Below, one piece after another: positions 1 through 44,049 of a stretch of DNA of 44,049 bases. Location: positions 1-44,049 of IMG/VR virus record IMGVR_UViG_3300033145_001836. One strand, 5' to 3'. The notes under the pieces are model-generated. The model did no database searches. It was not told the DNA's origin and worked only from the letters and a program-made list of their open reading frames with translations. The position numbers and the translations under genes were made by a program. Positions within the stretch are counted from its first letter, which is position 1, and each line of letters opens with the position of its first letter. Source of the stretch: a virus.

Positions 1-114
1 AACCTTCCCGCCAAGCAACTTAAACATGTTCACAGTTCTTTCACGGATTGCCTTTGCCAGTTTCTTTTCCGCTGCGACAACATAACCGACTTCTACGAAC
101 ACTTTCTGCTCGTA
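1..114. repeat. Terminal direct repeat, left copy
   Basis: These 114 bases are identical to 43936-44049. A gene runs in frame through the join, so the repeat marks closure of a circular, or circularly permuted, genome of 43,935 bp. It may be only an assembler overlap. It lies inside a coding sequence, so it does not look like a dedicated phage end. Confidence 0.95.
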
Positions 115-393
115 CGCCTTTCGCTGTGCAACTGCACTTCCGAGTACAATATAATCAAGGCAAGTCTTTTCACCAAGCGTACTTACTGCCTCATCTACCG
201 ACTCAGGAACTTGAATGTCAAGATTACTTGCAATAATAACCTTACTAAACTTGACACCCTCTCTGGTTCTTGTGCACTTACCTTTCGTTGCAAGTTCATA
301 ACCTTTGTCCGTGAACAAGTGTAGTTTATCGTCTTCAATAAACCTTGTTACCTCATTCACCTCGTCCTTCTTGTTTCCATAATGTGCTTTCAT
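1..393 (-). CDS. Hypothetical protein, N-terminal 131 codons (gene crosses the contig ends)
   Basis: I do not recognise this protein. The ATG at 393-391 follows an AAAGGA Shine-Dalgarno site, and the frame stays open to base 1. Through the 114-bp terminal repeat it continues at 43840-43935, giving 162 aa in all. The middle (SVDEAVSTLGEKTCLDYIVL) resembles a pattern I associate with small unknown phage proteins, in which a predicted helix with EA..G is followed by an Ala-rich helix; this is weak. It is the second gene of a short minus-strand unit behind the 58-aa gene, and a hairpin terminator follows it. It is transcribed away from the early operon and separately from the late operon. Confidence 0.85.
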   Translation of the reverse strand, partial: MKAHYGNKKDEVNEVTRFIEDDKLHLFTDKGYELATKGKCTRTREGVKFSKVIIASNLDIQVPESVDEAVSTLGEKTCLDYIVLGSAVAQRKAYEQKVFVEVGYVVAAEKKLAKAIRERTVNMFKLLGGKV

Positions 394-434
394 TGGGAAT
401 CCTTTCTTTTCCAATTAGTCTTGGTTTTTGTTAC

Positions 435-611
435 TTAATACCCCAACCACTCTAAAACAGTGTAGACAGGGTAACTTTCACGCTTTCCACAATCCTCATA
501 AAATTCACTAATGGAAACATCATGTTCCATAAGCATATGGATTGCTTGTTCTTGTGATAACCTATAGCTATCGTCTTTCTCGTCAAGTACGTTCCATACT
601 GGTATTAACAT
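435..611 (-). CDS. Small hypothetical protein (58 aa)
   Basis: The ORF starts MLIPVWNVLD and ends VLEWLGY, with an AAAGG ribosome site before the ATG at 611. It is acidic, with no membrane segment or known motif. It is the first gene of the minus-strand unit driven from the promoter at 650-677, and the 162-aa gene follows after 41 bases. Its position at the divergent control region would suit a regulator or early host-takeover protein, but nothing in the sequence proves this. Confidence 0.7.
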   Translation of the reverse strand: MLIPVWNVLDEKDDSYRLSQEQAIHMLMEHDVSISEFYEDCGKRESYPVYTVLEWLGY

Positions 612-649
612 CTTGACCTTTCCTTTTAGGTTTTACCTTAATTAAATAT

Positions 650-677
650 AATATAACATATAGAAACAAAAAGTCAA
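650..677 (-). promoter_or_regulatory. Sigma70-like promoter for the short minus-strand unit
   Basis: On the minus strand TTGACT (677-672) and TATATT (655-650) are separated by 16 bases. The 58-aa gene starts about 40 bases downstream. The -35 context AAAAAAGACTTGACTTT is shared, base for base, with the early promoter at 1656. Confidence 0.7.
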
Positions 678-1568
678 GTCTTTTTTTAACTTTTTAGTAA
701 AAAAATAAAAATAATTTAAATAACCTTTTTCTACTTTACAGCTCTTCCTACTTTACAGCCAGAAAAAAACCTTGCATAAACGCCCCTTAAACGCACAAAC
801 GTTACCCAGTGCATAGTATATGTATAGTAAAAATAAAAGTGCAAAATAAGGGGTGTTTTTACTTAACCTTTTTGTTAATATTAAGGTTATGGTTGTATAC
901 AACATAAGCAAACAGTACAAAGGTTTACACTTATTTTAAGATCGGAGTGGAAAAGGTTTTATCACTATATACTACTAAACCCAAAACATCAGGCTCACAA
1001 TACTGGTATAAATAACTACACTACCCATATTCTCAAATACTGCTTGTTCGTACTTAACTTCAATAAAAACAATCTGTTACCTTCACTGCATTACAATTTC
1101 AGCCCCGCCTTAACTCAATTTTCCTCTTAACTTAAGTATTAACAACCTGTTAAGACGAAACAACAACCAAGCACCTTATTAACTTGCAATGCAATTTTCA
1201 AGCAATCTTCATAACTTGTTATGCTGCATATATTTCCAAGTACTGGAACTGTGATTTTCAACCTTGTATAACTTGTTACCCTGCAACACTTTATGATTTT
1301 CTTGCTGTTTGCTGTACACGTACCCTTTCTTTTATATCTATCTATACGTATTTATATTATAATATTTATATATATTATACTATATATATTATATTATTTA
1401 TTTATTATTAAAAAATAAAAAAACAAAAAAACAAAAAAACCAGCACGCCTGCACCAAACACAAAGAAAATCACATTTCATTGTCTCCCATACACTTACAC
1501 CATTTCAAAAATTACAGTTTCAGTACCTGTATATATATGTCCCACAACACTTTACACCAATCAGGTAA

Positions 1569-1585
1569 AAATTGCATTGCAATTT
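1569..1585. promoter_or_regulatory. Palindrome AAATTGCATTGCAATTT, candidate operator
   Basis: A 17-bp palindrome around a single central base. Its core GCATTGCA recurs at about 1669-1677 inside the spacer of the early promoter, and a variant (TTGCAATGCAATTTTC) lies near 1183. A regulator binding this motif could control early transcription. No protein is identified. Confidence 0.4.
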
Positions 1586-1655
1586 CCTACCAGTTAAACT
1601 GAAAAACCTTCACAACCTTAACAAAAACAGCACTTTACACCAGAACAAAAAAGAC

Positions 1656-1684
1656 TTGACTTTCAATTTGCATTGCATTATATT
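1656..1684 (+). promoter_or_regulatory. Early-operon promoter (sigma70-like)
   Basis: TTGACT at 1656-1661 and TATATT at 1679-1684, 17 bases apart, lie about 70 bases before the first early gene. The spacer contains TTTGCATTGCA, a copy of the palindromic motif found upstream. This is the only strong promoter I see for the plus-strand operon. Confidence 0.75.
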
Positions 1685-1752
1685 ATAACTATACAGAAAA
1701 CAAACACTTAAGCCTCAACATCTAATAAAACCTTCAGATAAGAGGGGTCATC

Positions 1753-1926
1753 ATGAAACGTCATTTTTACACCATCACAGACCACTTAGATGTTATTGAT
1801 AATGGACTTGTTACTGTAAAAAAGGGTAGGTATATCAATGGGAATCCAATTGAAGACTATGGTATGTATATATTAAGTATCGAACCAATCGATGACCCAC
1901 TTAATGACTATATTGAGCACATATAA
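1753..1926 (+). CDS. Small hypothetical protein (57 aa), first early gene
   Basis: The ORF runs from MKRHFYTITD to NDYIEHI. An AGAGGGG ribosome site stands 5 bases before the ATG. It resembles no family I know. It is the first gene after the early promoter, so it should be among the earliest expressed, and the next gene follows 20 bases on. Confidence 0.7.
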   Translation: MKRHFYTITDHLDVIDNGLVTVKKGRYINGNPIEDYGMYILSIEPIDDPLNDYIEHI

Positions 1927-1946
1927 CAAACAAGAAAGGTATCATC

Positions 1947-2309
1947 ATGAGAATTAAGAATGTAACCAGTAAAGAGCTCGAACAAGCCCTAAAAGAAACA
2001 AATAAGCAATTCAAGGATAATGTTACTTGGAATCGCTTTGATAAAAAAGGTAGTCAGTTTATTGTTACCTTAAAGGTAAAAGACTCTAATGGAGCAGGTG
2101 CAAGGCGAGGTTTTCACAATAGACGCAAGTTGATAAGTGCCTGCTGGCATGTTCATGGAACTTTTTTCGATGAACTTCTATCAATAAATGAGAACGCCGT
2201 TATCCTACCTGCTGGTTATAGGATAGATAAAAACGGTGGTAACTGGCAAGATAGGAATATTGGCTCTATTATAAATCCAATGTACTTTAGTGAAGCTTGT
2301 GATTGTTAA
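1947..2309 (+). CDS. Conserved-type phage hypothetical protein (120 aa)
   Basis: A basic N-terminal half with a predicted helix (SKELEQALKE) and strands (SQFIVTLKVKD) is followed by a Trp/Cys/His-rich stretch, SACWHVHGTFFDELL. This layout recalls an uncharacterised protein found in many phages; that is memory of a pattern, not a search. There is no catalytic motif I can name. An AGAAAGG ribosome site precedes the ATG. It lies second in the early operon. Confidence 0.75.
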   Translation: MRIKNVTSKELEQALKETNKQFKDNVTWNRFDKKGSQFIVTLKVKDSNGAGARRGFHNRRKLISACWHVHGTFFDELLSINENAVILPAGYRIDKNGGNWQDRNIGSIINPMYFSEACDC

Positions 2310-2334
2310 GTAAACCCAACAAGAAGGACTTGAA

Positions 2335-2793
2335 ATGAAAAATCTAAAAAGAACACGCTATTATACAATGAATAGCTGGAACTTATCAACAGCTCCTGCG
2401 TATAATCTAAAAGTTTACAATGTAATAAGTAACGAGTTACAAGACAAGGTCTATGAACTAATGAATTGTGAAAACTTCTATGATGAGATTAACTTACTCA
2501 AGAATGACTTTGACGCCGAGCATAACTACAAATGGCAAGCGGGATTTAATGGTCGTTCTGGTGGTTATCTGGTGTTATATCGTGGTGGTAAATACGAAAG
2601 TGGTCGAGTATATTTATATCCCGCCAAGCATATTGAGGACTCAGAAGTACCAGTAAAGGTAAAGAAAGCATTCAGACAATTAGCTATTAATATCGTGAAA
2701 AGCATCGAGCGTATGGCTAAAGAATCCACTGTAATTACACATGAATATCAAACAACACAAAGTGTGCAGTTAATAACATCACCAATGGTTTAA
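2335..2793 (+). CDS. Conserved-type phage hypothetical protein (152 aa)
   Basis: The middle contains WQAGFNGRSGGYLVLYRGG, a motif I associate with an uncharacterised family of small phage early proteins. No enzyme signature or membrane segment is visible. A predicted helix follows (VKKAFRQLAINIVKSIERMA). The AGAAGGA ribosome site before the ATG and tight spacing to its neighbours place it in the early operon. Confidence 0.75.
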   Translation: MKNLKRTRYYTMNSWNLSTAPAYNLKVYNVISNELQDKVYELMNCENFYDEINLLKNDFDAEHNYKWQAGFNGRSGGYLVLYRGGKYESGRVYLYPAKHIEDSEVPVKVKKAFRQLAINIVKSIERMAKESTVITHEYQTTQSVQLITSPMV

Positions 2794-2833
2794 CATCTTA
2801 ACACTAAAAGGAGGTGAAAAGGAACTAAACAAA

Positions 2834-3166
2834 ATGAAAACTATACTTGAGGATTTAAACCGCAAACCAAAGTTAAAACTAAAGCCTACTTTGGAAAGTC
2901 AAGACCATGACACGCTTATGGCTTATGCTTATCATAAGCCAGAAGATTATTCAAAGGTAAAAACTCTCGAACTAATAGACTTGTTTATCGCAAGCAGAAG
3001 AAGAGAGGAAAAGCTAAAAATCAAATACCTTGAATTAGATAACTACCATGCGGTTGGTATAACATGGATAACTCTTTTAATCTTAAAAGAAGACCTTTCT
3101 GCTATCAGGAAAGAACTACACAAGAGGTTGTTTCATAAAACTACTTCTAAAAAGAGAACAAAATAA
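2834..3166 (+). CDS. Hypothetical basic protein (110 aa)
   Basis: A Lys/Arg-rich, mostly helical protein with no recognised motif. Its C-terminal region (DLSAIRKELHKRLFHK) is strongly basic, so nucleic-acid binding is possible but unproven. AAAGGAGGTG lies 16 bases or so before the ATG at 2834, with GGAAC closer. It belongs to the early operon. Confidence 0.65.
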   Translation: MKTILEDLNRKPKLKLKPTLESQDHDTLMAYAYHKPEDYSKVKTLELIDLFIASRRREEKLKIKYLELDNYHAVGITWITLLILKEDLSAIRKELHKRLFHKTTSKKRTK

Positions 3167-3197
3167 CGTTATCGATAGAAGAAGGAGGTTGAAAGTA

Positions 3198-3350
3198 ATG
3201 TTATCAGTAGAGATTTATTTCAGGGACTTATCCCCTGAAGGTAAGAAAAAGGTCTTACATGAATTACAAACGTCGGAGGAAGACGAAAACTGGAATTATC
3301 AACCTCTTGCCATCGTTGACAGGGAAGAAGGATTAGAAGAAGAGGATTAG
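3198..3350 (+). CDS. Small acidic hypothetical protein (50 aa)
   Basis: The ORF runs from MLSVEIYFRD to EGLEEED, preceded by GAAGGAGG and an 8-base spacer. The C-terminus is very acidic. The start SVEIYFRDLSPEGKKKVL is a plausible strand-then-helix fold. Function unknown. Confidence 0.65.
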   Translation: MLSVEIYFRDLSPEGKKKVLHELQTSEEDENWNYQPLAIVDREEGLEEED

Positions 3351-3374
3351 AAACATTAAGGAGGTGAATTAAAA

Positions 3375-3644
3375 ATGAAGTTAAGCATGAAAAATGCAAG
3401 GGAATCTCTACAGAGAGGAGAAATTCCTGATATGAAAAGTCGTTATCTTGGCGACCCCTTTTTAAAGATTCAAGATGAGATTGATAATGTTACCTTGACT
3501 TATCTACAAGAGCTTTGCATAATAGCTTTAGGTAATAAAGAAAAAGCACTAATTAATTGGGATGCAAAGGCAGCCTCTGAAGTCATAAATAAAGCTATAG
3601 AGGTTATCCAAGAATCTTATGGTATAAAAATTGTTTATCCATAA
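3375..3644 (+). CDS. Hypothetical protein (89 aa)
   Basis: An AAGGAGGTG ribosome site precedes the ATG. The protein is predicted to be mainly helical, with no motif I recognise and no membrane segment. It lies in the run of small early genes, 24 bases behind the 50-aa gene. Confidence 0.65.
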   Translation: MKLSMKNARESLQRGEIPDMKSRYLGDPFLKIQDEIDNVTLTYLQELCIIALGNKEKALINWDAKAASEVINKAIEVIQESYGIKIVYP

Positions 3645-3659
3645 AGGAGGTGAATTAAA

Positions 3660-3806
3660 ATATTATTTCTAAAGATATACAGTTCAAATAATGTTTTTAT
3701 CGGTGAGATACCTTTTAGGGTCAAAGATAAACCCAAGATGCTCCGTATTAAAGCGGAATTAGAAAGACTCAGGTTTAGGATATCTTTCCAGAGTGAAAAA
3801 AACTAA
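3660..3806 (+). CDS. Small hypothetical protein (48 codons) with no ATG/GTG/TTG start
   Basis: A full AAAGGAGGTGAATTAAAA leader, the same string that precedes the ATG at 3375, is followed here by ATA TTA TTT CTA. The frame is open to TAA at 3804, and the product (LFLKIYSSNNVFIGEIPFRV...) looks like real protein. The most likely start is the rare codon ATA at 3660. Otherwise the start codon has been lost by mutation. The only in-frame ATG is at codon 27, too late to be useful. Confidence 0.5.
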   Translation: MLFLKIYSSNNVFIGEIPFRVKDKPKMLRIKAELERLRFRISFQSEKN

Positions 3807-3830
3807 CTGTTTAGAGGGTAAACAGTTAAA
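3802..3830. promoter_or_regulatory. 29-bp dyad, copy 1 (14-1-14)
   Basis: Left arm ACTAACTGTTTAGA, centre G, right arm GGTAAACAGTTAAA. The inner ten positions of the arms (TAACTGTTTA/TAAACAGTTA) are perfectly complementary. It lies at and just past a stop codon in the early operon and shares architecture and consensus with copies at 16718, 29618 and 37975. Confidence 0.65.
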
Positions 3831-3860
3831 AAACCAAGACAGAAAAGAGGTGAATTAAGA

Positions 3861-4058
3861 ATGACACATATACAATGTAAAGGTAAGAATGGCTTTTTTA
3901 TATACAAATCAGCAGAGTCTTATTCTTATCAGGACTTTGCGAACATCAGTATTTATTCAAGGAGAAAAGGTAGAGAAGCTCCTATCGTAATTCAAGGAGG
4001 TAAAAAAGCTATCATTGAACTCCTTGAAGAAATCCTTCTTAACATACGCAAGTCTTAA
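3861..4058 (+). CDS. Small basic hypothetical protein (65 aa)
   Basis: Preceded by AAAGAGGTG with a 9-base spacer. The protein shows alternating strands, then a C-terminal helix (KAIIELLEEILLNIRKS). No family recognised. Confidence 0.65.
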   Translation: MTHIQCKGKNGFFIYKSAESYSYQDFANISIYSRRKGREAPIVIQGGKKAIIELLEEILLNIRKS

Positions 4059-4081
4059 AAACATCAAAAAAGGATACCATA

Positions 4082-4246
4082 ATGTATATGTCGAAAAGAG
4101 CAATAAGGGAAAAGATGAAAGCAGCAAGAGAAGCACTTGAAAAGGCAGGAGAGCTTCAGCTAATGGATAACAAGCAAACGATTGCCGTCGAGGACATCTT
4201 CTCATTACTAAACCTAATAATAGAACATAGGATTGAGATAAAATAA
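4082..4246 (+). CDS. Small helical hypothetical protein (54 aa)
   Basis: The ORF runs from MYMSKRAIRE to IIEHRIEIK, with AAAGG ten bases before the ATG. It is predicted to be entirely helical, Lys/Glu-rich and possibly a short coiled coil. Function unknown. Confidence 0.6.
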   Translation: MYMSKRAIREKMKAAREALEKAGELQLMDNKQTIAVEDIFSLLNLIIEHRIEIK

Positions 4247-4260
4247 GGAGGAGAAAAGAA

Positions 4261-4539
4261 ATGAGAACTCTACAAGAGGAAACAGCAACTGCGACAGGTG
4301 CAATCCCTAAAGCTATTGAGATGCTTTCTTCCTTAAATTCTGATGAACTCAGAGGTACAATACTGGAAATAACAGAGAAAGATGAAAGAATGTTTTTCAT
4401 AACCCTTTCCCATATTGATGAAGATGACTTGAAGGAATGCATCGATAATGCTTATGACGAAGGTCATGAAGACGGATACCAAGAAGCATCAATGGAATTA
4501 GCCACAAGAATTCATAGATTAGCTGATAATATTTATTAA
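4261..4539 (+). CDS. Acidic hypothetical protein (92 aa)
   Basis: The ATG follows AAGGAGGAGAAAAGA. The protein is acidic and helical, with a His/Asp/Glu-rich stretch (CIDNAYDEGHEDGYQEA). Such acidic early proteins are sometimes DNA mimics or inhibitors of host enzymes, but nothing here demonstrates that. Confidence 0.65.
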   Translation: MRTLQEETATATGAIPKAIEMLSSLNSDELRGTILEITEKDERMFFITLSHIDEDDLKECIDNAYDEGHEDGYQEASMELATRIHRLADNIY

Positions 4540-4550
4540 GGTTGTTAAAA

Positions 4551-4757
4551 GTGAGCTTAATAAGAGTTGAACTAACATTTGCTGTAATAGGACTCACCGT
4601 AGTCAGAAATAGGATAAAGAGTGCTCCTCCAATAGCACGTAGATGGATTGGTGAGCATTATTCAAAGTTCTATCTCTACTATGAAAGAAAAGGACAGTTG
4701 GTATCTACTCAAAGGCTTAGAAATGCTGGAGAGCAGACCAGCTGTCTCCTTGATTAA
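4551..4757 (+). CDS. Small basic hypothetical protein (68 aa, GTG start)
   Basis: I place the start at GTG 4551 because AAGG lies about 10 bases upstream. The alternative TTG at 4542 is too close to that site. The N-terminal stretch (LTFAVIGLTVV) is hydrophobic but short, and the rest is Arg/Lys-rich. Function unknown; a small membrane-associated protein is possible. Confidence 0.5.
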   Translation: MSLIRVELTFAVIGLTVVRNRIKSAPPIARRWIGEHYSKFYLYYERKGQLVSTQRLRNAGEQTSCLLD

Positions 4758-4771
4758 GAAAGGATAAGAAA

Positions 4772-4948
4772 ATGACAAGCAAGAAATTAAAATTTGTACT
4801 TCACTCAGTTAAGAAGAATTCGATACGTTATGCTAACGAACAATATAGAATGTCAATTTATGTCATGAACAAGGTTCTTGATGAAATAGCAGACCGTGAA
4901 GAAGAAGGTACATTGGATGAAATATTTGTAACCTTTAGCTCATCGTAA
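4772..4948 (+). CDS. Small hypothetical protein (58 aa)
   Basis: The ORF runs from MTSKKLKFVL to IFVTFSSS, with AAAGGA nine bases upstream. It has a basic first half and an acidic second half, and no motif I recognise. Confidence 0.6.
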   Translation: MTSKKLKFVLHSVKKNSIRYANEQYRMSIYVMNKVLDEIADREEEGTLDEIFVTFSSS

Positions 4949-4958
4949 GGAGTAGGAA

Positions 4959-5057
4959 ATGATGGAAGTTTGGATATTGGAGGCGATTCAATGCAATTTG
5001 TTGCTTATTATAGCTTTTCTAATATTTTTACATCCAATAATGCGGAGAGATAAATAG
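4959..5057 (+). CDS. Micro membrane protein (32 aa)
   Basis: The ATG at 4959 follows AAGGAGTAGGAA. The peptide has one hydrophobic segment (NLLLIIAFLIFL), then a basic tail (MRRDK), so it would insert with the tail inside. Its stop codon overlaps the start of the structured RNA region. Confidence 0.5.
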   Translation: MMEVWILEAIQCNLLLIIAFLIFLHPIMRRDK

Positions 5058-5058
5058 T

Positions 5059-5146
5059 GCAGGGCTGCTACTAAAAAACGAGTGCTGGTATTCGTGCAGG
5101 ATATATAGTTCCAGTGTACACAAAACTAAAATCCTGTCAGCCCTGC
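5059..5146 (+). ncRNA. Candidate structured RNA, three-way junction
   Basis: A closing helix GCAGGGCTG (5059-5067) pairs perfectly with CAGCCCTGC (5138-5146). Inside, 5078-5084 pairs with 5089-5095 (7 bp with two G-U pairs) around the loop CTGG. 5096-5102 pairs with 5131-5137, then 5106-5110 with 5124-5128. The 13-base apical loop contains the self-complementary GTGTACAC. The helices abut without spacers on the 3' side; a 10-base A-rich linker joins the first two. It fills an otherwise gene-free gap in the early operon. I recognise no known RNA class, and it has no tRNA fold and no U-tract of a terminator. Confidence 0.6.
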
Positions 5147-5162
5147 TTTAAAAAAGGAAAAA

Positions 5163-5393
5163 ATGATGAACGACGAAGAACGAACAATTTACGAATGGCA
5201 GTATGGAGCAATGGGCGATTTTAGAAAAGCTTTAATGTTAGCTATTTGCCGAGCAGATGAAAACAACATTGAACTCCTGAGACTCGGTTTTCCAATTGAG
5301 GTAAATGGATATGTAAAATTTCACTCTGTGTCTGGATGGTGGCAAAAAGTGCAGGAAAAGGCAAAAAAGTTGGGCTGGCGTACTGATATATAG
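5163..5393 (+). CDS. Hypothetical protein (76 aa)
   Basis: AAAAGGAAAA precedes two ATGs at 5163 and 5166. The sequence YEWQYGAMGDFRKALMLAI and the later LRLGFPIEVNGY recall an uncharacterised phage protein type with a Trp-rich helix. No catalytic motif. It directly follows the structured RNA, so its translation could be affected by that fold. Confidence 0.65.
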   Translation: MMNDEERTIYEWQYGAMGDFRKALMLAICRADENNIELLRLGFPIEVNGYVKFHSVSGWWQKVQEKAKKLGWRTDI

Positions 5394-5410
5394 CAAAAAA
5401 GGAGTAAACC

Positions 5411-5887
5411 ATGCAAACAGAAATAGAGTTACGCTTGTTGGAAGAGGATGATAAAAATCCATCTGGCTTCAAAATCGTTGGGCAAATAACGATAGAAGAT
5501 GGCTGTCTTGGTGTGAGTCCCTGGATATTTAAAAAGGGAGGTACGGAGAAAGCACGTAAGAAGGGGCTAAATTTTTCTCTGTTTTCTAACCATTGTCCTC
5601 AATTCGATGCTATTGAGCTTGGTATCAAAGTTGGTGATGAATGGTGGTTTGAAGGAGATATAATCAAACATTTCATGATAGATAATAATAAAAAACACAT
5701 CATATTTTATATGTTGGAATATAGAGAAGGTGTATTGTGGATTACAAATAGGTATGTCCCAGCAAGTCATACAACAACAGCAAAAGAATTGGGTGATGTG
5801 TACAGAGAGAAAGGAATAATTGTAGATATGTACAAACGTATTGGTAATATTCATGAAGGGAAGGAATCATGGGTAACCCTATTTTAA
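5411..5887 (+). CDS. Hypothetical protein with YopX-like features (158 aa)
   Basis: The segment GDEWWFEGDIIKHF resembles the 'YEGDII' strand of YopX-like phage proteins, which are small beta-barrel proteins of unknown function. The length (158 aa) fits that family's range. The remainder is strand-rich, with no catalytic motif. AAAAAGGAG precedes the ATG. The YopX link rests on one motif and is weak. Confidence 0.6.
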   Translation: MQTEIELRLLEEDDKNPSGFKIVGQITIEDGCLGVSPWIFKKGGTEKARKKGLNFSLFSNHCPQFDAIELGIKVGDEWWFEGDIIKHFMIDNNKKHIIFYMLEYREGVLWITNRYVPASHTTTAKELGDVYREKGIIVDMYKRIGNIHEGKESWVTLF

Positions 5888-5901
5888 GAAAGGAGTAAAC
5901 G

Positions 5902-5958
5902 ATGGCAAGGTCAGTAAATGAAGTATCTGTAATGGAATTATTAAAACATTTGAGGTGA
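5902..5958 (+). CDS. Possible 18-aa leader/micro-ORF
   Basis: ATG at 5902 follows a perfect AAAGGAG at 6-base spacing and encodes MARSVNEVSVMELLKHLR before TGA. The stop lies 3 bases before the next ATG (5962), whose only ribosome site is GAGGTGAGAG within this ORF. It could couple translation or be a truncated gene. Confidence 0.35.
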   Translation: MARSVNEVSVMELLKHLR

Positions 5959-5961
5959 GAG

Positions 5962-6198
5962 ATGACAGTTTATAGAGCCTATTGCTTAATTGAGGATTTA
6001 GGTTCATACCAAGAATTTTACCGTTCTCCTTGGTATATAAGCAAAGAATTGGCACAAGAATTTATTAACAAAAATGGGATAAAATCTGGGAAATGCGACG
6101 GGGAATGGGAAATTCAGAGCATGCAGATAGAAGAAATAGTAGAAGATATTAGTGATATAGAGGATTACGGAGCATATCATGAGTTTGATTCAGAGTAG
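5962..6198 (+). CDS. Acidic hypothetical protein (78 aa)
   Basis: Preceded by GAGGTGAGAG. A strand-rich start (TVYRAYCLIEDL) leads to an acidic C-terminus (EEIVEDISDIEDYGAYHEF). No family recognised. Confidence 0.65.
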   Translation: MTVYRAYCLIEDLGSYQEFYRSPWYISKELAQEFINKNGIKSGKCDGEWEIQSMQIEEIVEDISDIEDYGAYHEFDSE

Positions 6199-6210
6199 AA
6201 GGGGTGAGAG

Positions 6211-6408
6211 ATGAATAAATACAATCCGAAAGCAAAGTGTCCGAAATGCGGTTATAAAGATATCAATGGTGTATACCGCAAAAAAGGTGATTGGTGTGTT
6301 TATCATGGCTATTATCAAAAGATGAACAAGTCTGTTATTGAAAGAATTTGCAAATACTGTGGATATTATTGGGATGAAATTCCACTTGATGAGGGTAAAG
6401 ATGAATAA
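6211..6408 (+). CDS. Small zinc-ribbon protein (65 aa)
   Basis: Two CxxC knuckles, CPKCGY near residue 10 and CKYCGY near residue 48, fit a zinc ribbon that coordinates one zinc ion. An additional Cys/His pair lies between them (DWCVYHGYY). Zinc ribbons in phage early regions usually bind nucleic acid or polymerase subunits; the target here is unknown. The stop overlaps the following ORF by 8 bases. Confidence 0.75.
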   Translation: MNKYNPKAKCPKCGYKDINGVYRKKGDWCVYHGYYQKMNKSVIERICKYCGYYWDEIPLDEGKDE

Positions 6409-6517
6409 ACTAATAGTAACAAACCTTGAAGCTGAGCAGGTTAAAACAGAGGTATCAGGTTATGATTATACAGATAATGTTCGTGATTTAGCATTTGAAA
6501 AAGGAGCAAGGAGTTGA
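6401..6517 (+). CDS. Small hypothetical protein (38 aa)
   Basis: ATG at 6401 overlaps the end of the zinc-ribbon gene, with GAGGGTAAAG just upstream as the ribosome site. The product (MNKLIVTNLE...KGARS) is too short to place. The next gene starts at TTG inside its last codons. Confidence 0.5.
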   Translation: MNKLIVTNLEAEQVKTEVSGYDYTDNVRDLAFEKGARS

Positions 6518-6711
6518 GAAGAAAGAATCAGATGCTGACCTTGTCGTTTAGAGTAGAAAAAGTTGACTACGACAAGCTACAATTAATCTTGGCGAGGAAG
6601 GGATTCAAGAGAGGAGAGCAATCCCGCCTATTACAAAAAGCTTTATCAAAAGTATTAGATGAAGAAACCGCAAGGTTATCTAAAGAAATAAGGGAAATAC
6701 TTGGCATTTAA
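6514..6711 (+). CDS. Putative ribbon-helix-helix DNA-binding protein (65 aa, TTG start)
   Basis: The TTG at 6514 has AAGGAG 7 bases upstream; no ATG is better placed. The fold looks like a short N-terminal strand (MLTLSFRVEKV) followed by two basic helices (YDKLQLILARKGF, EQSRLLQKALSKVL), the layout of Arc/CopG-type dimeric repressors. If so, it is the only candidate transcription regulator I can see, and might bind one of the dyads in this genome. Both steps are inference. Confidence 0.5.
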   Translation: MRRKNQMLTLSFRVEKVDYDKLQLILARKGFKRGEQSRLLQKALSKVLDEETARLSKEIREILGI

Positions 6712-6744
6712 CTTTGTAAAACTTTATAAAGAAAGGGCTAAAAC

Positions 6745-7140
6745 TTGGATAACTCAACAAAGTATAAAGTAGGTAGTGCGGTTTTTAGTAACAAGTTCGG
6801 ATTAGGTATCGTTGTAGAGGTTCAACCTGAAAATAACTTGATAAAGGCAAGGATGCTAGAGACAGATAAGATTGAGTCTTTATCCCTTGGGGGAAAGAGT
6901 ATAAAATTAATCAAGGACTATGACCCTGAATTAGCCTTACCAAGAGAGTTAAAGAGCACAGAGGCTTTAAGAGAAGAACGCAGAAAGCTAGCGGGTATAA
7001 AAGAAGTAAGAAAATCCACCAAGGCTAAAACTAGAAAACCAAAGCTAGATACTACTGAAATGGAGCTTAAAATTAAGGAGAAAGTATTAAGAGGCGAAAA
7101 GGTAAACCTAGAAGACTTGATTAGAAAGGGCTTGTTATGA
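6745..7140 (+). CDS. Protein with Tudor-like N-terminal domain (131 aa, TTG start)
   Basis: The start is TTG 6745 after GAAAGGG. Residues 5-55 (YKVGSAVFSNKFGLGIVVEV) resemble the small beta-barrel at the C-terminus of UvrD/PcrA helicases (VGDxVxHxKFGxGxV), which binds RNA polymerase in that family. The rest is a Lys/Arg-rich linker and helix. The last 4 bases overlap the next ATG (ATGA). A free-standing Tudor-like domain might target host RNA polymerase; that is inference. Confidence 0.55.
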   Translation: MDNSTKYKVGSAVFSNKFGLGIVVEVQPENNLIKARMLETDKIESLSLGGKSIKLIKDYDPELALPRELKSTEALREERRKLAGIKEVRKSTKAKTRKPKLDTTEMELKIKEKVLRGEKVNLEDLIRKGLL

Positions 7141-7418
7141 GGTATTTAATCATTACTTCAGAAATTAAAGAAAAGAGGGATGAGGATTTTACACCCGAAA
7201 CTCAAGTGATAATAGTAGAAAGTTTGGATGGATACAGTGCCATGAAGAAAGAGCTTACCTTTAGAATAATTAATCCTGACCCAGTCGAGTTCCTGAAGCA
7301 TCCAAATCAAATGATTACTTTTAAGAGGAGATTTAACGGTTTAGGTTCATGGGGATTTTGTGGGAGAATAGCTACTTATTTCCAAGGCTTGTTAGCAAGA
7401 AGGAAGGAGGAAAAGTAG
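7137..7418 (+). CDS. Hypothetical protein (93 aa)
   Basis: Starts within the stop of the preceding gene (ATGA), so it is probably translationally coupled. It is a strand-rich protein with a basic C-terminus. No known motif. Its TAG stop shares one base with the next GTG. Confidence 0.65.
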   Translation: MRYLIITSEIKEKRDEDFTPETQVIIVESLDGYSAMKKELTFRIINPDPVEFLKHPNQMITFKRRFNGLGSWGFCGRIATYFQGLLARRKEEK

Positions 7419-7678
7419 TGAAAAAGAAAGAAAGGTTTAAACATCCAAGTAAGAAACAGTTATTTCATAGAAAAAGGTTTCAAGCGGTAGGATTATTGTG
7501 CAGGATGCTAGGGAGTGCCAAATATCTTTTAGATGAACCAGGCTATTATGGGAATTTTGGTAATGTTCTTACCGAATCCGAAAAGACAGACCTAAGGATA
7601 GCCAGAAATGCACTTGAGAACCTCAAAAAAGGATGGAAGAAAAATGAAGTTTGGCTTAAGGAAGAAATAGAACGATAA
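7418..7678 (+). CDS. Basic hypothetical protein (86 aa, GTG start)
   Basis: GTG at 7418 is preceded by AAGGAGG at 7-base spacing, which decides the start; the frame is open further upstream. The N-terminus is Lys/Arg-rich (KKKERFKHPSKKQLFHRKR), then helical. Nucleic-acid binding is plausible, unproven. Confidence 0.6.
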   Translation: MKKKERFKHPSKKQLFHRKRFQAVGLLCRMLGSAKYLLDEPGYYGNFGNVLTESEKTDLRIARNALENLKKGWKKNEVWLKEEIER

Positions 7679-7697
7679 ACACAAAGGGAGACTTTAG

Positions 7698-7886
7698 ATG
7701 AAATCATGGAAGACAAAAGACGGTAGAGAGATACCCATTGGGGATTTAACCGATGAACACTTATTAAACATAGTAGCTATGTTGGAGAAAAACATAGTCT
7801 ACAGTGAAGCTTGGTTGAAGATTTTGAAGGGAGAAATAGAAATGAGAGCTCCTGATTATATTTATTCAGTCGAGCATGGATTTTAG
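7698..7886 (+). CDS. Conserved-type small phage protein (62 aa)
   Basis: The N-terminal WKTKDGREIPIGDLTDEHLL is a pattern I have seen in unknown small phage proteins: a two-strand hairpin followed by a 'DLTDEHL' helix. Preceded by AAAGGGAG. Function unknown. Confidence 0.65.
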   Translation: MKSWKTKDGREIPIGDLTDEHLLNIVAMLEKNIVYSEAWLKILKGEIEMRAPDYIYSVEHGF

Positions 7887-7908
7887 AAACTTAGTAAGGA
7901 GATTCCTA

Positions 7909-8862
7909 ATGAAACTTTGGACAAAGGATAAAGATTTCACCTTCATAGATAACAATATGCTACAAATGGTAAGGAACTGTCCCCAAAAGGCTTTTTTCAG
8001 ATTAACAGAAGGACTTGTATTGAGTGAACATACTCCCGCTACTTACTTTGGAACAATCTGGCATGAAGCAATGCTTAAATTGTGGGGGTCTTGGATTCCT
8101 ATAAGCCCAGAGGGAGAATCTAAAAAATCACGTACTTTGGAAAAACCTTGGGATATTACAAGAGCCGTACCTGTTGCAATGGGATATGACAAAAGTATGG
8201 AAGATGAAGCAAAAGGGAAAACTAAGTGGAGACTAGCCCAAGCACTTGAGGAATACTATCACTTTAGAACGGAGGATTATTCCTACCAAAAGTATGCTGA
8301 AGAAAACTTGACTCTTCTAGCAGAGGAATTTATTTCTTATCCTATTGTTCCTAAGGTTTTTTACTGCGGGATGATTGATAGAGTGGTAAGGAATAGGGAG
8401 ACAGGAAGAATAACTATTATTGATTATAAAACCACCTCATGGAATCAGATAATGGATAATGTATGGGCTTTGTCCCCACAATTTATAGGATATGTCTGGC
8501 TTGTTAAGAAAGCCTTTAAGTTAGATGCAGATGTATTCCTCCTGGATTTGTTCCAGATGCAATCAAAGAAGACAAATAAATTCCTGAGGAGAGAAATAGC
8601 CATCCCACAGTGGATGCTTGATGAGTGGGAAGAAAGAAGAAGAAAAGAAGTTCTTTCCTTACTTGACTCTGAAGCACCATATCTTAATAAGCCCGCATGT
8701 TCTGACTACGGCGGATGTCCTTATTTTGCCCTTTGCAGCCAGCCACCAGAGGTAAGAAGGAACATTATGGATGTGATGTTTACACGGAGTATATGGGATA
8801 TCCATGGAAACATACCAATTGATGAAGAAGGGTTTAATAATTTTTTAAAAGAAGGGAGTTGA
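7909..8862 (+). CDS. PD-(D/E)XK nuclease, RecB/Cas4-like (317 aa)
   Basis: The start at ATG 7909 is chosen for its AAGGAG; the frame is open from 7876. Nuclease core: G48-x3-H52, D157 (GMIDRV), D172-x-K174 (IIDYKTT), then a Q/Y pair (Q191, Y195). Cys24 (RNCPQKAFF) and the C-terminal trio C264, C270, C276 fit the four-cysteine iron-sulphur cluster of Cas4/AddB-type nucleases. It probably processes DNA ends for recombination or replication. It sits directly before a Sak4-like ATPase and an ssDNA-binding protein, a common phage recombination set. No other CRISPR gene is present, so this is not a CRISPR component. Confidence 0.85.
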   Translation: MKLWTKDKDFTFIDNNMLQMVRNCPQKAFFRLTEGLVLSEHTPATYFGTIWHEAMLKLWGSWIPISPEGESKKSRTLEKPWDITRAVPVAMGYDKSMEDEAKGKTKWRLAQALEEYYHFRTEDYSYQKYAEENLTLLAEEFISYPIVPKVFYCGMIDRVVRNRETGRITIIDYKTTSWNQIMDNVWALSPQFIGYVWLVKKAFKLDADVFLLDLFQMQSKKTNKFLRREIAIPQWMLDEWEERRRKEVLSLLDSEAPYLNKPACSDYGGCPYFALCSQPPEVRRNIMDVMFTRSIWDIHGNIPIDEEGFNNFLKEGS

Positions 8863-8867
8863 GAGAA

Positions 8868-9695
8868 ATGGCTTACAGTGAAAAACCTTCTAAGACCATA
8901 AGTGAAATGGCTGAGGAAGATAACAAAGAACCTCTTATTAAGAGGAAAGCATTTTTGTTAATGGGGATTCCAGGTTCAGGAAAAACTTATGCAGCGGGTA
9001 CATTCGACCCTTCATGGAAGGGACTGTTCTTAGATATTGATGATAAAGCAGATGCTTTACAGGAACATATTAACAGTGGAAGCATAACAAGAATAGATTT
9101 AAGATATTCCCCTGATAGATGTTCCATGCTGTATAATAAAATTCAAGATATCAAATTAGACTTAAAAACATCAATAGATAAATACCAATTTGGTTATGTT
9201 GATAGTTTGTCTACTTTATACCCTATTTTTGAGAGTGCATCTTTAAGAACCCTTGGAGGGAAAACAGTAACTTGGGACCACATGAAGTGGATTGATAAAG
9301 AAATATGGGATTTTTTATACCGAATAGTTGGTACTATTCCTTATTTAGTGCTTACAGCCCATGAGGATATTAGAGGAGACAGTGATGCTACCATGAAAGT
9401 AGTCCCGTTTGCTCGTAAGGCTTTAAGTAATGCCATTCCTGGGAGGTTCAAGGAAATATACCATGCTACAACAGTTAATGATGGGGAAAACGTTTGCTAT
9501 GTTTGGGAAACACGACCCTCTGGTATTTATGGTTCTAATACCCTTATCCCAGGATTACCATTTCAAGTTCCTAATAACTTTGGTTTATTACTGTCAACTA
9601 ATTGGAGAAAGGTGGGTGATGTCGATGGTGCAATAAAGAAGTACAAAGAAGCAACAGGGTTAGAGGTAACCAAATGGAAACCTTTAGCTTCTTAA
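8868..9695 (+). CDS. Sak4-like RecA-fold ATPase (275 aa)
   Basis: The Walker A motif GIPGSGKT is at residues 33-40. A Walker B-like strand (YQFGYVDS) lies about 70 residues later, followed by a RecA-like core with a conserved-looking VLTAHE. The length and its place between a Cas4-like nuclease and a DUF669-like protein fit the Sak4/AAA_24 phage single-strand annealing ATPases. It should load on ssDNA with its SSB partner for recombination-dependent replication. ATG 8868 is preferred to TTG 8859 because GGGAG lies about 9 bases before the ATG and touches the TTG. Confidence 0.8.
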   Translation: MAYSEKPSKTISEMAEEDNKEPLIKRKAFLLMGIPGSGKTYAAGTFDPSWKGLFLDIDDKADALQEHINSGSITRIDLRYSPDRCSMLYNKIQDIKLDLKTSIDKYQFGYVDSLSTLYPIFESASLRTLGGKTVTWDHMKWIDKEIWDFLYRIVGTIPYLVLTAHEDIRGDSDATMKVVPFARKALSNAIPGRFKEIYHATTVNDGENVCYVWETRPSGIYGSNTLIPGLPFQVPNNFGLLLSTNWRKVGDVDGAIKKYKEATGLEVTKWKPLAS

Positions 9696-9729
9696 ACAAG
9701 CATAAACCTTAAAACTCAAAGGAAACAAA

Positions 9730-10218
9730 ATGCCAAACGAGAATCCTCTAGAAGATAGCTTTGAACCTATCGATGTTGAAGGCTTTGAGACCGAAATTGA
9801 TAAGACTAAGATACCTCCTCTGAAAGAAGGTAAATATAGGTTCAAGGTTTACGATTATGCTTTGGGTAAGTCTAGAAAAAGCAATAATCGGTATATCAAG
9901 TTTAAATGCGAAGTAGTAGGTGATGCTGAGGAAGATAATAATGGAAAAAAATGCCAAACAAGAATCTTGATGATTGAAGGACCTGGGTTTGGGTTTTTCC
10001 TTGATTTTGCATCCTCAGTTACGCCATCAAGGAATTGGGGTAAAAAGGCAACCAAGCTAGACTTAGGATATTTTGAGTCATTTAATGGTTGTGAGTTTCT
10101 AGCCGACGTTGAGCTGGACTACCAAGTTGATTCCAATGGGGATTTTGTTCTTGATGATGAAGGAAATAAAAAACCTACTGGATACAACTCCATGACCACT
10201 GTTTATAGTATAAGGTAA
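9730..10218 (+). CDS. DUF669-like ssDNA-binding protein (162 aa)
   Basis: An acidic N-terminus precedes PPLKEGKYRFKVYDYALGKS and SNNRYIKFKCEVV, the strand pattern of DUF669-type OB-fold proteins that accompany Sak4-like ATPases in phages. It probably coats ssDNA and stimulates the upstream ATPase. Spacing is 34 bases after the ATPase gene. No known zinc or catalytic residues. Two hairpins follow its stop codon. Confidence 0.75.
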   Translation: MPNENPLEDSFEPIDVEGFETEIDKTKIPPLKEGKYRFKVYDYALGKSRKSNNRYIKFKCEVVGDAEEDNNGKKCQTRILMIEGPGFGFFLDFASSVTPSRNWGKKATKLDLGYFESFNGCEFLADVELDYQVDSNGDFVLDDEGNKKPTGYNSMTTVYSIR

Positions 10219-10251
10219 AAATCCCTTCCAAAACTCAATTGGGGAAGGAAA

Positions 10252-10289
10252 ACTGGTGGGTAGGCAAGCTACCCTGCCTACCTGCCAGT
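10252..10289 (+). promoter_or_regulatory. Strong 15-bp RNA hairpin after the ssDNA-binding gene
   Basis: ACTGGTGGGTAGGCA (10252-10266) pairs along its whole length with TGCCTACCTGCCAGT (10275-10289), with two G-U pairs and an 8-base loop. An alternative hairpin, GGGTAG/CTACCC (10258-10263 with 10269-10274), competes with it. A weaker hairpin CCTTCC/GGAAGG lies at 10224-10248. No U-tract follows, so it is not a classical terminator. mRNA processing, stability or translational control are options. Confidence 0.55.
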
Positions 10290-10312
10290 GATACTAAAGT
10301 AAGGAGATAGAG

Positions 10313-10462
10313 ATGCATCCTTTAAGTGAAAGATTTGTTAAGTTACAAAAAGGGGTCCAGAAGGAACTTAGGGTTAGGGAAGAGATTAAGAATAAAAAAG
10401 ACCCCTTAAGCTTTGAAGAAATAAGCAAGCTAGTAAAAGAAGTAAGGAGAAAGATTTTATGA
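10313..10462 (+). CDS. Small basic hypothetical protein (49 aa)
   Basis: Preceded by AAGGAGATAGAG. A helical Lys/Arg-rich peptide (MHPLSERFVK...RRKIL). Its stop overlaps the next ATG (ATGA). Confidence 0.55.
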   Translation: MHPLSERFVKLQKGVQKELRVREEIKNKKDPLSFEEISKLVKEVRRKIL

Positions 10463-10539
10463 TAGTATTCTTGATAAGAATCGTTTTCCTAATTACTTTT
10501 GGAGTAGCTGTTTATGTTTATATTAAGAAAACCTGGTAA
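10459..10539 (+). CDS. Micro membrane protein (26 aa)
   Basis: Begins in the ATGA overlap and consists of one hydrophobic span (FLIRIVFLITFGVAVYVYI) with a KKTW tail. Translational coupling supports it, but the length makes it uncertain. Confidence 0.45.
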   Translation: MIVFLIRIVFLITFGVAVYVYIKKTW

Positions 10540-10553
10540 GGGAGGATTTGGAA

Positions 10554-10652
10554 ATGCTAATCATGATAGGAAAGATAACCATAGTAATGTTAATTCTTGG
10601 ATTTTTCTGTTTCCTTGCGGATGATGAATGGTTTGAAAGATACTTTGGTTAA
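10554..10652 (+). CDS. Micro membrane protein (32 aa)
   Basis: A GGGAGGATTTGG ribosome site precedes ATG 10554. One hydrophobic segment (ITIVMLILGFFCFLA) is followed by the acidic tail DDEWFERYFG. Two such micro membrane proteins lie back to back here. Confidence 0.5.
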   Translation: MLIMIGKITIVMLILGFFCFLADDEWFERYFG

Positions 10653-10677
10653 TATTAAGCAAAAAGGAGGTTAGTTA

Positions 10678-11085
10678 ATGTATTTTATATATGTAGATGG
10701 AGCATCAAGGGGTAATCCAGGAAAATCCGCATGTGCCTGTGTTATTATGAAGGACAGAAAATCCTTTCATAAGAAGTATAAATACTTAGGACCTGATAAA
10801 ACTAATAATTATGCAGAGTATCAAGGGGTCATACTTGGAATGGAGCAAGCCTTTTACCTCAGGCTTGACCATATAACTATCTTCAGTGATAGTAAGTTAG
10901 TGGTTAGACAAGTTACTAACAAGTGGAGTGTCCTGGCTAAGACCCTCAAGCCCTTAAACCGAGAGGTAAAAAGGCTATCTAGGGGATTTGATAGTTTTAA
11001 GATTAAGTTAATCCCTAGAGGAATAAATAAAAAAGCAGATGAGTTATGTAATCTTTGTTTAGATAAGGAGTTAAGCAAAAAATGA
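10678..11085 (+). CDS. Ribonuclease H-like protein (135 aa)
   Basis: All RNase H active-site carboxylates appear in order: YVDGASRGNPG (Asp), NNYAEYQG (Glu), IFSDSKLV (Asp) and NKKADELCN (Asp). The length is usual for a single-domain type 1 enzyme of the RVT_3 kind. It should cut RNA in RNA-DNA hybrids, most simply primers made by the phage or host. It follows AAAGGAGG and overlaps the methyltransferase gene by 4 bases (ATGA). Confidence 0.9.
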   Translation: MYFIYVDGASRGNPGKSACACVIMKDRKSFHKKYKYLGPDKTNNYAEYQGVILGMEQAFYLRLDHITIFSDSKLVVRQVTNKWSVLAKTLKPLNREVKRLSRGFDSFKIKLIPRGINKKADELCNLCLDKELSKK

Positions 11086-12350
11086 AAATATCCACAGAAG
11101 AAATAATTGTTCCTGAGGATAGATGGGACAGGGACTTATCCAACACTGATGGGCTAAAGGAATCTATTGAGGAACATGGTATAATAGAACCTATTGTATT
11201 ATCCTCTGGGAATCTCTTGGTAGCTGGAATGAGAAGATTAACCTTTGCCAAGGAGTTGGGATTAGCAACTGTGCCTATAGTGCTCTTAGGTGATTTAACT
11301 CCTTATAAAAGAAAGTGTTTAGAACTAGAGGAGAACATAAGAAGGAAAAACCTTACTTGGGCAGAGACGGATGTTCAAACAGCATCCCTGCATAAGCTAA
11401 AGCTCCAGGTAGAAGGGCAACGGAAAGATGGTAGGTACACAGATAAAGAAAAAGGCTGGTCTTTAGAGAACACAGCTAAGCTACTTGGGGTCAGTAAGGC
11501 AAGTATATCTCAATCCATGACTATATCCAAAGCATTAAACAACGACCCCTCCTTAGCTGAAGAAAAAAGCAGGAAACTTGCCCTAAGTAAGATAAAGAGA
11601 AGAGAAATACAAGAAATAAATAAAATTCTGGCTGAGAGAGCTAGCGAGGAAACCTCAGATATGTTCCTTATCGGGGATAATAAGGACTTGATAACTGGAG
11701 TAGAAAGTGAATCAATAGGAATGGTTCTTACGGATGTTCCTTATGATATACAAGCAGAAGATTTCTATAACAGGTTTGATGGTAGACTTCAATACGAAGA
11801 TACTAGGTTTGATGACAAAGGAACAACCCAAGGAGTATTGGACTTAAGGGATGAGTTATACAGGGTGTTGGTCCCAGGGAGCTTCTTAGTAATGTTCTGT
11901 GGTCAAGACCAGTTTTTTACCCTAAGGGAACACTATGGTAAAAAGTTTAATGTCCGATACCTCCCTGTAATATGGAACAAAATAACAAGGGGGTTCTGTC
12001 CTGAACCAGATAGAAATATACCTTTTAATTATGAACAAATACTAATAGCAAGAAAAGGATTTAGGCTTTTTAACCTAAATACTCCCTTAGGGGAAAACTG
12101 GGGGGATGTATGGGATTGTAGAAAGGTGAGTTCATCAAATAAGGTAGGGATTAATGAGAAGCCTATTCTACTTTTACAGAACATCATTAGGCTTTGCAGC
12201 AATCGTAAAGAGGTTATTTTAGACCCCTATTGTGGGGTGGGTTCTACACTAGTAGCAAGTGTCCAGCTTGATAGAAAAGGTATAGGTTTTGATAAAAACC
12301 CTGAAGCTATTGCTGTAGCTAAAACAAGGATTGAGGAATTGAATGAATGA
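11082..12350 (+). CDS. ParB-HTH-DNA methyltransferase fusion (422 aa)
   Basis: Residues 1-80 are a ParB/Srx-like domain (GLKESIEEHGIIEPIVL, LLVAGMRRLTFAKELG). Residues 125-150 form a ParB-type helix-turn-helix (TAKLLGVSKASISQSM). Residues 195-420 are a beta-class adenine/cytosine-N methyltransferase: motif IV is DVPY at 218-221, a NEKP motif lies near 358-361, and motif I is DPYCGVGST at 381-389. DVPY replaces the common DPPY. No restriction enzyme lies nearby, so it is probably an orphan methylase protecting phage DNA or marking sites. The order motif IV before motif I is normal for this class. Confidence 0.85.
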   Translation: MKISTEEIIVPEDRWDRDLSNTDGLKESIEEHGIIEPIVLSSGNLLVAGMRRLTFAKELGLATVPIVLLGDLTPYKRKCLELEENIRRKNLTWAETDVQTASLHKLKLQVEGQRKDGRYTDKEKGWSLENTAKLLGVSKASISQSMTISKALNNDPSLAEEKSRKLALSKIKRREIQEINKILAERASEETSDMFLIGDNKDLITGVESESIGMVLTDVPYDIQAEDFYNRFDGRLQYEDTRFDDKGTTQGVLDLRDELYRVLVPGSFLVMFCGQDQFFTLREHYGKKFNVRYLPVIWNKITRGFCPEPDRNIPFNYEQILIARKGFRLFNLNTPLGENWGDVWDCRKVSSSNKVGINEKPILLLQNIIRLCSNRKEVILDPYCGVGSTLVASVQLDRKGIGFDKNPEAIAVAKTRIEELNE

Positions 12351-12582
12351 GAATCCTTCAAAAGCCCTAGAGGAGTTGAGGGCTCACGCTAAGTTACAGA
12401 TGGTTATGTTTAGGGGGGAACCTCATGGGGATAGACAAGAACTTATCCTGGAACAACTTAGCCTAATTGTTGTATGGGCTAATCAGGGTTTGGAAATTAT
12501 GAGAAAAATAGACAAAGCTAGCCAGGAGTTGGATAAGCTAGTTGAGTTATATTATTTAGGGAAATCCTTAGGGGAGGATTAA
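12343..12582 (+). CDS. Small hypothetical helical protein (79 aa)
   Basis: The ATG at 12343 overlaps the last 8 bases of the methyltransferase gene. The protein is helical and acidic, with a possible short coiled coil near its C-terminus (IMRKIDKASQELDKLVELYY). No family recognised. The polymerase gene starts 43 bases later. Confidence 0.65.
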   Translation: MNENPSKALEELRAHAKLQMVMFRGEPHGDRQELILEQLSLIVVWANQGLEIMRKIDKASQELDKLVELYYLGKSLGED

Positions 12583-12625
12583 CTTAGGAAAACCTAGATT
12601 GGAGAAAAAGAATGGAGATAATTAA

Positions 12626-14983
12626 ATGAACAAGAGCTATGGTGGTAGGCGGGTAGTGTTTCCATCAGGTTCGCCTTATGCTCCTATCTATATAGTAGGT
12701 AGCCATCCTGAAAGTGAAGAGACCCGAACAGGAATTAATATGAGAGGTTCAGATGGACAAGCTTTGTTTAGAGCTTTAGAAAGAGTTGGAATAAAAAGGA
12801 ATGATTGTAGAATTTCAAACACAGTATGGATACAGCCCCCTATCAAGGGGAATCCCCTCAGTATCTCAGCCTATGGTTTAGGTAAGGATTATTTCCACGA
12901 GAGTTTATTGGAGGATATTAAAAGAGTAAACCCGAAGGTTATCTTAGCCGTCGGGGGAGAGGCGTTAACCTTCTTAACTGGGAAAACTAAGGTGTTAAAA
13001 TGGAGAGGTTCTCCATTACCCTTTTTATATGATGAAAAAATAATAGTAATTCCCACAATTTTGCCTTCTTTTATATCCAAGGGAAACTTTCCCCTTCTCT
13101 TAGCTTTAAGAACGGATTGTAGAAAACTAGCCAAGGTGTGGAGGGGATTATATCATAAAAAGGAAAGAGAATTTATATCCTTTACAAGAGGGGCTTCTTT
13201 ATTAGATTTTAAAGAAGAACTAGAAAGGTTGGCTTCTTTAAAAGGCTTCTTATCTTATGATATAGAGGGATGGTATCCTAGGTTAGCCTGTATATCGTTT
13301 AGCAGTTGCCCTTCTAAGGCTATGTCTGTTCCCTTAACTGGAGCTTTCAGCGAGCAGGAAGAACTGGAATTAATCCTCTTGATAAGAAAAGTTCTAGAAA
13401 ACCCCCTTTCTTATAAGGTAGCTCATAACATGTTATTTGATAATAGTGTCCTGGCTAAGTACGGAATTGGAATCAGGAACATTTTCATGGATACTATGGT
13501 AGCTCACCATACTGTGTTTTCAGAAAGCAAGAGACAACTTCCCCATAGTTTAGCTTTTTTAACCTCTATTTATACCTGGGAACCTTATTACAAAGACGAT
13601 AGAGCAATGGTTGACTTTATAGGTTCACAAAAAGATGCGGATGATTATAGTTGCAAAGATGCAGCGGTTACCTTAGAATTGGTAAACCCCTTGTTAAGAG
13701 AACTAGAGGAATATAATCTTACTGAGTATTATTTCACTAGAATGCTGGACAAGATAAAAAGTTCAGGGGAAATGCAAAGTAAAGGCTTGGTTATAGATGA
13801 GGATAAAAAAACAGCCTTAAAGGCTAAATCTTTGGAGAGGATTAAGATTATAGAGGAAGAATTAACCTTTAACCCTGGGAGCCCTAAACAAGTTGCGGAT
13901 TATCTCTATAAGGACTTAGGGTTAAGAGAAATCACAAGGTTAAGAAAAACTGGGAGCAGGGTAAGGAGAACCATAAGTACAGACGAAGAAGCCATTACTA
14001 CTTTGGTTCAGGCTAATCCATCGCATAAGAAAAAGTTGCTGGGAATACTTGAGACAAGAAAACTAAATCATGATATTTCTCATTATTTAGATGCTATTGA
14101 AGAGAACGGTAGGTATTACTATTCCATAAACTTGGCTGGCACTTCATCGGGGAGACTTGCTGTGTCTAAGGTTATAGATAAATCTGGCTGGGCTGCTCAT
14201 GGAGTTCCGTTGCACATGAGAAGTATTATTGTTCCTCCTTTTAAGGACTGTGTTCTGTGGAAAGCGGATAGTAAGCAAGCGGAAAGCATGTTTGTTGCAT
14301 GGGTTGCGGGGGAAGATATTCTTTATAAAGCTTTCATGGATGGTAAGGATACGCATCAAATAATAGGGGGAATTATCTTCGATTGTCCTCCTGAAGAAGT
14401 AATAGGTTTAAAAAGAAGTGTAGCTAAGACAATAAGGCATGGAACTAATTACTGGATGGGTCCCAAGGTACTCCAGAAAGAGATAAATTTTAAGTTTCCT
14501 TCTTATCCTTTTTCTTACAGAGACGCCAAAGAAGCCATTGCTAAGATAAGGCAGAGTACTCCCAAGACCTATCAATGGGGTAAGAGGATAGAGAACTCGG
14601 TTTATGCTGGGACCAGAATATTCAAGACCTGCTGGGGAAGACAACGGATGTTACTAGGTCCGCCAACCCCAGACCTGGTGAAAAGTGCAATTAGTTTTGA
14701 ACCTCAAAGCTCAGTAGCGGAATTAATTCATATCTCTTGCAGAGGGGTACAGGTAAAGTCTAAACTTGAACAATTAAACCCTGATAAGAACTATATACAC
14801 CTTACAAGGCATGATGAGCTATTTGGAGTATGTGAAAGAAGCCAAGTAGAAAAGGTTAGAAATATCGTAAAGGAAGAAATGGAGCAAGAGTTCCCCCTAA
14901 TAAAATTTAAAAATACGCCCCTTAGCATCCCTATAGAGTTTTCTGTGGGAGAGAATTGGGCTGAAATGGAGGTTGTGAAATGA
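12626..14983 (+). CDS. Family A DNA polymerase with N-terminal UDG-like domain and 3'-5' exonuclease (785 aa)
   Basis: Residues 1-175 look like a family 4/5 uracil-DNA glycosylase: IVGSHPESEE for GxxPGxxE, NTVWIQPP, ILAVGGEAL and PTILPSF, where Leu replaces the usual His of HPS. Residues 205-350 are a DnaQ-type exonuclease (D212, E214, N268, D272, Y341, D345). Residues 380-785 are the polymerase: TSSGRLA, motif A D548-x3-A-E553, motif B R597/K601/Y609, motif C H729-D730-E731. His605 matches E. coli Phe762. The 5'-3' exonuclease of Pol I is absent. This is the phage replicase. GGAGATAATTAA precedes the ATG. The UDG part may be catalytically altered. Confidence 0.9.
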   Translation: MNKSYGGRRVVFPSGSPYAPIYIVGSHPESEETRTGINMRGSDGQALFRALERVGIKRNDCRISNTVWIQPPIKGNPLSISAYGLGKDYFHESLLEDIKRVNPKVILAVGGEALTFLTGKTKVLKWRGSPLPFLYDEKIIVIPTILPSFISKGNFPLLLALRTDCRKLAKVWRGLYHKKEREFISFTRGASLLDFKEELERLASLKGFLSYDIEGWYPRLACISFSSCPSKAMSVPLTGAFSEQEELELILLIRKVLENPLSYKVAHNMLFDNSVLAKYGIGIRNIFMDTMVAHHTVFSESKRQLPHSLAFLTSIYTWEPYYKDDRAMVDFIGSQKDADDYSCKDAAVTLELVNPLLRELEEYNLTEYYFTRMLDKIKSSGEMQSKGLVIDEDKKTALKAKSLERIKIIEEELTFNPGSPKQVADYLYKDLGLREITRLRKTGSRVRRTISTDEEAITTLVQANPSHKKKLLGILETRKLNHDISHYLDAIEENGRYYYSINLAGTSSGRLAVSKVIDKSGWAAHGVPLHMRSIIVPPFKDCVLWKADSKQAESMFVAWVAGEDILYKAFMDGKDTHQIIGGIIFDCPPEEVIGLKRSVAKTIRHGTNYWMGPKVLQKEINFKFPSYPFSYRDAKEAIAKIRQSTPKTYQWGKRIENSVYAGTRIFKTCWGRQRMLLGPPTPDLVKSAISFEPQSSVAELIHISCRGVQVKSKLEQLNPDKNYIHLTRHDELFGVCERSQVEKVRNIVKEEMEQEFPLIKFKNTPLSIPIEFSVGENWAEMEVVK

Positions 14984-15162
14984 TTCCAAACGAAGTTGTT
15001 AAGTTCGTAAACAAAGGGTCTTCCAAAGACGTAGGTAGGCTGCTTATGATGATAGGGGATAGGTTGTCTAGTTGGGAATTGACACCATTAGAAGAAGTAG
15101 AAAAAGAGAGAATCCCAGAAGGGTTAAAAATAAGGGAGAAAGATGAAGACTATGACTGGTAA
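14980..15162 (+). CDS. Small hypothetical protein (60 aa)
   Basis: Starts in the ATGA overlap with the polymerase stop. The N-terminal half is basic and the C-terminus acidic (EKDEDYDW). No recognised motif. It overlaps the next ORF by 20 bases. Confidence 0.6.
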   Translation: MIPNEVVKFVNKGSSKDVGRLLMMIGDRLSSWELTPLEEVEKERIPEGLKIREKDEDYDW

Positions 15163-15391
15163 GAATGAAAAAAGTGGCTTTGGGAATGTCCCTGAAGACC
15201 CTTATTTGGTGTTTGAAAGTAATAAGGGGCTAAGAGGTAAACAGCAAACTTCCTGCTTTGTTCTCAGGTTTGCGAGGGAAAAGGCAGCCTTTGAAGCTTT
15301 AAGATACTTCTTAAATTTACTTGAAGCCGACGACCCAAGAGCGGACTCGCTAAGAAACTTTCTGGATAGGAACAAGAATATATTTTCTTAA
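15143..15391 (+). CDS. Hypothetical protein (82 aa)
   Basis: AGGGAGAAAG precedes ATG 15143. A globular small protein ending with helices (KAAFEALRYFLNLLEADD). No family recognised. It sits between polymerase and helicase/primase genes, so a replication role is possible from context only. Confidence 0.6.
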   Translation: MKTMTGKNEKSGFGNVPEDPYLVFESNKGLRGKQQTSCFVLRFAREKAAFEALRYFLNLLEADDPRADSLRNFLDRNKNIFS

Positions 15392-15412
15392 AACTAGATA
15401 TGAAAGAAACAA

Positions 15413-16660
15413 ATGACTAAAGACGAGTTAGAGAAAAAGAGTTTTCTTACTAACTATCTGGAATATACAAAATGTCAAGAATCTCCAACAGACTTCCACT
15501 TCTGGATTGCTTGCACTCTCATCGGGGCAGCAACTCAAAGGAAGGTTTACTACGACCAACACTTTTTTAAACTCTATCCTAATCTTTACACGGGGGTAGT
15601 AGCGGAAAGTGCTATCTGTAAAAAGTCTACAGCTATGGATTTAGGTATGTCCCTTTTCGCAGAAGCTATGGCAGATGAACCTATTGGGGATAAGATAGTT
15701 CAGGGAAAGATAACTCCCAAGGGATTAATTAAGAAGATATGCCCTGGTAAGAAGGATGAAGTCGGGGGAATGGTTTTCATTCAAGCAGATGAAATGGGTG
15801 TATTCTTTGGGCAAGACATGATTAATTTAGGTATAATAGATTTAATAACTTCCTTATATATGTGTAAAGATAGACATGAATACATCACAGCAGAAGCTGG
15901 CTCTTTCCTAGTAAGGAACTCTTTTATTAACATTCTAACAGGGGGAGTTCCTTCTTATCTAAGGAAAAGCGTAGGTTCTGTATTCGAAGAAGGTTTAATA
16001 GGAAGAATGAGTTTTGTCAGACGTGAAGAACCTCACATGTCAATCGCAGATATAGCCAGGATAGTAGATTTGGACAGGCTTAACCTTTTAAGGGAGGTAC
16101 TTATTAAACAGTTAAGAGGAATCAGCAAAAAAGAAGGTAGCTTCTCCATGACGGATGAAGCCTTTGGAGTGTATGAAAAATGGTACAAGAGCATACGAGG
16201 AGATTCAGTGGAAAGGAGTATTACTTCTGGCTTTATTGGAAGGAAAGGAGACCATGCAAGGAAGATGGCTATGATTCTTTCTCTAGCAGCCTCCCCCTTA
16301 AGTGATGACCCGCTAGTAATAGATACAAAGACTATTTATGCAGGGATACAAACAGCCAAGGACATGGAGAGAGACCTCAAGGATATCTTTGAACAAGTGC
16401 CAGCTAAGGATATCTTCGAGGGGCAGAAGATGCTGGAGCAATTCATTAGAAAGTCGGGAAGAGTTTCACGGACTTTAATTAGTAGAAAGTTTCATGGGAA
16501 GATACTTCCAGAACACTTCGATGTTATCATTGCTTCTTTGGAAAGACCAGGGATTATCCAGATGGCTTCAGACGGTAGAACTACCTTTTATTATTATGTT
16601 CCAGAGGAATATAGAGATTTATCCCTTGAGGAAAGGTTAAAGAAGATTAAGGGGGAGTAA
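15413..16660 (+). CDS. DUF3987-like helicase/primase-type ATPase (415 aa)
   Basis: The start (SPTDFHFWIACTLIGAATQR) is typical of DUF3987/AAA_25-like phage proteins annotated as helicase or helicase-primase. The P-loop is degenerate: AESAICKKST at 64-73 instead of GxSGxGKS, keeping Lys71-Ser72. Walker B is VFIQADE at 121-127. Helical C-terminal domains, about 280-415, follow. It is the last gene of the early operon and, with the polymerase, is the best candidate for the replication helicase. No separate primase is visible. Confidence 0.75.
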   Translation: MTKDELEKKSFLTNYLEYTKCQESPTDFHFWIACTLIGAATQRKVYYDQHFFKLYPNLYTGVVAESAICKKSTAMDLGMSLFAEAMADEPIGDKIVQGKITPKGLIKKICPGKKDEVGGMVFIQADEMGVFFGQDMINLGIIDLITSLYMCKDRHEYITAEAGSFLVRNSFINILTGGVPSYLRKSVGSVFEEGLIGRMSFVRREEPHMSIADIARIVDLDRLNLLREVLIKQLRGISKKEGSFSMTDEAFGVYEKWYKSIRGDSVERSITSGFIGRKGDHARKMAMILSLAASPLSDDPLVIDTKTIYAGIQTAKDMERDLKDIFEQVPAKDIFEGQKMLEQFIRKSGRVSRTLISRKFHGKILPEHFDVIIASLERPGIIQMASDGRTTFYYYVPEEYRDLSLEERLKKIKGE

Positions 16661-16661
16661 T

Positions 16662-16720
16662 TAAGAAGGAGCCTTTTTTAGCAAGTCCTAGCAAGTCCTA
16701 GTAGGCTCCTCCTTAGTTTT
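16662..16720 (+). terminator. Early-operon hairpin terminator
   Basis: TAAGAAGGAGCCT (16662-16674) pairs with AGGCTCCTCCTTA (16703-16715), 12 of 13 positions, followed by GTTTT. The 28-base loop holds a perfect tandem repeat AGCAAGTCCT x2 (16680-16699). It lies between convergent operons, two bases after the early operon's last stop codon. Confidence 0.7.
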
Positions 16721-16746
16721 AACCGTTTACTAAGTGAACAGTTAAA
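16718..16746. promoter_or_regulatory. 29-bp dyad, copy 2 (14-1-14)
   Basis: Left arm TTTAACCGTTTACT, centre A, right arm AGTGAACAGTTAAA. It lies where the early and late operons converge, and the stop codon of the 52-aa membrane protein (16744-16742) falls within its right arm. Confidence 0.65.
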
Positions 16747-16900
16747 CCTTTCCTACAAGTCTTTTTATCCCACCCCATATAATGTCTACTAAAATATCAT
16801 CATATTTAGTAGGGGTTATTTTTACAATCTTCTCCAGAACCCAGAAGATTGCCACAAAAGACAACCAGTGGTCTAAAAAATATTGAGGAATAGACTCCAT
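16742..16900 (-). CDS. Small holin-like membrane protein (52 aa)
   Basis: AAAGGAG lies 6 bases before the ATG at 16900. One hydrophobic helix (WLSFVAIFWVLEKIVKI) is followed by TPTKYDD, a pattern I associate with small phage holins of the 2/3-TM type, and by a C-terminal amphipathic stretch. It is the last late gene, directly after the M15 endolysin, as expected for a lysis cassette. Holins would form pores in the inner membrane to release the endolysin. The assignment rests on topology and position. Confidence 0.6.
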   Translation of the reverse strand: MESIPQYFLDHWLSFVAIFWVLEKIVKITPTKYDDILVDIIWGGIKRLVGKV

Positions 16901-16943
16901 GTGAATCTCCTTTCTTTTAAATTAATTAACTTGCCTCTTAGTT

Positions 16944-17333
16944 TTAACCTACCCAGAAGGCTTTTTCTTCCCTAAGGTCCAGATGTATGAAATAAGAATA
17001 TGTTCCTATACCCCTGAAACCTAGGTTTTTTGCAATTTTTTCCATAGCAATTAACTTAGCTTTAAATCCTTTCCCCCACTTAGGTCTTACATCTGTAGCA
17101 AATGTCATGTGTTGAGAATTCTTGGTCCCGTTCACCTCTTCGTTATGCCTTGGACAACGGTAACCAGAATTGATAATGATAGGAAAGCCTAAAGCTTCAC
17201 GGAGCTCTTCTAAAAGTTCCATGTGTTTATACATTCTAGGGATAATCTTTAACCTATCACAACAGGGACACTTTATGTCCTCGTATAAAAAATGTTCAGT
17301 TATCTTTCTAGGCTCTGGGCTAGAAATAGACAC
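16944..17333 (-). CDS. Endolysin, peptidase M15 (D-Ala-D-Ala carboxypeptidase-like, 129 aa)
   Basis: Zinc ligands fit the M15A_3 family: SQH75MTFATD81 and H117LD119, with the family's SGYRCPRHN at 56-64. The length matches the single-domain phage enzymes. A CPCC motif near residue 22 could bind another metal or be structural. It should cleave peptide cross-links of peptidoglycan. GTG at 17333 follows GAGGAG and overlaps the preceding 1088-aa gene by 14 bases. There is no signal peptide, so a holin is needed for release. Confidence 0.9.
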   Translation of the reverse strand: MSISSPEPRKITEHFLYEDIKCPCCDRLKIIPRMYKHMELLEELREALGFPIIINSGYRCPRHNEEVNGTKNSQHMTFATDVRPKWGKGFKAKLIAMEKIAKNLGFRGIGTYSYFIHLDLREEKAFWVG

Positions 17334-20300
17334 TAGACTTTCTCCTCTTTTCTTTGCGTGGGGTTTTAAACAGAATAGGCATGGGAGTACCCTCTTCTAA
17401 AGCCTTTCCAACTCGTTTAATAGCCCCGCTCCCAGGAACCAAATGCCCTGGGTTTAAATAATACATTAACTGATTTTCTGCCCTCTTCTTATCATAAGCA
17501 TTATGTGAACTAAGGTAAGTATATAGGTTAATCATTATCCCTATTGCATGGGAAGATGAAGGAATAGGTCCCATTTGAAGAGGAGCTATAGACTTCTCCA
17601 CAATGGATGATGCTATTAACTGGGGAGAAAATCCTATCGAGGTAAGGTCGATGCCAGCTTTTTTAGCTATTTTTACCATCGAAGCCGTAACGGCAAGATG
17701 TCTTATAGCTCCAAATCTTGCCCTTTTTACTGGTAAGAAAGGTCCTTTAACAGGGTCAGCCCAAGAAGCTCTATTTTTAAACCCTCTTGATAACATTTCC
17801 CTCATGTATCCGAAGCTATAGTTAAGAGGCCACGACCAGAACTTAAATGCTATCCCACCAGCGGCTGTCTGTAGGATAGTAGGCATACCCCACTTGGAGT
17901 ATAGAAACTCACAGGTTAATCCGCCTAGGTTCATTTCGTTCTTTATCCTAGCCATCTCACTAGGGAAAAAAGGTTGCCCTCCTGGGGGAACTTCTCCTTT
18001 TATCCTTAAGGGGTCAGCATAAGGAATGCCTTTTTTTGGATGCCAGTATCTCGGATTTAGTATATAATCCGCCACCTCCCAGGCGGCTGCCTTCATTACC
18101 TTTGTAACATTCCAAAGATGACTGGCTGCCATAGGGGTTTGACCAATTTTTCCAATAGTGCTTGTAGGTAAATCTCCAGATAATTCATAAGCTCTTCCTT
18201 TAGACATCTTGTAGAACCATTGACCTTCCATAGCATCCTGCATCCATTGAGGAGTATCACGGAAGATAGCTTTCCTCATGCTGCTGCTTCGATAAAGCCC
18301 ATAGCCTAGGAGGGATTGGGTAATGTTTCTTGTCCCCATATCTAGCCTGTAAGAGATAAATGCAGAGTTCATTCTTGAACCATATAGGGCTTTAATCTCC
18401 CTCATATAATTAGGTCCTAACTCTCTACCAAACTTTTTAGCTACTATATTTATTACTTTACCTACGCTGACTCCACCAGGTCCTATTCTAAAAAGGCTAT
18501 TGATAGCTTCATCTGAAGAAAAGGTTTCACCTAAAAGCCCGTTCCTATAAAATGTTCTCAAGAACTTAACTGTTGGTTTTTCCAGTTCTTCTCCATAATT
18601 TTTAAGAAACGTATCGACTACATTTCTAGGCTCAGTTAAAAATACACCTTTTAAGGTAGACCTTGCTCCATCTATATAAGCTTGGAAAGGATTGTACTCC
18701 AATTCACCTGGAAGGGGTTCTCTTATCCTTTCCTTTGACACAGAAACTCTTCCTTTGGATAATCCTTCTTTTTCATACAACCCTATGTTGCCCTCTGTCA
18801 GCCTTGCCTTCTTCTGAGCAGGGGGAGAAAATTCATAAACCCGCCTGGAATAACCCTTAAGAGTCTTTGTTAGCTTCAAGCCTAGGTACTTCTCTACTCT
18901 ATTAAGCATTTTTATTAGCATATCTGTGCATCTTCTCATATCACTAAAGACTTCCTGGTGAGCTTTAGTAGGAAGAGTCTTGGGGTCAAAATTAGGATTA
19001 TTCAATGCTTCGGTGAGTCTTTTAAAAGATTTTACAGCAGGACCCTTTTTAAAAATAGCCTCTGTTACTTTAGCACCCATCTTAATCCCATCAGCATTAA
19101 GCCATTTTAGGGCTTCAAAATTCATCAGCTTAATTGAATCCTGTACCATACCCTCCTGCATAACTTTTCCTCTTATCCCTGGCATCATGGCAGGACCTAA
19201 ATTTAAACCCATCCCGTATTGGACAGGGGGGCTTATACCAGATATGATAGTACCCTTCCCTATCTGGGAAACATCTAAGGGAGCTCCAAAGTCCCTAAAT
19301 GTTTGTTTAAGAACCCTTCTTAGTTCTTCTATATAGTACTGGGCTTCTCCTGCCGATAAATCCTTAGCTGAACCCTTACCATAGATTCGCTCTAGTTGTT
19401 CAACATAGGCTTTATTAGCAGCGGGATACAGAGGACTTTTCTTACTAAAAGCCTTTTCCAAACCTTCTACTTTAGTAGTTAGATTATGAATAAGCCTTTT
19501 TTGTCTACCACTAGCCTTTATATAATCTGTGCTAATTTTTCCTTTCATCCCAGGGGGCATTCTTTCAAGTAAGCGTTTGGGACTTAACCCTTTGACTAAC
19601 GATGAGTATTCCTTTATCTTGGATAGGGTAAGTTTCGCCATTTCAGGATTGCCCTTCTCTCCACCTTCTACAAAGCTAAAGAGTTCCTTATTTAACTTTT
19701 CTGCCATTTTAGGGTCGTCAGCCATTTTTTCCCAGGCTTTTATCATTTTAGGAGCTATCTTCTCCATATCTTTTTGTCTTTTACTCATGGGTTTGAAGAA
19801 CTTCTTTGGTCCCCCAAGAGCTGCGTCAAAGACAGTACCTAAAACAAAGTTGAAGATTATTTCTTCCTTTGGTATCTCTTCCCCTCTTAAGGTTCTTACT
19901 AACCCCCCTGCTGTTGCTAGTGCTGTCCCACTTGCGATGCTCCTTACTGCCCTGGCTGTAGGATAGAAAGCTCCCCCAGTTCCGCCAACGGTTACACCGA
20001 AGATGGAATCATGGACTGTGCTTTTCACAAGTTCAATAGCATTGGGGTCTTTCTCCTTAACCTGCTTTGCGGCTTCATTAAGGAATCCGTAAACACCCCA
20101 GACAACTCCTTCATGAGCACCTGCTGCCACGGTTCTATGAACAAGGGTTCCTGTTCTCTTAGCAGTAATAGCGAGTTTAGATGCTGCTGCAAAAGTAGGT
20201 ATAATATTTAAACTAAGAGTTGTGAGTTTGAGAGCCGTAACGGTACCAGCTATTGAACCCGCTGCCTTAACTATGGCTCCCTCTAAACCCAGAGCTTTTT

Positions 20301-20586
20301 CCGTTTTTTCCTTTGCTATATCTGGAGCAATTAAGCCGAAAGTAGCTGCGGGGATATAACCTTCTAAAAACATTTCCCCCTTACCTAAGAAAGTTCCAAA
20401 GGGGGATAAGGTTTCTGGAGAAGCCTGGGCTCCCAACCTTGCTCTACCATAGTCCTCTAGATAATCAGTATCTTTAGGCTTAAGCTTAGAACTTTCTATC
20501 TCCCTGGGTTGAAGAGGAGCTTCTTTCTGCCTAGGAATCATGTCCTGAAACGGAATACTAAATCCTGTAGGTGGTCTAAATGCCAT
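17320..20586 (-). CDS. Very large late protein, probable ejection (internal virion) protein (1088 aa)
   Basis: The largest gene in the genome. The N-terminal third holds long Ala/Gly-rich hydrophobic stretches (about 105-250) that could enter membranes. The middle is helical and basic (KRLLERMPPGMKGKI). The C-terminus has further hydrophobic segments. No enzyme motif stands out. Size and place, last of several coiled-coil proteins and just before lysis genes, resemble the ejection-protein cluster of podoviruses such as T7 gp14-16. It would be packed in the capsid and injected to build a DNA channel. AAGGAGG precedes its ATG. Confidence 0.6.
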   Translation of the reverse strand: MAFRPPTGFSIPFQDMIPRQKEAPLQPREIESSKLKPKDTDYLEDYGRARLGAQASPETLSPFGTFLGKGEMFLEGYIPAATFGLIAPDIAKEKTEKALGLEGAIVKAAGSIAGTVTALKLTTLSLNIIPTFAAASKLAITAKRTGTLVHRTVAAGAHEGVVWGVYGFLNEAAKQVKEKDPNAIELVKSTVHDSIFGVTVGGTGGAFYPTARAVRSIASGTALATAGGLVRTLRGEEIPKEEIIFNFVLGTVFDAALGGPKKFFKPMSKRQKDMEKIAPKMIKAWEKMADDPKMAEKLNKELFSFVEGGEKGNPEMAKLTLSKIKEYSSLVKGLSPKRLLERMPPGMKGKISTDYIKASGRQKRLIHNLTTKVEGLEKAFSKKSPLYPAANKAYVEQLERIYGKGSAKDLSAGEAQYYIEELRRVLKQTFRDFGAPLDVSQIGKGTIISGISPPVQYGMGLNLGPAMMPGIRGKVMQEGMVQDSIKLMNFEALKWLNADGIKMGAKVTEAIFKKGPAVKSFKRLTEALNNPNFDPKTLPTKAHQEVFSDMRRCTDMLIKMLNRVEKYLGLKLTKTLKGYSRRVYEFSPPAQKKARLTEGNIGLYEKEGLSKGRVSVSKERIREPLPGELEYNPFQAYIDGARSTLKGVFLTEPRNVVDTFLKNYGEELEKPTVKFLRTFYRNGLLGETFSSDEAINSLFRIGPGGVSVGKVINIVAKKFGRELGPNYMREIKALYGSRMNSAFISYRLDMGTRNITQSLLGYGLYRSSSMRKAIFRDTPQWMQDAMEGQWFYKMSKGRAYELSGDLPTSTIGKIGQTPMAASHLWNVTKVMKAAAWEVADYILNPRYWHPKKGIPYADPLRIKGEVPPGGQPFFPSEMARIKNEMNLGGLTCEFLYSKWGMPTILQTAAGGIAFKFWSWPLNYSFGYMREMLSRGFKNRASWADPVKGPFLPVKRARFGAIRHLAVTASMVKIAKKAGIDLTSIGFSPQLIASSIVEKSIAPLQMGPIPSSSHAIGIMINLYTYLSSHNAYDKKRAENQLMYYLNPGHLVPGSGAIKRVGKALEEGTPMPILFKTPRKEKRRKSSVYF

Positions 20587-21632
20587 TAGTATCTACCTCC
20601 TTGATAGGGTGGGGTGTAACCAGCAGGAGGTTCTATTTGGTCCCTTTGAGCCTTCATAGAGTCGCTGAAGCTTATTTTACCTTGGTCTAGTTCCAGCATA
20701 GTGTTCATCAACCAATCCAGAGTGGCATTTCCTGTTTCAGCAACATTCATGTTTATATATCTATGGTAGGCAGGAAGATATTCTTCATTATAAGTTTTAA
20801 ACTTTCTCTTCTCCCAATCCTCATTACTTTCTCCATTTATTCTAAGAAGTTTCTGATACCAACTACGCTCAAGAAGCCCACTTTGTTCTAGTTCGCTCAT
20901 GTAACTAGGTAAATCAACATCTCCTTTACCCATAATCATGTCATTATACTGTCTGTAACTAAGTTCAGGATGGGCAAGTCTATATCCATTCCTCGCAGCA
21001 AGCATTGCTTTAGAGGCTTCCATAAGCATGGTCTTAACATCAAGAGCCGCTGTCCTTGAATCAGGAGAACCATTTTCAATTATAAAATTAGCAATTTCAG
21101 TAGGAGATGAATCTTCAGACATACCAGCTAGGAGTTCTTTGTCCTCCTTAGACATAGCTGTAATAAGGTTCATTTGGCTAAGTATCAAAGAAGCCTTATT
21201 AAAATTGCGGTTTCTTTCTGGAGTTAAAAGCCCAAAGTTGGGGTCTTTTTGCATAGCTAGAAGTGAACTTTTAGCAACATTTAGCTTTTTCTCTATTTGG
21301 TTTTGGAGCTTTGGATTTTCCGCAGCATTATAATATTGCTCAGACAATCTCCTATACTCATCTACCGTGGTTTCGTATTTGGCATTGAAAGCTATTGTTT
21401 GCTTGTCTAATTCGTCTCTAGTAGAATAAAAACCCGCAAGAGCCTCATTGTATGCCACATTTGACCCGACGGTTTTCTCTCTTATTGCTACTTCTCTTCC
21501 TCCTAGACCCACTTCTTGTTCACGTAGAGCCATTTCTTTTGTTCTCAGGTCGTAATCACGTTGAGCTATTATTACGTTAGCTATTTGAGGACCAGCTTTC
21601 GCCAATCCATGGAGGAACTCCCTCATGTTCAT
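20586..21632 (-). CDS. Coiled-coil late protein, probable internal virion protein (348 aa)
   Basis: Residues 20-60 contain repeating ALREQEVGLGGREVAIREK. Long helical parts follow. The N-terminus (REFLHGLAKAGPQIANVIIAQ) is amphipathic. Its stop and the ATG of the 1088-aa gene overlap (TAATG). This arrangement, a helical protein next to a giant hydrophobic one, suggests a partner in the ejection complex. GGAGGAG decides the start. Confidence 0.55.
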   Translation of the reverse strand: MNMREFLHGLAKAGPQIANVIIAQRDYDLRTKEMALREQEVGLGGREVAIREKTVGSNVAYNEALAGFYSTRDELDKQTIAFNAKYETTVDEYRRLSEQYYNAAENPKLQNQIEKKLNVAKSSLLAMQKDPNFGLLTPERNRNFNKASLILSQMNLITAMSKEDKELLAGMSEDSSPTEIANFIIENGSPDSRTAALDVKTMLMEASKAMLAARNGYRLAHPELSYRQYNDMIMGKGDVDLPSYMSELEQSGLLERSWYQKLLRINGESNEDWEKRKFKTYNEEYLPAYHRYINMNVAETGNATLDWLMNTMLELDQGKISFSDSMKAQRDQIEPPAGYTPPYQGGRY

Positions 21633-22093
21633 CTTTTCTCCTCCTCTTTCTTCCTTACATCCTCAGGAGATACTGTGTATTCATTTCCTGTATGGAAAGG
21701 AGCGATTCCTTCTTGTATTCCTATGTTAAGATTTTTCTTTGTCTTAACAGCCTTTGGGTAACTCTCCCTCATCCCAGGGAACTCTTCCATCTTAGACCTT
21801 TTGCCCTGGAATATATCGTAGTTATTAAACCTACCCGAAGCCTGCATTATTTCAAAAACTTCCTTATCTCCTTTACTCCCCTTAAAATCGCTGGCAGGTC
21901 TGCCACTTATAAGGGCAGCCGTGTTAATAGCTAGCTGGCGTCTTTCTCCTATTCTTTTGTAGTCCTTAATTTGAGCCTCAAGTAACTTATCCGCTGCACT
22001 TTGTTCTGGCTCGGAACTATCCGCAGTAAGAGCACTTAAAAAAGCAGAAGCTAGATAAGTAGTTAGTATTGCTGTCCCTGGGTCTATTGGCAT
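21629..22093 (-). CDS. Small late protein with N-terminal hydrophobic helix (154 aa)
   Basis: The start is ATG 22093, set by GAAGGAGG upstream; the frame is open for five further codons. An N-terminal hydrophobic/Ala-rich segment (GTAILTTYLASAFLSALTA) precedes a polar body with a predicted helix (AADKLLEAQIKDYKRIGERR). In podovirus layout a small membrane-active ejection protein often precedes the two large ones. That fits but is unproven. Confidence 0.55.
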   Translation of the reverse strand: MPIDPGTAILTTYLASAFLSALTADSSEPEQSAADKLLEAQIKDYKRIGERRQLAINTAALISGRPASDFKGSKGDKEVFEIMQASGRFNNYDIFQGKRSKMEEFPGMRESYPKAVKTKKNLNIGIQEGIAPFHTGNEYTVSPEDVRKKEEEKR

Positions 22094-22104
22094 TTTTACC
22101 TCCT

Positions 22105-23631
22105 TCAAACATATAATTCAGGCGGGATATATTCTTCTTCTTTTTCCCCCTCTTTCTTTTTCTTATCACGTTTAGCCTTCCGAAGCCAAGCAGGAAGACC
22201 ACTCCATACCTCTTCAGGGTCTTTACCAAGAGCATCAGGGTCTTCCATTATTACATCATAAATATAGTTACCAAAGTCTTTTTTCTGGTCATCTGTAAGC
22301 ATACTATAAGCAGGACTTTCTAATAAGCTTATTATCCCATTGAAGTGAACCTGGACCTCAGCTATGTCTATCTCAGAGGCTTTCAATTTTAACGATTCTA
22401 TTACTCGCTCGTTGCTTATATCATACTGCCTAGCACTCTCTGCTATTTGTGCGGTGGCTACAGCCATATCGGCAGTGTTCTTTATTTCTAACATATCCAC
22501 TTCATGCGTAAAAGCGTCTGCTTGAAGGTCTCTTATTCTTTCATCTGTTAAATCAAATTCCTCTTTAGCCCAAGCCAAAGTATCATTGAACTGGTCTCTA
22601 CTCCTCTCATCCGTCATATTATTGTTTCTTATAGTTTCTCCCAAAGTATCAACAGCTACTTTTCTTTCCCATGTATTCCTTTTCTCTTTAACATTCAATT
22701 CCTTATACATATAATGAAGGTTTTCTAGAAAATTAACCCTGGTCCAGGGTAACCCAGTTTTAGGGTCAACAGTAGAAGCCTCCATTAAATCAAACTCTTT
22801 TTCAAACTGCTCTACTGCATAGGGGTTACCTGTTTCTGGATTTATGGCTACCTTTTCCTCTAGCTTAAACAGCTTGAGCCACTTAGGTTCTCCTTCCCAG
22901 GTGTTAAACTTTTGGTTAGCTAAAAGCAGAGCCATTTGACCTGCTATCTGATTACTGGCTATTGTTCCTCGGCTTTCTATTTCTGCGGCTGATATTTTTT
23001 CCCTACTTTTTATTTCTGCCCCAGCTATATATTCCGCCGACCCTGTATAAGTCTCAGCTACGTCTTTCCTACCAGCTACTTCTATCTCAGCAACATCCCT
23101 AGCGGTTTTTCCACGGATTCTTTCTCTCTCCGTCTCTTTCTCACCTAGAGTTAAATCAGTTCTTGCCTCTAGTACTGCTATATCCCTTGCAGCTTTTGCT
23201 TGTATTTTAGCAATTTCTTTTTGCCCAGCAATCCCAGCTAAGGTTTCTGCACCTCCATATATACGTTCCTCTCTAGCCTGTTCATAACCCCCATATCTTC
23301 CAAGAACTTCCCTTTGAACATCACTTAACAAACCCATTTCTTTGAGCCTAACTTCTTCCGTCTTTTCTAACTGCCTTCTTGTAGTATCCCCAGAAGTAAG
23401 AACTCCTCGTCTTTGCATTCCTTTTTCTATCTCAGGCAAAGCTCTCAGCCTTTCGGCTTCTCCAAATTCAGATATGCTCTCTTTTGCAAAGGTCATTTCT
23501 TGTTCAGCTTCTGGAGATAAAACCCCCCCTCCCCTTTCACTGCTTTTCCTAATATCATTTAAGATAATATCTCTCAAATCGGGGGAGGAAATTTGGTCAA
23601 AGGTTAAACTTGTGGCTTTGGTCTTATTCAT
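22105..23631 (-). CDS. Ala/Glu/Arg-rich coiled-coil late protein (508 aa)
   Basis: Residues 120-260 consist of degenerate helical repeats (for example ARDIAVLEA, ARDVAEIEVAGRKDVAE, SAAEIESRG), predicted as long coiled coils. The N-terminus includes RRGVLTSGDTTRRQLEK, similar to motifs I have seen in structural proteins of podoviruses. The C-terminus is Lys/Glu-rich. It probably belongs to the virion's internal or tail-needle assembly. It overlaps the preceding 80-aa gene by 4 bases. Confidence 0.55.
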   Translation of the reverse strand: MNKTKATSLTFDQISSPDLRDIILNDIRKSSERGGGVLSPEAEQEMTFAKESISEFGEAERLRALPEIEKGMQRRGVLTSGDTTRRQLEKTEEVRLKEMGLLSDVQREVLGRYGGYEQAREERIYGGAETLAGIAGQKEIAKIQAKAARDIAVLEARTDLTLGEKETERERIRGKTARDVAEIEVAGRKDVAETYTGSAEYIAGAEIKSREKISAAEIESRGTIASNQIAGQMALLLANQKFNTWEGEPKWLKLFKLEEKVAINPETGNPYAVEQFEKEFDLMEASTVDPKTGLPWTRVNFLENLHYMYKELNVKEKRNTWERKVAVDTLGETIRNNNMTDERSRDQFNDTLAWAKEEFDLTDERIRDLQADAFTHEVDMLEIKNTADMAVATAQIAESARQYDISNERVIESLKLKASEIDIAEVQVHFNGIISLLESPAYSMLTDDQKKDFGNYIYDVIMEDPDALGKDPEEVWSGLPAWLRKAKRDKKKKEGEKEEEYIPPELYV

Positions 23632-23870
23632 TTCCTTTTCATCTCTTTAAGAGTTGTGTCTATTCTTATGACTATACCTTTAATTTCCTTTGTATCGGTT
23701 TTGAGCTCTTTTATGTCCTTATCTTGTTGATTGGCTTGGTATACTATCTTTTCATGTTCCTTACAGAAAGGATTATTGTTCCTCTTAGCTACAAGAGGAC
23801 TAAACTTCACTATTGCTACGATAACAGTAAACAAGCCAGTTATTACCACCCCAGCTATCCCATAATCCAT
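23628..23870 (-). CDS. Membrane anchor plus coiled coil (80 aa), possible holin/XhlA-like
   Basis: One transmembrane helix (GIAGVVITGLFTVIVAIVKF) is followed by a heptad-like coiled coil (DKDIKELKTDTKEIKGIVIR). Haemolysin XhlA-like and some spanin-like phage proteins show the reverse order, so the name is not certain. GAGGGGAG precedes the ATG. It could be a second lysis protein or an assembly anchor. Confidence 0.5.
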   Translation of the reverse strand: MDYGIAGVVITGLFTVIVAIVKFSPLVAKRNNNPFCKEHEKIVYQANQQDKDIKELKTDTKEIKGIVIRIDTTLKEMKRK

Positions 23871-24271
23871 TATTTTCTCCCCTCTAAAGTGAGAATAAGA
23901 GCTCCAGTGTCCCCAGAAGTAGCGGTTTTTGCTGTATTGCTGAGATTAACAATCCTTGTGGTTAAGGTATGCTCCGTAACTCTTCGGATGTTTGGCCACG
24001 AGACCTTAACAAAATAATAATACCATCCAGCAGAAGCCCTTCCGTCGCTCTCAGAAAAAGCGTGCATTCTAGCTACATCATCATTTTCATCCAACAACTC
24101 AACCAGCCAGGCTCGTTTATCCGCACTCTTTATTCTTACCACCTCTATAGTACCTCTACCATCGGCTCTCCACCCGTCAAGAGTTTCCGACTCTGAACCC
24201 TGGGCAGCGATGGCACTAGTGAAGTCCTCAGCTTGAGTGCTTGAAACCATGTAGTTTTTCTCAACTCCCAT
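23870..24271 (-). CDS. Hypothetical structural-type protein (133 aa)
   Basis: A strand-rich protein without signal peptide, unlike its neighbours on one side. It contains WRADGRGTIEVVRIKSADKR and WPNIRRVTEHTLTTRIVNL. No family recognised. AAGGAG lies before the ATG. It shares one base with the next gene's start. Confidence 0.6.
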   Translation of the reverse strand: MGVEKNYMVSSTQAEDFTSAIAAQGSESETLDGWRADGRGTIEVVRIKSADKRAWLVELLDENDDVARMHAFSESDGRASAGWYYYFVKVSWPNIRRVTEHTLTTRIVNLSNTAKTATSGDTGALILTLEGRK

Positions 24272-24309
24272 TTTGTTATCTCCTTTTTAAACCCATCTTT
24301 TTAGCTTAT

Positions 24310-25080
24310 CTATCTTCTAATTAAGTCATCGGTTCGTAGACTTGCCTTTATAGTAGTATTATAGCCATTGGTTGCTCCTCCAGTTAAAACAAGATAACCA
24401 AAAGTACAACTAACAGGAAATGGTATAGTCCATTCTGTTATTGTGGAGCTTATTGTTGTGCTATCTATCCTAGCAACCATGAAGTTATTATCTGCATCTA
24501 TTGAACCTCCCCAAGCAACCGCATTGACTGATATAGAATCTCCATCTTGGGTCGTATGAAAGTGTACACCTGTAAGTGGTTCTACTTCGAAATACAAGGT
24601 GGAATCCACTCCTGTACCAGCTACATATAAGCTATCTTTATACAAGCTACTAGGAAACCAACTATCCCATCTATATAGAGGTCTTACATAAGGTCGCTTA
24701 GATATAGGATATCTATCATTATTCATAACTTGATAGGTGGTGGTAGTATCCCTGTTACTATAGGTCTTAGCATCAGACCCTGTGGAATCAGCCCTTAGGA
24801 TTGCGTAATAAGTAGTATTAGGAATAAGCCCTGTAGCCGACCCTGAAGTAGCCGTATCGGCAAGTATAAATTCGGACCCTCCACCAGAGGAATCATTTGG
24901 GTCAGTAGAACATACTAGTATTAACGAATCCGTCTTTGCGGGGTCAGGGTTACTTATGCTAAATGTGATAGTTGTGTTTGTTTTACTTGACTGTGATATT
25001 GTGCTTACATTAGCCGCAGCCCATAAATATAGACTACCAACAACGAGCAATAGTAAATTAACGATAATGAATCTTCTCAT
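24310..25080 (-). CDS. Secreted-type protein with fibronectin-III-like repeat (256 aa)
   Basis: The N-terminus has the Sec signal layout: MRRF, a hydrophobic core (IIVNLLLLVVGSLYLW), then AAAN as a possible cleavage site near residue 23. Residues 25-115 (ATGLIPNTTYYAILRADS) match a fibronectin type III fold, whose hallmark is the xGLxPxTxYYxxxxA strand. The rest is Ser/Thr-rich and strand-like. It is in the fibre region of the late operon, where signal peptides are not expected. AAAGGGAGG precedes the ATG. Confidence 0.65.
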   Translation of the reverse strand: MRRFIIVNLLLLVVGSLYLWAAANVSTISQSSKTNTTITFSISNPDPAKTDSLILVCSTDPNDSSGGGSEFILADTATSGSATGLIPNTTYYAILRADSTGSDAKTYSNRDTTTTYQVMNNDRYPISKRPYVRPLYRWDSWFPSSLYKDSLYVAGTGVDSTLYFEVEPLTGVHFHTTQDGDSISVNAVAWGGSIDADNNFMVARIDSTTISSTITEWTIPFPVSCTFGYLVLTGGATNGYNTTIKASLRTDDLIRR

Positions 25081-25092
25081 TTAAACCTCCCT

Positions 25093-25686
25093 TTAAGGAT
25101 GTACCCTGTTTGCTGTGTATGTAAAACCCATGCTGACTAAGGCGGGTTCAGATAAAGCCACACCCGAATCAACCGTTACTGCACTAATTTCCATAATTAT
25201 TATCTCCATATCATTAAACTCCTCTGCTGCAATAGTTATGCTACTTGTGAAATAGACAATTTGGTCTGTTGTTGAGGCGGAATCATAACTGTCTTGTACG
25301 GCATCTGTGACTTCTCCAGAGTTGCAATTCTCACCTGAGAGGTCTACAACAAGGTTTTTAACTTGCCACTTGACCGTTTTAGCACTCTCGTCATTCCCTG
25401 TTGTACTTCTTGTCCAAAGGATATTGATTGCTATATCCCCTGAAGCATAATCACCAGGTACACCAAATTTATAATATGCAGCGTCGGTGTTTACAGTAAA
25501 TTCGTAGACATTTGTTATGCCATAGTTGTTTATTGCTGGTGGATGGGTTACGTTCTTACCTAATTGTGAGGCTGGTATACGAACATTTTTGGTATAAGTA
25601 CCATAACCTACGCCATTTACGTGCATTTGTGCAACGGCTATCTTTACAGTAAATATTATTAATAAAAGTATTAATAGTTTTTTCAT
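25093..25686 (-). CDS. Secreted-type beta-rich protein (197 aa)
   Basis: MKKLLILLLIIFTVKIAVAQ is a textbook Sec signal peptide with an AVA/Q cleavage site near residue 19. The mature part is strand-rich with paired acidic residues and no catalytic motif. It may be a fibre, a surface adhesin or a protein acting in the periplasm. It lies between two other genes with hydrophobic N-termini. Confidence 0.6.
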   Translation of the reverse strand: MKKLLILLLIIFTVKIAVAQMHVNGVGYGTYTKNVRIPASQLGKNVTHPPAINNYGITNVYEFTVNTDAAYYKFGVPGDYASGDIAINILWTRSTTGNDESAKTVKWQVKNLVVDLSGENCNSGEVTDAVQDSYDSASTTDQIVYFTSSITIAAEEFNDMEIIIMEISAVTVDSGVALSEPALVSMGFTYTANRVHP

Positions 25687-25740
25687 TTTTATAATCCCTG
25701 TTTAGTGATAAGGATTGCTGTTATGAGCCTAAATTTCATA

Positions 25741-26343
25741 TTACGGCACTCCCACATAAGTTGACATCGGATTGAAGAAAATCTTATCCTCAGCAACCAC
25801 CTCGCCAATGATGACAGCCGTGTCGCCTGTACCCGATGGTCTTACAATAGTTGGTTGTCCAGCAGTTGTGCCTACATAAACATCTGTGCTATCTTCGGCA
25901 ACAGTTATAGTTGTCCACGGTGTAAAGTAAACATAACCCCTATGGAGAAATTTACCATAAGCATTTGCCTGTACGCCATTTCGCTGAACACAAATTACCT
26001 TGACTTTTGCAGTTGTCAGAACATCAGCATCGCCGAGAGCAAATTCTTGGTCACCATCACGATAGCAAACCTCACCAAATTTGATATTCTCATCAGCTTT
26101 CCATATAACAGGGTCGCCCGTAAAAGTACTGTCAGCCATTCCCCTGGGGTCGCCGTGACCACCAACGAAAGCACTGTCAACTGTAGCTGTTTCCATTGTA
26201 GTAGTACCCGTGAGCACGGTATCCTTAAGCAACTCCGTTATATTGTCATAAACTCCTATAATCTCTGCTTTGGGAAACACATCAAACAGGAAAATACTAA
26301 CAAAAACCAAACCAATAATAATTATCAAAAGTTTATTTCTCAT
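25741..26343 (-). CDS. Signal/anchor plus phage decoration-like domain (200 aa)
   Basis: Residues 1-25 (LLIIIIGLVFVSIFLFDVF) form a signal peptide or membrane anchor without a clear A-x-A site. Residues 75-200 (VIWKADENIKFGEVCYRDGD ... GTGDTAVIIGEVVAEDKIFF followed by NP) match the C-terminal pattern of small phage head-fibre/decoration domains that end 'GxxxxADxIyFNPS'. A virion-type domain behind a signal peptide is unusual. Its ATG overlaps the preceding stop by 4 bases. Confidence 0.6.
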   Translation of the reverse strand: MRNKLLIIIIGLVFVSIFLFDVFPKAEIIGVYDNITELLKDTVLTGTTTMETATVDSAFVGGHGDPRGMADSTFTGDPVIWKADENIKFGEVCYRDGDQEFALGDADVLTTAKVKVICVQRNGVQANAYGKFLHRGYVYFTPWTTITVAEDSTDVYVGTTAGQPTIVRPSGTGDTAVIIGEVVAEDKIFFNPMSTYVGVP

Positions 26344-26624
26344 TCCTCCCCCCTGGTTAAATCATTAAACCAATATAATTCTTCCATAACATCAACAAAC
26401 ATTACCAACGCAATACATAAAGCACCGATAATAGGGATACAAATATACGGATTCCCATCAATCTGTTGTCCACCGCTCATGGTTATTATGCAACATATCC
26501 CTAACACAATCATCCTCCATAATATAGAAAGCAACTTACTTAGGACACTTTTCTCCTCTTGCCTTCCTTCTACCTTTTTGTCCAGTTTTTCTTCTATAAC
26601 TGCTCTTGTATGGACCACTTCCAT
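26340..26624 (-). CDS. Two-helix membrane protein (94 aa), possible holin
   Basis: A polar, Glu/Lys-rich start is followed by two hydrophobic segments (about 37-50 and 63-78) and an acidic tail. GTG 26627 or ATG 26624 are both possible, with GAGG upstream. Its first 89 bases overlap the 38-aa gene in another frame. Two-TM topology fits class II holins, but its place inside the fibre cluster is not typical. Confidence 0.5.
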   Translation of the reverse strand: MEVVHTRAVIEEKLDKKVEGRQEEKSVLSKLLSILWRMIVLGICCIITMSGGQQIDGNPYICIPIIGALCIALVMFVDVMEELYWFNDLTRGEE

Positions 26625-26652
26625 CACGTTTACCTCGTTTAGTTCTACTCAT
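26536..26652 (-). CDS. Very basic small protein (38 aa)
   Basis: AAGGAG lies 8 bases before the ATG at 26652. The peptide (RGKRDGSGPYKSSYRRKTGQ ... KARGEKCPK) is nearly half Lys/Arg and resembles tiny basic phage proteins with the RDGxGPY pattern. It may bind nucleic acid. It overlaps the 94-aa membrane gene out of frame by 89 bases. Confidence 0.5.
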   Translation of the reverse strand: MSRTKRGKRDGSGPYKSSYRRKTGQKGRRKARGEKCPK

Positions 26653-26672
26653 TTTTACTCCTTCTCGACCTT

Positions 26673-27590
26673 TTAATAAGTTTCCCAAGTACCAGTCTGG
26701 CTCACAACCTGCCACGAAGTACCATCTAAAGCAACCAGGGTAACAGTTTCTCCTATTTGCCCAGCAGCACAATAATTAGCCTGAGCATCAGCAGTAGCAT
26801 AGACTATATCATCGCTACCTCCAGGAAGTATTATCAATGAGTCAGTATCAGTAGTAACAAAGGTATAAGTAAGTCCCGCCACAGCGGTAGGTAAGGTTAT
26901 TTCAACAGCAGCACTTGCTGCTCCATTGGTAATTAGACCCCCTGATGGGATAACAACTGATGTGAGTGTGCTATCCGTTGCAACGGTAAAGATAGTTGTG
27001 CTCCCACTAATACTACCACTTGCTTTTATGCTCCCAGTAACATCTAATGCCACTCCTGGACTTGTGTTATTTATACCAAAGTAGCCCGTAGAGAAATCCC
27101 CGAAGATACCATTAGTACTATAAAACCCAGTAGTAATATAAAGCTTATGGCTAGAGGTGGTATTGTCGTAACCCGCCATGTAACCCAGGTAAAGACAACC
27201 TATACCTGTGGTATGGCTACTCCCCGCAAACATTCCTAATCCAGTAACTCCATACCCTGTGGTTAGGGAGCGTAGGGCATAATCACCATAGGCAGTATTT
27301 CCTGTACCTGTGGTCAGGGAACCTAAGGTACTCGTTCCGCTTAACTCGTTATCTACACCATAGGCTAGCCTTAAGCCAAGGGTTAATAAAGATAAAACAA
27401 AAGTTGTGTAAATTAACTTCTTTAACATTTTGATTCCTCCTTCCCTAAAAGTACGTATTATTTTTTTGTCTGGTATTGGGATTAAATGCTCTTCATATAC
27501 AAGACCGTTTAAACCGTATTTACGTACGTGATATTTTTTTCCATCTATAATTCGTATAGTTGCTGATGGTATTTCTTTTAAATTGTTCAT
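26673..27590 (-). CDS. Fibre/adhesin-like protein with two possible starts (305 or 251 aa)
   Basis: The long form starts at ATG 27590 (GGGGGG ribosome site). An in-frame ATG at 27428 has a better site (AAGGAGG) and begins a Sec signal peptide (KKLIYTTFVLSLLTLGLRLAYG). The mature part shows NTAYGDYALRSLTTGYG, LGYMAGYDN and SHKLYIT, a repeat type found in trimeric adhesins and phage tail fibres. The C-terminus (GETVTLVALDGTSWQVVSQT, then GTW) is common at phage fibre ends. It probably binds the host surface; the signal peptide would be internal in the long form. Confidence 0.65.
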   Translation of the reverse strand: MNNLKEIPSATIRIIDGKKYHVRKYGLNGLVYEEHLIPIPDKKIIRTFREGGIKMLKKLIYTTFVLSLLTLGLRLAYGVDNELSGTSTLGSLTTGTGNTAYGDYALRSLTTGYGVTGLGMFAGSSHTTGIGCLYLGYMAGYDNTTSSHKLYITTGFYSTNGIFGDFSTGYFGINNTSPGVALDVTGSIKASGSISGSTTIFTVATDSTLTSVVIPSGGLITNGAASAAVEITLPTAVAGLTYTFVTTDTDSLIILPGGSDDIVYATADAQANYCAAGQIGETVTLVALDGTSWQVVSQTGTWETY

Positions 27591-27592
27591 TA

Positions 27593-28447
27593 TTATTCCC
27601 CCCAAACTTGAACATACTCAACATAAGCATGACTGTCGCCTGTATCAATGCATTGAGCACCAATAGCTAATTGCCATACGCTACTTGGAACATTGGTACT
27701 ATGTGTAGCCCTGAGCGTGCCATCAATGTAGAATTTTACATCGGAAGCTGTTATTATAATTTCAAAATCATACCATGTGCCACTGGTTATGTATGCTGAT
27801 AAGTCAGTGCTCTCAAGAGTAGTACCATCCGAAGTACAAGCATATGGTTTGTGGTCTGTAGCTTTAACAACGATAGTGGCTACCTCAGAATTGGCTAAAT
27901 AAAAATCAATAACCATTCCCAATGTTCTTTCATTTCCAACGAAACCTATTCCCGCAATAGTATCATCTCCAAAAGTAAGCTCTGCATGTGTCTTGAAATG
28001 TAAGGTTGTCACAGTATCTTTTATTGAAAACACTACTTTGTCCCTCGTATCGGCTATTGCATCATCACCATCAGTTTGACCAGTACAGCTTAAGTACCCT
28101 GCTGGAGCACCACCAGTATCATTTATGACCTCGACAGCTCCCATTCCTGTATCTAGAACGTTCCAGAATGTTGTATCAGGAGCACCATCATTAACAACAG
28201 TGTTGAAATAATCCTGAAATCCAGGGAACACTCCTATACCGAGTAATGACTCCTCTTTATCAGATAGCAGCGATAATCCGCTTATAGCATCCGACAGAGC
28301 CTCAAGACTATCAGTAGTATTATCAAAGGTAAAGTTACCATCTTTATGAAGAATATCCTGAAGGCTCTTTCCTGTAGGAGCACTAGTTATAGCCCCTGTT
28401 ATTAACCCTTTTATATAAGCCTCAAGATTCTCATACCCTATGCTCAT
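27593..28447 (-). CDS. LamG/concanavalin-like lectin protein B (284 aa)
   Basis: The N-terminus MSIGYENLEAYIKGLI, GKSLQDIL and TDSLEAL is typical of phage structural fibres. Residues 85-284 have the jelly-roll pattern of LamG-like lectins (WYDFEIIITASDVKFYIDG, TLRATHSTNVPS, YVQVWGE). It is a paralogue of the gene at 28892-29593, sharing the MSIGYENL start and the C-terminal 60 residues. It is likely a receptor-binding or head-fibre protein. Its ATG overlaps the stop of the frameshifted small gene (ATGA). Confidence 0.7.
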   Translation of the reverse strand: MSIGYENLEAYIKGLITGAITSAPTGKSLQDILHKDGNFTFDNTTDSLEALSDAISGLSLLSDKEESLLGIGVFPGFQDYFNTVVNDGAPDTTFWNVLDTGMGAVEVINDTGGAPAGYLSCTGQTDGDDAIADTRDKVVFSIKDTVTTLHFKTHAELTFGDDTIAGIGFVGNERTLGMVIDFYLANSEVATIVVKATDHKPYACTSDGTTLESTDLSAYITSGTWYDFEIIITASDVKFYIDGTLRATHSTNVPSSVWQLAIGAQCIDTGDSHAYVEYVQVWGE

Positions 28448-28603
28448 TTTCTTTTCTTTCCTTTTTTCCTTTTAAGCTTTCCAGTTGGCTTCCATCCGAG
28501 GTCTATTCCTCTTAGTAAACTAATAGCTTTCTTAGCCCTGCTTAACCTTCCACTTGCCACCTTTTTGATGAAGTACCTTGCTACCACTTCTCCTATATGG
28601 CAT
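28444..28603 (-). pseudogene. Small basic protein split by a +1 frameshift (about 53 aa when joined)
   Basis: ATG 28603, one base after the preceding stop, encodes MPYRRSGSKVLHQKGGKWKV then KQG and TAA. In the +1 frame the reading continues KKAISLLRGIDLGWKPTGKL and a Lys-rich tail to TGA at 28446-28444, which overlaps the next ATG. Only the joined product fills the gap exactly, and it resembles small phage proteins with a WxVK(Q) strand followed by a LLxGxxxGWKPTGK helix. Either a programmed shift at GGC-TAA, a disabled gene or a sequencing error. Confidence 0.45.
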
Positions 28604-28604
28604 G

Positions 28605-28892
28605 TTATTCTTTCCTCTTTCTGTTGAGGGACTCAAAACCTCCTGAACCTTCTAGCCTCCCCAACCTTTTAAGCTTTCCTAAAATAACACAAGGCTTTTC
28701 TCTATGAGCAAGTTCCTCTAAAACTCCAAACATTTGTTCATCAATTAAATCCATTATTATAGGACTATATCTTGCCTGAAGATAACTCTGTATACTTCCC
28801 TTAAAGGTTCTATTTTCCCTCTCCTCAACAATCCCTTTCAAAACCTCATCTTGGTCATCATTTAAAGTTATTCTTATTTCATAAGTATTCAT
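28605..28892 (-). CDS. Hypothetical protein (95 aa)
   Basis: The ATG overlaps the stop of the lectin-like gene A (TAATGA). A strand (TYEIRITLNDDQDEVL) then helices, with a basic C-terminus. It recalls ribbon-helix-helix or small chaperone folds, neither convincingly. Its place between two lectin-like paralogues suggests a fibre-related role. Confidence 0.55.
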   Translation of the reverse strand: MNTYEIRITLNDDQDEVLKGIVEERENRTFKGSIQSYLQARYSPIIMDLIDEQMFGVLEELAHREKPCVILGKLKRLGRLEGSGGFESLNRKRKE

Positions 28893-29593
28893 TATTCTGT
28901 CCAGACGTGTACGTATTGTAGCTTTAAATCACTCTGTACACCGTTAGTATTCTTAGCCCCAGCAAAGAAACTCATCACTCCACTAGGAACCCTAGTACTA
29001 TGGGTGGCTCTTAAAGAACCATTTATATAAAGCTTAACATTAGTAGCCGTAAGAACTACAAGGTAGGTTATTTCTGTGTTCTCCGTGAAATAGCTACTGA
29101 TGGTAGTAGCCTGAAGGGTAGTTCCATCATCAGTACAAAACCTAACAATATCATTATCTACATGTATACCTGCACTCCAATTAGTCCCCCCATCGTAGCT
29201 ATCCGCTGTAGTTACTGCTGCTTTACCAAATCCTATAGCATATTCCCCTTCTGCATCTACAATATTTAATTTACTTTCCCATCTCAAGCTACTAACATCA
29301 CCATTAACCTTAGCTATATTCCAAGTCTTAAGCCCGTTGGTGTTAATAGTACTATCATTAGTAGCCCCTGTACCAGCTAATACCCTACAATAACCTAAAG
29401 CTTTCCCGCTCATCTCTACCGTTACGGTTCCATCATTATCCTCCACCACAGCCCAATTAGAAGTATTAGGGTCGCCTCCTTCCGCCACATCATTAAACCA
29501 CTCCATTAATCCCTTCTGACCTCTACATCCTAATAGGGATTTTTCCTTCTTAGTAAAAAGGCTGGTTGTAAGATTTTCGTACCCTATACTCAT
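28892..29593 (-). CDS. LamG/concanavalin-like lectin protein A (233 aa)
   Basis: The protein starts MSIGYENL like its paralogue at 27593-28447 but lacks the GKSLQDIL segment. The second half follows the same jelly-roll: CTDDGTTLQATTISSYF, VKLYINGSLRATHSTRVPSG, YVHVWTE. It is likely a receptor-binding or decoration protein. AAGAAGG precedes the ATG, and a 29-bp dyad lies in the leader just upstream. Confidence 0.7.
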   Translation of the reverse strand: MSIGYENLTTSLFTKKEKSLLGCRGQKGLMEWFNDVAEGGDPNTSNWAVVEDNDGTVTVEMSGKALGYCRVLAGTGATNDSTINTNGLKTWNIAKVNGDVSSLRWESKLNIVDAEGEYAIGFGKAAVTTADSYDGGTNWSAGIHVDNDIVRFCTDDGTTLQATTISSYFTENTEITYLVVLTATNVKLYINGSLRATHSTRVPSGVMSFFAGAKNTNGVQSDLKLQYVHVWTE

Positions 29594-29617
29594 GGATTAA
29601 CCTTCTTTTTTAACTTT

Positions 29618-29646
29618 TTTAACTGTTTACCTGGTGAATAGTTAAA
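29618..29646. promoter_or_regulatory. 29-bp dyad, copy 3 (14-1-14)
   Basis: Left arm TTTAACTGTTTACC, centre T, right arm GGTGAATAGTTAAA. It sits in the 57-base gap before lectin-like gene A in the late operon. This copy has the closest match to the consensus. Confidence 0.7.
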
Positions 29647-29650
29647 ACTC

Positions 29651-30001
29651 CTAAGTAACCGTTTGCCCAAAGACAAACACGTTTACCTTACTAGCAGTAT
29701 CCGCAACAGCCTGCAAAGAATCATTTTCCGTATCTAAAATAAGCTCAATATCATTAATAGTAACTGAAGCTTCAGAATCAAGACTTTTTTTATAAATCTG
29801 ATTCCCAGTTCCTGCGGTTCCTACGGCTCCACCACCTGTTGCAGGTACTAAATAAAGAGTAACCGTAATTGCGGAGCTATGAGTATTGTGTATATAAATC
29901 CCATCAATATGGGTTTTGGTGTTTGCTGCATTTGTAACATAAGCCGCAGCACTATCCGTGAGCTGGATAGTAGTATTAAGCCAAGCAAAAGTAACAGCCA
30001 T
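29651..30001 (-). CDS. Small virion-type beta-sandwich protein (116 aa)
   Basis: Strands IDGIYIHNTHSSAITVTLYL and VNVFVFGQTVT match a common small phage structural protein, in which an Ig-like sandwich has the NTxxxxxTVTLYLVP strand. Its role is unknown; minor head or tail component fits the neighbours. AAAGGAGG precedes the ATG. Confidence 0.65.
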   Translation of the reverse strand: MAVTFAWLNTTIQLTDSAAAYVTNAANTKTHIDGIYIHNTHSSAITVTLYLVPATGGGAVGTAGTGNQIYKKSLDSEASVTINDIELILDTENDSLQAVADTASKVNVFVFGQTVT

Positions 30002-30234
30002 TACATACCTCCTTTCCTAGACAACATTTTTAAAAAGGCATCATCAAAAGACCAACCTGTTATTCCGCTAGACACCGCTGGGCTATCCGTACCATCATGA
30101 GTATGCCCTGTAGTTCCGTTAAAAGCATTGTTAAAAGCCGTTCTTATTAAACCAAAGTTATAAGTAACATTTTCAGCACTTAAACCTAGTCCGCTAGATA
30201 TAGACCTTAACGTACCTATGTTAATAGCTGCCAC
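30001..30234 (-). CDS. Small tail-fibre-like protein with THTHDG-type motif (77 aa, GTG start)
   Basis: Helix FGLIRTAFNNAFNG is followed by TTGHTHDGTDSPAV, a His-rich turn common in fibre hinge regions of phages. The GTG start follows AGGAGG. It is probably a small structural or fibre-attachment protein. Confidence 0.65.
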   Translation of the reverse strand: MAAINIGTLRSISSGLGLSAENVTYNFGLIRTAFNNAFNGTTGHTHDGTDSPAVSSGITGWSFDDAFLKMLSRKGGM

Positions 30235-31841
30235 TATCTTAGCCTCCTATATTGAAAAACCAACTGTGCTCCTCCATACGAGATACTATCTGTATCTTCA
30301 TTGCCACTGTTCTCTATAATTAACTCAATGAAAGCTCCCTTGCCATTTATAGACATTTTATAATCCAGCATTCCTTTATCCGCCCAAATAGTAGAATCCC
30401 AAACTTGTGTTTGGCTGGGGTCAGAAGAGCCGTCCCAAAAAGGAACATTACCTTCCTGTTTTAGAGTTAAATCCGAGATTGGTCCTCTATATCTTCCAGC
30501 GATATTGTAAGCAAAGGTAGTAGAGCCATTCACATTCTGATGTAACAAAACATAAGCAGTTCGGAAACTCTTAGGTATCCCAGGACCTCCAGGAACAATA
30601 GGTCCTAAATGAATGGTACTTTTTATATCCTTCCCTGTGCCACTGCTATCATCATCCTTGAAAACATAGTCTGGTTCCATAATATAAATCTTACCACCAG
30701 AGCCTCCTCTATAAACACTTTCCGAACCATCACTAGCTATGATGTTTTCCAAACAAGCTGCCTCGAATCCGTCTCCTTCATACCAACCATTCCAGACATG
30801 CCTAACCGTGCCGTTTTCATCTATGCCAGAGAGTGCAAGGTTATAAGCAAAACCTGTATTGTAGGTTGAAGAACCACTTGTCTTAGCTCCCCATAAGATT
30901 TCGTTCCTTCTACGGTCATGAACCCCCTCAATTTCATCGTAATTATCAACATCCCTGAACTTCTTTTCAATATTGTCGGATATCTTTCTGACCTCAAGCC
31001 CATCTTCTACCTGCCTTCTTAGTATACCTTCATAAAATCCTTCCTGATTGACAAACCTTATTATGTTTCCTTCAGTTACAATCGACCAATGAGAAGTAAT
31101 CCCGCTACCTATGGCTACCTTTATCTGCTCCAAAGTATCACTTTCAGGGTCTCCCTCCGTATTTATATATATGCTGTTCTTCTTACCTACAACTAAGAAA
31201 CTCCATGCGGAACCCATCCCTGTAACTGGCTCCATATCTCTACCATCATCATAAGAAAAATAACTACTAACGCCCCAAGTAGTAGGGTCAAGGGAGTTAG
31301 AAGCATATACACGGGTAGGATAGTCATCACAACCAGAAGCCATTAGCCTATTCCCGTAGACGAATAGGTATCTAGGAACATTACTTGATACAAAATCATC
31401 AGCAAAATTAGTCAGCAACGAGCTAACATCGGAACCGTCGTACTTTAGAAAATCAACACCATTAGCCAGGATAGCAATACTATTCCCGCTACCATCATTA
31501 AAGGTAACGACACTTGGTTTGTTGCTACTAGTTAATCCGCCTATTTGGATTAAAAGGTTATCCGAACCCATTTTATACCACTTCTTGCCTATTGTTACGA
31601 GGACTTCCCTGATAATCCCTGCACCATAAGGTCTATTATATTGATGTATAGAGGTTATATCCCCAGTAGGTCCCGTGCTGTTTAGTAAAGTAGAACCTCC
31701 TCTTGTATAAGCTATTCCTCTGGAATCAATGTGCATATTAATAAGCCTAAAAGCCTCATCCTTAGCAATAGACAGAACATTATCGGTATACCTGCATCCG
31801 CCCCTAAGAGGCGGTAGTAGCATTGTTGACTTTCGTAACAT
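30234..31841 (-). CDS. Tail/stabilisation protein (P22 gp10- or T7 gp12-like, 535 aa)
   Basis: The start is ATG 31841 with AAAAGG; the upstream GTG at 31865 lacks a site. A strand-rich protein with YLFVYGNRLMASGCDDYPTR and VYAS, AWSFLVVGKKNSIYINTEGD and NGWYEGDGFEAACL, typical of propeller-like tail proteins. It follows the adaptor gene, as P22 gp10 follows gp4 and T7 gp12 follows gp11. It should close the portal channel and form the short tail. The first residues overlap the 54-aa gene. Confidence 0.65.
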   Translation of the reverse strand: MLRKSTMLLPPLRGGCRYTDNVLSIAKDEAFRLINMHIDSRGIAYTRGGSTLLNSTGPTGDITSIHQYNRPYGAGIIREVLVTIGKKWYKMGSDNLLIQIGGLTSSNKPSVVTFNDGSGNSIAILANGVDFLKYDGSDVSSLLTNFADDFVSSNVPRYLFVYGNRLMASGCDDYPTRVYASNSLDPTTWGVSSYFSYDDGRDMEPVTGMGSAWSFLVVGKKNSIYINTEGDPESDTLEQIKVAIGSGITSHWSIVTEGNIIRFVNQEGFYEGILRRQVEDGLEVRKISDNIEKKFRDVDNYDEIEGVHDRRRNEILWGAKTSGSSTYNTGFAYNLALSGIDENGTVRHVWNGWYEGDGFEAACLENIIASDGSESVYRGGSGGKIYIMEPDYVFKDDDSSGTGKDIKSTIHLGPIVPGGPGIPKSFRTAYVLLHQNVNGSTTFAYNIAGRYRGPISDLTLKQEGNVPFWDGSSDPSQTQVWDSTIWADKGMLDYKMSINGKGAFIELIIENSGNEDTDSISYGGAQLVFQYRRLR

Positions 31842-31968
31842 TTCTATCCTTTTTTCCTTGCTCACTTAAAATAGCTAATCTCCGCTCTAGTTCCTGTTTA
31901 GAAATTCCTCTTTCTTTTAGGACAGGGGAATCCTTTAGAAAACCTTTATCTAAAAACGTGTTTGACAT
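31804..31968 (-). CDS. Small hypothetical protein (54 aa) overlapping its neighbours
   Basis: AGGAG lies 5 bases before the ATG at 31968. The product (MSNTFLDKGFLKDS ... KQELERRLAILSEQGKKD) has a predicted helix and is polar. It overlaps the adaptor gene by 23 bases and the stabilisation gene by 38 bases in different frames. It could also be only a translational bridge between them. Confidence 0.5.
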   Translation of the reverse strand: MSNTFLDKGFLKDSPVLKERGISKQELERRLAILSEQGKKDRNVTKVNNATTAS

Positions 31969-32770
31969 GGTTGCTCCTATGCGTCTGGGTTCTACCAAGT
32001 ATTCCATTTAAATCATTCCATATTTCTTTGGCTCTTCTTTCCAAGTCAGTAATAGGGTCATCCTCATCCAGTCTCCAGTCTATCCCTGCTTCTAGGTGTA
32101 TAAGATTCTGAAACCTCGAACTCATAGGAACCATTATGGATACATCTGTAGGGGTAGTAATCCAGGTCCCACAAGTAAACACCCCAGTAGAACCCACAAA
32201 GTCTGTAATTTCATGGAACTCCCCACAGATATCCACCATATACATTCCATTATACCAGTCATCTACGGACACAATACTCCCCTGAGTCGCTGTTGATGTC
32301 AATGTTACCGTGGTGCTAGATGTGTCATCTGGGGTAGCTTGGAACAATCTCTTAGGACTAGTGGGATAGTAAACTCTTATAGTACCACTGCTTGTTTTTT
32401 CTGGGACTCCTAACTTACCATTACGGTAATAGTATTTAAACCCAGAAGGAGAATAATTAATATGCCAAAAGCGGTTTTCAAAATGCAAGGGTTCAGTGTC
32501 AACAGGACTATTAGCCCCAGCCGTAATATCCTCGACCAAAGCCACCCTATCTACACCAAGAGGCATAGTGTATTCAAGGCTACCATCTAAAGCAATATCA
32601 TAATAAGTACAAAAAAACCCAGGTCGGATGTTCAAAATACGGGAACAAATCATATCTACAGCGTCATTAATATACCTCAACACATAAGTATCTATTGTAG
32701 GACCCCTGGATTCATGTTCCCCTATATGTCTTTTAGTTCTATCTAGTAATTCGCTTAAATGATATAACAT
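31946..32770 (-). CDS. Head-tail adaptor, tail tubular protein A-like (274 aa)
   Basis: The N-terminal helix has YINDAVDMICSRILNIRPGF, followed by strands (FKYYYRNGKLGVPEKTSSGT) and a C-terminal helix (LIHLEAGIDWRLDEDDPITD). This fits the adaptor proteins (P22 gp4, T7 gp11 type) that dock a tail onto the portal. The position before the stabilisation protein supports it. Confidence 0.65.
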   Translation of the reverse strand: MLYHLSELLDRTKRHIGEHESRGPTIDTYVLRYINDAVDMICSRILNIRPGFFCTYYDIALDGSLEYTMPLGVDRVALVEDITAGANSPVDTEPLHFENRFWHINYSPSGFKYYYRNGKLGVPEKTSSGTIRVYYPTSPKRLFQATPDDTSSTTVTLTSTATQGSIVSVDDWYNGMYMVDICGEFHEITDFVGSTGVFTCGTWITTPTDVSIMVPMSSRFQNLIHLEAGIDWRLDEDDPITDLERRAKEIWNDLNGILGRTQTHRSNHVKHVFR

Positions 32771-32772
32771 TT

Positions 32773-33315
32773 TTACAAATCCATTCCTGCCGTAATGTAA
32801 GGTCGTTTAACCTTTCCTGGGTTTACTCCTGTAATCCTTCCTAAGGCTTGAAAGGTTCTTCTGTATTCTCCTCCCATATAAGTCAGCATGTCTAAGGAAT
32901 CCTCATCCCTTTTCTTTTTAGCCTCTTCCCTAGCTTTTCCTAAACCTAGGAAAAAATCCTTCCTAGCCTTCTTGCTCCTAGAGTGGTAAAGTATTTGTTT
33001 GGTATGTTGAACAGCTCTACCATCAAGAGGTCTAAAGGCTCCACCAGGTTCTTCAACCGTAAAGAAAATCCACCTAAAACCCTTAAAATTAGTTGCAAAG
33101 ATAATAAATTTTTCTAGGTCGGGGGAATATAACACTTCTAATGTTAGCCCCTGATTCCTACCAATTTGTACGATTTGCTTAACAAAAAGGTTTTCTTTGG
33201 GTATTTTCTTAAAAACTAGAGCCCTTAAGCCTCTCTTTTTTCCTTCCATAGGAACAAGCATATCTTTCTTTTCATCAAGAAAAGGTTTTTCTTTTATACT
33301 AGTCCTGCTAAGCAT
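32773..33315 (-). CDS. Hypothetical structural-region protein (180 aa)
   Basis: The ATG follows AGGAGG. A basic protein with strands (LEVLYSPDLEKFIIFATNFK) and a Lys/Arg-rich helix (RKDFFLGLGKAREEAKKKRD). No family recognised. It lies between the capsid-region genes and the adaptor, where head-completion or packaging-related proteins usually sit. Confidence 0.6.
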   Translation of the reverse strand: MLSRTSIKEKPFLDEKKDMLVPMEGKKRGLRALVFKKIPKENLFVKQIVQIGRNQGLTLEVLYSPDLEKFIIFATNFKGFRWIFFTVEEPGGAFRPLDGRAVQHTKQILYHSRSKKARKDFFLGLGKAREEAKKKRDEDSLDMLTYMGGEYRRTFQALGRITGVNPGKVKRPYITAGMDL

Positions 33316-33323
33316 TCTTCCTC

Positions 33324-33518
33324 CTACTTAATCTTGAGCAGTTTGTTAGCAATTTCTTGTGCGGTTATTTTAGTCGAAGCAATCATCTCTTTTTCTTTTG
33401 AATAATCATCATTATGGGCTGAGATAACATATCCGTTATTAACCTTCTTCACGCTAACACTGGTATAACGGATTACACTCCGTTTAGATGGTGTAGGTCT
33501 AGTTTTAGCTTTAGCCAT
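33324..33518 (-). CDS. Small basic hypothetical protein (64 aa)
   Basis: ATG 33518 is preceded by GAGGAG at 8 bases; an open frame extends further upstream, but the ribosome site decides. A strand (VIRYTSVSVKKVNNGYVISA) and a C-terminal helix (ITAQEIANKLLKI). Function unknown. Confidence 0.6.
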   Translation of the reverse strand: MAKAKTRPTPSKRSVIRYTSVSVKKVNNGYVISAHNDDYSKEKEMIASTKITAQEIANKLLKIK

Positions 33519-33519
33519 T

Positions 33520-34911
33520 TTAAGCACTCCTCTTCTTTCCTTGACAAGGACCAATCCATACACTAAAGGGCTTGGAAGCTGCATTCCCTCTTATGTCGAT
33601 TAAATAATTATCCCATTGACCAATCAGGGAACCAATCTTATCCGTGGTACTGGCGTCATCTTCAAAGAACAGCAATATTCTATCCGCCGTAAGAGTACAT
33701 ATTCCAGGAGTACAAATACTCCCCCTCGTGAACTGGTTGGTAACAACCTTAGTCCATGTAGTATCGCTTACACTACAAACCACTACTTTACCTACATCAT
33801 TAGTATTGGCGTCATCCTCATAAGCTATGGCTACTTTTCCACCATCAAGGTTTGTTATCCGAGGAGTCAGGGCAGCAGTAGTGGTTAGTTCTAATTCGGT
33901 TTTCTTTGTAGGAGTTGTGGTACTTATAGTAGCCATATTTATATGGAGCTTGGTAGCATCAATCCATGTAAAGGCTACCCTATCTTTACCTATAGCAACA
34001 CAGTCAATCCCAGTAGCTGCTCCAGTAGCTCCAGCCATACTAACCTCATCACCACAAACAATAGCTTTAGCTGTACTTACTGTAGCACAACACATGGTTA
34101 TGGGGTCATCGGCATCTCCTCCAGCTTGATAAACAACAGCTACATCTCCTGTAGTATGACTACATATAGAAAGTTCCTTGGTATCATCTCCACCATCGAA
34201 CTCTACCGCTGTCCCACCAGTTGAGACAACCATAGTAGCAGCGACATAATTAACCGCTATTAACAACCCCTTACCATCTGCATCTAGGGAATAAGCTACA
34301 GCTAGGGTCAAGGTATTAGCAAGACAAATAGCGGTTCCCGAAAGAGCATCCAATGTATCCGCTACTACTTCCTTCTCATCCCCCTGGGTTATAGTAGTTC
34401 CATCCACGGAACCCATTCTTACACAAAGATAACTAGAACCTCCACTATCATTATAAGAGATAGCATATAAAGTAGAAGAAACCTTACATATATCAGCTCC
34501 TTTGGTTTCAGCATTATTAACAGTTACAGCAGAACCCCAGGTTATGGCTCCACTGGAAGCCACAGTCCCTGCTATGGCATATAACTTAGTTCCTACAGTG
34601 TAAATCCCTACAACTAAGGAACTTGTTAAACTTACAACTTTTTGTAAACTTGTACTATTAGTAGTAACAGGAGCAGCCTTAGCCACGGGGAAGTTAAACC
34701 CCTTTACTACTATATCTACATCCTCAATATAGGTTCCCTCAGAATCCGTAGTAGCTACCAAGGGTATGTTTTTATAAGGAGAAGATGGTCTCTTCAAAAG
34801 GGGCTCATCGGCTGTAGAAGGAGTGGTCCCCACTATTAAGGTCCCCCTGAGCTTCTCTAACCCTATCCCGCCTATACTATTATACCTACCTGTATGTGTC
34901 ATGTATCTCAT
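33520..34911 (-). CDS. Propeller-like repeat protein A (463 aa), probable capsid spike or fibre
   Basis: Residues 85-420 repeat a 45-50-residue unit of the form LYAISYNDSGGSSYLCVRMG ... ITQGDEKEV, the D-rich blade pattern of beta-propellers. The N-terminus (STADEPLLKRPSSPY) and LIDIRGNAASKPF near the C-terminus are shared with the larger paralogue upstream. Lying just after the major capsid gene, the pair may decorate or crown the capsid, or form receptor-binding spikes. AAGGGAG precedes the ATG. Confidence 0.65.
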   Translation of the reverse strand: MRYMTHTGRYNSIGGIGLEKLRGTLIVGTTPSTADEPLLKRPSSPYKNIPLVATTDSEGTYIEDVDIVVKGFNFPVAKAAPVTTNSTSLQKVVSLTSSLVVGIYTVGTKLYAIAGTVASSGAITWGSAVTVNNAETKGADICKVSSTLYAISYNDSGGSSYLCVRMGSVDGTTITQGDEKEVVADTLDALSGTAICLANTLTLAVAYSLDADGKGLLIAVNYVAATMVVSTGGTAVEFDGGDDTKELSICSHTTGDVAVVYQAGGDADDPITMCCATVSTAKAIVCGDEVSMAGATGAATGIDCVAIGKDRVAFTWIDATKLHINMATISTTTPTKKTELELTTTAALTPRITNLDGGKVAIAYEDDANTNDVGKVVVCSVSDTTWTKVVTNQFTRGSICTPGICTLTADRILLFFEDDASTTDKIGSLIGQWDNYLIDIRGNAASKPFSVWIGPCQGKKRSA

Positions 34912-34926
34912 CTTTTCTACTCCCTT

Positions 34927-36546
34927 TTAATCAACATCAATAACTTTAAGCTTACCATTTATCTTCAACACATAAGCCTCATAAGCTTCCGAAGCTACCT
35001 GGCTTCTTATATCTATGGTTCTACCACTTGTTGAAATACCGCTCTTATAAGGTTGTTCAGTTCCATCATCCTCCACATACATACCCTCATCTTTAAACAA
35101 CAAAATAACATTTTGATGCTTGTTCCAAGGTAGGGTTTCCTTAGTATCCATAGCGGTATTAGCACTACTCTTGGTGGTTCCACTTACCTTATAAGCAGCC
35201 ATTTTACCCAAGCCAGCATTTTCCAGACTAAGCATAAATCCACCATAGGCTATAGAAGCTGCTTGACTTCTTATATCAATAAGATGGGGAGTTATTATTC
35301 CCACAATATGTTTTCCTGTGGTAGCTACAAAGGAAGCAACAAATATTTTATCCGTTAAAGCCATCACACTAACATAAGTACTGGTAGCTAAGGAGAAAAC
35401 ATCCGCTTCTCCTTCAGTTATAGTTATGGCATGGGTAGTGGAGTTTTCGGACAAAGAAAACAATTTAACTTTACCATAATTGCTATCTCCAGTATCCTCA
35501 AAGGCACAAACGCCTTTCTTGGAAGTACTCATATCAAAGCTGAAATAAGCAGTATTACTTGTATTAATAGCTAACTCATCTCCAAGGGTTAAGTCCCCTT
35601 CGGATATATAAGCAGCCCTTAAATGCCCATCGTTTGTATCAATCCAGCCTACAACAATTCGGTTTTCCAGATAGCTTTTCACACTTATACTTGTCGCAGC
35701 CTGAGCAGCCCCCGCCATTGAGGTTACATCCCCATAGGTTTCCACTAAACCATTGCTAAAGCACTTTCCTGTCCTATAGGTTATGGGGTCGTTAGCGGTG
35801 GCGTTATCTTGATAAACAACAATAAATTCCCCTGTGGTATAAGAAGCTAAAGCGGGATATTTAGTAGTGGCTCCACTCTCGAATTCTACAGGGGTTCCTG
35901 GAGTAGAGAAGGTAATCCCATTAAAAGGACAACCAACAACATCAAGATGCCCATCACTATTTAAGGTAAAAGCAATAGCAAGGACATAATCTCCAGGGTA
36001 GCAAATAGCAGTACCGCTTGCCTTTTTCAAAGCTGCTGCATTTATTTCCTTCTCTGTTCCCTGAGTAATAACCCCTGCTGCTGTTACCGTGCAAATCCTG
36101 GAGCAGAGATAATCACTACCTCCATCATCACAATAAGCAATAGCGAATTTTAAAGCTCCTATCTTACATATAGAAATATCCGTAGTAGTAGCATTATTAA
36201 CAGTTACTTCAGCCCCCTGAGTAATAGCCCCAGTTGCACTTACCACCTTAGCCCTGGCATAAAGCTTTCCACCTCTCAGATAAGCACTAACCCCTAACAA
36301 AGGTCCCAAGGTAACACTAACTATGTTAGTAACAGTTGCTGCACTAAAGGCAGCTTCTGCCGTATCGAATTGAGACCCTTCTCTATCTAATGTTTCAAAA
36401 TATATACCCTCCTGCACAAACCCAAAAGGGAACAGATGCTTACTGTTCCAACGATTCCGTGGCTTACTTAACAAGGGTTGATTAGCCACAGCAGCCGTTG
36501 TCCCATTAACATAAAAATTCTTCAATTTATTAAATCTTAATCCCAT
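34927..36546 (-). CDS. Propeller-like repeat protein B (539 aa), paralogue
   Basis: ATG 36546 is preferred; the TTG at 36624 has no ribosome site and lies inside a hairpin. The same D-rich repeats occur (FAIAYCDDGGSDYLCSRIC, GEFIVVYQDNATANDPITYR). It has an extra C-terminal part with LIDIRSQAAS at about 440 and TIDIRSQVAS at about 515, so a small unit was duplicated there. Protein A ends with the related LIDIRGNAAS. An alternative view is two copies of a receptor-binding protein of different length. Confidence 0.65.
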   Translation of the reverse strand: MGLRFNKLKNFYVNGTTAAVANQPLLSKPRNRWNSKHLFPFGFVQEGIYFETLDREGSQFDTAEAAFSAATVTNIVSVTLGPLLGVSAYLRGGKLYARAKVVSATGAITQGAEVTVNNATTTDISICKIGALKFAIAYCDDGGSDYLCSRICTVTAAGVITQGTEKEINAAALKKASGTAICYPGDYVLAIAFTLNSDGHLDVVGCPFNGITFSTPGTPVEFESGATTKYPALASYTTGEFIVVYQDNATANDPITYRTGKCFSNGLVETYGDVTSMAGAAQAATSISVKSYLENRIVVGWIDTNDGHLRAAYISEGDLTLGDELAINTSNTAYFSFDMSTSKKGVCAFEDTGDSNYGKVKLFSLSENSTTHAITITEGEADVFSLATSTYVSVMALTDKIFVASFVATTGKHIVGIITPHLIDIRSQAASIAYGGFMLSLENAGLGKMAAYKVSGTTKSSANTAMDTKETLPWNKHQNVILLFKDEGMYVEDDGTEQPYKSGISTSGRTIDIRSQVASEAYEAYVLKINGKLKVIDVD

Positions 36547-36598
36547 TGTTTTTCCCGCCTTTTTAAACTTCCTAACTTTTAAACTTTTAAAAGTCCTT

Positions 36599-36630
36599 GG
36601 GTTCCTAAGTATAAAAATACTCAAGAACCC
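36599..36630 (-). terminator. 14-bp hairpin after the major capsid gene
   Basis: On the minus strand GGGTTCTTGAGTAT pairs at all 14 positions (two G-U) with ATACTTAGGAACCC around TTTT, 33 bases past the capsid stop. Only a weak U-tract follows (AAGGACTTTT). It is likely a partial terminator or RNA stabiliser that lifts capsid mRNA over downstream genes. Confidence 0.6.
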
Positions 36631-36662
36631 AAGAACACGGGGTCAAAGGCAACCCTCACGTG

Positions 36663-37955
36663 TTAAGTAACAAGTTCAATATCTCTTAATGAACCAAGTT
36701 TTGTTCTATCATAAGTAGCGAAATTATACAACCAGACATACTCAGCGGTCCAGTTAATATAACCAGCAACCTTTTGTAAAACACCTACATCACCAGGGAG
36801 CCAGTCTGCTGGCTCAACCTGGAAAACCACTAATTGTTTAGTATCAAGATACTCTATCCTAGTTTCGGGATAAATAGGGTCGCTTAAACAAACCGCACCT
36901 CTAAAAGTTGGACCTTGCCAGTTTCCCGCAGCATCCAAGGATTTTTGGTCATTTGTCATCTGCATACTATCCGCTAATTCTAAATAGGTTTCCAGCGTAT
37001 CTGGACCCATATACAATAAATTAGGGCTTCCACCACTTTTTTGCACAATATCATTCCAAGGACCATTCATCCTAGGCCTTGTAAGAGGTTCTACTGTTCC
37101 TGAACTAGAACCATACTTAACCCATGAATGCCAATCAGGGACGTCACCAGTATCAATGCCGCCATAGTTATCATCACTATCGCTAATCATCTTCCTTATC
37201 CCGTCGGCTTCATAAATTGTCCCTGAACTGTTATTACCTGCTACGTAAACATAATCCCCTTCAGCTATTGCACTTAAACTAGCATCAATGGTAATAATAC
37301 CTGAGGTATCTCCAGAACCAAGGGTATTAATGGAACTAATTGTTACTAATCCATCTCCTCCTGCTCCTTCGGCACTTCTCAAAGTAGAACCAGTAAAGAA
37401 ATTAATCTTACTCCCAGGGAACAAGAACAATAAACCATTTCCATTACTCCCAGCAGCAGTGTTATCAATTCCCCAAGCATTATCCACCACAATAGAAGTA
37501 GTTGAAGAACCACTATCTACTTCAGCAAGTTTCCCATCAGCATTACCTAGCATCATTCTATTAAGATTCCTTAACCAGGTATCCATGACAGTTTTAGTAG
37601 CTCTGGCAAAAGCAGGGTTAAAGGCTCCTCTGCTTCCCTCACTCTGTTTCATAAGTTGATGAGAAATTTGGAGAACACCTAAATGAGTGGTTATACTAAC
37701 CCTACCTCTTTGATACTCACCAGCATCTGGAACAGGATTGGCACCGTTTTCAGCTCTAGAACCCACACCTGCACCCGAAGGGAACTCCACAGGCCAATAT
37801 CCATATTGACCCTCGATACTTTCATGGTCAAACCTGACAACGGATTCATCTAGAAAGGGATTCAACCTTGCTTGTGCCATTTTCGACACGGGTATATAAA
37901 ACTCCTTAAGAAAATTACTATAGTCGGATAAGACTACTGTATCTGTTGCAGCCAT
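36663..37955 (-). CDS. Major capsid protein (430 aa)
   Basis: Size, position after a scaffold-like gene, and sequence (helix LSDYSNFLKEFYIPVSKMAQ, an insertion rich in Gly/Ser, C-terminal AEYVWLYNFATYDRTKLGSL) fit the HK97-fold coat protein type found in P22-like and other podoviruses. It should form the head. AAGGAAAG lies before the ATG, and a 29-bp dyad lies in the gap upstream. Confidence 0.8.
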   Translation of the reverse strand: MAATDTVVLSDYSNFLKEFYIPVSKMAQARLNPFLDESVVRFDHESIEGQYGYWPVEFPSGAGVGSRAENGANPVPDAGEYQRGRVSITTHLGVLQISHQLMKQSEGSRGAFNPAFARATKTVMDTWLRNLNRMMLGNADGKLAEVDSGSSTTSIVVDNAWGIDNTAAGSNGNGLLFLFPGSKINFFTGSTLRSAEGAGGDGLVTISSINTLGSGDTSGIITIDASLSAIAEGDYVYVAGNNSSGTIYEADGIRKMISDSDDNYGGIDTGDVPDWHSWVKYGSSSGTVEPLTRPRMNGPWNDIVQKSGGSPNLLYMGPDTLETYLELADSMQMTNDQKSLDAAGNWQGPTFRGAVCLSDPIYPETRIEYLDTKQLVVFQVEPADWLPGDVGVLQKVAGYINWTAEYVWLYNFATYDRTKLGSLRDIELVT

Positions 37956-37974
37956 TAAAACTTTCCTTTCCTTT

Positions 37975-38003
37975 TTTAACTATTCACCCTATGAACAGTT
38001 AAA
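37975..38003. promoter_or_regulatory. 29-bp dyad, copy 4 (14-1-14)
   Basis: Left arm TTTAACTATTCACC, centre C, right arm TATGAACAGTTAAA. The left arm, read as DNA, is identical to the right arm of copy 3 read on the other strand. It fills the 48-base gap between the scaffold stop and the capsid start. Confidence 0.7.
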
Positions 38004-38840
38004 TCAGCCTCCCCGTTTCAGCCTTTGGTTTTCAAAAAACTTTTGCCCAGCCTTAATCTGTCCTTGGAAATCTCCTAACCTTGGAAGTTCCTCTGGGACA
38101 AAAGCTGGTCCTCCAGCTCCTTCACTTGTAGGAAGCTTTTTTCCATTTCCTTTTACTTCTTTCACAACCACACCTTTTGCTTTAAGTAACTTGGCTACAT
38201 CATTATGTTTTTCAGAGACAATAGTCCTAACCTCTTTGCTAGACGGCAACCTATTGTTAATAGCATAAAAAATATTTATCCTATCCTTTACACTATCAAA
38301 AGATGCAAGGGAAAATTCTTTCTGAATTAACTCTTTGGCATCGTCCAAAAGAGCACTAAAATTTCCCTCCCTGGTCTGCTGTTTTATTTCCTTCATATCA
38401 TCCTTTAGACCTTTTATTTCTTCCAAAAGACCTTTCACAGCAGGGTCGGATAAGGTTTCTTTCTTCTCCTTACTAGGGACCTTCCCAAGAATCACATCTA
38501 GCTCAGAGGTATAAGAATCCCACTCGGCTGGATTATGAGTCTTAAAAAAGTTTAAATCATTATGGAGAGCCCTTTGTGCATCCAGGTTTTTCCCCCTCAA
38601 TTTTTCTACCCTCATTTTTTCCTCATCGAATTTAGCTCTTTCTTCCGCTAACTTCTGAGTTTTTTGAGTGTAATCACTCTGTAAGTTGTGGTCTCTTTCT
38701 TCCATCCTGCGAATATCCTCAGGGGAATAAGTTTTACCATCAACCACAATTTCAGCAGCCTTGTTAACTTCGGTTTCATCGTCTAGTGTCGTGGATTCCT
38801 TATCCAAAGGGTCATTCACTTCTAAACCTTCAGCAACCAT
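38004..38840 (-). CDS. Scaffolding protein (278 aa)
   Basis: An acidic N-terminus (PLDKESTTLDDETEVN), a long Glu/Lys-rich coiled coil (about 45-90), another helical region and a basic C-terminus (NQRLKRGG) are the standard make-up of phage scaffolds. It lies between portal and capsid genes, as expected. It should direct capsid assembly and be removed before or during packaging. AAGGAAG lies before the ATG. Confidence 0.8.
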   Translation of the reverse strand: MVAEGLEVNDPLDKESTTLDDETEVNKAAEIVVDGKTYSPEDIRRMEERDHNLQSDYTQKTQKLAEERAKFDEEKMRVEKLRGKNLDAQRALHNDLNFFKTHNPAEWDSYTSELDVILGKVPSKEKKETLSDPAVKGLLEEIKGLKDDMKEIKQQTREGNFSALLDDAKELIQKEFSLASFDSVKDRINIFYAINNRLPSSKEVRTIVSEKHNDVAKLLKAKGVVVKEVKGNGKKLPTSEGAGGPAFVPEELPRLGDFQGQIKAGQKFFENQRLKRGG

Positions 38841-38907
38841 TGTACTTCCTTTCTATTAAAAGTAAAGAGGGTATTCTCTTTCCCTGTAAGTTACTTTAAC
38901 TTCCCAG

Positions 38908-40842
38908 TTAAGGAGAAGCCTCTTCTTCCTTTTCTTCCTCTCCAGGAACTTTTATTCCCATCGCCTTAGCCAGTAACATCTGATGTTCAAGCCTATGATT
39001 AACAGCCCTTTCCAATAAGCCCTCATCTTCTTTAATCCTTAGCTTGAACTCTCTGCTATTAAGTAGTTCTTCTATTACCTCTAAATGAATAGCCTGGTAT
39101 TCCCATTCCTTAGCTTCTATACTGACACCATCAAGAATATCTTCATTTTCTTCATAAGCCATTTCTCTTTGTGCATTTTCTTTATCATACATTACCTCAG
39201 GGATAGCGAATTGTAGCATTTTCTGAACCCTCATTGGGTCAGGATTCCCAAACTTATCCGTTATTAACCCATTATGAGCTAACTCAATTACAGTCCTTTG
39301 CACAGTTCCCTTATTCCTGAGGTATCCATCTACCATCCTAACGGTTACACTGCTATTAGGGTCAAGCATGGACCCCTTGAAATTCTGAATAGCTCTTCTT
39401 CTACCCTCTCCTACGTATTTAATCATTTGCGGGATAGTGTTTTTCTCAGCCGCTATCTTCATAGACATTTCAGCTAGCTCTCTATAAGAATCACCGAAGA
39501 AGTCATCTATAGTATTAAGGTGTTCTGAATCTTCTTCTTCTAACTTACTCAAACCAACCTCACTCCGAGGACCCCCGCCTGCTTCGCCTTTTGACACAGA
39601 ATGAAAATGCTGCATATCTTCTAATTCCGCCCTTAATCTGCTAGGGTGCATTACCTCGTAATTAGGTAAAGAAGCCACACCCATTTGATGCGGTTCAGAC
39701 CCAGGGGTGTAAGTAATTAGCTCCCCCGACAGGTCGTCGATTGTGGTGATTCCAGAGCTTCTAGGATTAGCCCACTTAACATGACCTACGTTGTAAATGT
39801 TTTCTTGTATAATAGATAGGGATTCATTTAAATCCTTGTTTAGGGGAATTTGGTCCTCTATAGGACTTCTAGCATAGAACTCTCCAGGAGGAGGTTCACC
39901 CCAAGAGAACCTAACAAGAGGTAATTGTAGTAAGTACTGATAAGGCCAATCAAACTCATCCAATATCTCCCCAGAGGTAGCAGTACAAATAATTACTTTT
40001 CCTTTTTCATCCCTGTCATTAGGCGGTCTTAAATAAACCAATTCTGTAGCCATCTCGGTGCTTTCAGGGAGGTAATTTCTTCTAGATATTATTGACAAAT
40101 CAAATTGGGACAACCCTTCTCTGGTTGTTTCAGGAATAACCTTTTTGCCATATTTTAGGTCGAAATAGGTCAAATCCCTTCCAAAGGCTAAGATGGCTTC
40201 ATACTTACTACTTAAACTTCCTGGAGCCAAATCATGAAACACATTATAAGGAAGTAATACTTCCCATTTTACTTCATTAATAGGGCTTTTCACCAACCTG
40301 GGTTCACCATTTTCTAACTCTATTTCTCCCCCTATATCATGCTGGACAGAAGTTACTAACCGTGTTTTATCTTCCTCATCCCTTAAATAAGCATAACAGT
40401 TACCAAAGTCCAAACAGTTAGAAGTAATTGAGTACCTTTTCTTTTCCCAATTATTTATCTTCATACTGTGTTGTAAAAATGCGGTCCCCACCTGAGCGGT
40501 GTCTAATTGCTCCAGGGACATCTCTCCAGGGACAACCTCAAATTCAGGTCTTACACGGGTAACCCTAGACATCATTTTGTCTTTCCAAGCTCCTATTTGA
40601 TTATCCTTACTTCTCTTTCTACCCTCAGGAAGTTCAGGAGTAACTAACTTATCACTCTCGTTAATTATAGCATGGTGTATACCTCTGGCAAAGGCAGAAC
40701 AAGACAACCAACTGAGCCTATAATTTTTCTGCTGTTTCCTATAAATATTGTAAATCTCATGGATAGCACTAACTCTTTTCTTCTCATTAGTGCCTCTACC
40801 TTTGGATTCCAGGTCTTCTCTTATCCCTGTAAGATAACTCAC
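38908..40842 (-). CDS. Portal protein (644 aa, GTG start)
   Basis: N-terminal features NYRLSWLSCSAFARGIHHAI and a Lys/Arg-rich WKDKMMSRVTRVRP, then FLQHSMKINNWEKKRYSITS, fit P22-like podoviral portals. The length (644) is within the family range, and the C-terminal Glu-rich helical tail (about 560-644) is typical of the portal barrel. It should form the dodecameric vertex through which TerL packages DNA. The GTG start is placed 2 bases after the preceding stop. Confidence 0.8.
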   Translation of the reverse strand: MSYLTGIREDLESKGRGTNEKKRVSAIHEIYNIYRKQQKNYRLSWLSCSAFARGIHHAIINESDKLVTPELPEGRKRSKDNQIGAWKDKMMSRVTRVRPEFEVVPGEMSLEQLDTAQVGTAFLQHSMKINNWEKKRYSITSNCLDFGNCYAYLRDEEDKTRLVTSVQHDIGGEIELENGEPRLVKSPINEVKWEVLLPYNVFHDLAPGSLSSKYEAILAFGRDLTYFDLKYGKKVIPETTREGLSQFDLSIISRRNYLPESTEMATELVYLRPPNDRDEKGKVIICTATSGEILDEFDWPYQYLLQLPLVRFSWGEPPPGEFYARSPIEDQIPLNKDLNESLSIIQENIYNVGHVKWANPRSSGITTIDDLSGELITYTPGSEPHQMGVASLPNYEVMHPSRLRAELEDMQHFHSVSKGEAGGGPRSEVGLSKLEEEDSEHLNTIDDFFGDSYRELAEMSMKIAAEKNTIPQMIKYVGEGRRRAIQNFKGSMLDPNSSVTVRMVDGYLRNKGTVQRTVIELAHNGLITDKFGNPDPMRVQKMLQFAIPEVMYDKENAQREMAYEENEDILDGVSIEAKEWEYQAIHLEVIEELLNSREFKLRIKEDEGLLERAVNHRLEHQMLLAKAMGIKVPGEEEKEEEASP

Positions 40843-40843
40843 T

Positions 40844-41146
40844 TTATTCCAATCTTTTTTCTATACCTAAAATTTTCTCTTGCTTCTTAGTTATTCTTCC
40901 GCTGGATATTACTCTATTATAAACTTGACTTTTTTCTCCTTTTTTCTTATCCCTTTTTATAGATATTATCTTTTCCAACATAGTAGGTTTTGGTTGTTCT
41001 TTAGGGGGAATTTCTCCTCTCATTAAGGAAAGACTATCCTTGATTACTTTTAGGTCTCTTAGAACCCTTTTAGTACTAAAAAGAGCCATAATTAGTAAAA
41101 CCAAGTAAGTAATAGATAAAAGAACAATGCTTATGAATATAGTCAT
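40844..41146 (-). CDS. Membrane-anchored hypothetical protein (100 aa)
   Basis: One N-terminal hydrophobic span (IFISIVLLSITYLVLLIMAL) is followed by a very basic tail (KRDKKKGEK). The ATG overlaps the TerL stop (ATGA). A membrane protein between terminase and portal is uncommon. It might anchor assembly at the membrane or be a lysis protein. Confidence 0.6.
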   Translation of the reverse strand: MTIFISIVLLSITYLVLLIMALFSTKRVLRDLKVIKDSLSLMRGEIPPKEQPKPTMLEKIISIKRDKKKGEKSQVYNRVISSGRITKKQEKILGIEKRLE

Positions 41147-42684
41147 CTTAACAATAAACTCCCTAATTCAATTTGAGTTTCTTTTAGCTTACTTTTCCTC
41201 TTTCTTAAAATCCTTTCCATTATTGATTCAACATGTTGTTCTTTGGGTTGATGATAATTTATATCCAAGCTCATAAGTCCATATCTAGTATCATCTGCAG
41301 GATGGTCATCTTGGTTAAGGGCGGGTTTTTCTGGATGGTCGATATCCCAAATATAATGTTTTAAACTACTAATATGATGTCTACATCTAGGATTAAATCT
41401 AACTAACTTGTTATTTATAAACCAATTTACTCTATCTGTTCCAAGAGCAATATTGTTATTAGCAGGAAAGAGTGCTAAGTAAAAGCCCCTAGAAGAGGCT
41501 ACCCTTTCAAATGCTTGTAAGATGGTTTCCTCTATATCTTCTTTTCCTACTCTCTGAACTTTACTTTGCATAGCAGGGTCGCATGGAGTTAATTCAATAT
41601 CAACTTTTTGGCTTTTAGGAAAACTACTACTGTTATCCAGCCTTTTAACATAATGGAATTGGAGAGTATTATCAATAGCATCGATTGTTTCAGAAATACC
41701 ATTATGCGGATTACCCTTTAAATACAACTCGTCATAACAAAAGGCTTCTGTTAATCCCCGCCTTATCTTATTAAGGGCCCAAAATCCTATAGAAGTAACT
41801 CCTTCCGAACCCCAACCGTAATCAATACTCAAACGAGTAGGCTGCTCTAGAGGAGGCCAATAATCTTCTTTATTAACCAACTTTGGATTCCAGTCATAAA
41901 CATTTCCAGCTATAGAACCCCATAAGCCCTGAAGGTACATTTTTCCTTTCTTGCTATTCCTACCACCATATTTTGTCTCCATGTTGGAGATATAATCTAA
42001 GGGCAAATTCTCCTTGTTTTCATAAGTAGAACTATGTAAACATAGTAGGTCAGGGTTATATTCAGCCTTTTCCTCTTTATTAGGACTTTCTAACTTTTCC
42101 TCATTACGACCCCAGAGGTCATAAACCCAGTTTTCGCAAGGGTTACAGACGGCAAAGGCTGTATGGAAGAGAACAGGTTTGCCCCATATAGTTTTAGTTC
42201 TCCTCAGCCTATGTTCATCTATTTCCTCAAAGGTTTTTTGCTGGTTTTTTTCTTCTATTTGCTCAAAGTAAGCCCAACCAAGTTCTCTAGAATAAAACTT
42301 TTGATAATCCTCTAAGGCAACAAATTGGATTATACTCCCATTTATCAATTCACAGATAAACCTAGGTTGTTTAGGGTATTTTTTAATCCATCCTGTTGGA
42401 CCAATTAGTTCAAGAAAGTCCGCCATTGTAGTATCTTCGAGGTCGGTACGCTTTAACCGCCCTATAATTCCCTTATTCCCAGCCAGGTTGCCGAAATAGG
42501 GAGTATCTGTAGATAAACAAATTCCACGGCATATAGCAGCACGGGTTTTCCCGCTTCCCACAGCACCTATAGCTAGAGGATTCCTTGCTCTAGTCCTAAT
42601 AAAGATTTTCTGATGGTCGTGGAGGTTAGACCAATCGAAAACTTCTAATATTTCTTCATGATGTAGGGTTGTTTTATTAGCCAT
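41143..42684 (-). CDS. terL: Terminase large subunit (513 aa)
   Basis: Walker A is GAVGSGKT at 40-47; Walker B and catalytic Glu are in WAYFEQIEEK near 138-146; the RNase H-like nuclease starts with RLSIDYGWGSEG (Asp near 287). The packaging ATPase pumps DNA into the prohead through the portal and cuts it. It overlaps terS by 8 bases. Confidence 0.9.
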   Translation of the reverse strand: MANKTTLHHEEILEVFDWSNLHDHQKIFIRTRARNPLAIGAVGSGKTRAAICRGICLSTDTPYFGNLAGNKGIIGRLKRTDLEDTTMADFLELIGPTGWIKKYPKQPRFICELINGSIIQFVALEDYQKFYSRELGWAYFEQIEEKNQQKTFEEIDEHRLRRTKTIWGKPVLFHTAFAVCNPCENWVYDLWGRNEEKLESPNKEEKAEYNPDLLCLHSSTYENKENLPLDYISNMETKYGGRNSKKGKMYLQGLWGSIAGNVYDWNPKLVNKEDYWPPLEQPTRLSIDYGWGSEGVTSIGFWALNKIRRGLTEAFCYDELYLKGNPHNGISETIDAIDNTLQFHYVKRLDNSSSFPKSQKVDIELTPCDPAMQSKVQRVGKEDIEETILQAFERVASSRGFYLALFPANNNIALGTDRVNWFINNKLVRFNPRCRHHISSLKHYIWDIDHPEKPALNQDDHPADDTRYGLMSLDINYHQPKEQHVESIMERILRKRKSKLKETQIELGSLLLR

Positions 42685-43231
42685 TTTCTATCTCTTCTAA
42701 CTCCCTCTGGACCCTGGCACTTTCTTTAGCTAGTATGCTATCTTTATCTGGATGGTTCTTAAAATAGGGGTCTTCCGAGGGGTCGTAATCATCATCGCTA
42801 ACCTTAATTTCAAGTGGTTTATCATGGGTTATTTCTAATCTTTCAGGAGCTTTATGCCCAGCCATTTCTAGGATGGTTTTAGAGGCACTATGTTTTACAC
42901 TTGGCGGGGTGTTGTCATTTTTTATAAGTTCCGCTAGACATTCTTGTGCTTCAATACTTGCACTATCTATAAGCTTTCTTACTCTTGAAGCATTATCGGT
43001 AGCCTTACTATCTCTTTCTTTTGATAATTCCTCAAAGGCTTTCTTAAACCTCTTATTATTACACCAGACAAAGGAGATAGTTTTGTTGCTATAGCCCAGT
43101 ATCCTGGCGGTTTCAACCTGACTGTAGCCATTAAGGAGGTAAATAAGAATCATTCTATAAGGAGGCTTTAGCCTCTGAGCGTTCTCATTTTTTTCTAGGT
43201 CTCTAAGAGATACTTGGGGTTGGTCTGTCAT
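42677..43231 (-). CDS. terS: Terminase small subunit (184 aa)
   Basis: Residues 25-65 hold a helix-turn-helix (YSQVETARILGYSNKTISFV) followed by helical oligomerisation parts and an acidic C-terminus. The pattern matches phage small terminases of the phBC6A51 kind. It should recognise the packaging site. The ATG has no clear Shine-Dalgarno site, unusual for this genome; its leader is made of GTTATR-type hexamers (read on the plus strand). Confidence 0.8.
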   Translation of the reverse strand: MTDQPQVSLRDLEKNENAQRLKPPYRMILIYLLNGYSQVETARILGYSNKTISFVWCNNKRFKKAFEELSKERDSKATDNASRVRKLIDSASIEAQECLAELIKNDNTPPSVKHSASKTILEMAGHKAPERLEITHDKPLEIKVSDDDYDPSEDPYFKNHPDKDSILAKESARVQRELEEIENG

Positions 43232-43240
43232 TTTGGTTTC

Positions 43241-43282
43241 GTTATGGTTATAGTTATGGTTATAGTTATAGTGTTAGTGTTA
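43241..43282. repeat. Tandem hexamers GTTATR x5 plus GTGTTA x2
   Basis: Five contiguous units (GTTATG, GTTATA, GTTATG, GTTATA, GTTATA) followed by two of GTGTTA. The array starts 9 bases upstream of the terS start codon and occupies the predicted late leader. A further GGTTATAGTTA occurs near 43362. It could be a TerS binding (pac/cos-like) site or a regulatory array. Confidence 0.75.
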
Positions 43283-43311
43283 ATATAATGGTAAGGGGGG
43301 TAGAAAGTCAA
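43282..43311 (-). promoter_or_regulatory. Late-operon promoter (sigma70-like)
   Basis: TTGACT (43311-43306) and TATATT (43287-43282) are 18 bases apart on the minus strand, about 50 bases before terS. It is the same -35/-10 pair as the other two promoters but lacks their A-rich AAGAC upstream context. No other comparable promoter was seen for the 26-kb late operon. Confidence 0.65.
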
Positions 43312-43761
43312 TAGTTAATTTGGTATAATATAATTAATTTGGTATAATTAATATTATTATGGTTATAGTTACCACCGTTTACATGGCTTATTTGGTTAAT
43401 TTACCCTGGTTGCCTATGGTTACTACCATTGTTAGGGTTGGTGCTGTTCCTGGGCTTGCTAGGGCTGTCTATAATTATTACCATTGATAGGTTTAGGGCT
43501 GGTTTATTATTTCTAACAATTACTATAAACAACTAAACTAATATATAGTACCTAGGGGGGATATATTTGTGGAAGAACAAGTTATTTTCTGCCCCCCCGT
43601 TCTTCAGGATAATGGCTTGGGGATTAGGGGTATATTAAAATAGAAAAATACTTCATGATGTGAATAGTATGATAAGTATAATAAGTATAGAACAGGATAA
43701 ACAGTTAAACTAATATATAAAACAAGCAAGATAACAGCACCATGCAAGAAGGTACAAAAAG
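43312..43761. other. Noncoding region upstream of the late promoter
   Basis: No gene seen. It contains a direct repeat TTAATTTGGTATAAT (43315 and 43333 areas), an imperfect 27-bp repeat around TTACTACCATTGTTAGGG and TTATTACCATTGATAGGT, and a hairpin GAAGAAC/GTTCTTC (43572-43578 with 43599-43605). A G6 run (43555-43560) and a C7 run (43592-43598) cross that hairpin. Its place next to terS makes it a candidate for the packaging initiation site. Confidence 0.5.
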
Positions 43762-43828
43762 TAAGACCCTGCACATTCAAGTACAGGGTCTTAACTCAAG
43801 ACTAATTGGATTTAGTTTAACTGTTTAT
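43697..43828. repeat. 17-bp inverted repeat flanking the terminator (two half-sites)
   Basis: ATAAACAGTTAAACTAA (43697-43713) and its exact reverse complement (43812-43828) lie 98 bases apart around the hairpin terminator. Each contains one arm of the 29-bp dyad consensus (TTTAACTGTTTA) without a partner arm beside it. Confidence 0.6.
43762..43793 (-). terminator. Rho-independent terminator of the short minus-strand unit
   Basis: TAAGACCCTG (43762-43771) pairs perfectly with CAGGGTCTTA (43784-43793), extended by two more pairs, around ATTCAA. On the minus strand it is followed by CTTTTTG. It stands 46 bases past the stop of the junction-crossing gene. No T-tract follows on the plus strand, so it is unidirectional. 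Confidence 0.8.
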
Positions 43829-43839
43829 GGTAACCTTAA

Positions 43840-44049
43840 CTACGCTCCGTTCTTGATAATTTCTGCAAGTTCCTCGACACTGGCAACTTTCTTCCCGTTT
43901 AAGTTACAAGGTTTTTCCACTGTACCATCAGCAGTAACCTTCCCGCCAAGCAACTTAAACATGTTCACAGTTCTTTCACGGATTGCCTTTGCCAGTTTCT
44001 TTTCCGCTGCGACAACATAACCGACTTCTACGAACACTTTCTGCTCGTA
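43840..44049 (-). CDS. Hypothetical protein, C-terminal 69 codons (gene crosses the contig ends)
   Basis: This is the distal part of the 162-aa gene that starts at 393. Its first 38 codons here lie in the terminal repeat, and the last 31 codons plus stop are unique. The C-terminus (NLNGKKVASVEELAEIIKNG) ends in a helix. See the other part at 1-393 for description. Confidence 0.85.
   Translation of the reverse strand, partial: YEQKVFVEVGYVVAAEKKLAKAIRERTVNMFKLLGGKVTADGTVEKPCNLNGKKVASVEELAEIIKNGA
43936..44049. repeat. Terminal direct repeat, right copy
   Basis: Identical to bases 1-114; see the left copy. Removing one copy gives a closed genome of 43,935 bp. Confidence 0.95.

Follow-up and report, generated by a model that had tools for sequence, protein, structure and literature searches.

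Predicted Sec leaders and anchors on fibre and decoration domains of virion type in a late-gene run of a tailed phage

Introduction

In tailed phages, fibres and decorations are regarded as products of the cytoplasm. The Llp protein of T5 is a small lipoprotein made early. Cor or Llp of virulent phages keeps their progeny from adsorbing to debris, and in small Escherichia coli siphoviruses such factors are encoded at the receptor-binding protein locus (PMC11990801). A survey of phage DGRs took the lack of signal peptides on phage target proteins as an argument for the phage origin of those proteins (PMC6199706).

Here, we describe a run of late genes beside fibre genes whose products are predicted to be exported to the envelope, where T5 Llp and T1 Cor also act. 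Llp and Cor deny the receptor to progeny and relatives; here the blocking agent would be virion-type domains. Unlike Llp, the candidates are four late, non-lipoprotein products of 197 to 256 aa with fibre or decoration bodies. Since they are not small lipoproteins, we did not file them as Llp, and the comparison concerns the mode of action only. Phage proteins directed to the envelope are already known, but we know of no described phage cassette, apart from the one in this single genome, that joins leaders to virion domains, and no precedent for leader-bearing tailed-phage fibres was found in the literature searched.

Genomic context of the late operon

The window (the whole stretch of DNA analysed, 44,049 bases) corresponds to the IMG/VR virus record IMGVR_UViG_3300033145_001836. 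Its minus strand carries the genes for terminase, portal, capsid, and tail and, at the end of this series, a peptidase M15 gene that is probably the endolysin. The portal and major capsid proteins show a distant likeness to those of Microbacterium phage Shocker, and the portal also to those of Arthrobacter phages and a Silvanigrella phage. The Silvanigrella phage (L021) encodes a lipoprotein-like protein (MLKKCLIVCAALLMLSSCGSK) at 6008-6487 on its plus strand. A search of the phage collection with positions 20000-32000 gave no near match. The sole close relative of the window was contig L004 (capsid 64% and tail protein 58% identical), which stops just before the run formed by genes 26673 to 24310. 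No integrase was recognised among the window ORFs (part of the genes scanned). Elsewhere, a single protein combines a uracil-DNA-glycosylase domain with a family A DNA polymerase and the 3'-5' exonuclease of the latter (Pfam; 12626-14983, plus strand), and a 422-aa protein (11082-12350, plus strand) has by eye a ParB-like N terminus and a DNA methyltransferase-like C terminus. After the capsid gene, two adjacent large proteins (33520-34911 and 34927-36624, minus strand) share, by eye, related repeat-rich sequence, and both have apparent relatives in L004.

The run lies on the minus strand among the late genes, between fibre genes and lysis genes. Genes are named here by their lower coordinate, and the features of the region are as follows.

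27593-28447 and 28892-29593 (span 27593..29593), minus strand: leaderless LamG-type fibre genes directly preceding the run; Laminin_G_3 below the Pfam cut-off
27429..27590, minus strand: in-frame 54-codon upstream extension of 26673, with ATG at 27590; open frame running into the leader
26673..27428, minus strand: fibre/spike-type protein, short form of 251 aa from the internal ATG at 27428; leader MLKKLIYTTFVLSLLTLGLRLAYG followed by V; Shine-Dalgarno AAGGAGG
26340..26624, minus strand: 94-aa protein with two hydrophobic segments, from its sequence holin-like or a membrane partner
25741..26343, minus strand: decoration/fibre-tip-type protein with an apparent N-terminal signal anchor (MRNKLLIIIIGLVFVSIFLF...); matches to phrog_563 and the immuto fibre
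25689..25739, minus strand: 16-codon ORF (MKFRLITAILITKQGL), read from the sequence, ending 2 bases before 25093
25093..25686, minus strand: virion-type protein, beta-sandwich, carrying a Sec leader of cleavable type, MKKLLILLLIIFTVKIAVA followed by Q; from the leader rule, relatives, and AF2/Foldseek
24310..25080, minus strand: 256-aa protein with Sec leader MRRFIIVNLLLLVVGSLYLWAAA followed by N and a beta-rich-looking body of no assigned family; leader rule, Shine-Dalgarno GGGAGG
23628..23870, minus strand: holin/XhlA-like protein with a hydrophobic N terminus, in lysis context; phrog_937 "hemolysin," E 0.004

The two LamG-type fibre proteins are paralogues (33% identical) with a common N terminus, MSIGYENL, which may be their virion attachment; 28892 has a relative in L004 (75% identical), and the N terminus also occurs in that contig, as MSIGSEEL. 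Tiny, strongly basic ORFs (28444-28587 and 26536-26652, minus strand) also lie among the fibre genes.

The ORFs listed in the initial annotation lie where it had placed them, and their starts are credibly placed. Strong Shine-Dalgarno sites precede 24310 and the internal ATG of 26673, and the start of 25741 overlaps the stop of 26340 as ATGA. The 16-codon ORF could be a translational-coupling ORF or a leader remnant. Only 2 bases separate the upstream ATG of 26673 from the gene before it, and omitting the extension leaves a 165-base gap in an otherwise compact region; the extension has no significant family match in Pfam. The arrangement of the frame suggests that 26673 may give two products, a short and a long form, and in the latter the hydrophobic segment would be internal and could anchor the protein in the membrane.

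Leaders cluster in one late-gene run

Leaders were defined by a 10-residue core free of charged residues, preceded by at least one K or R and no D or E. Among the 47 window genes tested, this rule selected exactly 24310, 25093, 25741, and the internal ATG of 26673, all with an n-region of +2 and with core hydropathies of 3.33, 3.50, 3.64, and 2.41, respectively. None of the other late genes of the window has such a leader; 23628 and 40844 have a hydrophobic N terminus only, without the basic n-region. A basic n-region, an h-region of about 10 to 15 residues, and small residues at -3 and -1, the marks of Sec export and signal peptidase I, were found in 24310, 25093, and the short form of 26673, with plausible cleavage sites at AAA before N24, AVA before Q20, and AYG before V25, respectively. 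In 25741 the h-region is strong but no A-x-A-type site follows, and the single-sequence AF2 model gave a helix at residues 2 to 45 (mean pLDDT about 86 for residues 1 to 20, lower beyond). Because of the missing site and this extended predicted helix, its N terminus looks like an uncleaved signal anchor. The earlier claim of four Sec-type leaders therefore holds for the basic n-region and hydrophobic core of all four, but not for cleavability, which 25741 appears to lack.

A lipobox with a +1 cysteine is absent from all four proteins, and a reading as lipoproteins (SPase II) was rejected. An origin of the leaders by duplication was also dropped, since the four leader DNAs are dissimilar on inspection (by eye, without an alignment statistic).

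With a similar rule, 10 of 266 shadow ORFs passed, as did 6 of 375 genes of at least 100 aa in 13 comparison loci, some of which overlap or derive from one phage. The window value of 4/39, to which 25741 was added by hand because the greedy gene caller had taken an overlapping antisense ORF, differs from 6/375 with a Fisher p of 0.009, calculated post hoc. That antisense frame (25855-26676, plus strand, 273 aa) may cause automated annotation to miss 25741 likewise. The position of all four leaders within one six-gene run out of 47 genes has a p of 0.002, also post hoc. With 26340 and its two hydrophobic segments included, five of the six genes in the run are envelope-directed by sequence; 26340 had no significant match to families or phage proteins.

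Hydrophobic N termini exist on virion proteins, and P22 gp7 has a leader that is removed. The four products might accordingly be ordinary virion proteins whose N-terminal helices stay in the particle, for instance trimerising or inserting into a membrane during DNA entry. Every body with relatives looks virion-type, as this would predict; however, the n-, h-, and c-regions of three leaders follow the classical pattern, including small residues at -3 and -1, and no relative has such a helix, so that we regard this explanation as unlikely.

Three bodies resemble leaderless virion-type proteins

The 25093 protein has full-length relatives, about 50% identical over the whole body, in five distinct phage contigs (L002/L011, L003/L016, L012, L013, and L014/L015). 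All five are leaderless and in late-gene settings: near capsid or decoration genes in L003 and L013 (with LamG genes nearby in the latter), adjoining a small decoration-like gene and a tail-type gene in L012, and upstream of a terminase in L014. They begin near or after the end of the window leader, which appears as extra front sequence in the alignment, and upstream of them an in-frame stop is close by and no hydrophobic stretch is present. Judged from these alignments, the window copy appears to have gained its leader. In L002, a protein with a strong Sec leader (7443-8270, plus strand) is encoded upstream of the leaderless relative, from which a single fibre-like gene separates it.

The bodies of 25741 and 26673 resemble parts of longer proteins of the Flavobacterium phage immuto, from genes annotated as tail fibre and tail spike. 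The 25741 body matched the virion structural proteins of phrog_563 (E 2.6e-4) and is 31% identical to the C-terminal ca. 137 residues of the 578-aa immuto tail fibre. It thus corresponds to the distal end of a leaderless fibre, the proximal part being absent and an N-terminal anchor standing in its place. A weak similarity to the decoration-like gene of L012 was also seen (27%, E 3e-4 for a single comparison). The 26673 body is 35% identical over 158 aa to an internal segment of the leaderless, 595-aa immuto tail spike (QQO92085.1), whereas in the window this segment is a separate, leader-bearing protein of 251 aa. None of the 43 immuto late proteins examined carries a leader, and a plasmid search with the 26673 body found nothing.

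Virion fibre or decoration homology was thus found for 25741, 26673, and, by synteny, 25093. For 24310, no relatives appeared in the collections searched and no homology to virion proteins was found. The initial annotation had spoken of fibronectin-like domains; Pfam gave no fn3 match in 24310 or in its isolated N-terminal region at E values up to 10 and does not back this assignment. The proposal that virion-type bodies are sent to the envelope is therefore sustained by leaderless phage relatives for three of the four proteins, but not for 24310. The structure prediction suggested as a check gave, besides the N-terminal helix of 25741, a beta-sandwich for 25093 (AF2, pLDDT 63.5, low to moderate confidence), but the single-sequence model of the 25741 body (pLDDT 36) was too poor for a structure search. 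Foldseek matches of 25093 to viral capsid and fibre-tip domains were weak (TM below 0.5 for most) and point to a beta-sandwich of viral type only.

Because the relatives of the 25093, 25741, and 26673 bodies are leaderless, the leaders look like additions in this lineage. A search for the same cassette in related phages had been proposed; viral scans with 24310, 25741, a 1088-aa protein, the tail protein 30234, and LamG matched only L004, which ends before the run, and no cassette-bearing relative was found. A genome scan with 30234 gave one short match (36 residues, E 4e-5 among candidates only).

Possible roles of the exported domains

Taken together, leaders and relatives point to virion-type binding modules that this phage probably sends into the host envelope, and we consider it likely that at least three of the four leader proteins are exported. 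The late-gene block would put Sec leaders or anchors on fibre and decoration domains, taking the 25093 domain whole and, for 25741 and 26673, part of a longer fibre or spike. Rather than being assembled in the cytoplasm, the products would go to the host envelope; their signals point to the periplasm or the cell surface as destination, and to a lasting anchor for 25741.

The purpose is harder to judge. Superinfection block, altered adhesion, and pick-up outside the cytoplasm had all been put forward, and the sequence cannot separate them, although adhesion is the least favoured, since no integrase was recognised and the genes lie in the late operon next to lysis genes. Our preferred reading, with a probability of roughly 0.4, is that the exported domains would occupy, on the envelope and debris of the dying cell, the receptor or surface-glycan sites bound by the phage's own fibres. 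Progeny would be spared loss by re-adsorption and latecomers excluded. We favour this role because 25741 and 26673 are partial and the run directly follows the fibre genes, a position like that of receptor-blocking factors in other phages (PMC11990801). With only part of a fibre or spike present, these bodies would be free to bind, without the attachment end of the immuto proteins; the neighbouring fibres 27593 and 28892 have the MSIGYENL N terminus in common. A point against is that, with L004 ending before the run, no cassette-bearing relative was found in which leader conservation could be seen. Another is the difference from Llp, an early lipoprotein, since the products here are late and lack a lipobox.

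The main rival to this blocking of receptor sites is that the proteins decorate virions after lysis. They would remain in the periplasm or at the membrane until the cell opens and then attach to completed capsids or tails, an arrangement that might suit outer fibres that are slow to fold, or harmful or unstable in the cytoplasm. The body relatives lie among virion genes or are annotated as fibre or spike, capsid decorations attach to a surface exposed on the outside and might be the last parts added, and lysis-type genes are nearby. However, 25741 is apparently membrane-anchored, its body lacks the virion-proximal part of the immuto fibre, and no tailed phage has been described as doing so, to our knowledge and in the literature searched; we find it rather unlikely.

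Less probable still is a modification of the envelope or surface for other ends, such as altered adhesion or aggregation of the infected cell, the capture of the host's own glycans, or an aid to lysis together with 26340. The extra small membrane protein in the run and the holin-like 23628 near it fit this idea, as does the leader-bearing L002 protein near a leaderless 25093 relative. Yet none of the bodies gave a match to an enzymatic, toxin, or lysis domain, and long-term host conversion is unlikely given that no integrase was recognised.

Returning to receptor-site blocking, the broader proposal that the free or anchored fibre and decoration domains of this lytic tailed phage are self-decoys on the host envelope, or else virion coats added after leaving the cytoplasm, has in our estimate slightly less than an even chance. 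If true, Sec leaders on such domains would show how a virion gene can become an envelope effector, and virion homologues with leaders could be sought in uncultivated phages as candidate receptor-blocking factors.
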